From contig CAWUHX010000020.1 of assembly GCA_963922205.1 (NCBI GenBank), positions 930,001-994,000 of the forward strand: a stretch of 64,000 nucleotides of DNA, written 5' to 3'. This DNA is from Romanomermis culicivorax. Lineage: Eukaryota > Nematoda > Enoplea > Mermithida > Mermithidae. Shown piece by piece: positions 1-64,000 of the stretch (position 1 is its first letter; every line of letters starts with the position of its first letter). The notes beneath the pieces are model-generated. The model saw nothing but the letters and a program-made list of their open reading frames with translations. It was not told the origin of the DNA and did not search any database. A program made the position numbers and the translations under genes.

Positions 1-858
1 ATGGTACTGTATTTGAGCATCATCTAAATTTTTTGTCATTTTTGGCGGACAAGTTTGGCGACATTTTACGTTGAGCCTGTTATTGTTATGGGGTCGAAAG
101 TTGGGCGGTGAATCGTTCTGGGGGGATGCTAAAAGATGGAAGAAAATAGGTAGAAGATATGATCAAATATTCGTAAATTGAAGATCATCGTAACATAAGA
201 CTTTCAAAGTCATATACGAGCACAAAACTAGACAAACTATATCAAGTAGCTTGGCACAACTGCATTTCCGGATTACAATATACTGGGCTGAAAGAACTTT
301 AATAAAGAATATCGATAAAAGCCTCAAGATCCACATCTAAATTCCCTTGTCATACAGAATTAACATGTACAAAATTGTAAATTCAAGCCTTGTTCTAGGT
401 AAGGCCTGATAAGCCTTTTCTTAAAGATTCAAGTCGGGCGCATAGAATTCAAAAATTATAGATTGAAATCGTGTAAAAAATTCGGGGATTTTTTTGCGTA
501 GCCCGTTCTTCTTCAAATGCTTTCAAATAATAAAACTGGAAAGCTGATTTTTTCACAATATCTTCAAATTTTTTTGATGAACCAAGTGTCATATTGGACG
601 TAATTAACCTTGAATAATTTTTCGAGTAAAAAGATCTACGGCAAAGGCCACGTGAAAAGTATTTTGAGGACAGTACTAATCTATGTTACTATTCAATTTA
701 CAAGCACTTTGTAAAAAGCAGGCTGATCAACATCGAGCTCTGTACAATAGTCAATAACAAAAGCAATCATTAACGGGATGCAGAAATTTCGGTTCTCTAT
801 GCCCATTTCTTGCTTGGGAATTAATGCCAAAATTTCCGACTATCGAAGCAAAACTTAC

Positions 859-3800
859 ACTTCGACAAAGTTTCAACGTCACCATGGAACAATCGACTTT
901 TGACATTGTAGACCACGTTCCTGTTGATATTAACTATAGGGCTTCCGGCGCCGGATGTTAATGAACAATAAGTAGTCAACGGACACTGAAAAATTTACGT
1001 TTTTCATGGAACACTACAATGTGTGTTTTTTCAGCTTTCTATGCGAGTTATACCACCGAAAACGCGGATTTTCCTGGTTTGCAATGAACTAATGACAGAC
1101 TCTTCACGTAAGACAACAGTAACTGAAAAGATTGTATGGGAACGAAAAATCTGAAAATCAGAAACACGAAATTTCTGAGGCCTGCACAACTTTACCATAG
1201 CTAATTTAGAAATTACACACTTGGACTAGTTGCAGAAAAATCATACTCATACTCGATGCTATTGTTAACTATAATTATTTGATCGCAATAAAGTAAGTTC
1301 TTCTTCAGTTAATACACAAACCCAAAAATATAAAACTTGCAGTTACCTTCGATACACCATACAATGCGTGCAGTCTACTGTAGCTGCAAGCCATTATTTC
1401 ACAATTGATACTGAACGACACATTCCTTTGATCGGCAAAAAATTCAGTCAAATATTCTACCATTTGAAAACCTATTCTCGTATCGCCGTTGACGAAGTGA
1501 TGGACGGTCGAAAGGCCACGCCCTCTATCGTCGCGACCGGGACAACTTGAACGAAGAAAAGTGGTGATGGTATACTGTGATGAAGATATCATCGTTTCTT
1601 ACCCATTTTGGAGGAAAAACCGTCGTTGCTGGGTTACTAGAGAGTCAATTCGTTGTTCGTCTCTCAGATAACAATTTAGTGGGAATGATTTTAAATCTGT
1701 AAAATACTGATTCTGATTAATGTATATTATCGGCTGCAGTAGATCAAATACAGAAAAAACCGTACAGTAATGAACATTGTGCCTAATAAAAAATTAGGGT
1801 TTCTGAGGAGATTAAAATTTACATGCAGTTTGATTTTCCAGTTTTATTCATTATTTTCTAAATGTTTGAATTTCTTTTTGTAAAATTGCGCGAACTTTCA
1901 CTTTCAATTTGTAATTTATGATCTGCATTAAAAGAAAAATGACTCGCGATTATTTCAATAACGACCCAACAAACGCTTGACCCATTTTATCTAATTGAAA
2001 GAATGCATCTATGGAATGAAAAACTATGTGATGCATGAATTCAAGCAAAACTCAATCAAACTCTACAAACTTTCGAAACTCCATGACTAGTTAACAAAAC
2101 TCGATCACAGCTACATTTAGAAAAATATTGTCAACTTATTCAGCTAAGTAAATTTACTTTTTGAATTCGAAGAGATTCCGCAAAGTCTTAATCAAATATA
2201 ACAAGTTCTAAACGTTTTAGATTCTTGTCATAATTTATTTGACGCACTCACCGATCAAACTTCGAACGTCGTTTGACGACGATAAATCCGGAAAAACACC
2301 TTGCAAAAAGATTTTTCTGTAGGCATCAACTCTATCGTGTTCCTGATATAAATTAAGGCTCCGGGCGTCTTCGCTTATGGTAATTATCATTGAGCCCAAA
2401 GTGCCCTGGAAAGCACAAGTTATTACACAACATTCGCAAAAAAATGATCGAAAATTCTGTTCTATTCCGCATAAAGATTGAAATTCTCCAATAAAGGTAG
2501 GATACATAGTATTTTCTTTGTGACTTATTCAATGTAAATTTTAAGATACTCGATAATATTGGATTGAACCTGGTGTGTCCATCCTCATCCATGCTGGGTG
2601 GGGGTGCGTGAACTCATAGGAAGAGTGTGAAAAAAACGGGAAATTCATAGAACATCCATGTGCATTGAATATTTTTACTACCTTTTGGAGGAGAGATTAG
2701 GAGTTTGGGTAGAAAAACTGAAATTTGGATGTTACATCTACAAAAACGTTTGCTTTTTTTATCACTATTGAAGAAAATTCTGACGGAAAATGAGTTCAAT
2801 TATGTTAGTACTAATTATTCCTCTCGTTTTCCATTGAAGATGTATTGGAGATATTATGGTTCAGATAATCACAATTTTAGACTCACCTGATTGACATTCG
2901 GTAATACGGAACACGATAGGTCATATGTTTGGGTAAAACTTTTTTTGATTTGAAATTCTTCTGCCGTTTGATTATCGATCGACAAGGCGACCTATCATAA
3001 AAACGGGATGTATCTATTTTGCGAAGCTTAAATGTTGATGATCGAAAATAGCAATTCTCATCAAAAAATAAAATCACGTACTTAGATCAACAAGAGAAAA
3101 AAATCACGAAAACAAGTACGTATGGGAAACTCATGAAGAAAGAAGTCGAAGAACCACTCTGCGTTGCATACAGTACCAGTTTCTTCTTATGAAACGCACC
3201 TACTTTTAGTTACACACAAGAAAATTTGAATCAAAAATGACGAAGAAGCGCACAAAACAGGTCACAAAACAAAAGTTCACGATTGGAACAAAAGGAGATG
3301 ATGAAGAAATTTACAGAAGGGAAGTTACTATAAGCGGTAGCCCAAAAAAGTAACAAACAATATATTGATTTAGTCTGTCATAATAAAATGCCGACTTTAC
3401 TTAACATAACACTCTGGAAAATTCGATCGAAATCATGTTTCACGAAAATGATTTTTTTATTGCCTTTCAGTCAAACCTATCTCTTACTGATAACTGATAT
3501 GCAGTCCAATCATGCGACCGTCGGTCAACTCGCATACCGCAACAGCCATCGCAATAATTGACCTTCAAAGTCAGTTGACTATGGACATCGTCTCGGATAC
3601 TGTCGCATTCTGTCTTATTTTTGATTATATCGCTATTATTATTGTGATCATTAATATTTTCATTCATGATGATGCTTTTCATCGAAAGACGACTAGTAAT
3701 TTTATGCAATTTCTGGCCCAATAACCGAGCGTGCCTAGTATTGTATCGGAAGCTAATTTGCATATGGTCCGATTGACAATCTAGGTCCATCAATGTTTCA

Positions 3801-3918
3801 ATGACGTCTTTCCAATCGATATGGTCGAAATAGTTGTGATCGTCAACCGATAACGATCGGAAATTATACTTTCTACGAGTAATAGTTTGACTATTATCGA
3901 CAACCGCGGTAACAGCAT
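859..3918 (-). CDS. Unrecognised conserved-looking spliced gene (partial, 6 exons)
   Basis: Six minus-strand exons can be joined by GT-AG introns in matching phase: 3563-3918, 2887-2991, 2252-2405, 1603-1660, 1347-1545 and 859-933. They total 947 bases and give 315 open codons plus two starting bases. All six acceptors end in AG and donors are good (GTGAGT after 2887 and 2252, GTAAGA after 1603, GTAAGT after 859). The protein is mixed and soluble-looking, with no signal peptide or membrane segment in view. Landmarks include DWKDVIETLMDLD near residue 40 and STVHHFVNGDTRIGFQMVEY near residue 235. I do not recognise the family. The start codon lies upstream of 3918 and was not found. A possible last exon just below 735 is not convincing. 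Codon content is less AT-rich than the flanks, which supports a real gene. Exon phases are seen directly; the function is unknown. Confidence 0.6.
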
Positions 3919-3976
3919 CTATAATATACGAGTACATAATAAGTAAAATGGTGTAAATACTCTGTTGATACTCCAA

Positions 3977-4872
3977 AAAACATTTTATTCAAGTGTTACA
4001 GAGGTTGAAAATAGTCAAGAACAATAGTTACACTAAGGTATTTGTTTAAAGAGGCAATCTTCTTGATTTGGGATAAAGTGTGGTTTCCAGAAAAATGTTC
4101 CCTGTACAGCATCCTAAATTAACTTTCAATTTTTCTAGGACATACACTTTTTCCTGAGGCCCTGAATACAATAATTTTTCAGATTAAAGCCAGAAGGACG
4201 TTTCATTATTATTCTCAATAATAGTCAGCTTATTCCAATTGGAAAATACAAAATGATACGGTTCCTAATCAAACTCGTTTTCTTCACATTAGATTACCAA
4301 AGAAGCCGGGGCCAATTGCAATACATGAATCTGAGCTTTAACCCGAGCTCGGTTCTAAGTTCCAAACGTCAGGATTAGCTGAACTCAATGTCAGTTTTAA
4401 CCTGTATCGGTTGCAATAAAAATTTCGAGCTCGTTTTCAGCTAAACCTCAAGTTTAAGTCAGAATTCACTCTTAATGAGGGAAAAAGTATTAATTTCAAA
4501 AACGCAAAAGAAAAGAAAACGAATGAAAAGAAAACAAAAGAAAAGAAAAAGCAAAAGAAAAAGAAAAATATGAAATTTGACCGGCAGTTTTGCTTTTTCA
4601 AACTGGAAATCATATAAAATTTGTAGAAGGCCTACTATAACCACCTTTTTTACTTCAATGAAATGAATGAAGAGGCTCGGTTGTGGACATGCATTCAAAC
4701 CATACAGGGGCTCGGACTTAAACCAACTAGTCCACATGCTCAACTTTTCAATTGTGTTGACCATTTTTTGCAACCGACCGCGGCGAACTCGGGTTTAACT
4801 CGAACTCAAAGTTTAATGAAAAAATTAGCTCATTGATCTTACACGATCTAGATTATCAAGCGGTATCAAGAA
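3977..4872. other. Non-coding, AT-rich, with a purine-rich tract
   Basis: No convincing exon was found. Positions 4495-4570 are an AAAAG/AAAAC-rich simple tract. Around 4310-4850 words of the type GAGCTCG and AACTCGGG recur, and similar words occur near 56300-56720, so this may be a decayed repeat. Confidence 0.4.
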
Positions 4873-5165
4873 CATACATGTAATTGGGGGAAGTGCCATA
4901 CGAACCCCCTAGAAACCGTCGGCCATATGGCTAGCCATAGAAACCCTGTCTTTTTGGTCGAAAAAGTGTGAATTTTTCCGGCACTTTGAGCCGTAAATGC
5001 ATATTTTTATGGTTTTTACACGAAAATTACCATATTTTTAAGAAATTTTCGGACTTTTTAGTCAAAAAGTCGAAATTGTTTTCCCTCAATGACCGCCCTT
5101 AAAATTGCCCCCACCGACAAAAAAGCGCTTTTCCCTGCAGACCTCGGAGCTGCGCTACATGTATC
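4873..5165 (+). mobile_element. CATACATG-family MITE, copy 1
   Basis: It starts with CATACATGTAATTGGGGG, followed by the family block CCATATGGCTAGCCAT. It ends with GACCTCGGAGC and CTACATGTATC, which mirrors the start. It is about 140 bases shorter than the full copies at 47111 and 61051, so an internal deletion is likely. The flanking 8-mers match poorly (4 of 8), so the insertion is old or the edges are slightly off. It has no coding capacity; a hAT-type transposase supplied in trans is inferred. Confidence 0.8.
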
Positions 5166-6781
5166 ATCTTTGATGGGAAAGTTATACATACTGAGAATTT
5201 TTCATCTCGTTCTCGGTTGGAATGTTAGCTGAGTACCGTTTTCCGATTTGTACCAGAAGTCTTAAATTTTCACTGTCGAAATCAATATGGGGCAAAAATG
5301 TCGTTTCACGGAATTCATTATGCCTAGATTAGAGTGAAGAACAACCAACAGAAAATCACACGCTCTTCGAATAAAAGAAAATTTCTTATCATCGCTTTTT
5401 CCAAAAATAGATGACAAAAATCAGCTCATTAATCTTCTTACCCTTCGTTTCCGTCGCGAATAAAACACAGAACGATAATAAAGCTAATGACCACATTTTT
5501 AGCCAAATCGCTAGATTTTAGGCGTATCCGACTAGAAGCTACTCGTAACTAATTAATTAGGGACGCATAATAAGCGAAAATTTCTGAAAAAGAAAATTTA
5601 GTAGGTCCAGTGAGGAGTAGGATACATGACATGCTGAAGTTCTTGAACAGGGGAGTCTTTCTTAGTTCTCGGAGGCGATCAAATCCGTCAGAGAATTCAT
5701 TGAATGAATTACTCCGAATCTACCTTGAAAATTTCAGGATGTGTTTAAAATGATCAAAATTAGCAGAAAAATTCTGATTTTTGTCCTTTATGGCAATTTT
5801 CGAAAAAAATTAAGGCCTTGATGACCACTTTTGGAGCAAAAGTACTCCCTTTTGGGAAAAGTTTCTGCTCAGAAGTCAAGGATGGCAAAAAATACACTTA
5901 TCGGACGCTGGGAACACTATTTTCCTACACCTACCATCATACTAAAAACTTATCGCCCAAGCGGAAAAATGTCTGCAGATAGCAAAAACCGCATCGCAAC
6001 TACCACCGCCACCTCCTCTTTTTAGTCTGAAAGAAAATCTATTTTTAGTTGTTTATAAATTTTTCCAACAAAAATGATAAATAAACGAGTAGCAAGGCTG
6101 GGAGTAAAAAACAAGATTTTTTCACTTTTGCTCTGCTTCTGTTGCAACAGCGACAGAGCAGACTAGACGAAACCCAAATGAAAGTAAAAATACCTATGCA
6201 CTATAATCGACTATTGCTGTTTGGTTTCAAATGTGGAAAAAAGATATAGAAGAGAAAAAACAAAATAGAAGTTGCGACACAAAAGACAAAATAATGTACA
6301 GCAAATACAGGAATAACCAAAAATATAGAATGATGTGCAAAAAACCACATGCGCGCGTTCATCCGTATAATGTCTGAAAATTCACAGACACTCTATCGAG
6401 TCAGGACAGACTGATAAAAAAGTTTGCACCTCTCAATTTTTTTTATTGTGTCGATAGAACATGCCTATCAACACGGTTTATTTACGAAATGGTACGAACA
6501 AATGCGCTCGCCCATAATTAATAATTTTTTGCTCATTTAGTGGAATCAGAACTTTTTGCGCGATAACCATGATCCAGGTTCTTCGTAAGATATTACAATC
6601 ATACCTGCTCATTATAAATTTCAGAAAAATTGATGGCGAAAAAACATCTCAGACGTGCGACCTGAAAATATGATTTCTGCGTGTCTATCAATGTCGCGTT
6701 TTTTAATGTGGACGAAATACAAGACGATGAAATATACTCGTGCAGAACGTGAGAAAAAAATCAAAAAGGTTACGAAGCACA
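5166..6781. other. Non-coding stretch, no gene recognised
   Basis: Only short open frames occur. One of 64 codons at 5831-6025 on the plus strand is somewhat GC-richer than its surroundings but shows no family signature or splice support. No repeat family of this window was recognised here. Confidence 0.35.
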
Positions 6782-6783
6782 TA

Positions 6784-7523
6784 CAGGGTGAACCACAAAA
6801 AGGCGACCGGTGCTGATTTTCATAGCTTTCGATGAAGCCTTTTTAATGCGGTTTGCTTCCCTCGATAGCTAAAACATCTGGCATAAATACTGCAAAGTTT
6901 TAGCCATATTGCTGGAATATTGACTGGCTAGAATCAAAAATACTGAACGTCGATTTTTAATGCAAAAAAAAACAAAAAAAGTTGACAAAAATTAACATTT
7001 TTTCACAACGGAAAAAAATTTTAAAAAAATCCAATCATAAGAACCATATAACAGGTGAAAACTACAAAAGAGCCGTTTCAATGTGTCCTCCTTTCTGTTT
7101 CACCCCTAATGTTAATCGTTTTTCTAACTGGTCAATCGCAGAACTAATTTTGCTTTGACTTTTTTGGCAATTTCAAAACAAAGGCTCTTGATTTTAGCAA
7201 AATTTTGCCCACATTGAAACAAGAAACTGATGACTTTTACGTGTAAATTGTAAATCTGGGTGGTTTTTTCAGCATTCTTGCGTGTAAACATTACAAAACG
7301 TTTTTCACAATAGGACAACTTTTACTTTGATTTTACAACTTTTATTTTTTGAAAAATGACCACTTTTACAACATTCCTGTTTACGCAGAAACCATAAAGA
7401 CTAGAAGCATAAAACTTGGTCCTTACAACAAAGACAAATAGAACATTCTAAGGCAGCAATGTGCATTAAAAAACTTCATCCGTTCGAAAGTTAGCACGGG
7501 TCTCCTTTTTTTGGCTCACCCTG
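6784..7523 (+). mobile_element. Mariner-like non-autonomous element, copy 1
   Basis: The element starts CAGGGTGAACCACAAAAAGG and ends with the near reverse complement, closing in GGCTCACCCTG. It is flanked on both sides by the dinucleotide TA (6782-6783 and 7524-7525), as expected for Tc1/mariner insertion. A second copy at 50463-51209 has the same ends, length and interior. A 64-codon minus-strand frame at 7124-7318 is open, but I cannot match it to a transposase, so the element is probably non-autonomous. Confidence 0.8.
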
Positions 7524-7525
7524 TA

Positions 7526-9770
7526 TAAATATCGAAGCTCAAATGTTATGTGTGACATGTTCTATGTTTGATTATTTTTGAAGGAAGAACAAATCTACAG
7601 TAAATTAACGGTGAGTTAAAATTCGACAATTGAGCATCGTTTTCACTTTCAATCGGTTCAATCATTCGGATAAAAGCAGACTGCATCACATTTTTCCGAA
7701 CACAAGATCAAAAAGTCAAACAATGATTAGCGTTTTGAAACTATTAAATGTATTTCACTGCGACCCTTTAGTTTCTAAGTTGTGAGAGAAAAATGGCTGT
7801 AATAAGCATAAGTAGGGTTTTCGTAACACTTTCGTAACAAAAGCATTTAATCAGTATAATTGAATTGACAGTGTATTCGATCTTACGTGCCTAATGCAAA
7901 ACAATAATGCAAGTCACAGAGAAGAGAGAGAAGCTTAAATTCACAGTTCTCACAGAAACATGGTACTCACATTTCTACGCAGAAAAAAACTCACAGTTCT
8001 ACATAGAAAATTCAGTCAGAAAATGATATTGGTGGATGAACATGCAAGCAGGATGTAAAATAAGATAAGAATTTGAGTACTCCCTAATTCCCATTTCGAC
8101 AATGACGATGAAAGATTCAAACTTACCACGCCAGCCGGGCTTTGGCTATACATATTCAAAATCGGAGAGCTTCAAAATATATAACCGGGTGTCTAGAAAA
8201 ATGGGAGCAACATATGCATGTAGTAAAACAAAAATACATTAATCATGAAAAATAACAAACTGTGGCTTTCGTCTCGCGCAAATTGCGCAAACAGAACATT
8301 TTACGGCGATCATCTATCAGCAGCTTGTGTGAGCTCGCGGTAGTAAAATAACTTTTTTTGCCTGATAAAATGTACATTATGGGTTAGAATCTTGACAAAA
8401 TGATTTTGTTTTTTGAGAAAAATGTGAAGAAGCCCATAAAGAAGCTATTCCCAAGTATAGTATAGCATTTTTCCAAAAAAATGGTCTAGACACTGGAAAT
8501 ATTTCTCCACCGAGGGAGAGATAGTACACACATGCGTGTTTTCAACACACAAAAACTGTTGGTCGTTTACGACGAGGCCGTGCCTGACACCCGTTCCCTG
8601 CTCTTCTCACCGGCAACCGAGCTTTGACCATGGCATAATAAACCAAGAGCATAAAGAAAAACAACAATATCTTGTTTTTCTTATTCACGCGAGGCTACTG
8701 TTATTATACCGTATTTTGGATTGCTTGATCGAAAGAATCTGTTGGAGAGAACAATAAAAGGAATTGTAATCAATCTAAAGAAAATAGTTTCCGAACTCGC
8801 CGGGACTGACAGGTGATCTGAACTCGCCGGGATAGAAATGAAATTATCCAAGAAGTTCCAGTTTCATCGATGATTTAAACAGTTGACTAAAATTTAGTAT
8901 TCTGAAAAAACTGAAATCTTTATCGAAATTCAGGAATTTTGTGCTAATACTCATGATTACGTGGATAATTCTTCGGAGCGAAGCGCTAACTTCCAAATCT
9001 TGAACTTTCTACATGTACATCTATAGTCTGTTTTTCTTAAAATGCTTTCAAATAATGAAAGTGGAAAGCAAGTAGTATTTTAGATTTTTGCGATTTTCTG
9101 ATAGACAAAATATTATGTAGGATTGGAAATTTGTAAGCATACTGACCTAACCTTTAGCAATTTTTCGAGCGAAACATTTTACCAAAAGAACTATATGTAA
9201 ACGATTTTGACGACAGTACTGATTTGTGTCACTTTTCTATTTGGAAGCATTTTATAAAAAACATACTATACATGTATGAATCATCTACGAATCATTAGTT
9301 TTTCATTGTCAATATATTCGATTTCCTTACATTACATTTTTCCGATTAACGCGATTCGAATAATACATGGAATGGGGGTTACAACGACATTTTGAGGGAG
9401 GGTTCATCACTTGCCAGAAATTTCTGGAGGAGGTCATTGAAAGAAAAAACTTCGATTTTTTTGAGTGAAAATTCGAAAAAATGTGTGAAAAATTTTAAAA
9501 TGATCATTATCTACTAAAAATTGGCATTTTCAGTTTATTCCGACCAAAAAAGGGGTATGGCCAAGTTATGAGAGGGGTCACAATATGGCAAGCCATGCCG
9601 AAGATTTTTTTGGTGGGGCTCCTTTCGAATGAATTTATGCTGATGCATGCAAAACCGAATTCGTCGCGAAACTTACCAGGTAAGACCTTGTTGTGTAAAT
9701 GCTGAATCAAGGTTGAGGACTATCCAACACAGTGATATGGAGAACTCACCCCATTAAATTTGTTGAGGCG
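7526..9770. other. Non-coding stretch, no gene recognised
   Basis: Only short open frames are present, for example 73 codons at 8536-8757 plus and 67 codons at 9507-9710 minus. None has splice support or a recognisable motif. The last coding exon of the LHPP-like gene could lie here or further down, but I could not find it. Confidence 0.35.
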
Positions 9771-9807
9771 ACCTTTGCCCGCTACTCGGGGCTTCAGTAA
9801 AAGTTAG

Positions 9808-9880
9808 GCTCGGTCCGGGACTTGAACCCGGGACCTTGCGGCTACCGTCCGCACGCTCTAACCAACTGAGCCAACCGAGC
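9808..9880 (-). tRNA. tRNA-like module, anticodon GGT (Thr-like), probably SINE head
   Basis: Read on the minus strand it folds as a cloverleaf. Acceptor arms GCTCGGT/ACCGAGC pair fully, D stem GCTC/GAGC, anticodon stem TGCGG/CCGCA and T stem CCGGG/CCCGG all pair. The anticodon loop ACGGTAG would give anticodon GGT (threonine), but position 33 is C where tRNAs almost always have U. With the repeat context this suggests a SINE head rather than a working tRNA, although a functional gene cannot be excluded. Confidence 0.5.
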
Positions 9881-10038
9881 AACGGGAAAGGTGCTCTCTT
9901 TTTTTGCAACAATTCGTAGTTGAGGTGGTTGCTGTGACCACTCTCAACATCCTTCCGCCGTCGAGTTTGACGGACCGTCAAGGGCCACCAGTGTTGGGGC
10001 GACCTTTTCCCGCTACTCGGGGCTTCAGTAAAAGTTAG

Positions 10039-10111
10039 GCTCGGTCCGGGACTTGAACCCGGGACCGAGCGACTACCGTCCGCATGCTCTTACCAACTGA
10101 GCCAACCGGGC
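10039..10111 (-). pseudogene. Second tRNA-like module (decayed)
   Basis: This is the same module as at 9808-9880, 231 bases away. The acceptor arm now reads GCCCGGT against ACCGAGC, with one mismatch. The 3' side of the anticodon stem has changed, so it no longer pairs well with TGCGG. The A and B boxes are still recognisable. Confidence 0.55.
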
Positions 10112-10180
10112 AACGGGAAAGGTGCTCTCTTTTTTTGCAACAATTCGTAGTTGAGGTGGTTGCTGTGACCACTCTCAACA

Positions 10181-12476
10181 GGTTATAGAACAGAAGTTTT
10201 AAAACATAAAAAGAAATATTTGGGGCATTGGTCAATTACGTCCTTCTATCTATTTGATCTACCAATTTCGATACTAATCAAAATTGGATTTTCCTTTATT
10301 CGCATGATCGAAAAGGCGAAATTTGACCGCGATATATGCATATCTAACCAAAATGAACGGCTACCTGCAAGACGAAATTTGAGCCTTAATTTAGCCATTA
10401 TATTAATAATGATAATTCTATCCGTTAGATTAAGTCTGGCTTCTTCTTTGCATAATGATTATTGATCAGCCAGTGTATTTATCGAAAAAAATTTTTCACT
10501 TTTTTTCTACAGCTAGAAAACGAGCTTGTCAGGAGAAAGAAAGGTCTATCGTATCTACCGCCTATTTGTAGGTCAGAAAATCGAAAGAGATGATGAAAAA
10601 ATAGGTACAACCCCGTCGTCATCTATGATTTGAGAAGAAAAAGGAAAAAATGATGGGCACACCTTGTGATAATTCACAGTCTTACTACGAGAAAGAGATT
10701 GACGAAGTGAAACATTTTATTCGGGGGGGGGGGGGGAATTATTATCTGAATCAAAAAATAAAAAATAAATTTACTGTCCTGATGAAAATGATAGCTTGAC
10801 AGAGCCCACCTCATTTTGCTCAATGTTAAGCACATTTGTGCATTGGGGGGTACGCAGGCCTGGCGGATTCTCACTTACTACCCACGCATTCTGGGCAGAT
10901 GAGCATTTACTGCCTGTGTTTGGTAGCAACTCACACATGGTTCAAAAATCGTTTTAACCAAAAGCTCGCGCTTTTTTGACAGGAACCCAGTTACTGCCAA
11001 AGAATCTATGCTGTCTAGGCTTTCTTTTCTCGTGTTTTCTGAGGAAAACAGTAATATACTCGTATATTTACTACCCTGACAAAATCCCAGTTCACTCCTT
11101 CAAAAGTTTCATAAAAATCAAAAATGTTCCCCTTCCCTTCCCCCAAAGTAAGACTCCTATTTAAACTTGGCGCCCATTCTACCTTGGGATCTATCACACT
11201 TTGATGTCAATTGCTTAGAAACAAGTTTCTTTGATGTCTTATTCTGAGGTTCACTGAACGTAGCACGTTGATGGAATCTTTAAAAAACATTAATGTAGCA
11301 AATAGATTTTCAGTATAAGTTCCTTACTATTTTCTCGTAATTCGTTAAAGACAAAGTGATGTTTCATGTCGATGTCTGTTCATCACCAAATACAAAATTC
11401 AATTATAGTTCACTCATTCAATTCAATACAAAATAATCCGTAGAAAGCTGTTAGCAGATAATAAACCTGCATCTTATGCCAAAATAGTTTTTTCTCGAGT
11501 ACTGCTACAATAAACTGAAGAAAAAAGTGTCCGTGCACACAGATTTTTTATCATTCATATGAACATCTTTCTGAGCTCCGAGGCTCATTCGGGAAGAATC
11601 GACTATGGTGCCCTCTTCCATTTTCCGTACAGCTTTCTGTCCGACCGATTTTTTTAACTATTGTGAAAACAATTTTCTTCAACCAACCGTCTCTTTTTTA
11701 TTGATAATCATTAAAAATTTTCAATGACTAAATCTAGACATTTATTATTTATCAAGCTCTAAAGTTAATTCATCAAGTTTCCTACCATCGGGTATGATCG
11801 CCAAAATGAGACACGCGTTAAATTGCACCACAATCGATCAAATGACCAACATTCAGGAGTTATACAAAGTCGAGAAGGATGATCATATTCAATCCGAAGG
11901 TGAACAAAAGAAATCAAAGAGAAAACAACGAAGAACAAAATTAGATGCAAGAAAAATAACAAATGATGATAGAGAAAGAAGGATAATTAAAGTCACCCAA
12001 CAAACTGCCTTCGACTTAGTCTAACCGATTTTTATGACTGCCTTTTGCAAATTTCTATTTTAAAAGTTATTGTATTCTAGAACGCACTGAACGCAAGCGA
12101 ATAAGTTTGGCATATAAGCGTCGGGCTTTACGATTGGGTGTTCGATCCATTCATTTCTGAAATATGAAAACTTTCAAGTTTTTGGTAAAAATATATCTCT
12201 TTTGGAGCAAAACTCGGGCTTTATAGAAAAAATGTAGCCTCCGTAGGATTTGTGTCGTGAAGTTTTATTCTAAAAGCATTTCTAATTGCACAAGTTTGTA
12301 TAAAATTTGGAATTCTTCTATAAATACTCATCTAAATGATTTTGACTCTTTTGAAAATAACAAAGGTCAAATATAAGCAAACAGCTGACGTTTTTATATT
12401 TTTTGACAATGCTAGCGACGCATGCGAAACTGGAATCTAAAACTCACTAAGCTTATTCACTAGGAACGGGTAGCAG
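10181..12476. other. Non-coding stretch with one unconfirmed open frame
   Basis: It includes a run of 14 G at 10723-10736. A 76-codon plus-strand frame at 11794-12024 encodes a lysine- and arginine-rich peptide (QKKSKRKQRRTK). It has no splice partners that I could establish and may be chance. No transposon of the families seen elsewhere was recognised. Confidence 0.35.
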
Positions 12477-12908
12477 TATACCTGTAATGGGGGGGGAGTG
12501 CTATAGGATCCCCCAGAAATCGTCGGTCATATGGCTAGCCATTGGGCGACCTCCACCAGATTTTTCAATCCTATGGCTAGCCTTATGGTATTCATAAGGA
12601 CCCCTATACTAGTTTTGCTTGGAAAAATACTAAAAAATTTCAATTTTTTGATGAAAAATGTCACTTTTTGAACAAAAAACGGTCAAAAATATCAACTTTC
12701 TCGGCGCTCCGCGCCATTAATACATTTTTTAGTTTTTTTAGACAAAAATTACTATTCTTCGAACAGTTTTTCGGACTTTTTTTGGTGGAAGAATCAAATT
12801 TATTTCCTCAGAGACCCTCCCCACCTAAAATTTTGGAAATCAGTGACCCCGGCCCCCAAAAAGTCGCCCGACTCGCCTCCCAGACCTCAGGGCCTTGTTA
12901 CATGTATG
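12477..12908 (+). mobile_element. CATACATG-family MITE, copy 2
   Basis: This is a full-length copy of 432 bases with ends TATACCTGTAA and TTACATGTATG. The flanking 8-mers GGTAGCAG and GAGAGCAG match at 6 of 8 positions, consistent with an old 8-bp target duplication. It contains CATATGGCTAGCCAT near its left end and the small hairpin GGCGCTCCGCGCC in the middle. Confidence 0.85.
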
Positions 12909-13073
12909 GAGAGCAGGGAGCATTTCTGTAGGTAGAAGAAGTTCGCGGTTAGCCTATTTAGGGATTCACAAGTTGTCAGTAATTCTGTTTGGAGGACATG
13001 AGTCAAGCCAACTGATCAGCGAAGTCATTTTTGAGCCATATTATATTGAACAAAAATTGTTAGGAATATTTAC

Positions 13074-14580
13074 CTCCATTTTCCAGTTTTAACCTGTACT
13101 GCTCGAATTCCACAGTTTTGAGCGCCGCCCACGTCACTGACGATATCGTCACCGATCATAACTACCTAAATCACCAATAATTTAGCATTGTGTTTTTGTA
13201 TTGTGCAGTTTGGCTTATCCAATATTTTTTTCTACTCATACAACTCAAGAGATTAAGCAGTGAAAAATTACTTCATCAGCCTTTAGGTTTAAGCTGTCTA
13301 GGGCCGCTAGAAAATACTTTTCCGTCGGCTTTCCGAATATTTCAGCCGTAATATCGCAGGCGTATTCTAAAGCTTTGGTAAAAGCCCCCAGATCCAACAT
13401 TAAGCCATTAGCTTCTTTATAAAATTTCCTATAAAGAGTAACAGACTAGATACTAACAGAGAAGATATCATTTTTCTAAACGGCATATCTTATACCCTGT
13501 ACCCATAGAAAAAAGTTTCGGTTCGGTCGAGTTGATCAATAAACGGAACGCTTGATTGAGATTATCATAAGTGAAAGAATCAGCTGCGTCACCTACAACG
13601 ACGCAATTCGGTTCGGATTGATCCAAATTTCGGAATTCATCTTTCAGTTCTTAAACGGTTGATGTAGAGTATGATAAATTTAGAGAAAATCTACTACTTT
13701 ACTTGGATGTACCAACAAGTAAGGCCTTAACATGCGTTTTTTTAATTCTTCCGCAACAATGGGAGCAGGGGTCAAAATATTATGCAAATTTACGTTGAAC
13801 CCTAATTTTTGCAATGTTGCTAACAACGACGACCTTGTGTGCTGCGTTTCGTTGCTGCACAGTCGGAAAGGGATTCGAAGTTCGACCAGTCTGAAAAACA
13901 GATATGGATAAATGTTTTAACATAGGAAGAGAAATATATGGCTACAGTAACCCGATGAAATTGAACATATTGCGTTTATTTTTTTCGAGTATGTGAAATC
14001 TGTTGAATTCTTTTCGACATATTTATACATAACAGCATAACTGCACTTATTCACAGCAACTGCAGTTCGTGGTGCTAATTTTATTGGATCAATTTTGAAA
14101 TATCTGAAGAAAGTAACACATATATTCGTGGCAAGAATTTGCCAAATGTATCTTTCCACAAGGTTCTTAAAACTGAGAATCATATAGGGATGGGCTTCTA
14201 CTACGCATTAATGAAAAATCTATAACTTCACGCAAGCCTGGAGCCAGGAATTTCTGTCGGTAGGGCCACAAATTTTTTTCACTCAATTTACTGTAAAATT
14301 GACATTTTTAACTTGACTTTTTATTGAAGGAGAAAAATTACCAACGGTCACTCACTACTTCTGCTTTTTTAACACTTGAAACATCTCGGGTGCATGGCCC
14401 TCCAACCCCTCTGCCTGCAGGCCTGACTTCACGGACAAAAACTCACCTGTCTATGGCATCTACGGAGCCAGGTATCGCTGTTCCACCGTCCAATCCACTA
14501 TCGTATAAAACACCATTGACGTCTAGCAGAAAACCTTTGACTTTCTTGTTCAGCCAGTCAGGTTTGTTGCTAATGTTCAT
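13074..14580 (-). CDS. LHPP: LHPP-like HAD phosphatase (5 exons, C-terminal exon missing)
   Basis: Exons are 14447-14580 (ATG at 14580), 13703-13890, 13496-13649, 13272-13428 and 13074-13165. All join in phase through GT-AG introns and give 241 codons. The family protein is about 270 residues, so roughly 30 C-terminal residues are missing, in an exon I could not find below 13074. The product should be a cytosolic phospholysine phosphohistidine inorganic pyrophosphate phosphatase of the HAD superfamily. HAD motif I reads DVNGVLYDSG (residues 20-29), with Asn two after the nucleophile Asp as in this subfamily, where Ser or Asn replaces the usual second Asp. Motif II is CSNET; LRPYLLVHP, GLMLDLG, ALEYAC and GKPTEKYF follow the family order. 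Motif IV is MIGDDIVSDVGGAQ, with the metal-binding aspartates. HDHD2 is the closest alternative, but GGGTAI-like spacing and the ALEYAC segment fit LHPP better. Confidence 0.9.
14230..14320 (-). repeat. Fragment of the GCCTGTAG repeat family
   Basis: This segment, in an intron of the LHPP-like gene, shares the stretch around TCACTCAATTTACTGTAAAA with copies near 37792-37968 and 42868-43000. It appears as a reversed, partial copy and is decayed. Confidence 0.5.
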
Positions 14581-15192
14581 CGTAAGAGATAAACCACACG
14601 TTCTAGAGCCTGAAATAATTTCTTGATTTGTGCATTGTTTACTGTATAGTAAAAATCGATTTCATTGGGGCAAATCTTGGTTTTTTGTGGTTTTTGCAGC
14701 GTTTTTTTTGTGCACGGACATTTGTGCCAATTGGCACAAAGGGCCAAAAAAATTTGTGCCTAAAAACATACTGAAAACTTTTAAAAAGTTTTATGCCAAA
14801 AGTTTGATAAAAACATAACTAAAGGTTACTTTTGCCGCACTAATTTGCATAAAAAAATCGTGCCAACTCTATTTTATCTTAAGCACGTCAGGGCGATAAG
14901 AAGAGACTGATGAAGAAAGCAGTTTATACGATTCGGAGAGAAATCAGGTGCTGCGAGAATTCAGATATTTTTATACAATTTTTCAGGCATTTTATATTTT
15001 TCTTTAATTTTCGGCTACGGATTTCTTCTAAACACCGATGTAAATAAATTAAGGATGTCCATAATGATTTTTCCTGAAAAAACTAGAACGGAAGTCACGC
15101 CGCGTAAATTTTTCGTTGAAAAATTGTGCCAACAAGGTAAATTTTTCTGTTTGAATCAAACACCGAAAATAAAAATTTCGGTTCTCCCAGTT
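14581..15192. other. Upstream of LHPP: possible promoter region plus transposon end
   Basis: This block precedes the LHPP-like start codon on the minus strand, so it should hold its promoter, but I see no clear element. At 14696 a sequence CAGCGTTTTTTTTGTGCAC begins, followed by repeats of GTGCC and GGCAC up to about 14865. This resembles the left end of a CAGGGTTTTTT-type element, but its other end was not found. Confidence 0.4.
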
Positions 15193-16253
15193 CAGGGTTT
15201 TTTCCGTACCCGTCGATCCATACCGTACGGAAATCTAGTGAAAAAATTTCCTTACCATCCTACCAATTTCCATACAATCATTATTTTCCACTTGCTTCAT
15301 AATAGTTCAAAGTATACATAGGTCCTAAAAGCAAGAACATGCTCGCTCACTGTAAAATTGATAAATTTACTTCACTTTTATCAGAAAAACGAGTAAACGC
15401 TAATTTTTTTGAACTTCATTCAAATCGCGTCAGTTCTAAACTTTTGCGACTGGCTTTCATGAGTTTTGGAGGAAAATAATGAAAATTCTGGCAAAACTAC
15501 CGATAAATTTTCATTTTAAGGCTTGTAAATTGTTGGAAAATGCATTTTCAGTTTATTCTTATTTCATAGGTTATCGATCGTAATCACTGTTTTTAAGCAT
15601 AGTTAATCATAATAATAAACGGTCTTTTCAGATGAATGAAACCATGAGAATTAAGGTTGCAAAAGATTCAGCAGCAAACATTCAATCTTTTAGTCCAAAA
15701 TTGTTAATGCCGGCGCGCAGCGCCGGAAAATTTCCTAAATTTCAATGTTCTAGAATGCAGGAAAATGTATCTTTTTCAAGATGTTTAATACAAAAATATG
15801 CAACCGATAGTTTGGATCCCCAATCAGATAAAACATCTGTCATTTTTCTGCTGTGATGATGTTTGAATCATATTTCAAATGGGAAGTTTATGTTCACAAA
15901 ACGGTAAAATATTCAAACACTGCAAAAGGATCGAGAAAGAGAAAAACTGTCAAGAAGCAATATAAGGTCGAACATTCATCCATGATGTGTTGATGTTCAA
16001 AGGTTATAAACAGAAGATAGGGCGACATTTTTCAACTGTGAACCAGAACTAACATTCAAAATTATAAATGATTCGAATCCGGCGCGAAGCGCCGAAAATT
16101 TTCAGGATTTTTTGTTTTAAAATGCATGAAAACTATTTCCAGACAGGAAATCCTATAACGTACAATCAAACAAATTGTCAGGCTTTAGGCTGCACTGTGC
16201 AAACTTTTTCGTACCGGCCCAAAAAAATCCGTCTGATACGGAAAAAAGCCCTG
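15193..16253 (+). mobile_element. CAGGGTTTTTT-type hAT-like element (CCGTAC word)
   Basis: The element begins CAGGGTTTTTTCCGTACCC and ends GATACGGAAAAAAGCCCTG. The flanking 8-mers TCCCAGTT and TTCCAGTT match at 7 of 8, a hAT-type target duplication. The word CCGTAC is repeated inside the ends. The small hairpin GGCGC-GAA-GCGCC occurs at about 16080. Open frames in it (74 and 84 codons) show no transposase motif, so it is taken as non-autonomous. Confidence 0.85.
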
Positions 16254-16745
16254 TTCCAGTTTACACACTTTCAAAGTAAAGTTAAACTTCTGAACTTCGA
16301 TTACGAATTGGCGATGATGTAAGTTGTCACTTTTCAAGTAACTTTTGCACCCTGTTGCTGTACGATTTACCAGTTTCTTAAAGTATCTACATCTTTTGTG
16401 ATTCCATTTACAGAACTTATTATTCGTACGACATTATAATACGTATTTCTTTTTGCATTTCTCTTTATTTTGTTTTGTGTAACAGCAATAAATATTTTTT
16501 ATTTATTTCATTTTTCATAGTTCACTTTCACACTCATCATACCTATAATTGAGGGGGGACTCCCAACATGGTCAACCCCATACCCAAACCTTCATCCAAA
16601 CTCAGAAAAATTGGGAAAAATAATTTTTTTGGGGAAAATTTCAGAATTTTTTCGACCCTCCCCTAACTGGTCAGATAGACCTCTTACAGGTATGACAATC
16701 ATCTTATAACGTTATACACACTTGGGTATAGTGGACGATTAAAAG
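16254..16745. other. Non-coding, repeat-like
   Basis: A stretch near 16550-16700 rich in CCCC and GGGG words (CTCCCAACATGG, CCCTCCCCTAACTGGTC) resembles the area 19500-19790. No element boundary could be set. Confidence 0.3.
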
Positions 16746-16991
16746 CAGACATGCACGGCAAGAATTTTCCAGTGGGGGAGGGTCCTCGGATTTTTCATCC
16801 AGGAGGGTAGGGGGCTCGGTGAGCAAAAAAAACAAAAAAAAGTTCTGAAATCTTATTTTTCATACAAAATATGTACAAAAATCATCAAAAAAGCGGTCTC
16901 GAAGAAAATTCAGGGGGGTGTTTGACGATTTTTTTGGGCCAGGGTCTCAGGTATGGGGGTTTACCCCACCTAGCCCCTATGTGCATATATG
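16746..16991 (+). mobile_element. CAGACATGCAC-family MITE, copy a
   Basis: This 246-base element has ends CAGACATGCACGGC and GTGCATATATG. Flanking 8-mers ATTAAAAG and ATTGAAAG match at 7 of 8. Inside are GTGAGCAAAAAAAAC, CATACAAAATATG and TTTGACGATTTTTTTGG, all shared with the other copies. It is non-coding. Confidence 0.85.
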
Positions 16992-17030
16992 ATTGAAAGG
17001 GGATTAATGGGGCGGGGCTTAGGGCGCAAG

Positions 17031-18213
17031 CAGGATTTTTTAGGCCAATTAAGAGCCATGGCTCCTAAAAATTTGGGGGCAAAAGCCAAATTGTCTTGTA
17101 AAAATTAGAGTCTAACAATCCTTTTGATTAGGTGAGTTTCCTGTCCGTATTCTATGCCTTAAAATAATACTGAAAATTTTCTGGCGCATCATGGCGGATT
17201 TCGAATAATTTATAATGCTTGGTATCATTTCTGTTGTATGGTTGGAAAATGTCGGCTTGGCTTATGCTTATGTATAGCTCTTATGTATCAGCATGTTATG
17301 GATGAATGTTTGACCTTGTCTTGTTTTTTTACATATTTGATGAAAATCTAGATTCTTTATTTTCACAAAATCGTTTTGTGGTCCTCTAGAATTTATAACT
17401 TTTGTGAACATAACTTTTAGCTTTTGGAAAATTATCAAGACATCATCAGCATGGGAAAATGGCAGTGATTCTTCTGTCTGAAAAAGCTATTGAAATTCTT
17501 TGTTGCTTGCCTAATTTTTGAACTTTAGTTTGCCCGACTGAAAACACGTTGAATTCACTGGAACATTAGACCTTTCATGCAGGAAATAGATATTAAAAAA
17601 ATATTCATTTTCCAACGCTAGGAATAGACAATCAAAATCCAAAATTTTTTTTCGATGCAGAGCGAGGACATTAATTACCGATCTCAAAGTCTGAAGTAAA
17701 ATACCTATTGCGCTTTTTATGGTTTATACATTTGAAAAAAAAATAATTTAGATCGAAAATGTTAGAAAAATGCTTCCACAAAACAAGTGGTGAAAATATT
17801 ACGATCGATCATCAGCAGTTGCAGAAGAATGTCCTGAAAAAATTAATTTTTTGACGTTTTAGAGGCTTCGGAATCAAAATTTTTCGGCACTAGGCGTCGA
17901 ACAAGTTACTTTAGCCAGACTTTTAATTTTTTCTCTAAAACTGAGGAACGTTTTAAAAGTCTGAAACTGACGCGAAGTGAATGAAATACAAGAGGAGTGA
18001 CTTTTAATCACTTTTTAATGAAATTACGTGAATTTATCATGTTTAGAGAGGGCACCTGATAATTTATGTGACCAAATCTTTTCCCAAAGTTACGCTTTGC
18101 AACCTGGTTTGTGCAAAAAAATTCTGATCATTGATTTGAATATTGATTGATCTAATAGGTGAGCTGTATTAGTCTGTGTGTGATTGAGAATGTATTCCAA
18201 AGGAGGTTAGGGG
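17031..18213. other. Decayed CAGGATTTTTT-type element and AT-rich DNA
   Basis: At 17031 a left end CAGGATTTTTTAGGCC begins, followed by GGAGCC/GGCTCC words. The interior to about 17560 is the reverse complement of 63300-63660, for example around GTTATGGATGAATGTTTGAC. The right end was not identified, so the element may be truncated anywhere up to 18213. No coding sequence was seen. Confidence 0.5.
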
Positions 18214-19497
18214 CAGACATGAATGGCAAAAATTTTCCGGGGTGAATGTCCTCAGACTTCTCATCGAAGAGGGTAAGGGGCTGAGTGAGCAAAAAGAAAC
18301 AAAAAAGTCGGCAAGCATGTTTATCAGTACTTAATATGCATTAAAATAATCAATAAAACTGTTTTCGAAAAAGTTCTGGCCAAGCTTTTTTTTAGTCATT
18401 TTAGGGGCCTGGGCCCCTGAAAGTTTGGAAATGGCTCCTAAAATTTTATGTCTAGGAGCCATTTTGGCTCCTAAAATTTCGACATATTCATTTATATTAT
18501 AGTGAATTGTAGCTGTTTTCATTCAATTTTAGATTTGAAGTAGGTGTTTTACAGGCTCTAAAATCATAAAACATCGAAAATTTCCTGCAGCTTCACGCCG
18601 CATCTTATATAATTTTTTTAATTAGTCCATTCACTGTTTCTCTACAAATCAAACTTTCTGGAAAAAAATTCTCAACGAAGGGAAAAAACATGGGGGTTCG
18701 ACATGGAAAAGATGAATTTTGGTGCATTTGATTGATGCAAAAGAATTCTGGTGATCAAAATCTCAATTTTTCCATTTTTGTTACTATTATTTTAAATATG
18801 GAGCCGAGTTTGAATTCATGATTATAATGGAGGTGATTTTCATAAATTTCAAGTTTAATTTGAGCTTGTCAAACTTATGAAAGCATGAACATATTTTTTA
18901 GTTTGTAAAATGACATATTTTCGAACCTTGTACGTTTATCGAATAAGTTATCCTTAAATTGATTTTCCAGCATTTAGAGTGTCAAAATCTGAAAAAAATC
19001 GTTGCATAACAGAAGCTGCAATTTCAAAAGCCTATACTTTTGAGTCGGAAGGAAATGAACTCAAGTGCAATCTTGGATGAAGATTTGTGCAAAATTAAAC
19101 GAAATATCGCGTTTTTTGCATAAAAAATTTTCTTTGCACAACGATTTCTGGGCCGATGTTTGTACGTGTGGAAGGATGCCTGTAACTGAAAACGCTGGGT
19201 GGAATTCAAATTTTGAACAGTGATTTTTTAAAACTCGTATCAACTGATTGAATATCTACATAATGTAATTATATAATACGTTCTACAGTGTGTTACAAGC
19301 ACGTTTTTCAATATTCTTCAATTAAAAATTTTTGGCTAAGTTTTTAATTTGGTCCCTAAAAATTTAGGCCTAGAAGCCATTTGGCTCCTGGTTTTCAAAC
19401 AAAAAAAAAGCCTGGTTCAGAGAGTGTTACGATTTTTTAGGGTGTTCAAGATCTCAGGTAGGAGGGTTTATCTCCCTACCCCCTATGTGCATGCGTG
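18214..19497 (+). mobile_element. CAGACATGCAC-family MITE, copy b, split by an insertion
   Basis: The left part (18214-18380) and right part (19415-19497) line up with the left and right portions of the 250-base copies. A separate element (18381-19414) sits between them. Flanking 8-mers GTTAGGGG and GTTTGGGA match at 6 of 8. Confidence 0.8.
18381..19414 (+). mobile_element. CAGGCTTTTTT-type hAT-like element (GGAGCC/GGCTCC word)
   Basis: It begins CAAGCTTTTTTTTAG and ends CAAAAAAAAAGCCTG. The words GGCTCCTAAAA and AGGAGCC recur inside both ends. It is inserted in MITE copy b, and the host sequence GTTCTGGC/GTTCAGAG appears on both sides (5 of 8 identical). Intact copies of the host have this segment only once, which supports a duplicated target site. 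No transposase was recognised. Confidence 0.75.
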
Positions 19498-20077
19498 GTT
19501 TGGGACCCCAAAACTTGGTCAACTACTCAAATGTTGGGACCCTCCCACACCAACTTCCGGTAGCCCTCAACACTCCCAACTTGAGAAAGTTGAGCACAAG
19601 ATAGCAACTTTTGGCCTTAGGAAAATTTTCGGTTTATTTTTGATCCTCATCAGGATTTTGGAAGAGTGGGTACCCCTACCCCACGAATTTCGGGTTTATC
19701 CCATACCCCAAGCGACCTGCGTTCTCACAGGTATAATTTTTGGCTTCTATAAATTTTGGATTTACCCCCAGCTGGTCTGAGGTCTTACTGGTATGTTCAA
19801 ATAGTTAAAAAAATGGCATTGCTGGCGCAATTTTTCGATCAAAAATGTATGCAGCTGACTTCATCTTCGTCACAAGTGAGCAGTTTTAAACATCTTCTAC
19901 AGATTTGATAGAAACAAAAACGCAGGTGGGAGGAATCAAAGGGAAGCATAAACTAGATAAAAAATCTTATGAGATACGTGAATTCCTTCAGTATTGCATT
20001 TTTTACAAATCGTGAACTGTTTTTTTGGATAGTTTTTCGTATCTCACTAGCATGCGATTTTTTAGTTGCATTGACAC
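19498..20077. other. Non-coding repeat-like stretch with a chance open frame
   Basis: A 143-codon plus-strand frame (19349-19780) runs through transposon ends and C-rich repeat sequence. It has no family motif and crosses the boundary of the split MITE, so I read it as a chance frame. The region up to 20077 is otherwise featureless. Confidence 0.4.
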
Positions 20078-20327
20078 CAGACATGCACGGCAAAAATTTC
20101 CAGGGGGAAGGGTCCATGGACTATTCTCTAGGGGGTAGGGTGTGGGTGAGCAAAAAACAAAAAAAAAGTTCTGCAAGCCTGTTTTTCATACAAAACAACC
20201 ACAAAAATCATCAAAAAGACTGTCTTGGAAAAACTTCAGGGGGCGTTTGACGATTTTTTTTCGCCAGGGAGGTGGCCAGGGTCTCAGGTATAGGGATTTA
20301 CCCCCCTACCCCCTATGTGCATGTATG
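20078..20327 (+). mobile_element. CAGACATGCAC-family MITE, copy c (perfect 8-bp duplication)
   Basis: A complete 250-base copy. Ends CAGACATGCACGGC and GTGCATGTATG are flanked by identical 8-mers ATTGACAC (20070-20077 and 20328-20335). It is one of the youngest insertions of this family in the window and defines its edges well. Confidence 0.93.
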
Positions 20328-20436
20328 ATTGACACAAATTTTTTAGCTTCTAATGCTAAACGGCACAAATATAGTGTCCACAAAACACACAGCTTGTCCC
20401 TTCAAAAAGTGAAGTGTTCGATCAGTTCATGTCAAC

Positions 20437-21653
20437 CTGAGATGCATGGTGAAAATTTTGCATTTGGGTGTAGGCATGTGCACGGGATTGAAAAACTTGT
20501 CCGCTTCCCACTCGCATCAGCTTAAACCAATCCCGTCCCGCTCCCATCACTGGCCTGGTCTTCCCGTCCCGCGGGAATCCTGCAAACTTTTCATATAACA
20601 ATAAAATTTTTGTCGAACAGCCTAATACTTTCTGCAAATTTTGATATAATTAGATAGTAGATGTATATATTTAATATTCATGCTTAACTTAATAAATTGA
20701 TTTGAACTCGTGGCCTATCTTTCATTTTCGTAACGTGAAAATATTTATATAAAAAACAAAAAGCCATTAAAAACCAAAAACTGGCAATTTTAAAACTGTT
20801 TTTTCCAACTCTGAAAATAAAGTTATGGCATCAACAACGTCATCAGTAGGGCGTTCTTTTTCTGGAGAATTATACATATCATCACAAAAATCCATCAACA
20901 TATTTTTTGTTGGCACAAAATCAATAAAATTTGTATTAGACAGCATCACTGATTTTGTTTTATCAAATTTTTTCGTTGCAGGAGAATACAGTAAAAGTTA
21001 TTCTAGCTTGAGCTCAACTAAATCAAGCGAAGCCCTAAAAAACTGAAAATACTAAAATAACTTTAAAATAACCCTAAGTACACCTTAAAAATAAAAACCG
21101 TAGATTTAGGTCAAAAATCTAATCCTGGCAACACTTTCTCCGTTTTTAAATTTGAAAAAATTCTCTGCCTGCTACATTACAATACGGTAAAGGTATCAAG
21201 TTAAAACAATAGTTCTTTAAGCTAATAAGTTGAAAAAATTTGCAGGAGGAATGGAATATCTTTTTGCAGGAAAAGCGGGAAATACGTGCGGGAAGAAATT
21301 TCAGCAATTCCACCCGCTCCCGTCCCGTTTTCAAAAGAGTCATCCCGTTCCCGCCCGCGTCCCGCTGCGGGAAAAGCGGGCGGGAACGGGATCCCGTGCA
21401 CATCCCTATGGGTCGGTAAAACATGCGGGTTAGAAGGAAAATTCAAGGTAGGTTATACGAGGGGCATAAATTTCCTTCTGAAAGATCAATTTTGGCACAA
21501 ATACCTGTTCTTTGGCTATTTTTTTATATAATCCAGTAAGGTAAGTCGAAGGGGTGTAAATAGTCGTTTTAAAAAATTCAGGTTCAGGTATTCTGGTATT
21601 TTGGGTTTCGGGTAAGAGGGTTTACACCCCCGACCCTCTATGTGCATCTATAT
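20437..21653 (+). mobile_element. CAGACATGCAC-family MITE, decayed copy h, split by a hAT-like element
   Basis: The left part (20437-20470, GAGATGCATGGTGAAAATTT) and the right part (about 21409-21653, ending in CCCTCTATGTGCATCTATATG) match the two sides of the family. The TAGGCATG element at 20471-21408 lies between. The right part is longer than expected, so it may hold further sequence. Confidence 0.5.
20471..21408 (+). mobile_element. TAGNGATG-type hAT-like element (CCCGTCCCGC word)
   Basis: Ends TAGGCATGTGCACGGGAT and ATCCCGTGCACATCCCTA are reverse complements at 17 of 18 positions. Inside both ends, words such as CCCGTCCCGC and GCGGGA recur. The target duplication is unclear because both flanks are G-rich. 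No transposase is seen; the 20767-20949 and 20825-21046 frames are short and unsupported. Confidence 0.8.
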
Positions 21654-21682
21654 GCAGGTTAGGCGATGACATCAAATGAAAA

Positions 21683-22923
21683 ATGAAAAACTATATACGA
21701 TTCCTGCACCATGTTTTATCCCTCATCGGTGCGACTATAGGCAGATTTTTTCGGTCACTTTTGAAGACTATTCTATACTACTTTACCGGTCAAAGTGAAT
21801 TCGAACGAGCTATATCAGATGGAAAGTTGAGTGATTATGACAAGATCTTGCGACTTGGTGAGAAATTTATATTTTTGTGATAACAACGGAACAATTTTCT
21901 TACTTTGTATCTTGGGTTCCAGAAGCATCGCTAACCGATTCCACTTCCCTGAACTTCGTTCTGAAAGAATCGCCCGACAGTATAGATTGGGTCATTGGAA
22001 AGATTTTAGAAAAAGAGTTCGGCATCGACCAAAAAACTTTGATCGTAGAAAATCGACGGATAGAAGGAAAGAAGAATAAGAGATTAGGAATATTGCGGCG
22101 ATATTTGGAGCAATACTTGGCACAAATTTTAGGCTACGAACAGTTAAAAGCAGTAGTCGAGGGAAAGAGAACAGATTTTTATAGCTGCGAGAGAGTAGAT
22201 CACGAAAAGCTGTTAAATGAAGTAAGTGCATTGTGCAACTATATTTTTAAAAATATTTAAGCGATTTTTGGAAAGAGATTTTTCAATTTTCACTCATGTA
22301 TCGAAAACTGTCGAATTTTCGCTCTCCAATGAGAATAATTTCTTATTTTCAGCTATGGACAGTTTTACGTCCCGATCAACTTCTCAATGCAAGAATCAGT
22401 CCTCAATGGGCCAGCGAGTTGGGTTTCCAAGGAAACGATCCCGCAACGGACTTCCGCGGCATGGGGATTCTAGGTTTGGAACAGCTATTGTATTTTTCGA
22501 GACGCTATAACAAAATCGCCGTCAAAATTATGGAAAAATCCAAGAATCAAGAAAAGGGATACCCTTTCGCTATTGTCGGTATCAGCATGACCGCGCTTGC
22601 TCGAGACTTACTAAATTCCAACATTTTAAAACGTTATTTCGTCACGATTAGAGCCTGTAGATTACAAATCGGACCTAATGTGGAGGATTTCCATGAATTT
22701 TATTGTAAGAAAAAATCTTCCTCTCAGCTTGAAATGCATCATGGAATAGAAAGTAACTTTATTTTAAGGCAGAATTTTTTACTTATTCGATGAACTTTGG
22801 TACGAAAGTGAACCAGAATCAATTATGCAATACGTGCCTTTACGAAACCGATTTCGTGATGATTTGATAACGAAATTAGGAACCGATGAAGGGGTTAACG
22901 ACATGTGGAAGCTTTTCATTTGA
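21683..22923 (+). CDS. ELMOD: ELMO domain-containing protein (ELMOD1/2-type), complete
   Basis: Four coding exons, 21683-21857, 21923-22221, 22353-22704 and 22769-22923, join in phase to 326 residues, close to the roughly 290-330 usual for ELMOD1/2. ELMOD proteins act as GTPase-activating proteins for Arf-family small GTPases, at membranes. The N-terminus has a hydrophobic amphipathic stretch (residues 5-35). The ELMO domain holds GFQGNDPATDFRGMGILGL (residues 182-200), whose arginine in the DFRG segment matches the conserved arginine needed for GAP activity. It continues with PFAIVGISMTALAR, then FYCRIFYLFDELWYESEPES near the end. The acceptor of the last exon was set at AAG before GCAGAATTT because it restores the FYC codon; the nearer CAG would create a stop. 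Whether the orthologue is ELMOD1, 2 or 3 is not settled. Confidence 0.93.
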
Positions 22924-23013
22924 GTTTCTGTCTAAAGCTTTGCCTCGTTATCATCTTGTGTCATTTTTATTATTGGTTGGTATTTGTTGATTGAATGAAT
23001 ATGTACTATTATC

Positions 23014-23074
23014 AGTTGCTCATACGTCTCTTAGTGCACTAAATATTGGTGCACTAAGAGACGTATGAGCAACT
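23014..23074. repeat. Perfect 26-bp hairpin
   Basis: Two perfectly complementary 26-base arms (23014-23039 and 23049-23074) enclose a 9-base AT loop. It lies 91 bases after the ELMOD stop codon. The arms carry GTTGCTCATACG and its complement. It could be a hairpin in the ELMOD 3' untranslated region, a small foldback transposon, or a small-RNA precursor. Confidence 0.8.
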
Positions 23075-24717
23075 TACGTGCCATACGGCACTGTACGGCG
23101 AAGTCTAGTAACGCCCTTTATTCAGAAGTAAGCAAATAGTAAAGAGGAGAATGAAAAAATGAACGGACGAAAAAAAGAATTAAATGAAAACGAGAAACTG
23201 ATAACAAAAGTAAGTAAAGTAAAGAATGAGAAAAATGATGTAGTAAAATAAGTTGGAAAGAAATCAGGCTTGTATCTCCATTGCCCGACCACCCCTTTTC
23301 CCCGACCAATGCTTTAAATTCCCGATTCCCCGAGCAATGCAAAGTTTCTGGGACCACTATTTTTTATAATAATCCCGATTCCCCGAGTATATTTATGGCA
23401 CATTTTTTTCGTTTAAAATTTCTCTTAATCAAGAGAGCAACTACATACAGGGTGTTTCATAGAAAAGAATGCAATCGAGTCATCCGCTAATCTAACTGAT
23501 TTATTCTTCTGAAAAGATAAAAATTATTCGGATTAGCCAAACTCTCCCATTTTAATAAATTAAATTTTCGATGTTTGGTAAGAATAAATGTTGCAGGACT
23601 AAAATCTTCGATTTTTGACAAGAAATTAAAGAATTAATAAGACTAAATCAGACATTCGTTGCTTTATAAACCTGCTGTGGGCTTGAAGTTTTGTAAAGCA
23701 CCGTGGGAAAATAATGTGTATCTCAGTTTAAATTTTCTTGCAGGCAAGTTTAAATTTTTCTTACTTAATTCATAACATTAGTCGGGGAAAAGGGATGGTC
23801 GTGGAAAGGGCACACAATCGAAATCAGAAGAAAAAGTATGGAAAAAATAGCAGAAAACGGAAACAATAGCATACGACCCCACCTAAGAGCTCGGATACCC
23901 CCTGGTCCAAAAAAATCGCCAGATGACTGTACTTTTTTGGAAAAAAATTTTAATCACTTTCCGCTGTGTATGATAATGCTAACGGAGCGCTCTTTCTTTT
24001 TTGCTCACCGACACCCCACCCCTTCGATGAAAAGTTAAAGGACTCAGCGTGAAATTATGCCGCGTGCATGTTCGTGTCAGGCGGATACCTACGAAACAAT
24101 ATTTGCACCTCTTAAACTTTCTTTATTTTGGACTCGCTGTTAAATCTGAGATTTGGCAGACTGGTTTAGCCTCATTGCGATTTTTTTCGATTCCACTCCC
24201 CGCCAATTTTTCGATACAACCTTTCTGATTTCGTCGACCGACACCGAGTTTTATTTTTAAATCTAACAAATAGAACTGAGTTTCGTAAATTTAAAATTTT
24301 AAGAACGATTGACCGCACTTATCGTCATACCGTCAGGTAGACTTCCGATTCCAAAAGGGCGACAAATTTGATTCATAAACGATGAAAATGCATAGATGCA
24401 TACAGCTAATCAATAAATGCCAATATTTTCAACAGATTTTATTCTAGATTCATAACGAAAAAAACTAATAATAAACAGAACAAATTATATCGAATTGACG
24501 CTATTCAATAACAGAGAAAAATGCTCGCAATAAACGATTAAACAAAAAGCTAGGAATTAAAATTTTATGCACCATTTTCTACATGGAATCATACGATATT
24601 TTGACGCGTGAATTGGCGTGAATAAAAAGATGGCATTACTATGTGAACAATACTGAAAGACTTCATTACGAAACACTTTTACTGACGAAGTGTCTTTATA
24701 AGATTGGCATTGCGAGT
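23075..24717. other. Intergenic between convergent ELMOD and NTE genes
   Basis: It contains the words CGATTCCCCGA repeated near 23280-23390 and one decayed MITE at 23868-24075. The two genes converge here, so both 3' untranslated regions probably end in this block. No additional exon was found. Confidence 0.4.
23868..24075 (-). mobile_element. CAGACATGCAC-family MITE, decayed copy d
   Basis: In reversed orientation it keeps CCCCTGGTCCAAAAAAATCG, TTTTTTGCTCACC, CGATGAAAAGTTAAAGGACTC and the end CGTGCATGTTCG. Its left edge is uncertain. Confidence 0.55.
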
Positions 24718-27700
24718 TTACGTATGCCCAACTTCGCTGAAATTCGGAGGATCGACGATTCCGCTATCACACTGAAAATAAAACCTGAATGATTTGAAAT
24801 TTTGAAGAAAACATGACTAAGAATGAATATATAATGCTGCTGCGCAAAAAAAGCTGACATTGAAAAGTTAGGGATATGATCAGGAAGTACTTCTATTAAA
24901 TCGCAAAGCGTTTCAAAGTTTTTTGCATGCTAAAAATTTTCAAATGATTCTCAGAAAGATCGCATGATTTTCTGGAGTTTTGTTACCTTTTCGTGTACAG
25001 GTAACAAGTCCGTTGAACTAGTAGTATCTTCATCTAATGTTCCGGCCGAAAATAAAACATTCGATTCTTGGGACGTGCTGAATCGAGAATTACCATCTTC
25101 AAGACTTCCTAATTGCTCCAATAGTCGAGTATTTTCCTTTTCCATGTCAGCGTCAGTTTCCGAAAGGCTAGACTCTTCCGAAACTGAAAAATTTGAGTCG
25201 ATTAAGAGCATACAAACTCAGACAGTCAGTCGTGATTAATGTAAGAAAGTGAAATTGTTGTCGAATGTCAAAATGATTTTTATATGAGAGAATAGCTTAC
25301 TAACACTCAATTCAAAAATTTTGCATCCTTTTGAGATAATCATAACATTAAGAGTCACGTGTCATGCACGACTCAGAATGCTGTAGAACCCACCGTCCGA
25401 AAGATAAATGCTGCTGTGTCGTGGACGAGTGATTTTCGACACTAAGGCTGCTAAATCCGTGAATGAACTAGTCGTTATTTGTCCGGTGGTCAAAAACTAA
25501 ATGAAGATACACACTTTAAAGTTGATATATAAGAAAATTGATCTATTTGAAACAAGGAGCTTATTTTCGATAACTGCCCAAAAAAGAAAAATTCCGTATT
25601 GCGTCTCTATCTTTAGTCTTTCCCACATTTAAACTTTTAGCTTTCTGTTAAAAGCAATCGACCGGGGGGGATTTCAAGAATCTCATTTTGAAGATGTTTC
25701 AAATGTCAACAGATAATTGTTGCCAAATTTCGGCAAAAAAACCACAGAAACGGATAATTTCAGAAATTTACTTTGTAGTCCTGATGAAATCAGCTTACCG
25801 GCGGTGGATATGCTGCCCTGGTTAACGATTCCTTTTTACTCAACAAAGCTGCGGGTGATGTGGAACTGAAATTCAAAATTTCGTCTAGTTTTCCATTTTT
25901 CGCCCATTCGTCGAACAACTGTTTACCGTATTCGTAAGCGTTATTCTATAGAAAAAGGAAATCTAACATAATGAAATCAACTCGATGAGGGAACATTGCA
26001 TTACAAAAATTTCTTCGTATTTCGCGAAATCTAAGGTTTGATATTTGTCGATTGGTGCCCGAACGTAATGACAATAGGAGGCTTTTTTGACGATTTCTAA
26101 TTGACGCACGCAGCTGACGTAGGCTAAACGGGACTGAATTTCGGCCATATTCAACACCTTAGAAAATCATTGAAAACAAAATTGCACGCTATAGTTTAGT
26201 CATGCATAGAATTTATAACAATTCAAACACATTATAATGGACGTTTTAAAACAGTTAAAAAAATCAATTTGTTGCTTTTTTGCATGCGATTACTCACGAC
26301 TTTGCAACGATTTAGGGCCAGTTTTATTCTACGAAAAGCATGGTGAGAACCAGTAATCAGCAAGATTTTGATTCTCATGAGGGTTGTTTCAGGCTACGTG
26401 TTACTCACTTTAACGGGTTCCGTGAATGGCATCCATTTTTTCCATAATACCCACCAACCGGATAATGAATCTCCATAATTAGTCAAATCGGTTTCGTCTT
26501 GGGCCCCAACATCCACAGCGATGACCGTATTGATGCCTAAACCGCGCATGACGTCGGCTAGAAAGTGTATGTATCTCTACATCATGAAAAATTCAACCAA
26601 ATATGGTAAACAGAAGGAAACATGCACAACTGTCATGCAAAAGGTAGGACAAAGTGTCCTCGGCGAAAATTTAGCAAACAACTACGACCGATATTAAAAA
26701 GCTCGGAAAAGGAATCAGGTTTCCCGTAGACATACCATAAGCATGCATTTACAGTACGAAAGTTTTAAACAAACGAAAACCAGGGACGTTGTTGTTGCAG
26801 AGCTAGCTGTTTTCCGGCTATATGCCTCATGTTGATTAGTACTGTTTTTAAACAGTTTTGATCCACAACGTATATTGATGATTTGGAAACGTTTGTTCGG
26901 CTAAAATAGAAAAGGAAAAATAGAGAAGGTGCCAAATACTTTATCGTGAAAGGCGCTGAAACTTTCGTCAAAACCTCAAATCAAATTAGCTTAGCGTGAA
27001 TATTAGTCGAAAGCCGAAAAATTCAAAATTAAAAATAACCTTTGAGTAGCGTCCAATGCGGGATGGGTCAAAAAAGTACCATTCCTTCTCTAGTGATAAG
27101 TTCTGCTGTAGCTGAACGATCATGCTTTTTTAATCCATGTTAATCAGAAATGAATTCGCCGCATATTGCGTAAAGCAGCAACCGTGAGATTCATTCAAAT
27201 TATAACTCACTGAAATCAAAACACATTATGGTCATTCCAGTGTAGTACATCACATCAAGCGAGCGTGTTCAATGTATCGTACTAGAGCCCCGTATATACT
27301 AGTGGAGCTTAGGAATCCTTCGCGACAAGTCGATTTCTGAATATGTTAGCGGAATTCATGCAAACATATTCATGGTACTATGGTAAACTGATGACCTTCT
27401 GCATGAATACGCAAAAAATCGGAACACTTTTATCGAGTACGGATTTCGCCAAGGATTACTAAGCGCCGCTCTCCTGTTGAGTTTTAGCTATCATAAAACT
27501 GCAAGTCACTCCGCAGGGTTATAGCGACTATTGTACGATTTGAAGTTATAGTAAAAACGATTCTTTTCCAAAAAATAACTAATATAAAGTTTATAGATTA
27601 TTTTCCATGAAGCTTTCAAGCATCGTCGGAAGGGAAACTAATAAATGTTGAGCATCAACTATGCATAGGTTTCGTTTCTAAAAAATTTACATCCCAAATT

Positions 27701-30700
27701 CTAGAAAGGACATAATTATAGACTCGGGAGTCCGAACCTATTACGCGGGCCTTCATGAGTTAGATTCAATTTATGAACTTATTTCACGGGTCAAAAATAA
27801 AGTAGAATATAGGGAATACGGTCTAAAATCAACATTCTATTTTGTATTCCTTATAGATTGATATAATATGTTACAAAAATAGACCTAATGAAAATTATTC
27901 CCACGAAATTTCTCTATCTTCCTATTTCTTTCGTGGCCTAGAAATACTGAAATAGAAAAAAGAGGCAGAAATGGAAAAGTAGCAAAATACTACATGCGTC
28001 GTGCAATGCTAAGGCATGCGAAAATTGGGAAGCGCAGTATCATGAATATTATCCGTTTTTGGAGACCGATAAGATGGTGCGAAACAGCGATCGAATTAAT
28101 CTTATGAAGTATAAACACTTTGAAATAAAAAATATTTGATTCAGTAATTAAATCGATCAAAAAAGTACTCCAAGAGAGGAAGTGCCTCAGTAAAGTCTCA
28201 AGAATTCATGATTACATTCCCAGTACTTCTATGTATGACCATTCAAAGTTTCACAACTCTACAAGGCAAAAAAATTAAAAATTCAAATTTTGAGCTATTT
28301 TTATATCCGAATTGTTAATTTTCAGATTATTTTGCATTTCTGGTCAGGCATAAAGCATTTTAAACGGGGAACCATCCAAAGTCTTCTACTACAACAATGT
28401 CTATGTTATGAAGAAGTGCACAGGTTGAGTAACATAAGTGCTTTTTCATGCTAATCTGGTTTTCAAGAAATAGTAAAACACGAATCAGAGTCACAAACCT
28501 GGCAAATTGTTGACGTATCCACCGTCCAAAAGCAAATGACTATCACCGGGGTCGCAAACCGGGGGCATATAACCGGCTAATGACATGCTAGCTCTGCAGT
28601 AACGCCACAACGAACCTGGCGAAAAAGCGAAGAAAAATCTGTAGAAAAAGGCGTTCACGCACCTGGTAAATTATTGATGTAACAACCGTCGACCAAATAA
28701 TGATTGTTGACGGGATTGCACATAGGCGGCAGAATGCCACAGTAGGACATACTGGCTCTTATGTAGCGCCACGCTTCGCCTGGTAAGACGAGATGAAAAA
28801 TTTTGAAAATATACTTTATCGAAAGCACTCATCTAAGAAAGAAAACTTCTTTTCAGATAAATTTTAGAATTTTGGCAATATTGCAACAACTTTCTCTTGC
28901 CTTTTAGTTTTCTTAATATTATCTAGCCGATTTCTGTTCATAATATAGGATGGAAATAAAAATGAAATAATCGAGAAAATTCTTTTCTGCGATGGAGCAT
29001 GACAACAAACCGTAGAATTCACGTCTTTCAGAGAAATCGAAAAATCACGAGTGTGTATGAAAAGAATGAGGCGAAAACTCAAGAGACACGTGTGATATAA
29101 AAAATTAAAATATATTCTCATAATATTCCGCTAAAGCTAACTGAACCCTGAGATTTTTGATCTTACCGTTACGATGAATTCGCATTTCCGAAGACGAAAT
29201 ATCCGTAGTGACGTTGAAATATGGAATCCATAAATCTTCGATCTGGCAATCATTAAACTGATTTTTCAGCGTGCTATTGAATGCAGCACCTACGTCAGAA
29301 ATTGTAATAATGACATATAAATCAATGGAAAATCCGCTACCTAGATTGCTGCATAATATAAATCTATAACGGTATATTGAGCTCCTTTTTCATTATACCA
29401 GTGAATTGACAGATTCCTAAGAATTCCTGGTCTCTCGTTCATAAAATAAAATTTGGGGTGAGGTACCATAAGAGTCCCCTCAAAAGTCGTCGATCATATT
29501 ACCAGCTAAACGGCGACACTCTCCACGATTTTCCAGTCAAATCGCTATCATAGGGTAACCCCAGCCATAAAAAAACCGACCGATGTCTATTTTTGATAAA
29601 ATATTCATTTTTGAAAACTGTCAAAAGTTTCACTTTAAGCTATTCGTGCCATAAATACGAATTTTTACTGGTGTTTAGATTACAAGAACTATTTTTAATC
29701 ATTTCTCGATTTCTAGGCAATAATTTCAATCTTTCTTTCCTCCAATGACTCCGCTCAAAATTTTGTAAAACGTTTCAACCAATCTATAAAAAACTGCCGC
29801 TGAAGCCCAAACGCACTCAACTTCAGAGCTCCGTTAAATGTAGACTTCGCTAAATATTAACAATTTCAAATTGCAGTATGGAGTGAAAAATACACGAAAC
29901 AAACACAAATGCGTTCATGAAGTTTTATGGTAGAGAAGCTTCTAAAAAGTTCAAATGTATGGAGGAAATTTTTAAATTCGAAATTTAACAATTCTCTTAC
30001 CGGTGAATATAGCTGAACTCGGATACGTTAAATCAAGCAATTTACGCCAAAATTGGGACATTTCCTGTATAAAAAATGAAAACTCAAAAGCCGAATGGGG
30101 AAAAGACAATTCATAAATGATTGATACCCTGAACCAAGTTTTTGCACGGTTGATCAGGTGTGTTACGTCTGGGTCCATAGAAAACAATCCACCGACAAAT
30201 GATCCGATACTAACTCCGCCTATGACGTCGATGGGCACGCCAACATCCTTCAGGGCTTTCAATATTCCGACGTGAGCAGCGCCTCTAAATAAATACACAT
30301 TATACTCACTTTTTCGACAAAACATAAGTGTCCAGTGAATTATTGTATCTGAAAATCGTACATAGGATGACGAAAAATTCGAGAAAAATAAAACATCATC
30401 TGCCTTATTATTTTCGAGCACGATGACTATGAACACACGTAGGAGACAAAAAGCAATTTCAAAACGGATTTAACGGTTACCTGGCTCCGCCGCCGCCCAA
30501 TACGACACCTATAGCTCTTCCGGTTAAAATCCTAGCCAAGCGTGAGAAATCCGAAAACTTATCGATAGGCTGTGAGAAAAATTTGTTGTTAAGCATCGAG
30601 CTAGAACAAACTATTTGAAATTTAGTTGCAGAAAATTGAATTTCATAAAAATAATTTCGAAGATGTGGATCTCCACGTTTTAATCAAGAACTTTCCTAAG

Positions 30701-33700
30701 CCGGCAATTTATATGTAAATATCAAACATGCTTGCGCACTTCATCATAACCTACAAGCCAGGAGTGTGATACCGGTCGGTATTAATATGATATTTTAGTA
30801 ACTGACTATTGTTGTGCTGGAACGGCGCACTCGCATACGTTGCGGCACCTTCAGATGATAATGCGATGAAACCCAACCTCGAACGTCCAACCATTCTGCC
30901 GTGCGCCTTGGTTGTTCGACGGATTCGTCCCATAATATAATGAGTTCTTTTTGAGCACGAACCGCCAAACTTTCCAGTTGTTTTTCCACCTTAAGAATGA
31001 TAACAGTGATCCCAGGTTATGATTGAGAACTAATGACGTTTCGAGCCACGCACATATAATAGATGTTGTTTATCACTATAATTTTTAAATAATCATTCAG
31101 ACTAAACGAAATGTGAAGTTTGAAGAAAAAGTAGACAGTCGAACGCGAAGTGTTCATCTCTCTAATTTTTTTTTCAAACTCTATGAACTTAAATGGCTCA
31201 GGGAGTACGGTATCTTATAATCTATTCTCAGAACTGTTCCTTAACACATGGGGTTTAATTTGATGGTTTTGAAGAATATGGTGAGATTTTTGATAAGATT
31301 ACTCAACAACGCCGTGTGAACTGAATGTTCTTTGTTTTTTGCAATGTTTTTTGTGTTTTTGTGCGAAATATGGAATTATTCCATTTCGTTTTTATTCGAC
31401 TCTCAAGAAATTGTATAAAACGCACTAGAAAAGTGTAGTAAAACAAACTTTCTCTGAAGGATTTCAATCTAAGTTTTGTTTCCTGAAAAAAAGATGAATC
31501 GCTTAGTTTTAGAATCAAAAATTATATCTTGAGCAACAAATTACTTGACATTAGGGGGAAGTGCCATACGAACGCACCCCAGAAATCGTCGACCATATGG
31601 CTAGCCACTGAGCGATCCCCACAGGATTTGCCAATCCTATAGCTAGCCACATGGTAGCCATAGGGACCGCTATACTCTTGGTCAGAAAAACATTGAAAAA
31701 TATTAATCTTTTCGGCGCTTCGAGCTATAAATAGGTACATCTTTCAACGGTTTTTAAAACAAAAATAATGATTTTTGAACTGCTTTTCATATACTTTTTT
31801 TGCAAAAAATCGAATTATTTTCCTTAATGAATCCCTCCCTTAAAATATTGGTGAATCGATGACCCTCAGCGTCAAAAATGTCGCCGAATCCAACCAGACC
31901 TCGGGGCTTTGTTACATGTATGCTCGACAATAGGCGGAAAGTTAACTACTAATCGAGAAATTTGTTAACTTCACGTTACAGACTGAAATTGATTCAGAAT
32001 TTTTTGACACTTTTTGATTTTTTAGTTATTACTTTTTCGACGCTTCAATATTCAAAAAGCGATACTAAATTTTGTTTATTATTTCGAGTGATCTTTAACT
32101 CTGACACAACTCTTAGGAAAAAACGCAATGATAAGAAATGAGCCACTGCCTTCGTACGTCTTCCAAGAGCAATTATTTTATTCTACAATAAGATTATCCG
32201 TGAGAAACTGTATTGTAAGAACTGAAGACCCGATTGAGCAAATAGGCCACTGGGAGAAAGCAGCAGAAGATACTGCAATTTTCTATTATCTCAGTTATCA
32301 TAACACCAAATTGAAGGGCGAATGCTGACATCATACTCGTGCAACTTACGGGTCCAACAACAGGTTCATCTTCGCCATTCGCGACGATTAAAATACAATC
32401 TGCTTGACGTATACAGCGCCGGCTCCAATTGGTCAGTTCAAAATCACACTGATACAGAACGATGGGGTAAGAATCTTCTTGTTGACTGAGCCAAGTCATC
32501 AAGTGGTATTCGTTAACACTAGAATAAGCCAACATTGAGAAGCGCAAGTATAAGATAATCAAAAATATGGAAGCTGAGAACAACTGGCCCGCAAAAAATT
32601 AGTATAGATTGTTACGACAATGAATTTTTGCGCATTGCGCCGGATCGCATCAAGCGGACGTCATTAAAAAAAAATTCGCACCAAAATTTCTTTCATTCAG
32701 ATTATAATCAGGTAAGCAACGCACAAAATGATACTCAAGTCCAGATTCACAACAAAGTCATCAAACGTATATCATGTAATTGGGGGCATCCATAAGAAAC
32801 CACCTTAAGTCGTCAGCCATATTAAGCACTTCCCGAAGATCAGCCAATCATATGGCTGAAATAGGCTAGCTATAAAAACTTTATCTTTTTGGTCGAAAAA
32901 AACTGAAAAATTTCAAATGTTTATTCAAAAATGGTCATTTTCGAAGAAAAAGGGTTCAAAACATAATTTTTTCTGCTCATATATACATACATTTTATTTA
33001 CTTAAACAAATATAACTATTTGTGGACTTAAAAAGACCTAAAAATCGAAATTTTTTCTCTCAATGAGCCTCCAAAAATTTCGGGCAATGAATTGCCCTAT
33101 CAAGCTTTTTTCCGCACAGTGCCAAAAAATTTTTGGAAATTTTCCGCACATAAATTTGGGCGTTTCTGCTGCTGGCATTGATGAAAAGGTGCATTTTGGT
33201 GCGATTTAGAAGGTCAAAATTATATATTTTCCGGCGTTCCTATATTTACTACAATTACGCTGAAATACGGCCAAAAAGCTTGGTTTCATTTCTCAGTTAT
33301 CCTTGATTGCTTCTATGATTCTACTGTCGCATATCATATTAGACATACATGCACATATAGGAGGTAGGGGGTAAACTCCCTTATCTGAGACCCTGGCCAC
33401 GTTCCTGGCCCAAAAAATCGTCAAACAGCCTCTCTTGAACCTTTTCCAAAACAGTTTTTTTTGATGATTTTTGTGCATACTTTGTATGAAAAACAAGCTT
33501 GTAGAACTTTTTTTTTGTTTTTTTTTGCTCGCCCACCCCCTACCCCCTGGACAAAAAGCCCAAGGACCCTTCCCCCTCGAAAGTTCTTGCCGTGCATGTC
33601 TGTATTAGAGTTAGAAAAACTGAAAACTTTATTTCAAAATATGGTGAAAACTGGAATATTTCGATGAATATGAATTAGTTGATTTTTCTCTTATTTCTAG

Positions 33701-36700
33701 ATTCATTCATTTAATAAAATCATGAGCTTTGGTATTCAAAAATTCTCCGGCGCTACACGTCGGAAAAGTTAAACACCGGAAAAGGAAAAGTTACCTAAAA
33801 TACCTCATATCATTTTTCAGCCGATAATATTCATTATTTTGGTTAGATTTTGTAAGAAATTGGGATTTTTTATTGATCTTCATACATTCTTATTCTTGCT
33901 GAGGTTTTCTGAGCATCGTGAACACAATTTTTTTGCTGGGCGATAATGAAGACGTCATTTTATACTGAAAATGTAAAGCTTTCCTTCTAGGGATAAGTGT
34001 TGGAAAGATTCTTTTCCCAGTGTTCTAGAATATAAAAATCTACGATGTTATGTAATTCTTCAACTTTAATCACAGAAATGTTAGAAGCAGCTGTTTTTTG
34101 CTCAATTATTCTGATAATGTTGTTGAGTTGGAAACATTATTCCTGTGATTAAAGTTGAATTTCAAATGATTTCAACTTGGAACGAAAAAAATTTTTCGTG
34201 TGCGGAAAAAATTTTGAGTTATTTCCGCACGATATGGACAACGGCGTGCGGAAAAAAATCTGAACCACAAAAAAACCGCTCTATCTCCACAGACCTCAGA
34301 GCTCCGTTGCATTTATCGTGTGTTATGTCTCTCCAACAATCAGGTAAACATTGGGAAAGGCGTTTTTGCCTACTTCGATTATAAACCACGTACGTGATGG
34401 AATAATAGAATATACTTTAGTGCACGCACCTCTCTAAAACATGGGCTCCCAAATTTTTTACAATAACGTCGGACGATAACTCTAAAGTAGGTTTGATGGA
34501 ATTCAATGCATGCCAGAGCTCTAAGGTAAACGTGGCGACTGGTACGTTCTCCGATACACCCATAACAGCGATTGTATTTAAATTTGCCACAGTTGGTAAA
34601 GCTTCCAAGTTTCCTTAACATCAATAGCATTTTCAAAAGGAGTACTCTAATTATTTTATTCGAATTTTACAAACCGACGGTCAACCTTTGTTCGTGCTGC
34701 TTTAGGATACAATTTCCGAGTAACTGTATGATACGCGTTAAAACCTATAAAGCATAAGGAGTCATATAAAGCAGAGCTTCAATCCGCATCGATTTTCTTT
34801 GAGATTGAACAACAGTCTTATAGCTAGCGATAAGCGCCATATATTACAGTAGCTCAACGTGGGCTAAAATGAAATCTTTTTGTTTGAAATTTTCAAATCG
34901 ACATTTCTAAATCAGGCACAGTTCCAAAATCGTAGAAGAAAATTAGCGTTTAACGAAAAGTACCAGGATGTATAAGGAGAGCAATAACAAAACACTCACT
35001 TGAGGATATTTATACTTGATGAGATTCAACAAACCCGCAGGTACTTTAGCAAGCTCAGTATATCGAATAGAGAGAACGGTTGTCGCGCGAGGTTTCAACG
35101 TTAAAAGCTCCACCTGTGATAGGAATTAGTCAACTTCCTTCATGAAAAAAAAATTCAAAAATATTACCGTTCCAACTAAATCGCCTCTACCATATTCTTC
35201 CACCAGTTCTTTAGAGCCGTCGTCCTTAGTCAGCACAGAACGTAAACGTCCGCTTAACACGACGTATAGCGCATCAGATTCATCGTTTTGCCTTAAACGA
35301 CCTATGTTAGGGTTTCATAAAGAAATACGTCTAGACTTGAATTGAAATGTAATGTTGCATATATCGATCCAAAAAGAAGGAAAGGGATATTCATAAGAAC
35401 TTCCAAACTTCCAATCAGTTCATACAAAATAAAATGTCGACATTAGGTTCGGAGTGAGCGCCTCACTGTTAACTATTTGACATGTGAAACGTAAAATTAC
35501 CCATTCATTTTTATTAGAGTTGTTACTTGTATAAGGCACGGCCAGCGTCACACATTTCTAAGCCTAAAGCGAAATCTATCGATCGTACGAAAGGAGATAA
35601 TTGTAGAGTGACCCCGCGGGCTACAGCCAGAACTATTCTTGGCTTTTCGCTAAGTAATCTGAAACAAAATTTGCATGACGACGGGCTTCACTCGTGAAAC
35701 AAAGTTTTTGAATGACCTGTTAACGATAATTCTGCTCTGCCACAAACATTTCCCGCAATTTCCCGATGAAATACAGTTAAGGTAGTGTTAGATCCCCGAG
35801 AAACTGCTTCGGAAGTAATAATCAAGACTTTAGAATAGCACAACTTATTTTTGGATAGCTCGATCGAAAATTGACTTATGCAACGTGTCGACTAGTCTCA
35901 CTAGTAATTCAGAATAAACAAAAAAGCTTATATTCCGAATACTCACTCATAAAAATGATCTTTCTTGATAATCGCTAATCGCGAAAATTGTCTGGTTTTA
36001 CAAGAATAGAACGATGGTTCTCCAGTCAAAACGGCTAGACAGCCCGCCATTTCTTGACAGTGGACAATAGACAATAACATTTCGCTCTCATTAACCGTAT
36101 TTCTTGTCAATTCGAGCGATCCGTTCAACACGTATATCAAAGGTACATTCTGAAAAATTTGTGAGCATAATAATGTATATGCAAAAATCATGATCACAAC
36201 TGCACTTACTAAGGATCCTTGTTCACACAATATGTGACCCGGCTGAAACGTTTCGATAGTTAGTCGACCAATAAGTACTGATTCGTCCTGAAGAAAGACG
36301 AGAAAATCAATCGAATAATACATACTATGAAAAAAAGAAAATCGATTCCTCCGATACCGTTTGATGCAGCAACATTGTGAAATTAATCAAATAACGATTT
36401 AAGGATATGATGCAGACTACCCCATAGGCAGAGGTATGAGGGGGGTATTACCCCTACCTAAAGTTCTAGAAATCAATCACTAATCGCCTAATTTTGAGAT
36501 AAAAAGACGTGTTTGGTGGATATTTAGCTACGCTTCCCCCTGCAAATTTTCAACTTTACCCCTACCTGAAAAGTCTGACCTTGGGGACCCCTGATGGGAT
36601 GCCATGCCAAACTGATTGATAGGAATGCAGACAAAACTGGGCAATGGCGAAGGTTCTTTCTGGTAGGAGAATTTAAATTCTCGATTGGTTAGTTGGCTGC

Positions 36701-39700
36701 CTGCTTGTTTCCAGCTCGAAATCCATTCAATTTTTACTTTTTGCACAAATGTATGAAAAATGACTGATTTCTAGATGTTTTTTACGGTTTTCTAACCGAA
36801 AACTGAATTTAATAAATATAAGGGATTAGGAAAACTAGAGATATGTGTGGTCCCATCACTCTTTTTAACCCTAAGCTGTTCAGTTGAACCAGAGATCCCC
36901 AATGTCAGACTTCTCCATACATGTAACGGAGCCCTGAGGTCTGGAGGGGGGGTCGGGCGACTTTTTTGGGGCCGGGGGTTACTGATTCACAAAATTTTAG
37001 GTGGGGCGGCCTCTAAAAAAAAAAGTAATTTTTGTCAAAAAAAACTGTAAAAAATGCATTCATGGCGCGGTGCAAAGAGAAAATTGACATTTTTGACCAT
37101 TTTTTGTTCAAAAACAGACTTTTCATCAAAAAATTGACATTTTTCAGTATTTTTCCGATCAAACGTATGGGGCTCCCTGTGACTACCATATGACTAGCCA
37201 TAGGATTAAAAAATCCTGGGGGGTCGTCCAATGGCTATCCATATGGTCGACGATTTCTGCGAGTATTCATATAGCACTTCCCCCAATTACATGTATATTC
37301 TCAGGTAGGGGTGAAGTTGAAAATTTGCAGCGGTAGTGTAGCCAAATGTCAACTAAACACGTCATTTTGTTTCGAAAATAGGCAACCGGTGATCAATTTC
37401 TAGGACTTTAGGTAGGGGTAATACTCCCTCATGCTCCTCTCTGTGGGCAGTCTGAGTTGAACTTCTGTGGCAGGAGCTCAGATACTACCAAAGAATTTTA
37501 ATCATTTACGCTTTCTCTGGAAAGATTTTCTTAGCGAAAACCTATTACCAATATATATTTACTACACAAACAAAATCCCAGTTTACACCCCCTACTCAGG
37601 CTGACTAACCTTAACTGAAAAGTTAGTATCACTGTTTTTTCCACGCAATTTTTTCCACAATAGCCTTAGGGTGTAAAGATGCAACAATTTTTCAACACGT
37701 GGGATTTTTTCAAAAACGCGTTTTCTTCTCAAAAATGTTTACAGTTGATGTGCGAAAGCATTTTTAAAGTTATTTTTGCATAAAGCTGTTCAGGCCTGTA
37801 GGCAGAGGGTTTGGGGGGGCCATAGCCCCCCCCCCCGAAATGTTCCAAGTGTTGAAAAAAGCAAAACCTTTGGTCATGAAAATGAAAAATTCTAATCAGG
37901 AGTGCCAATCTTACAGTAAATCGAGTGAAAAATGTGTAGCCCCCTCTAAAAAATCCAGGCTACAGGCATGAGGCAGTTAATCACATAGCAAATTCTCAAA
38001 ATCAAGGAAAAAATTAAAATTTTCTCAAATTAAGCAATAAATGTTACGTATAAAAAGCTTCTCTCACAAGATTTTTATGCTTTAAAGCTGTTCTCGGACA
38101 GAATAATAAATCTTACACAAAATTCAAGTTAATAATACGTACAAAATAATATCCTGCAGCAAAAAACATGTGAAAGTTGGAATAAATTTTAAAATTTCAA
38201 TCGAATGAACGTAATGAAGAACTGACTGGATGAATATTCTTCAAAATCTAGCTATCAAAGCCTGGAGATTAGAAATGGAAATTAAGCTCCTAAGATATGA
38301 TTTGACGTTCATCAAATGATGAACTAGGGAAAATTTCATATTTCAATTTGCCTATGAGCATCATAATTCCTCATATTCCACAATCAAGAAAAAATAAGAA
38401 TAAGATCAACAGAAAAGTTGGATTACTAATTATTCTTTGAAAAGTGTCAAATATTAACGTTTAGAGATGGAATAGAACATTACATATGCACTAAAACAAT
38501 TGGACACTAATTGAATAATGGTATACTAGACTTTGCTGGGCTAGAGTCATATTTACATACATAAATATTGTCAGGCTTATTTTCAGATTGCATCTTTTTG
38601 ATTTGGACCGCCAAATTTTTCTTCAAAAAACGACTGAATCATAGGAATCAGAGGCGAAATTTCCCGACCTCTGTCGGTCACCTCGTGCTCAAATCCAAAG
38701 TTGTTGAGTTTTCTATAGAAGGATATACCAGAATTGTGAGAGAAAATTAAGATCTTGAAAGTGAAGCTCAAAATCAGCATTTATAAAACAGTACCAACTA
38801 CACATAAAACAACATAGGAATGGGCATGAGGGGATTGTATTCCTATACCTAAGATCTCTAAAATAGGTCAATGGGTATCCAAATTTGGAGAAAAGTGGCT
38901 GTTTTAGTGGGTATTTGTGTACACTTCCCCTACAAATTTTTTGTGCCCCTAACGGAAAATCTGACTTTGTGGACTTCTGGTGCCACATCAGTGATTGTGA
39001 TGCATTCAGCAACTATGATCGTGATCTAAAAGCTCATAATTAAGTCATTATCATGTATTTGGCTGTAAAAGTTGAAAATTTTTTCAATGCTGAACTTTTG
39101 AAATTTCAGGAAAATGCACGTTTTGAAAAGCTAAACGGAACAAACAGCGGTACCGTTAAGAACCGGAATTTTCATAGAGAGCATCGGCTCCCGTTCTGAT
39201 ATTTAAAGTTATTTAGTTCCAGTTCTATAATTTCAATCGGTTAAAATCGGTTCGGATTAAGCGTTGCACTTTCCTTCGAGCAAATGGATTTTAGGGAATG
39301 TGGTGAATAACAAAAAAGATGACAAAAAACTACTTCTTACTTATGTATGGAGTGGAAGAAAGGAAAATATTTCAAAAACATGAAAAATCCTCACTTCTAA
39401 ACCAAAAACCTTGGCCATATATTTCAATGTTGAATCGCCACCAGATTCTTTGACTTCGCTTTCTTCAGCAGTGGAGACATGCTCTATCGGAGAAGTAAGA
39501 TCCTTTATCTCGCTGAGATCTAAATGTCCAACTGGTTTACTATACAAATTTGGCAATCTCTGTAAAGTCGCGGTAAAAGCTGAAGAAAAATATTGGAGTT
39601 ACAAAAATGCGATAAAATTAAAGTGCAGAGAAGAGCTTTAAGCTTTCATAGGCATTCCACGTTTAGATTTCATCGCTCACCAAACCAGAAACAAGCATAG

Positions 39701-42700
39701 TAAAAAATGAAAAAATGTTAGAGGCTTTCACCTATATTTCGGATATTTATCCCATCTCGTTTAGCTTGAATCCCGAAAAAAATATTCGACAGACTTCGAA
39801 TTTTCCGAAAAATTTTGAAATCATTAAAATCTCCATTCAGCCTGACTGATAAGCATATTACGTGTACGGAAACGTGGAGCTTCATATGTAGCAAAAACCG
39901 TTGCTTGAGAAACATTTTAGTTGAGTTAAAACATATTCGACGGAAAATTTTCAGATTGTTTTGCGGTTTCGATACCGAGTAATGATTACCTTCAACAGCG
40001 CAGCTAGACGAACGATTGGTAGCAAAAGCAGCTCGGGCTTTTGCAATAGTATCGTGCCTACTTTCTAGTTTTCGGGTTGGTATTTCTTTGATAACCTTAA
40101 GAATTCGTAAATCAATTTGAAATTAATTCGGATTATTTTTCCACACGGCAGTCGACACAAGACTCCATTCTAAATATTTTGAGGCAAGTCACTCATTTAT
40201 TCTTCTAGTAAATGGAACGACCATTTCACGCATGATAATAGCAGCGCTTCTTCACAGGAGAAACGAAAACATTGAAAACTATTAGGATTTGGGAATATTC
40301 CTACACGTAACGGAAATTGGAGGTCTGGCGGATCATCGGGACTTTTTATGGATGGGGTTAAAGACTACCTAAAGTTTAGGGAAGAGGATCACTGAAACAA
40401 AAAATATCGGAATTTGGTCCCACAAACCAGAAAAAATGCGTCAAAGATAGTTCTCGTGGTCTAAAAATCCATAAAAATTCGTACTAATGGCGCGTTGTGC
40501 CAAAAAACTAACATTTGTGATCATACTTGATGGAAGACGATAACTTTAAAAATAAGCTTTTTGAGTTTTCTTTTCATCTGGAAGGATGAATGTACCTATG
40601 CTTAGCTCTATGATGAGTCATAACATTGCAAAATACTTAAAAGATCGCTAGTTCTTGGAGGCCTATGAAACTTCGGCAAAAATAGGGTTTACAATTTCTG
40701 CTTCAGCAAAAAATTGCGAAAGATAGACAAAATAATTGCCCATCAATATTGAAAATTTTCAAGGTATACCATTTTAGTTAGTTCCTGGGACAATCCCAAA
40801 TAAACGTGAAGAGTAGCCAATGTGACCCGTTGCAGCGTTAAAACTATAATTTGAATAACTCGCAACCAACTTTCTTGATATTTTTCGAATATATCGTTAA
40901 AGACTTGAGCGCATAATCTGAAACGTACTCATACATTTTACAACAAATTCCAGTACGTCCAACAGTTAAAATAGCGTATACTTGAGAACAATCGAGTCTA
41001 CGTCGGCCCTAGCCGAGCAAGTTTTGAAAGGTGCTGTACTCCCCTGAAAAAGCGGGTGCTCATAATTCTTAAGCTAAAACAGATTATTTTACCGTTAAGA
41101 CGTCTAATATACTGAGCAAGCTATAAACACTGTCGCCCTTGGGGACAATTTTGACCGGAAATTCTTCGTCGTGTTCCTCGAAAACAAAAATAACAAGTAT
41201 GTTCTCAAACCAGTCATTCAATGGGCAAATACTCTTCTCCACGAAAACGCAGAACATACTTTGATGTATACGGTAAGTTGGCCTTGCTGTACAACATAAA
41301 TACTGTCGTCGCTATCGCCTGGTTTAAACAATGTATGCCCGACGGGAACTTTTATAACTTCCATATGTTTACAAAGCTCCAAAAATAGCGGCGCTTCGAA
41401 ATGACCAAAAACACTGAAATACCGAAATCCGGAAAATGCAGGAAAACGCACGTAACTAAAGTTCCATAACGTCTCAAAATGATTTACCGTATATTTTTCA
41501 GCATATAGACAAGTTCGGGCGGCAAATCGGAATCCGAAATGGAAGTGTCGGCTTCAAAAAAAGCTGCTGGCGGTCTTTTTGTGGGCCTAGTCGCTGTTTC
41601 CATGTCTAATCGCAGCATCCTGAATCATAATTCACGAACAGATAGCTACTAAATTAAAATGTTGTCCAGCTATGCATCATAATGATAAAAAACAATCAGT
41701 ATGGTGATAAATTTCATGGAAGACTATTTTTCAAATTTTTTCTATTCTTAAAGAGAAGCAAGAGTTGCGTACATCTGATAATTTTCGTTCCAATATCAAA
41801 ATATCTACCTCCTGGCTATTCGCAACAATCGTTCACGTTTCCGCATTTTCGGCTTTCCGTTAGAAGACCCGCTATTTCCGAAGCTTTTGACCTACGTATT
41901 TATGATAGTGCTACAACGTAAATATAATTCTGATCTGAGACTTCTAGGATAAATTTTACAGGATGTCCAGCGGTTTTTCAAAATGAAATTTGCCGACTTT
42001 CGCGGGTTTTCCAGGTTTTTCGGTGAAAAAATCAACTGCTTGTTATTTTAAAAATAGTGTACCATAGAGAGACCTGAGCAATGTGCTGATAGTTTTAATC
42101 AGCCTAATAGTGCCTCAAATAAACTAGAAAACCAAAAACAACAGCTAGAAATCAACCGTTTTCCACACATTTGGTCAAAACAACAGTTTCACAGTTTAGA
42201 ACTGATAAAGGTAAGTAAAATTCAGAAATTAGGCAGCCAATCAAAAATATTTTCTCCGACCAGCAAGAACTTCTGTCATCGCCCAGTATTGACCAGAGGC
42301 TGTAAACACGTATAACACTTTAAAGCAGACGCTATACTGAAAAATTCTATTAAATTGATTTTAAAATATTTTCACAACATTTTTTTAGATTCTGCGATTA
42401 ATAAGCATAACATTTTTTTCCTAAAATAAATTTTCTTCAATATTACAGTGCTTATTTTTCAACAATTCAATTTCTGCTGCCACATTTCTTGTTCCAGTAG
42501 CTGTCTATTTTTCTTTAAGTAATTCTGTAATTCTGTTTCAATACTTTGACAGCTTCTTTGTGCTGAAAGTTGCTGTTTTTTAAACACTCGGCACGAAGAA
42601 GCCGAGAGTGGCAAAAAAGGCACTCATACAATTGAGTAATGCGTTGGATGCATTCCACAATTGTGTAAAGCCCCCAATTTTTTTCGCAAATAAGATTTTC

Positions 42701-45700
42701 CAAAACACATTTCTGCTTAAAAAAGCTAACATAGCTGCTGTAGAATGAATAATAATTATTAGGGATGGGACAAATTCACTTTCTTGACTGTATCGGATCC
42801 GGAACTTTAAAAAATCGCTATATCGGATCGGGATCATATATAAATACATATTGTATATATAAAAATACAGGCCTGTAGTCAGGGGTGGGTTGGGGGGCAA
42901 GGCCCCTCCCGAAATATTTTTGGTTTTTTTTCAAGAAAAAGTCCAAGTCAGATGTGCCAATTTTACAGTGAATTGAGTGAAAAAATGTGTGTCCCCCCGA
43001 ATGGTAACATACAACATTCCACCCGTAGGATTGATGTTGTAGCCAATCCACGGGTCCCGATCCCGGCCATTTTTGTTGGGCCCTGGTCGGGATGGTTACA
43101 CCTACTCCGACATTAGCCAATGGTAGAACAGCTAGGGCACCACACAGGAAGCCCTTCAACACCTGTACTATAACAATATATGTGACTGAAATGAATATGT
43201 TTGATTTTTCGAAATCAAGTTGAGAATTCATATTTCCTAACAGTTTAATATTTATTATGATACTTATTGGAATGAGACGGCGGTGAGCCAATTGAAACAA
43301 GAGCTCAAAATCTTTAGACTAGACTCTTTTGAGAGGTTCTATCAGCACTATGTAGAAATTACCGGCGAAATTCTGCACTAAACAAGTTTTTCCTGTTCCA
43401 AATAAATAGAAACAAATAAAAAATTTTAATACTTTCGCTTCAGATTTTCAGCCGGAAAATGATGGTGATAAATAAATGAAGAAAGACTGTGAGAAAAATG
43501 CATGGTTTCATATTCATCGTAAGAGGAAAGTTCTAATTTTAACTATTCATTTTCATAGAAAATGACGATTTTTAGTCACTTTAATATGAGGTGAGACACC
43601 GTAGATTCGTAGAAAGAATCAGAGATAACTGAGTCATAAAACTACACTTCTTTTTGACCATATTTCAGCTTAACCACCGGAAGAATTTAAAATTTTGAAC
43701 TTCTAAATCACACCAAATGCACCTTTTGATCATGAATTTTTCCACATGACCAAAAAATGTGGCAGAAAAAAGCCTGTTTGGACTGTTTTTTCTTATTCAG
43801 GAGGTAAAATGACATCTGCAAAGTCAATAACGGATTAAGACTTATGATGTAAACTGTTTTTTACAGACAAAACCAATGAGAGTTCACATTTACAGTCCTA
43901 CCTGAAATGGTCTAAATTGTGATACAGTTAAAAATTATTGTTCATGAGATATAATTTGGCTACTCTTGGTTTGGAAATTTGGACAAATCAGTGCAAGCCC
44001 AAGTAAATATAGTTCCCACAATGACCGGATCTCAGTCTTGGGCAGCGTCGGATGCGAGTCCGGACGTCAGAAACTTCCAATGATTGGATCCGGATCTAGA
44101 AATTAGGGCGGATCTTCGCGGATACAGGTACCTGTCTCATCGCTAATACTTATTGAAGTGACACTAGCGTTTTTAATGGTGTACTCACCCCAGGGAGAGT
44201 TTTAGTACCTGTTTTACTCCTAGACTACATAAATTTTATGTATCGAAAGCATAATGTAATCTTAATCTAGCGGCTGAATACTCATCAAAATTTAAAGTGT
44301 ATCAACTGCATTTTGGCGATAATAATCCGAAATATGAATACAGGATTAACGATAAACTTCTGCCCCAGAACAGACCGTTGTGTCAAAGATTTGAGTGTGT
44401 TGTCGGAAAATCGGACATCTAATAAAATGTCAATACAATAGTAAAACATGCTTATTCCAGACTTCATTATATTTTCATAAGTTTTGTTAACTAACAATGT
44501 TTTCCTACTAAACCAAAGCATGTGCAGTTTACGCGAAATGATATCATTGCACAGCCATTTTTACTGCCACAAAGTGCTTAGACTGAGAGTTATTGTCTAT
44601 TATCATGTTTACAAGGAAAAATCTCTACTAGAATTAATTCATTTTTTTGTAGTAGCGCTTCTGACTAAGGTGCACCCTACCCCTGTAACTCACATGCCAA
44701 ATTCTCAAAAAAAAGGAAAATATAAAATTCGTTTCAATGTCATCATGTGCAAAAAATATGTTATACAAAGCATCTCTCATAAGGGTTTATACTTTAGCTG
44801 TACTTCAATGCGATCAGAATATAAATCTTACTGCATTACTAGCTCTCAGTATCTGGACATCGTGATTAAAAGTAAGCTTTCAAAATATTTCTCAATATTA
44901 ATCAATGATGTTATAACAATCATCAAGTTGGCAAACATAATAATATCAGCAGAAAAGTTGAAATCCCACGTACTCATTAAAAAGTGTTAATAATTAGAGA
45001 CGTAATACAACCATAGATGCGCTAAAACAATTAAATCATATATGAACATTTGGGGTAGGGGGTAGACGCTTACCTGAGACCTTAGACGCCCATATGAATC
45101 GAAAAAAATCGTCAAGCAGCCCACCCCAACTTTTTCTAAAATTTTTTAAAATTATTTTTATGCATATTTTATGGAAAACATGCTTGTGATGTATATAATC
45201 TTTTTGTTTTTCTTTGCTCACAAACCGCTCACCCTCTCGATGAAAAGTCCGAGGATTCTCCCCACAGGAAATTTCCTGCCGTGCATGCCTGAATTAAATG
45301 TTAATTGGATAAGGGTGACTGAACTACACATTAACAGATACTCTGTGCCTGGGGAATCACGCGACTTTTTTGGGGCTGGGGTCACCACTTCCCCAAAATT
45401 TCAGGGCGGTCCCCAAAGTACAAAAACTTGATTTTTTCATCAAAAAAATCCGAAAAACGCTTCGAAGACACTAATTTTTGTCACAAAATCGGTGGAAAGT
45501 GCATTCATGGCGCGAAACGCCGAGAAAACGGACATTTTTGTTCAACAATTGACATTTTTCAGTATTTTTCCGATCAAAAGTATTGGCGTCCACCACATGG
45601 CTAGCCATAGGATTTAAAAATCTTGGGGAATCATCCAATGGCTAGCATTTCTATAGAACACCCGCTCCAATTACATGTTCGCTCTCTTGCTACCAATTTG

Positions 45701-46357
45701 TTTATATGGGTTTTGTTAATTTTGAAAATATCGGGTCCGGGTCCAAAAATTTTTTAAGAATATCGGGTTCGGGTCTAAAATTTTAATAATATCGGGCTCG
45801 AGTCCGACAAAATAGTCGGGTAATTTGGGGTCTAGGTACCCGATACATCTCTAATGAAACGTTTGTGCCGGAAAATTTTGAGGTTTTGAACTTCTAAAAC
45901 GATGGCTTATCGGGCAATAATTTGGACTTAATCTTACAAATTTTCATTAAAATTCCCAGACTTTTCTAGGTTTTCCAGGTACAATCTTTTTCCCTGACTT
46001 TCCGACATTTTCGAGGTTGCTGGACATCCTAATTTTATAACGCAGATTGTCAGTAGGATCTCGTCAGTCAAAAAAATTGAGAAAAAAGGAAAAAAATTAA
46101 TAGCTTAGTGCCCGATAACCCCACTTTTATGGACTGATATTAGACATTAGTTGGTACTAAAAATAAAATATTTTTTCCAATGCAAAGCTCTCCCGGTGTA
46201 CGATAACGAAGTATGTATTTACGATAATGATATCAACTTACTTTACGCAAGACTTTTTTTGAATAGAGGAGTACTTTATCCCGTTTGCGTAGCTTGCCTG
46301 TAGATGAGTCGATATTGTCAACTTGGTCTTCACCGTTGAATGAACAGCGTCTTGATT
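24718..46357 (-). CDS. PNPLA6/7-like: Neuropathy target esterase homologue (patatin-like lysophospholipase), 5' end incomplete
   Basis: This is an ER-membrane lysophospholipase/phospholipase B family that hydrolyses phosphatidylcholine and lysophosphatidylcholine. Exons (minus): 46242-46357; 41488-41619; 41260-41413; 41093-41176; 40982-41043; 40770-40917; 39990-40095; 39395-39579; 36210-36287; 35947-36149; 35527-35658; 35168-35291; 35000-35113; 34675-34744; 34430-34613; 32350-32518; 30807-30989; 30481-30569; 30128-30284; 30001-30064; 29167-29289; 28663-28779 or 28499-28615; 26409-26557; 26005-26157; 25799-25945; 25394-25496; 24987-25183; 24718-24771 (TAA). From 41619 on, all phases join and give about 1,160 codons. 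The first exon carries [17 protein letters not shown], the family's juxtamembrane segment. Three cyclic-nucleotide-binding-like modules follow (e.g. [35 protein letters not shown]). The patatin domain has GGGGAR (about 734-739, counted from exon 41488-41619), GVSIG with catalytic Ser 764, and DGG with catalytic Asp 884. The exon(s) with the N-terminal membrane segment and the linker after 46242 were not found. Confidence 0.93.
26558..28498. other. Large NTE intron, nothing recognised
   Basis: This 1.9-kb intron joins the catalytic exon to the 26409-26557 exon. It contains only short open frames and no transposon family of the kind seen elsewhere in the window. Confidence 0.45.
28499..28615 (-). 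CDS. PNPLA6/7-like: NTE catalytic exon, version B (DGG, conserved)
   Basis: This 117-base exon has phases 1 and 1. It encodes a segment with [20 protein letters not shown] and [12 protein letters not shown]. The DGG supplies the catalytic aspartate of the patatin Ser-Asp dyad. It is close to the family consensus and is the likely default version. The acceptor follows a pyrimidine-rich tract ending in CGCCAG; the donor is GTTTGT, a weak site. It lies downstream of version A and joins to 26557. Confidence 0.9.
28663..28779 (-). CDS. PNPLA6/7-like: NTE catalytic exon, version A (DGC, divergent duplicate)
   Basis: This exon has the same length (117) and phases as version B, with 22 of 38 full codons encoding the same residue. 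It reads [20 protein letters not shown] and [11 protein letters not shown]. The catalytic aspartate is kept, but the following DGG/DGA glycine position is cysteine. It has good splice sites (acceptor TTACCAG, donor GTGCGT) and no stops, so it looks functional. Either version restores the frame. Including both would also keep frame but insert 39 extra residues in the active-site region. Confidence 0.85.
29449..29844 (+). mobile_element. CATACATG-family MITE, decayed copy 3 (NTE intron)
   Basis: The family order is recognisable: ACCATAAGAGTCCCCT, CGTCGATCATAT, then CAGAGCTCCGTTAAATGT at the right end. The left end is degraded. It lies in the intron between exons 29167-29289 and 30001-30064. Confidence 0.6.
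31540..31922 (+). mobile_element. CATACATG-family MITE, copy 4 (NTE intron)
   Basis: It shows GGGGGAAGTGCCATACGAAC, CGACCATATGGCTAGCCA and the right end GTTACATGTATG. The left end is mutated. It lies in the intron between exons 30807-30989 and 32350-32518. Confidence 0.75.
33101..34262 (+). mobile_element. CAGGGTTTTTT-type hAT-like element (CCGCAC word)
   Basis: It begins CAAGCTTTTTTCCGCAC and ends GTGCGGAAAAAAATCTG. The word CCGCAC or its complement appears at least five times near the ends. Flanking 8-mers are not clearly alike, so the boundaries rest on end symmetry and on the interruption of MITE copy 5. A 259-base MITE (33344-33602) lies inside it. Confidence 0.7.
33344..33602 (-). mobile_element. 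CAGACATGCAC-family MITE, copy e
   Basis: Reversed copy with ends CATACATGCAC and GTGCATGTCTG. The 7-mer TATTAGA lies directly on both sides (33337-33343 and 33603-33609), fitting a 7-8-bp target duplication. The inner blocks TTTTTTTGCTCGCCCACCCC and AAAAAATCGTCAAACA match the other copies. Confidence 0.88.
36414..37454. mobile_element. Inverted-repeat (foldback) element, CAGAC ends, interrupted by a MITE
   Basis: The left arm starts CAGACTACCCCATAGGCAGAGG-like sequence (36414 on) and runs through GAGGGGGGTATTACCCC to about 36595. The right arm (about 37310-37454) is its reverse complement, ending CTCTGTGGGCAGTCTG. Single arms of the same family occur near 38815-38995 and 48997-49175. MITE copy 6 lies between the arms. 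It lies in an NTE intron. No 8-bp duplication was seen. Confidence 0.65.
36916..37297 (-). mobile_element. CATACATG-family MITE, copy 6 (NTE intron)
   Basis: Reversed copy with ends CATACATGTAAC and CCCCCAATTACATGTAT. It keeps TATGACTAGCCATAGG and TGGCGCGGTGC in the middle. The 5-mer TTCTC lies next to both ends, but a full 8-bp duplication is not clear. Confidence 0.8.
37791..37968 (+). repeat. GCCTGTAG-family MITE
   Basis: The left end CAGGCCTGTAGGCAGAGGG is mirrored by CCAGGCTACAGGC at the right. The interior has GGGGGGGCCATAGCCCCC and TTACAGTAAATCGAGTG. Related copies lie near 14230, 42868 and at 63958 to the window edge. It lies in an NTE intron. Confidence 0.6.
37980..38550. repeat. 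Dispersed repeat, copy 1 (empty-site relative of 44690-45330)
   Basis: This AT-rich stretch is recognisably similar to 44690-45330: CAAATTCTCAAAA, TCTCTCACAAG, AATAAATCTTAC and CACTAAAACAATTGG. It lacks the 255-base MITE present in the other copy, so it shows the uninterrupted site. Confidence 0.55.
40300..40660 (-). mobile_element. CATACATG-family MITE, decayed copy 7
   Basis: Reversed, worn copy. It begins CCTACACGTAACGG, continues with GGTCTGGCGG and ATGGCGCGTTGTGCC, and loses similarity after about 40620. It sits between two NTE exons (39990-40095 and 40770-40917). Confidence 0.5.
42760..44145 (+). mobile_element. TAGNGATG-type hAT-like element (GGATCCGG word)
   Basis: Ends TAGGGATGGGACA and TGTCTCATCGCTA are reverse complements at 11 of 13 positions. 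Flanking 8-mers ATAATTAT and ATACTTAT match at 7 of 8. Words like GGATCCGGA and ATCGGATC recur inside both ends. A fragment of the GCCTGTAG family lies at about 42868-43000. A 160-codon minus frame (42818-43300) has no transposase motif that I can recognise. Confidence 0.82.
45037..45291 (-). mobile_element. CAGACATGCAC-family MITE, copy f (perfect 8-bp duplication)
   Basis: A 255-base reversed copy between identical 8-mers AATTAAAT (45029-45036 and 45292-45299). It ends in CCGTGCATGCCTG. The host sequence around it matches 38490-38520, which lacks the insertion. Confidence 0.92.
45327..45681 (-). mobile_element. CATACATG-family MITE, copy 8
   Basis: Reversed copy: CCTGGGGAATCACGCGACTT, then GGCGCGAAACGCC, ATGGCTAGCCATAGG and the end CCAATTACATGTTCG. 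The left end is worn. Confidence 0.7.
45720..45854 (-). mobile_element. Terminal fragment of a TAGAGATGTATCGGG-type element
   Basis: It carries repeated ATATCGGGTCCGGGTCC-like words and closes with ACCCGATACATCTCTA. This matches the end of the element at 46926-49533. The opposite end was not found, so it is a fragment. Confidence 0.6.
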
Positions 46358-46744
46358 CTGAAAATTGGTACTAGACTTGAAGGAAGCACGCCTTTCCTGA
46401 TATATTTTGGGTACAGTCACTGGGCTTGATTGATTAAAAATTCGTTTGATATCCTCTAACTATCAGAATTTCATGAAAGTGAACGTTAATCAATTTCCTG
46501 GAACTTGTATTCAACTTTGTATGACTGTCGACGACCATAATTAGCCGAGCACACCCAAAAGATGAGCAACGTTCTGATATGCTGATTACAAGCTAGAGAA
46601 CCAGAAAATCAGCTATGCGAATCGACTCATCTTAATAAACTTACGTATAATATCGAAATTAGAGAAAAAATATTCAACAAAAATTAAAGTAGGCAAACAA
46701 CCAAAAGATTTCATCCGTAAACCTGCTAGAATTTCGGGTCGGAT
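46358..46744. other. Upstream of the first NTE exon found; nothing clear
   Basis: This block is upstream on the NTE coding strand. No exon with a membrane segment and start codon was recognised. The first exon may be beyond the transposon nest or outside the window. Confidence 0.35.
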
Positions 46745-46925
46745 AATACATGTAACGGAGCTCGGATGTCTGGGGGGGGGGTCAAGCGACTTTTTTACAG
46801 TGGTGTCATCGACTGTTTAAAATTTTAAGGAGGGTCCATGAAGAAAAAAAATTTAGATTTTTTCGTTCAAAAGGTCCGGGACAGGTTAAAAAATAGCAGT
46901 TAGTGTCTAAAAATTGTAAAAAAAT

Positions 46926-49533
46926 TACAGATGTATCGGGTACCCGGCCGCGAAACGGGACCTGAAATTACCTGATCATTTTGTTGGACACAGACCCGAT
47001 ATTATTAAAATTTTGGACCCGGATCCGATATTTTCAAAATATGCAACCTGACACATCTATTAAGATCATATATATATATTAGTTACACGAACTATTTATT
47101 GTGTCTCAACCATACATGTAATTGGGGGGGAAGTGCTATGGGAACCCCCCCCCAGAAATCGTCGACCATATGGCTAGCTATTGGGCGACCCCCCCCCCCA
47201 GGATTTTCCAATCCTATGGCTAGCCATATGGTAGCCCTAGGGACCCCCATAGTTTTAGTCGGAAAAATACTAAAAAATATCATTTTTTCCATGAAAAATG
47301 TCAATTTTTGAACAAAAAATGGTCAAAAACGTCAATTTTCTTGGCGCTTCACGCCATAAGTACATATTTTATCATTTTTTAGACAAAAATTACTACTTTT
47401 TAAACCGTTTTTTCGGACATTTTTCATGGAAAAAATCGAATTTTTTTCTCTTCAGGGACCCCTCCCACCAAAATTTTGGGAATTACTGACCCCCGGCCCC
47501 AAAAAAGTGCTCCAACCCCCCCCCAGACCTCGGAGCTCCGTTACATGTATGGTCTCAACCAAACCGTACGATTTTGAAATGATGTATTCTCTTTTACATC
47601 CGTTTAAAGAGGCAGTTTCTGAGAAGTTCGACCCTGACTATGATAAGTTAAAAATTGATCATACACAAAAATCGGGTAAATTGGGTAGACTTACATGCTG
47701 AGTATCATCCTGGAATTTATTCTGCATGAAAGTCAAAACTGGTATCCTAAAGTGGAATTTTCCAATTTTTAACCATTTTATGTCATGTATGCACGCGATT
47801 CAAGATATCAATATGTAAAAAATACATAATTCTATAGTAAAACATTCCTAATATGCAGTAGACAATTTTCAACAGTTTGGTTTCAGAAAAATTTTCTAAT
47901 TCTAGACTTCAAACGTTTTACACTTTCTTAAATTGTCAAAAAGAGGTGAAAAAGCGACAAGATCATTTCAACCTCTTTCTGGGCACCTTCTCATGAGATG
48001 CCGCAGAATCTTTTCTCATCATTTTTGCTGGTCCTAATGTTCAACATATTGCTAGAATTTCCAACCGATTTGTTAACCGTTTTGGGAGTTGCAGCGATTG
48101 GCACACACCACTATCATTCAAATATCTTTTTATCTTTTTGAATCCGAATAAAGTGTCAATTAATAAAGTTGTGAGAAAAAGGGATTCATCATTACCTAAT
48201 GCATTAGAAGAGAAAATGTGGCATGAAATCTTGATAAATTTTCATTCATCTAGCTTTGATAGTTGCTGCAGAATATGCTTCTAATAAGAGATCAAAATTT
48301 TGAAAATTTCAATTATATTCCAGAAATCGAGTCATTCCTTGACGTCTATTTGCAGCAAAACTGTAAGTTATTCAGAAGCTCTTTACTGCGCTGGAAAGAC
48401 ACAATAATCGACTATCATTTGATTTATTTTCATATGGCAAACATCATGCAGTGTGAAACAGGGTGCCCTTAACCGTAGAAAACTTTCTCACGCCTTATAA
48501 TATAGGCTGGAATCATAAAGGCGTCATTCACTTTCAAACATTGCACTCGCATCTCTGATTTTTTCAATTAAATTACGGAAAATATGAATTTTTTTCACCT
48601 TTTCCGAGACACTCTGTTGCACAACTATTACGGATAGATGGAAGAAATTGTACCAGCCATTCGAACCACATCTTCTCTCGTCCAATCTGAATGTTTTGAG
48701 TGTTTCCTGCAGCCCGTTGATAGGAAATTTAGTGACATTAAACGGCATTTTTGTATCAATTTTCAAGATGTGCAGACACCTACAGCTCCCAAAATGGTGC
48801 GCAAACCTGATTTAAATTTTAATACAATGTGTTGGGCATTAATGGCTACAGAAATCAAGAAAAAAATATGCCGAATCATAGGAAGGTGCGCAAAAAAGCT
48901 GCAAATGATTTTTTCGGGTAATTTCGGCCATGTTTGACACTTCAAAATAGCATAAAAGGTATAAAGAGATTAGAAAATATGTTTCATACCTACAGCCAGA
49001 CAACCCCATAGGGAGGTGTATGAGGGGGGTATTACCCGTACCTGAAGTCCTAAAAATTGATCCCTGAGTGCCTAATTTTGAGACAAAATGGAGTGTTTAG
49101 TGGACATTTAGCAACATTACCCTCGGAAATTTTCAACTTTATCCCTACTTGGAAAATCTGAACTTGGGGACTTATGCTTACAGCATATAATGAACATCTG
49201 GCTACAGGGTCAAAAAACGTAAAAGTTCCAAATTTTGGAGCAAATTTTGAACTTAGTGCAATGCTGTCAAGATACTCAGCATGTAAAACTACTCAAAAAA
49301 TATTATTTTCAGATATTATAAATTTTCAACTTATCATATGTCAGTGGAGTAGGAGATCTATACAATCTTTCAGAAATCGTGTCTTGATGATGCCACATAG
49401 ATTAGCGTGTGAAAAAATACAACGGACCCGAATCCGAAATTACCGAACTATTTGGCTGGACCCGGACCCGACATTCTAAAAATTTTGGACCCAAACCCGA
49501 TATTTTCAAAATTTGCTACCCGATACATCTCTA
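46926..49533 (+). mobile_element. TAGAGATGTATCGGG-type hAT-like element (GGACCCGG word), 2.6 kb
   Basis: The left end TACAGATGTATCGGGTA is the mirror of the right end TACCCGATACATCTCTA. Words CGGACCC and ACCCGATATT recur inside both ends. It splits MITE copy 9. A young MITE (47111-47551) and one arm of the CAGAC repeat (48997-49175) lie within it. An open frame of 48 codons after 47558 (LLHPFKEAVSEKF) and a 99-codon frame at 48638-48937 might be transposase remnants, but this is weak. Confidence 0.72.
47111..47551 (+). mobile_element. CATACATG-family MITE, copy 10, full length, perfect 8-bp duplication
   Basis: A 441-base element with exact 11-base inverted ends CATACATGTAA/TTACATGTATG, between identical 8-mers GTCTCAAC (47103-47110 and 47552-47559). 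It contains CATATGGCTAGC twice near the left end in opposing orientation and a central GGCGC-TTC-ACGCC hairpin. It is the best reference copy together with 61051-61484. Confidence 0.95.
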
Positions 49534-50462
49534 AAAACGAATTTATAGCGCGAAGCACCAAAAAAATTGAAATTTTTTGTCATTTTTGTTCAACATGACC
49601 CTCTTGTATTAAAAGATTGACAATTTTCAGTTCTTTACAACAACAAATGTATGAGGATTCTTATAACTACTATATGGTTAGCCATGTGATTAGAAAATCT
49701 TGGGGGATTTCCGTGGGGAGTTCTTGTGGCACTTTCTCTCAATTAGTGATGTGCCCCGGAGAAATTTTCATATCCGGATATCCGTGTTTTTTTCACCTTC
49801 GGATATTCGGATATATCCGGATATTTTTAATGTTGTTTGCACAGAGGTAAAAAGAGGTCACATAGTAATGATACACTGGGTCAACTACAATACTACACAA
49901 TAATATTCAATAGGTGCAATAGTTTTCGTGTTATATTTACGTTAACAACCGTGATTGTTATAATAATACATATGTTACTTTTTAGAACTGCAATATCTCA
50001 GGAAGCACTGCAAAAGTATAGCTTTTTCATACTTTTTTCTTCTCGTTTTCAATGAAAAGTGAAAAAGCTTTTCGGTGGATAGATTCAAAAAATTGACATG
50101 CTTTTGCTACGTCTCTCTTGAATTTCCAAAAATCCAGTCACATATGGAAGTTGAATCCGGATCTTGTATTTGTTCGGTCTGGATTTAACTAAACGATCGT
50201 TGGATCCGACAGCTCCGGTAAAATCTGACTTCTAAGAACTGAGCGACTTTTCTGGAAAAGTTACTTTCAAATCACATTTCCGACTTCGATTGTCTGATGT
50301 CCTTAGCTGTTCAAAGTAAACAGAACTTTAATCTTTTTTATGCTTCTTAATCGAAGACGGACTGCATTAATCACTGTTGAAGTCGTTTACACAACGCTTT
50401 TACAGTAGGATTCTTAGTTTGTTTAGGATTGGTTTAGTATGCCAAATATGATGTGAAGTATA

Positions 50463-51209
50463 CAGGTTGAGCCAAAAAAAAGGCGACCGGTACTGACTTT
50501 CATAGCTTTCAAACGAGTGAAGCTTTTTTAAAGCGGTTTCCTGCTGTCGATAGATAAAACATCTGGCATAAAACTGCAAAGTTTCTACCAGATTGCTCGA
50601 ATATTGACTGACTAGAATAAAAAATACTAAACGTCGATTTTTTGCAGATAAATATCTAAAAAATTGAAAAAATCAACATGTTTTACAGCAGAAAAGTACA
50701 ATAGATCCAATCATAAGAACCATATAACAGCTGGAAACTAAAAAAAAGCCGTTTTAGTGTGTCCTACTTTCTGTTTCACCAATAATTTTAATTGTTTTCC
50801 GATCTGGTCAATTACAGAATAGATTTTTCTTTTTTCCATTTTCAGAACAAAAGCTCTTGATTTTGGCGAAATTTCGCCCGTATTGAAACAAGAAGTTCAT
50901 GACTTTAAATTACGTGTAACTAACAAATCTGGGTGATTTTAAAAGTATTATTGTGCGCAAACAGCTTTACAAAACTTTTTTTCACAATAGGACAACTTTT
51001 ACCGTGATTTCACAACTTTTACCTTTGAAAAATGACCACTTTTACTAAATTTCTGTTTGGCCAGTAACCACAAATGGTAGGAGCATAAAATTTGGCCTTT
51101 GTAATAAAGACAAACAGAGCATTTTAATGCAGCAATCCGCATTATAAAAGCTTCATCCGTTCGAAAGTTGTGAAAGTCATCACCGGTCGCCTTTTTTTGG
51201 CTCACCCTG
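50463..51209 (+). mobile_element. Mariner-like non-autonomous element, copy 2
   Basis: Ends CAGGTTGAGCCAAAAAAAAG and GCCTTTTTTTGGCTCACCCTG-like sequence, with TA on both sides (50461-50462 and 51210-51211). It is 747 bases, similar throughout to 6784-7523, including GGACAACTTTTACC and TCATCCGTTCGAAAGTT. Confidence 0.85.
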
Positions 51210-51214
51210 TATAG

Positions 51215-51702
51215 CAGGGTTTTTTAGCACGGTGCTAATGAGTGAAAGAGAAAATTTTTGAAAATAGTTCGAGAAGAAAGTTAAGAATATCACAATATTG
51301 TGGTGAAAAAACCATAAAATCGCCGTTTTCACAAATAGTTCTAGAGATACAATGAAAAGATGTAAACGTTTATCGAAACAGAATACATATTTAGCGATTC
51401 CTAAAAGTATTACCGCCAAACTAACTACTGAATATTTACTTCTCGGTCAATTAATCAAGTGCATAATGTAAGAATGAACTGATTTAATTAGAATCTGATG
51501 AGAGTCTTGAGAGTCTTATTCCTTTACAAAGTTATCAAGCATAATTCCATGAGTCAATACAATAAAGGCATGTTATCAGAATTTAAAAAGTCGCACACTA
51601 GTTTGACACCAACGAAGTATTTTTTGTCAACAGTGTTAACTGTACTAACGAAATATTTTTTCATTAGCACGAATGCTAATGGGACGTGTGCTACAAAACC
51701 TG
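51215..51702 (+). mobile_element. CAGGGTTTTTT-type hAT-like element (TAGCAC word)
   Basis: It begins CAGGGTTTTTTAGCACGG and ends GTGCTACAAAACCTG. The word TTAGCAC and its complement GTGCTAAT recur in both ends. It lies directly next to the mariner-like copy. The target duplication is ambiguous (CTGTATAG against CTGTAGTG if the end is shifted by three bases). Confidence 0.65.
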
Positions 51703-52157
51703 TAGTGAATAGTATATGAACAGTACATACAGATATAATTTGTACCTTTTGTTGTTGAAACTTTGTGTAATAATGTAGCAACTTCTCAGTCCTTTACTTC
51801 TTTTTTAAACAGTGAAAATATCCGTATATATCCGGATATTTTTTCACATCTGCATATATCCGTTTTTCAAACTATCCGTCCGGATATCCGACGCACATCA
51901 CTACCCTCAAATCTAACTAAATACAAGTATGGGTCGAGTTAAATCATCAGCTTCAGGCTTAACGATCAAAATTTCACTCGAAACAGTAATTTAGGTGCTA
52001 TGAAGAAAATCAATGTCCTACTTGTAATGAAATGAGAATATTTGAAAATATCAGAAAACTTGTTTCTCTTGTAGCTTTACTATTGTGAAAACATAATACC
52101 ATGGTATTTTCAACCTCGTCAATTTTCTCTGCTTTGCACCTCAATAATACTTGTAAA

Positions 52158-53266
52158 CAGGGTTTTTTTTGACCTACGAGTCACAAGCCAAGTGGCTTGT
52201 TGACCTAAAATTTTACAAGCCATTCCAAATTTTTACAAGCCAATTTTATAATATCAGTATACGTGAATAAATTCCAATGCTAGGTTATTTTTTAAAGAAA
52301 TTTATATATTGATCATCATGACAATCGATCAAAAAAGAGATGTCATTCAACATTTATTCAATAACATTTTAGAGCCCTTAATTCATTAAAATTCAGGAAA
52401 CACTTGAAATTTTTGAGTTTGATCAAAGTCTAATCTACAAGCATTGTGGAACAAATTTTCCAGCAAACTATCCAAGAACATAATGACTTTGAATTACATG
52501 AGAAATCGACGGTTAAGTCCTCTATGATGACAATAGAAGAGCCCAAAAAAACTATTAATCCTTCCTGCCTGAAACACCGGGAAAATTTTTTGGTTATCGA
52601 CATTCTGCGATGCTGGAAAATCAATTTTCCAAACACTTATTCAAAGAATTAGATTCGAATTTTTTGTTCAAAAGTCGTAATTTCCAGAATTTTATGTTTG
52701 AAAAATTTTAAAACCATTATTTTATTCACACACTCTCGTGAACTTGGCCGAAAAGATATGAGTAAGAAGAGTAGAAATTTCCGAAAACTACTTCCATAAA
52801 GCTTTTGGATTGATTTTAGGCTAAGAAAGGAATAATCGCTTGAAAAAGTTTACAGACTTGACGTATTGATCTTTCTCAAAAAATGTGTCAAGGGAAATGT
52901 GAGTCTTCATTAAATATCAAGATGAAATATTGAAGATTACCAATTAAAACATGAGATAATACGTTTAAGATGATTGAAACTATTAAAGATTAAATGATAA
53001 GTGAAGGTAGACATGTTAGAAGCAGCACCTGAGCAAGGAAATAAATAATAATGATTATTTAAGTTATAACCGGCGCGAAGCGCCGAAAAATCTTGAGATT
53101 ATGACCTTCTAAAATGCACCAAAATGCATCTTTTATGTATCTGATATGATCAAACACATGACTCAAAAAATTCTGACAAGCCATTTTGGCTTGTTGAACT
53201 AAAATTCTACAAGCCATTTTGTCAGTCCAACAAGCCATGGCTTGTAAAATGCTAAAAAAAACTATG
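52158..53266 (+). mobile_element. CAGGGTTTTTT-type hAT-like element (CAAGCC word), perfect 8-bp duplication
   Basis: It begins CAGGGTTTTTTTTGACC and ends CTAAAAAAAACTATG. Identical 8-mers CTTGTAAA lie on both sides (52150-52157 and 53267-53274). The word ACAAGCCA is repeated many times within the ends. The hairpin CCGGCGC-GAA-GCGCCG is near 53070. A 68-codon frame inside has no motif. Confidence 0.9.
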
Positions 53267-54469
53267 CTTGTAAAGCTGAATTTTTACCATTTTTGAAATA
53301 CAGTCTTCGACAATAGACAAGGCAACTCATCACAATTATGCCGATGGAGAAAGTGAGCCAATACGTCTAAAATATGAAAAAAATTCGGTAATATTTAACT
53401 AACCGTCGACGTTTATTCAAAATATAACCTCTAAGCACCACATAAACCATTCGTTAGGGAATACAGTCATTTTAACATAGCGTCAATCCGTAATGTTTAA
53501 GACACTTTCGGTAAGCTGCAATAGAAGAAATATGAAAAATGTTGTGAAAACCGGAAACGCGAGAGACGTGTTTCATCTAGGGATGTCCCAGGCACTGGCA
53601 CAGGTGTCATGGTATCTGGCACTGGCAGGTGCCCACTGGATTTGACACCAGCAATTACTTTGAATATTACACACATGTCGATGAGCATAATACATACTTA
53701 GATACAAAAAATAACGAAATGGTGTTGAAATTGATTTATTTAGATCATAATTCATAATCAACTTTCGCAATCCTCAAATTTTTGAACAAATACGAAATCG
53801 TAGTACATTTTGAACAAATGTACTACAATTTCAGGCTTTCCAGGCAATAACCGTGCACTAAATGGTACCACTTACACTGAATGAACATTCGCTACATACA
53901 CTTGTAGGAAGGGCACATAAGGATCCTCGCTCAAGGTTTGCAAGCAAATGATATTCATTCTTCTTAATCATAGGTGGCGCGACAGCGTCAACCTATAATA
54001 TACTTGGCCCCCAAATTTCATGTACCCCCCTCTAGAGCCAAAACGGTAAGAGCTAGAACCCTCGGGTTTTTTGCATAATATCGGGCATAGGGGCAAACTA
54101 TGGGGTGCCTTTTGTCATTTCGCCTCTATCTGCAAGTGGTGCTCGGTGGGGCCCCAAAAACAGGTAAAAAACGCACTTTTTAAGGCCCCCCAGTTCCACC
54201 ATGCCCAGCAATCGGTGTGCCATATCCAACCTCCATACTTCGGCCTAAGCATCTTGGTGGTGTAATCTCAAATGCGAATTTTTTTTTGTTTGAAATATGG
54301 CCTCAATTCAATTATATGGTTGTCCAAAGTGCCGGAAAACGCCATATTCCCCAATTTTGTTATATAATACTTATGGGTTCAAAAAAATTTTTTTTTGCAG
54401 CGTAATGCACTACCAATTTTTTTGCAGTTTCAAATATACCTGTAGCCTTATTGGGGTTTTTGGGCTGCA

Positions 54470-55310
54470 AGGGTTTTCGACTATTGGGAATTTGATGGAC
54501 ACGGTCACTTTACACGAAAAATTATCCCGCGTGTAAACAAGCGTATTTCCGTGATTTTTCAGTGGAGGGAGTTTTCGACCGCGGGGAATTCAATAGACGT
54601 CCTCACTTTACACAAAAAAATTATCCAGTGTAAACAAGCGTATTGCCGTAATTTTCTTGAGGAGGGGATTTTCGACCACGAGGAATTCAATGAATGTTAT
54701 CACTTTACACCAAAAATTATCCCGTGTGTAAACAAACGTATTTTCGTGATTTTTTGCTGGAAAGGGTTTTCGACCACGGGGACTTTGATGAATGCGATCA
54801 CTTTACACAAAAACTTATTCCGGTTGTGGACAAACGTATTTTCGTGATCCCCCGGTGGGCGGGGTTTTCGATCACGGAGAATTTGATGAATGCGATCATC
54901 TTACAAAAAAAAAAATATCGCGGGTGTAAACAATCGTATTTTCGTGATTTTTATGGAAGGGGTTTTTACTGCGGGGAATTCAATGGATGTGTCACTTTAC
55001 ACAAAAAAATTATTCCGGATTTAACCAAGCCTGTTTTCGTGAGTTTTTTGTGGGAGGGAATTTCGACCACTGGGAATTTAATGAAAGTGATCACTTTACA
55101 CACTAATTCATATTGAGTGTAAACAAATGTATTTTTGCGATTTTTGAGGGAAGATGTTTCTGACCATGTGAAATTCAATGAACGGAGTCAATTTACATGA
55201 AAAAAGTCATTTGTGTAAACAAAGGTATTTCTGCGATTTTTTGGGTTGAAGGATTCTAAACCATGAGAAATTCAATAGATATGGTCACCTTTCAGTATTT
55301 TTACAACGTT
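54470..55310 (+). repeat. 98-bp minisatellite, about 8.5 units
   Basis: The landmark GTTTTCGACCACGGGGAAT, or variants of it, recurs near 54472, 54569, 54664, 54763, 54861, 54960, 55057, 55152 and 55250, giving a period of 95-99 bases. Each unit also has CACTTTACAC and TGTAAACAAGCGTATTT. Because the period is close to 99, a 140-codon frame (54694-55116) stays open; I see no sign that it is a protein. Confidence 0.88.
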
Positions 55311-55479
55311 TTTTAAGTACTATGCGGTTTACACATCCTTCACTTTTGCCGGAGGTGAGAATTCGTTGCTTGAAGTTTTTTTTTATTGTTTTTTTGAAGT
55401 GCAGATGACCAAATTTAAGACTTCAATGTGCTTCTATGAAAGTTTTCGTGTATGGTTGAGGCCCACTAAAAAGAGGTGA

Positions 55480-57119
55480 ACTAGTTTATTAGAAAATGCC
55501 CCAATGGGGCAGAAAAAAGGATAATATACTTGCTTCGACAGTTGCCATGGTAGAAAAAGAAGTGGACTAGATTTTTGAGAACTTGGGTCAAAGTTGGAAA
55601 AAATTCACTTTCTTTATATTTGATTTTCATTCTTTCTCAAAAAAATTGTCTATGTCTGTGGAAAAGTATATTCTGCAGCTGAGTGCATCAACACACTTTC
55701 CAACCAATGTGCATTTCTGAAATTTTTAGGAGGGTACAGGCGTGGACCTTGGTGTTTTAGGATTTTGTGAGACAAAAAATTCAGAAAAAGTTGACCAAAA
55801 AATTTTTTGCATAACAAATTTTCCAGTTTCAAAACCCTTGTGGAAGTTTATACCCCCATGTCCCCTCTCACACATGTTTGCTTCCAACTGTGTTAAACAT
55901 TTTTACTGAATTTGGTGTCAACAAAAGGAATCAACTGAGGGAAAGTGGCACATAAAATCCCATTCAGCTTTTTTAGAAAATAGAGATACAGCACAAAGTC
56001 TTCTAGGAACTAAATCGATTGTGCAAGATACGTTTCATTCACTCATTTTATACAACATATCATATAGAATTCACTCCGTATGTTCTACTGATTACAAGCT
56101 ACAAACAAATTTATTCTCTTCTATTTAACAAAATAGCATCATTCACAGTTTTTGGATTTAAACGGAAATTTGAAGAAAGAGTGCTTTTTGCGGGATTGCA
56201 AACGGGAAGCAATTTCACCCATCTTTGTCGCTCCGATTAGAGTCGAGGAGAACCGGATACGGGATTTGGCGCAGACCCCTAATATATGCATGGCTGAATC
56301 CCATTTACAGATCGGTGCCCAATCACTGTAACCAAATCCCAGTTGCACTAAAGGGGTCTGAGCTCAAGCTCTAGGTAATCTCGAACAAAAAGGCCACTCG
56401 GTTTGATTTCAAGTTCGGTATAATTTGAATGTCATTCGGATCATAACAAGCTCAATGTCGAGATTATCCCCAGCTCGAGCTGTCGGGTTGCACTAAAATT
56501 TTTGCATAATTTTCTTATCTCTAAAGCAAATAAATATAAAAATTTCTGCAATTCCCAAACCCGAACTTAAACCTCAGTTTTAGTTAATCCTGAAGTGAGT
56601 ATGATTTGTGCATTGGAAGAAAATAATTTGGACATTTTGAATAGCTTAAACTCAGGATCATCAATTTAATCCCGATGTTGAGATTGTCCTCATGTTGGGT
56701 TAGTGCAACGAACCTCAGGTTTCTTTATAGTTCTGAAAATGACTATAATATGCCCCCTCACTATTTTTCAGCTAGTGTGAAAGACAGGAGTTTTGAATTG
56801 GTCGGGAGTTAGAATCCTATCGGTCTACCATTTCTTTACACTTGAAGTCAGGTGCATATAATTTTCATATAGAAAAATTTTACTGTAGTTGATGCCAGTT
56901 GAAGGACAAAATGCACGATGCTGCAGAATATACTTTTTCACAGATATAGACAATTTTTTTGAGAAAGAATGAAAATCCGATATAAAGGAAGTGAATTTTT
57001 TCCAACTTTGACCCAAGTTCTCAAAAATCTAGTCCACTTCTTTTTCTACCATGGCAACTGTCGAAGCAAGTATATTCTCCTTTTTTCTGCCCCATCGGGG
57101 CATTTTCTAATAAACTAGT
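55480..57119. repeat. Long inverted repeat, arms about 215 bp
   Basis: The left arm (55480 to about 55695) and right arm (about 56900-57119) are near-perfect reverse complements. They start from ACTAGTTTATTAGAAAATG and include GCCATGGTAGAAAAAGAAG and AAGTATATTCTGCAGC. The tip of each arm also has its own small palindrome (GCCCCAATGGGGC). No target duplication was seen next to the arms. Confidence 0.85.
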
Positions 57120-57176
57120 CTTCCAATAGTCCAATGGATTTCCTCAGCAGTTCGCTGATCACTTCCAGATTTTCGT

Positions 57177-57540
57177 GTTCCATGTCAGCCAACATGTAGT
57201 AATTGCTAAACACTTGATTTATCATCCTGGTAATTGTTGAAGAAACAGATCCTGCCCCAAGGGTCAAGCAAAGTCAACATGCAATAACTGATTTTTGTGT
57301 TCCATGTTAGCCACCATGCTATCAATTGCTAAACACTCTATTTGATCTTTCTGGTAATTGTTGAAGAAACAGATCCTGTTCCAAGGGTCAAGCAAAGTTG
57401 ACATGCAACAACTGATTTTCATGTTTCATGTCAGCCAGCATATAATCAATTGCTAAACACTTTATTTGATCTTTCTGATTATAAGTGGAGAAACGGATCA
57501 CATACCAAGGGTCAAGCAAAGTCCACACAAAATTCAAATT
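57177..57540 (+). repeat. 122-bp tandem repeat, three units
   Basis: Units start near 57177, 57299 and 57422 with GTTCCATGTCAGCCA-type sequence. They share CAATTGCTAAACACT and CCAAGGGTCAAGCAAAGT. They sit just inside the right end of the 4-kb element. Confidence 0.85.
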
Positions 57541-57601
57541 AAATAGGTAAAAAACATGTATGATTGGCACTGACACCAAGCATGGCACTGGGACATCCCG
57601 G

Positions 57602-58375
57602 GTTCCATCGCAAAAAATTCTCATTGTCTTGCCAACTTCGAGTGTTGTAGTGTGTTTCGATCGATTTTATGCTATCTTGGAATTTCGTGTCCATTTTGGA
57701 AAGATGCCCGCAAGCAACATAGCAGACCATTCCAAGGTAATTACTGTAGGTTTCAAATTTGGTAAGTGTGCGTGTGAGTTTTTCTTATTATTCATTAGTG
57801 CCTTTATCTTGTTTTTCGTCTGCATGGGAGTTTCCTATTGACCACGCCCACTGTTGGGTATTTTTCTTATTATACTAGTGTTATTGGGCCATCACCATTT
57901 TGTATATAGTGTTTATTTTTTGTTTTGATAAATTGATAGGAGAACACTTCTCCTACTCCGAATTGGTAGTTAGCCTAACTCAGATTGAGAAACCAAAGGT
58001 TTAACAATTTGAATCTTCATTCTTGGGGCATTAGTAGTTCTCCTCCTTGTTCATTTGGGGTAAGCATCGGGTGGTCAAAATTCCATGCATTAAGGTCGAT
58101 CCCTGGCTATCTCTCCTGCTGACTCTTCATTCTTTCCCGATTCACGGATTAGGACAGGTAATGGTCCGAGGAATCTGTTAACCTCTCATTAATTTCAAAC
58201 ATAACATGAGCATATTGGGATCTAGAATTTCACTGCAAAAGGTAAAGAATTAAAAATAAATGAAACCAAATTTTTAAGGTTTTGGGGAAGAGGTGAACAA
58301 TCGTTTGAAAAATGTGCTTTTTCGACTAAAAAGTGGGCAAAGCACACCTGTGATCAACAAATTTTTGCTTTAAAG
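57602..58375. other. Non-coding or unrecognised
   Basis: Open frames on both strands at 57539-57841 (up to 93 codons) include plausible peptide sequence directly beside the 4-kb insertion, but no family or splice pattern could be established. The rest is featureless. Confidence 0.35.
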
Positions 58376-59543
58376 CAGACATGTAATTGATGGGTACCAT
58401 AGGAAACCCCCAAGAAATCGTCAGCCATATAACTAGCCATTTGGTGATCCCCAGTATTTGCTAATCCACGGCTAGCCATATGGAACTAGTGCTTCACACT
58501 TAAAATTTTAGGACCCAGGCACCCAGTCTTTAGGGTACCTGGGTTACCAGGGTATTTCGGGTACCTGGGTAAACCCGGGTTCTATATGCAAGCATTTGAA
58601 AAGTCAGTGAAAGAACGCACTTCATGAAAATTTGCAGAAAACTCATAAAGTTTGAGGCGTGAGCCTTGCAAAATGCTAAGAAACAAAAGTTAGGAGAGAC
58701 CAATAACACATTTTTTTCAAACGAACGTTACATCCTTAAGCAAATTGTAGTGACCTGGTCACACATCACAACTATTTGATGAATCCATTTCTAAACTATA
58801 TATCCCACTAGGTCCAGGTTCAACTGTCCCTACTGGTTCATCATTGTCAATTTTGGTGCCTCTTTGGTCCTATACATAATGCATCTCTCCAACTTTTATT
58901 GTTTTCTTATACTGTATCGAGTAACCAGTATTTTACACAGGCATAATTTCTGGAAGACTTCTTTTGTTTCCATCTTGTGCTTCATCGTCAAAACACATAG
59001 ATTTTCTGTTGCTAAAAATACGCTATAGTGATTTTTTGAGAGCCACAAGCGGCCTACGTTGAGTAGGTCCATGCACTGAATTAATAAAGGGAAATACGTT
59101 CATTCACTGTAACTGCACATAAATACAAGTAATAGTATATAAATATTTTGTTTATACAAGATCTTGTTGAGACCAGCGTATACATGGGTTTACCCATGTA
59201 GCACCTGGGTTTCATTCAGAAAATTGACCCGGGTACCTGGGTTGGGTACCCAAAATTATCCCGGTACACATAGGGAAGCACTATAGTGAACTCCATACTT
59301 TTGGTCAGGAAAATACTGAAAAATGTATTTAGATGAAAATGTCAATTTTCGAACAACAAATGATCAAAATATCAATTTTCTCAGTGCTTCGCACTGAGGA
59401 TATGTTTTCTACAGTACTCTCTAAAACAAAAATTACTATTTTTCGAACAGTTTTTCGGCAGAAAAATCGATTTTTTTCAGGGACCGAATGAAATTTTGGG
59501 GAATTGGTGACCCCCCAAACCCTAGGGCTCTGTTGCATGTAAA
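58376..59543 (+). mobile_element. CATACATG-family MITE, copy 11, split by a hAT-like element
   Basis: The left part (58376-58486) has CAGACATGTAATTG and CGTCAGCCATATAACTAGCC. The right part (59284-59543) has the CAGTGCTTCGCACTG hairpin and ends CCCTAGGGCTCTGTTGCATG. The inserted element is at 58487-59283. Confidence 0.75.
58487..59283 (+). mobile_element. TAGTGCTTC-type hAT-like element (TACCTGGGT word)
   Basis: Ends TAGTGCTTCAC and GGGAAGCACTA mirror each other, with TAGTG fitting the hAT end consensus YARNG. Flanking 8-mers TATGGAAC and TAGTGAAC match at 6 of 8. GGGTACCTGGGT-like words recur in both ends. Confidence 0.78.
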
Positions 59544-59572
59544 AAAAGACAAAATTTAGACAAAATTTCAGT

Positions 59573-59894
59573 TTGGTCTCAATCCTGGCAGCTGGGGATC
59601 TCAGCAGAAAAATGTTGTGTCATCATAATCCTAATAATAATTATATTTTATTAGACCAAAACTTGCCTGCCAATGTAACTTATGTTAGAGATCTTGGAGT
59701 GTTAATTTCTAAAAATTTACAGTACAAAGATCACTATAATGATATATCTAGAAAAGCACACTCTAGAGCTAATCTAATCCTCAAATCTTTTTTCTCTAGG
59801 GATAAATCTATCCTTTCTCGAGCATTTAAGACCTACGTTTAACCAATTCTTGAATACTGTTTTACAGTCTGGAATCCATTTTATGCTTGTGATA
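59573..59894 (+). pseudogene. LINE reverse transcriptase, C-terminal fragment
   Basis: An open frame encodes the region after the RT catalytic core: VTYVRDLGVLISKNLQYKDH, then KAHSRANLILKSFFSRD, and after the frame's first stop PILEYCFTVWNPFYA. This order is typical of CR1/Jockey-type non-LTR elements. The piece has lost its 5' part and is followed by a truncated MITE. Confidence 0.75.
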
Positions 59895-60045
59895 CATACA
59901 TGCACATAAGGGGATAGGGGGTAAACCCCCATACCTGAGAACCTGGCGCCAGCGGGCCAAAAAAAATCGTCAAACACCCCTATCTAAACTTTTTCTATGA
60001 CAGCTTTTCTCATGATTTTTGTGCATATTTTGTATGAAATTATCG
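59895..60045 (-). mobile_element. CAGACATGCAC-family MITE, truncated copy g
   Basis: Reversed copy beginning CATACATGCACATAAGGGG, with AAAAAAAATCGTCAAACACC. It stops after TTTTGTATGAAATTATC, where the other copies continue for another 100 bases. Confidence 0.7.
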
Positions 60046-60149
60046 CCATGGCCACCTTTCATCAACACCGACTGAATCGTCTCGGTCGGTAAAAATAATA
60101 TTGAGGCCGATGCAAAAAAGGACACCGCTGTCCTGCTTAACTTTTGTAC

Positions 60150-60410
60150 GACAACAATTCAACCATGTTGGAGGACGTTAAATCCTTTGCGCTCGAGGTA
60201 GGATTTCCAGTCGATGACATTGTAGGAGCTAGGCGTTCTGGCCCAGAAATAACGCGTGGTATATTAAATTACCATGTATCATTAAAGTTAAATGTACTTC
60301 GTCGTCAGCGAAGAGCGAGTTGATCAAAGATGAAAACCAACAGGACGAAGTTGATCGCAATAGCTGCATACGTGCTAGGCGAGATTTAACATTTGCATAA
60401 AGAGATTAGG
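60150..60410 (+). pseudogene. Probable LINE ORF1 remnant
   Basis: A broken plus-strand reading gives VGFPVDDIVGARRSG, then LNYHVSLKLNVLRRQRRA and RARRDLTFA. This resembles the C-terminal domain of LINE ORF1 proteins placed just upstream of an endonuclease. It contains a stop codon and a probable frameshift. Confidence 0.45.
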
Positions 60411-61050
60411 GTCAGCATTTATGTAAGGAACTTGATGATAAATACAAAGCTGGTGATCATAATTAGAAAATTGACTATACACATGGTATTCTAATTCAAA
60501 AGCCTCGTATTTATACAGCATGAGTAGCTCCCGGATTTAACTCAGAATTTTTGATAGGAAAAAATTGAAATAGCACTGAATCAAAAAAACTAAAATGCAT
60601 TCTATTCAATGCCCGTAGCATTGTCAATGAGCTTATAGAATTCCATGACTTACTGATGTCCTTAAAATTTGACATTATTTTCATAACTGAAACATGGTTA
60701 TCTGACAAGATCCCAGATGCTCTCATTAGTATTCACACTGATTATGAGGTATTACGCTGTGATAGAAAAGGTCAGAATGGAGTGGTGTTGCTGCTGTATA
60801 TCGGAAAAATTTAAATGTTAAAGTGACAAAAATACCCCCTGAAAAATCTCTACCTGATGTTGTAACATTTTAAGTTATTTTGACTGGTGTCAAACTTAAA
60901 TGCATACTCTGTTATAGACCACCCAGATATGACATTGAACATATGGATAAATTTAAACTGTTTTTTGAATTTTGTGTTGCAGATAATTCTAATATAATTC
61001 TTGGAGACTTTAATCTACCATCTTTGAAACAGTATGGATATTCTTCTCAT

Positions 61051-61484
61051 CATACATGTAATTGGGGGGGAGTGATATGGGAACCCTCCCCCCAGAAATC
61101 GTCGACCATATGGCTAGCCATTGGGCGACCCCCCAGGATTTTCCAATCCTATGGCTAGCCATATGGTAGCCCTAGGGACCCCCATAGTTTTAGTCGGAAA
61201 AATACTGAAAAATGTCATTTTTTTCATGAAAAATGTCAAATTTTGAACAAAAAATGGTCAAAAACGTCAATTTTCTTGGCGCTTCGCGCCATAAGTACAT
61301 ATTTTATCATTTTTTAGACAAGAATTACTACTTTTTAAATCGTTCTTCGGACATTTTTCATTAAAAAAATCGAATTTTTTTTCCTTCAGGGACCCCTCCC
61401 CCCAAAATTTTGGGAATTACTGACCCCCGGCCCCAAAAAAAGTGCTCCAACCCCCCCAGACCTCGGAGCCCCGTTACATGTATG
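61051..61484 (+). mobile_element. CATACATG-family MITE, copy 12, inside the LINE, perfect 8-bp duplication
   Basis: A 434-base element with exact ends CATACATGTAA/TTACATGTATG between identical CTTCTCAT (61043-61050 and 61485-61492). Removing it with one duplicate restores the LINE endonuclease reading across the junction (GYSSH followed by TDNFTLPLHNYL). It is very similar to copy 10, so recent activity is likely. Confidence 0.96.
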
Positions 61485-63234
61485 CTTCTCATACTGACAA
61501 TTTTACCCTTCCATTGCATAATTATTTGACAAGAAGTGGTTTTGAGCAATTTGTAACAAAACCAACTCGTGGCCATAATTTTTGGATTTAGTATTCTATA
61601 ATTTCCCTGGTCTTGCAAATAATTGCACCACTGGGGAAAATTTTTCTACCAGTGACCATTGTGCTGTCAATTTTAGCATCAATGTTAGAATCAAGGATAA
61701 ACTCATTTATGATGATAAATTTGATTTCAGGAAAGCTGATTACGAATCTCTTCAAATCTATTTGGCAAAAGTCAATTGGACAGATTTTTTTGAACAATGC
61801 ATTACTGTCAATGACTTCTATCTCGTTTTTTAGAACTAATGAAGAAATTAATACTGGAATTTGTTCCCAAAGGAAAAAATTCTCAAAAACCTCTAATTTG
61901 CCAAAGTAAAATTTTAAGATTGGAATCGATACAGAAAAACTTGTGGAAAAATTATGTTAAAAATCGTAGCAATGCTAACAAAAATAGACTCAAACACAAT
62001 TCTAAAGTCTTGAAAACTGCAATGATCAAAGATTATGCTAGAAAGGAAGAATGTTTGCTAAAATCGAATTCAATCAAGGATTTTTATAGATTTATCAATC
62101 ATAAAACTCAGTTGAGACACACTATCCCTGCTATTGTTTCTGATGAGTCTGATATAACTGATGATGAAATGAAAAGTGAAATATTCAATCAATATTTAGG
62201 ATCTGTATTTATCCTGGACAATGAAAAAATCCCTGAATATCCTCGAAAAGCAGTTTAATAAAGATTTATCAATCAAATTTGATTTCTTAAGAGTCCTATT
62301 GACTCTAAAATATTTGAAGCCTACACTGTCTCTTGGTCCTGATGGTCTGTGTGCCTTTTTCCTGAAAAAATTATATCTAAGTTTTGGCAGAACCTTTGAG
62401 AACAATTCTTGAAATTTCATTTAGAACTGGACAATTACTAGATATTTGGAAAACATCAAATGTAGTACCTATTTTCAAAAAAAAGGACCCAGCAAAGGTA
62501 GAAAACTATAGACCAGTTTCTTTATGTTGTGCCTCATGCATGTATTATAAATGTAGACCTGATGGCTTATTTTGAGTCAAATAATTTTCTGAATGACAGA
62601 CAATTTGGATTTAAAAAGAAAAAATCATGTGTTCTTCAGCTTTTAAGTTGCAAAACATTATGGGCTCAAAATTTGGATAAAAAAGTAGCAACAGACTCAA
62701 TTTATATCGATTTTCAAAAAGCATTTGATACTGTTTCTCATGAAAAATTGGTCGGAAAATTAGCTTCCTATGGCATATCTGGTTTTTTATTGAGATGGTT
62801 ACATGGTTTTTTATTTAATAGGACTCTACAGGTAAAAATTGGCAATTGCTTCTCTAATCCAATTAAGGTTACTAGTGGGGTTCCTCAGGGTAGTGTATTA
62901 CGACCAACATTGTTCTTAATTTTCATAAATGATATATTTGATGGTATCAGCAGTGAAATTTATCTTTTTGCTGATGATGTGAAAATATTAAATGCTACAG
63001 AAAATGCTGAAGTACTACAAGGCGATCTTGTCAAAGTTTATGAATGGTCATTGAAATGGCAATTATCTATTTGTCTGGAAAAATGCTCTGTTTTGCATCT
63101 TGGGAGTAATAACCCCAAAGTTGAGTATTATATAAACGATTTTCTGATTCCTACTGTTTCAGAGATGAAGGATCTTAGTGTAATATTCAATGAAAAATTG
63201 TCAGCAACTGCCCACTGTAATTATGTAGTTAAAA

Positions 63235-63807
63235 AAGATTGTCAAAATTTTTCTTTGTACAAGGGAAAAAATCTTTGTAGAGTACAAAAAAACAACTATG
63301 GTTGGAAATCTTTTTCCTGCATGAAGGGTCTATTTTTTCGGTGAATTCAATGAGTTTTCTGTGGGGCAAACACTAGAATCCAAAAATTAGGTGAGCAATA
63401 ATGAATCTAAATGGCTTCTTCAGATAGCAAGAACCTCTGCCATTTTCCCATGTGAATGTTTCAATCATTTTCCAAATGCAAAAAGTAAAACTAATCTAGA
63501 AAAATCTTAATTTTTGTCAAATGCGTGGAAAAAAACCATACAATGTCAAACATTCATCCATAACATGCTGGTTTCTGAAAGCTATAAGCATAAGCTAGGA
63601 TGACATTTTCTAATCGCACAACAAAAATGATACCAAGAATCAGAATGCATAAAAATGCATCTCCGCACAGGAAGCCCTATAGCCTAATCAAGAAGGGTGG
63701 TTAGGCTCTCATTTTTACAAGCCAATTTGGCTTGTGCCCCTAAATTTTTAGGAGCCGATCAGAATTTTTAGGAGCCATGGCTCCTAATTGGCTTTAAAAA
63801 AACCCTG
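63235..63807 (-). mobile_element. CAGGGTTTTTT-type hAT-like element (GGAGCC and CAAGCC words), inside the LINE
   Basis: The right end is AAAAAAACCCTG at 63807, preceded by repeated AGGAGCCA and CAAGCCAATTTGGCTTG. The interior is the reverse complement of 17200-17560. The left edge is uncertain; LINE homology is lost near 63235 and resumes at 63808. Confidence 0.65.
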
Positions 63808-63957
63808 CAACAAAGGTTTACAAAAAGACTTTTTGGTTATAAAGATTTAAGCTATAAGGAGCGCCTCGGAAAATCTGGCCTTGATCACGATGACTCTAAA
63901 AAAATGGAATGCTGACGAAATTTAAATAATTCTAGAATTTTTCAGGAAGTTCAAATC

Positions 63958-64000
63958 ATGCCTGTAACTGGGTGGGTTGGGGGTGCTGTGACGTTGTCTA
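63958..64000 (+). repeat. GCCTGTAG-family repeat, cut by the window edge
   Basis: The sequence GCCTGTAACTGGGTGGGTTG resembles the left end of the copy at 42868 (GCCTGTAGTCAGGGGTGG). Confidence 0.4.

What the first reader, a model, noticed from the sequence alone, without database searches (positions are those of the whole stretch)
28499..28779. Duplicated, divergent catalytic-aspartate exon in an NTE/PNPLA6-7 gene
Two tandem 117-base exons of identical phase both encode the patatin segment with the catalytic Asp. One has DGG (family consensus), the other DGC, and they share 22 of 38 full codons at residue level. Both have usable splice sites and no stops. In the rebuilt protein the catalytic Ser-Asp distance is 120 residues with either exon. 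Alternative use would give two esterases differing right at the active site. I know of no such duplication in vertebrate PNPLA6/7.
Basis: partly seen in the sequence, partly recalled or inferred. Interest (0 to 1): 0.88.

Follow-up and report, generated by a model that had tools for sequence, protein, structure and literature searches.

The report
Ancient twin catalytic exons in NTE
An animal lipid-cutting enzyme gene carries two versions of the small exon that holds half of its active site, and matching pairs turn up in gene models of insects, a tick and many vertebrates, so it looks like a very old, little-noticed feature of a human disease gene family.

Summary
On the minus strand, exon A (28779-28663, DGC) and exon B (28615-28499, DGG) are phase-matched 117-nt exons of a neuropathy target esterase (NTE/PNPLA6-7/sws) gene, 47 nt apart, with usable splice sites. 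23 of 39 residues match; either exon gives Ser-Asp spacing 120.

The claim that this is unknown in vertebrates is wrong. All 120 listed vertebrate hits (of 346) carry a DGC copy followed by the DGG copy. In a second set of 76 hits, 21 insect and tick models (17 species) carry DGG then DGC, eight insect models DGC alone, and a tapeworm an A-like DGV copy before DGG. The A copies form one clade (92/88) on only 39 columns. Position 13 (always Leu in B, never in A) and position 33 (Gly in B, Cys or Val in A) separate the classes. A private duplication in this species is weakly disfavoured.

Best reading: an old tandem exon pair whose alternative use gives NTE forms differing beside the catalytic Asp. 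Splicing was not tested. Models with both copies in one protein are common, and a 49-nt intron elsewhere in this gene shows that 47 nt is no clear barrier. I saw no description in ten searches.

The parts
28663..28779 (-). Exon A: class-A copy of the catalytic-Asp exon ([39 protein letters not shown]), DGC
   Evidence: open, 117 nt, AG/GT flanks; groups with class-A exons.
28499..28615 (-). Exon B: canonical copy ([39 protein letters not shown]), DGG
   Evidence: open, 117 nt, AG/GT flanks; groups with canonical DGG exons.
28616..28662 (-). 47-nt GT...AG stretch between A and B, close in length to the 49-nt intron 41092-41044 of the same gene
29167..29289 (-). Upstream exon ([17 protein letters not shown]); its donor can join A (387-nt intron) or B (551 nt)
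26409..26557 (-). Downstream exon ([18 protein letters not shown]); its acceptor can take B (1941-nt intron) or A (2105 nt)
30128..30284 (-). Exon with the nucleophile Ser (GGVSIGSF)
30481..30569 (-). Exon with the glycine-rich motif (VVLGGGGAR)
25000..46325 (-). Approximate extent of the NTE gene found here: cNMP-binding domains, NTE P-loop-like domain, patatin domain, C-terminal tail. Ends not resolved; not every exon was modelled
   Evidence: (tblastn with P0003, P0132, P0141, P0153)

Best explanation
This is an old tandem pair of homologous exons in the NTE (PNPLA6/7, sws) gene. Each exon supplies the same piece of the patatin domain with the catalytic Asp. B is the older form (Leu13, DGG, as in fungi). 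A is a derived, separately conserved form (Tyr, Ile, Val or Phe at 13; nearly always DGC in the sample). In this species one or the other is most likely spliced between the exons at 29167 and 26557; either choice keeps frame and dyad spacing. The two hydrolases would share membrane anchor, regulatory domains and nucleophile and differ in residues beside the active site, which would tune substrate or inhibitor preference. Shown: anatomy, class membership, wide distribution in gene models, saturated synonymous against limited amino-acid divergence. Inferred: one-at-a-time splicing here, activity of the A form, changed specificity.
For: Same exon length, phase and boundaries. A-B divergence pS 0.76 (saturated, 24.5 sites) against pN 0.28. 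A-class copies occur in vertebrate models (120/120 listed), insects and ticks, and an A-like DGV copy in Echinococcus. All 20 A segments form one clade against 13 B and 3 outgroup rows, 92/88. Position 13 is Leu in 13/13 B and 0/20 A; position 33 is Gly in 13/13 B, Cys in 19 and Val in 1 of 20 A. A private duplication (winA+winB): AU p=0.0525, 0.0255 without Echino_A. Eight insect models carry A without B (P0144-P0151), as one-at-a-time use would give. An A-only protein (P0149) is modelled with a largely confident patatin domain (blocks mostly 74-97 pLDDT, three dips to 40-63; the exon unit 92/63/79/74) that matches PlpD 5fya, target-normalised TM 0.81.
Against: No RNA evidence. All 120 listed vertebrate proteins include A and B together, as do 21 insect and tick models; these may be longest cluster representatives or annotation artefacts, but none of the listed vertebrates is A-only. 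The 47-nt spacer is no clear barrier to joining A and B: the same gene has a 49-nt intron. A copies were found with DGC-bearing queries, so the prevalence of Cys is biased. With the Cys column dropped the A clade is not in the best tree, though not rejected (p 0.437), and the private duplication is not disfavoured (p 0.208). An arthropod-only duplication is not rejected (p 0.133). Order differs: A-B in window, vertebrates and tapeworm, B-A in arthropods.
Confidence: 0.5

Rival explanations
1. Cassette use: A is an optional exon added to B, so the product carries both copies in tandem (39 extra residues and a second Asp in the patatin domain), perhaps an inactive or dominant-negative form.
For: 120/120 listed vertebrate proteins show both copies in one chain, 39 residues apart in 117 of them; 21 insect and tick models also carry both. 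Including both keeps the frame. The 47-nt spacer is close to a 49-nt intron that this gene uses.
Against: Eight insect models are A-only. AlphaFold2 gives a poor patatin region for a tandem protein (P0030, blocks 32-67 pLDDT from residue 621 on) against mostly 74-97 for an A-only one. This is weak: species and alignment differ, the whole tandem model is poorer (mean 53.3 against 69.0), and no B-only control was run.
Confidence: 0.3
2. Independent duplications: the exon was duplicated separately in several lineages, and the extra copy each time drifted to similar residues, including DGC. (About origin; can hold together with either splicing mode.)
For: Order is A-B in window, vertebrates and tapeworm but B-A in arthropods. 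Lineus, Panagrellus and Anoplocephala representatives show only DGG. Without the Cys column vertebrate A and arthropod A are separate groups in the best tree. An arthropod-only duplication is not rejected (p 0.133).
Against: All A exons group together with the full 39 columns (92/88). Position 13 also separates the classes. Window A groups with arthropod A even without the Cys column (82/94).
Confidence: 0.25
3. A is a decaying or unused exon copy in this species.
For: Lower Patatin score with A than with B (94.6 against 105.2 bits); no transcripts were seen.
Against: No stop, usable splice sites and frame, catalytic Asp kept, class-specific residues kept, fewer amino-acid than synonymous changes per site.
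Confidence: 0.07

Closest known systems
Vertebrate PNPLA6 gene models (e.g. P0002 turkey, P0003 turtle, P0031 white shark, P0055 salmon, P0044 platypus)
   Same: DGC copy upstream of DGG copy, same 39-residue unit
   Different: Annotated with both copies in one protein; A copies read mostly SASY.PYLPP instead of [10 protein letters not shown]; genomic introns not seen here
Insect and tick sws gene models (e.g. P0001 Harmonia, P0127 Tribolium, P0132 Amblyomma, P0140 Glossina)
   Same: DGG and DGC copies of the same unit; the window's A is closest to a thrips A (74%)
   Different: Opposite order (B then A); eight insect models have A only
Echinococcus NTE (P0142)
   Same: A-like copy upstream of B
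   Different: A-like copy reads DGVF and is strongly diverged; copies 81 residues apart in the model
Alternatively spliced tandem homologous exons in general (SNAP25 exon 5, OGDH 4a/4b)
   Same: Homologous neighbour exons that swap a piece of the protein (abstract starts seen in listings)
   Different: Those are described as spliced alternatives; here alternative splicing is inferred
[quoted passage not shown] 2008, Gene)
   Same: A splice variant in the catalytic domain of the sister gene, by its title
   Different: Seen only as a reference-list entry in a passage of PMC13224342; not read, so whether it concerns this exon is unknown
PlpD of Pseudomonas (PDB 5fqu, 5fya; source organism recalled)
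   Same: Patatin fold with DGG; sequence match E=3.9e-29, fold match
   Different: Bacterial, no exon choice

Membership tests
NTE/PNPLA6-7/sws esterases | NTE P-loop-like domain (PF24179) | tested here: met
   208.3 bits, cut-off 27
NTE/PNPLA6-7/sws esterases | Cyclic-nucleotide-binding-like domains upstream | tested here: met
   PF00027, 96 bits, two stretches; further exons by tblastn
NTE/PNPLA6-7/sws esterases | Patatin domain with GGGGAR, G-x-S-x-G and DG[GA] motifs (motif list recalled) | tested here: met
   Patatin 94.6 (A) and 105.2 (B) bits; GGGGAR, GVSIG, DGG (B). With exon A the last motif reads DGC
NTE/PNPLA6-7/sws esterases | Lysophospholipase or phenyl valerate hydrolase activity | not testable with these tools
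   Needs protein
Class-A catalytic exon of NTE (class defined here from the same data) | Non-Leu at position 13 and non-Gly at position 33 of the 39-residue unit | tested here: met
   Window A: Tyr13, Cys33; window B: Leu13, Gly33. Window A was among the rows used to define the class
Class-A catalytic exon of NTE (class defined here from the same data) | Common descent with vertebrate and arthropod A exons | tested here: inconclusive
   One clade at 92/88 with 39 columns; not in the best tree, not rejected, without the Cys column
Mutually exclusive exons | Homologous neighbours of equal length and phase with compatible splice sites | tested here: met
   117/117 nt, phase 1-1, AG/GT
Mutually exclusive exons | Exactly one of the two in each mature transcript | not testable with these tools
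   No RNA. Vertebrate gene models speak against strict exclusivity there
Mutually exclusive exons | Steric, frame or structural barrier to double inclusion | tested here: inconclusive
   47-nt spacer, but a 49-nt intron is used in the same gene; double inclusion keeps the frame

The most novel reading that the evidence does not exclude
Animals have kept, since the bilaterian ancestor, a second version of the catalytic-Asp exon of NTE (DGC class). Its regulated use gives a second NTE hydrolase with different lipid or inhibitor preference, including in vertebrate PNPLA6, a neurodegeneration gene, where it has gone undescribed.
Probability: 0.37. Interest if true: 0.87.

Novelty: new member of a known kind. 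Interest (0 to 1): 0.68.

Why it matters
PNPLA6 is the target of organophosphate-induced delayed neuropathy (recalled) and, per paper listings seen here, the gene behind Boucher-Neuhauser, Oliver-McFarlane and related syndromes. If it has a conserved alternative active-site exon, then enzyme assays, structures, inhibitor profiles and variant interpretation done on the DGG form alone cover only one isoform. The exon pair also offers a natural experiment: same scaffold, same nucleophile, two versions of the Asp-bearing segment in vertebrates, arthropods and this animal.

Tried and rejected
Weakly disfavoured, not excluded: a private duplication in this species. AU p=0.0525 and 0.0255 without Echino_A, but 0.208 with the Cys column dropped.

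Rejected: a one-base frameshift in the cyclic-nucleotide-binding exon near 41.0 kb. I suspected it from a misremembered stretch; the real bases and a tblastn alignment read through in frame.

Dropped on checking: the argument that the 47-nt spacer is shorter than all other introns of the gene. One search left out one exon; with it (41043-40982) there is a 49-nt intron at 41092-41044. I lowered the best explanation from 0.6 to 0.5, raised cassette use from 0.22 to 0.3 and lowered the novel case from 0.40 to 0.37 for this. My third checkpoint note still holds the old figure, and my second the uncorrected '2 DGC only'.

Corrected: two vertebrate rows that my script counted as DGC only (P0027, P0115) have both copies. 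The spacing count (115) was short and included Harmonia; positions give 39 residues in 117 of 120 vertebrates, the others being P0024 (77), P0050 (67) and P0119 (241).

Literature: ten searches. Nine had an NTE, PNPLA or sws term among the terms, with splicing or exon words; one search looked for surveys of homologous exons. I saw listings only, with the starts of abstracts: 3 of 3, 0, 15 of 143, 6 of 6, 15 of 1,475, 17 of 17, 8 of 40, 15 of 48, 12 of 203 and 12 of 179 papers. No listed title or abstract start described this pair. Term look-ups in the main texts of six papers found none of the gene terms I asked for: PNPLA in PMC4465641, PMC9741552, PMC5740500 and PMC7954323; sws, swiss cheese and CG2212 in PMC3228551 and PMC3303723. 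[quoted passage not shown] Supplements and subscription journals were not seen. Public databases already hold gene models with both copies.

Led nowhere or unanswered: arthropod-cuticle, transthyretin-like and SSU rRNA searches of the own genome. A nematode or nematomorph is inferred from 50 cuticle-collagen N-domain matches and from NTE trees: with Panagrellus at 99 SH-aLRT, flagged as a possible long-branch effect; sister to the arthropods at 96/95 without Panagrellus and other long rows, where placements with vertebrates, Lineus or flatworms are not rejected at 0.05 (p 0.066-0.079).

Full report
What is there. The window holds most of a neuropathy target esterase gene on the minus strand, from about 46.3 kb to 25.0 kb: cyclic-nucleotide-binding regions, the NTE P-loop-like domain and the patatin domain. 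At 28779-28663 (A) and 28615-28499 (B) lie two 117-nt exons of the same phase with AG acceptors and GT donors, 47 nt apart. Each encodes the 39-residue unit that ends just after the catalytic Asp. A reads [40 protein letters not shown] reads [39 protein letters not shown]. They match at 23 of 39 residues and 73 of 117 bases. The nucleophile Ser and the Asp are 120 residues apart with either exon.

Age of the pair within this genome. Of the 21 conserved residues with more than one codon, 11 use a different codon in A and B. Synonymous difference is saturated (pS 0.76) while amino-acid difference is limited (pN 0.28). Searches of the 359-Mb assembly with each unit gave three matches: A, B, and one B-type exon (DGG) of a second, diverged NTE gene on another contig; no A copy was found in the 9.9-kb stretch fetched around it.

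It is probably not private to this species. A protein search with exon A alone returned four clusters, and every one carried a tandem pair: Harmonia (DGG then DGC), and turkey, turtle and chicken (DGC then DGG). A search with the turkey A unit gave 346 proteins at E<=0.001, of which 120 were listed. All 120 carry a DGC and a DGG copy, 39 residues apart in 117; by their names they are vertebrates, from sharks and sturgeons to birds, platypus, koala and naked mole-rat. A third search with a blended invertebrate A probe gave 76 proteins: 21 from 16 insect and one tick species with DGG then DGC, 8 insect models with DGC only, one garbled tick model with pieces of both, one tapeworm with a DGV copy before DGG, and 45 with DGG only, mostly fungi by name but also Lineus, Panagrellus and Anoplocephala. 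The probes carried DGC, so copies with other residues at that place would be under-sampled, and models without an A copy do not show that the genome lacks one.

Two classes of exon. In a tree of 20 A, 13 B and 3 outgroup segments the A exons form one group (92/88), with window A among them and window B among the canonical ones. Holding the two window exons together costs 13 log units (AU p 0.0525; 0.0255 without the long Echinococcus A). Position 13 is Leu in all 13 B and none of 20 A; position 33 is Gly in all 13 B and Cys (19) or Val (1) in A. The fungal rows have Leu13 and Gly33, so B looks like the older form. Caution: 39 columns are few. With the Cys column removed the best tree separates vertebrate A from arthropod A, window A stays with arthropod A (82/94), one A clade is not rejected (p 0.437), and a private duplication is no longer disfavoured (p 0.208). 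An arthropod-only duplication is not rejected either (p 0.133). The order of copies is A-B in the window, vertebrates and the tapeworm and B-A in arthropods, which a single origin must explain by rearrangement or by loss from a longer array.

What kind of animal. With Panagrellus in the tree, the window's NTE joins it (99 SH-aLRT, flagged for long branches); without it and other long rows it is sister to the arthropods (96/95), other placements not being rejected at 0.05. The genome has 50 matches to the nematode cuticle collagen N-terminal domain. I infer a nematode or nematomorph; this was not tested further.

How it probably works. Both exons can be joined to 29167 upstream and 26557 downstream without changing frame. 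Eight insect models contain A without B. An A-only protein (P0149) gives a largely confident AlphaFold2 patatin domain that matches PlpD (target TM 0.81); a tandem protein (P0030) gives low confidence through that domain. The two predictions differ in species and alignment, the tandem model is poorer overall, and a B-only control was not run, so this is only suggestive. I favour one-at-a-time use in this species, giving two hydrolases that keep the dyad and differ in the segment beside it, at 0.5.

Novelty. Tandem homologous exons are a known kind of gene feature; this is a new case in a medically important enzyme family, and an old and widespread one if the A copies share descent. In ten searches of an open-licence library, seen as listings, and in term look-ups in six papers on such exons, I saw no description of this pair. 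[quoted passage not shown] Supplements and subscription journals were not seen.

Noticed in passing
G000:C67:1152500-1162400 (L004), exon at L004 4729-4610: Second, diverged NTE gene in the same genome with a single B-type exon (DGG) and no A copy in the fetched stretch.
   Followed up: partly
9807-9880 and 10038-10111 (-): Two tRNA-Thr-like genes 231 bases apart within similar repeated sequence; possibly tRNA-derived short interspersed elements.
   Followed up: no
62502-63341 (+): 280-codon open frame that looks like a non-LTR reverse transcriptase (FIDFQKAFDTVSH-like, GVPQGSVL-like and FADD-like stretches; recognition recalled, no family search run).
   Followed up: no
about 61117-61171, 58460, 47322, 37234, 31560 (-): Recurring stretch whose frames read like 'WLAIGLENPGG' and '[11 protein letters not shown]', apparently a dispersed repeat; seen by eye in the frame list.
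   Followed up: no
P0123 (Sitophilus) and P0133 (Polyplax): In these models the two copies are 93 and 63 residues apart instead of 39, so something extra, perhaps retained intron, lies between them.
   Followed up: no
P0005 (Acipenser sinensis): One model shows three copies in a row (DGC, DGG, DGG), the last two identical in the 39-residue unit: a recent extra exon or an assembly duplicate.
   Followed up: no
41092-41044 (-): A 49-nt intron in the cyclic-nucleotide-binding part of the gene, supported by the in-frame join to homologues; very short introns are in use here.
   Followed up: partly
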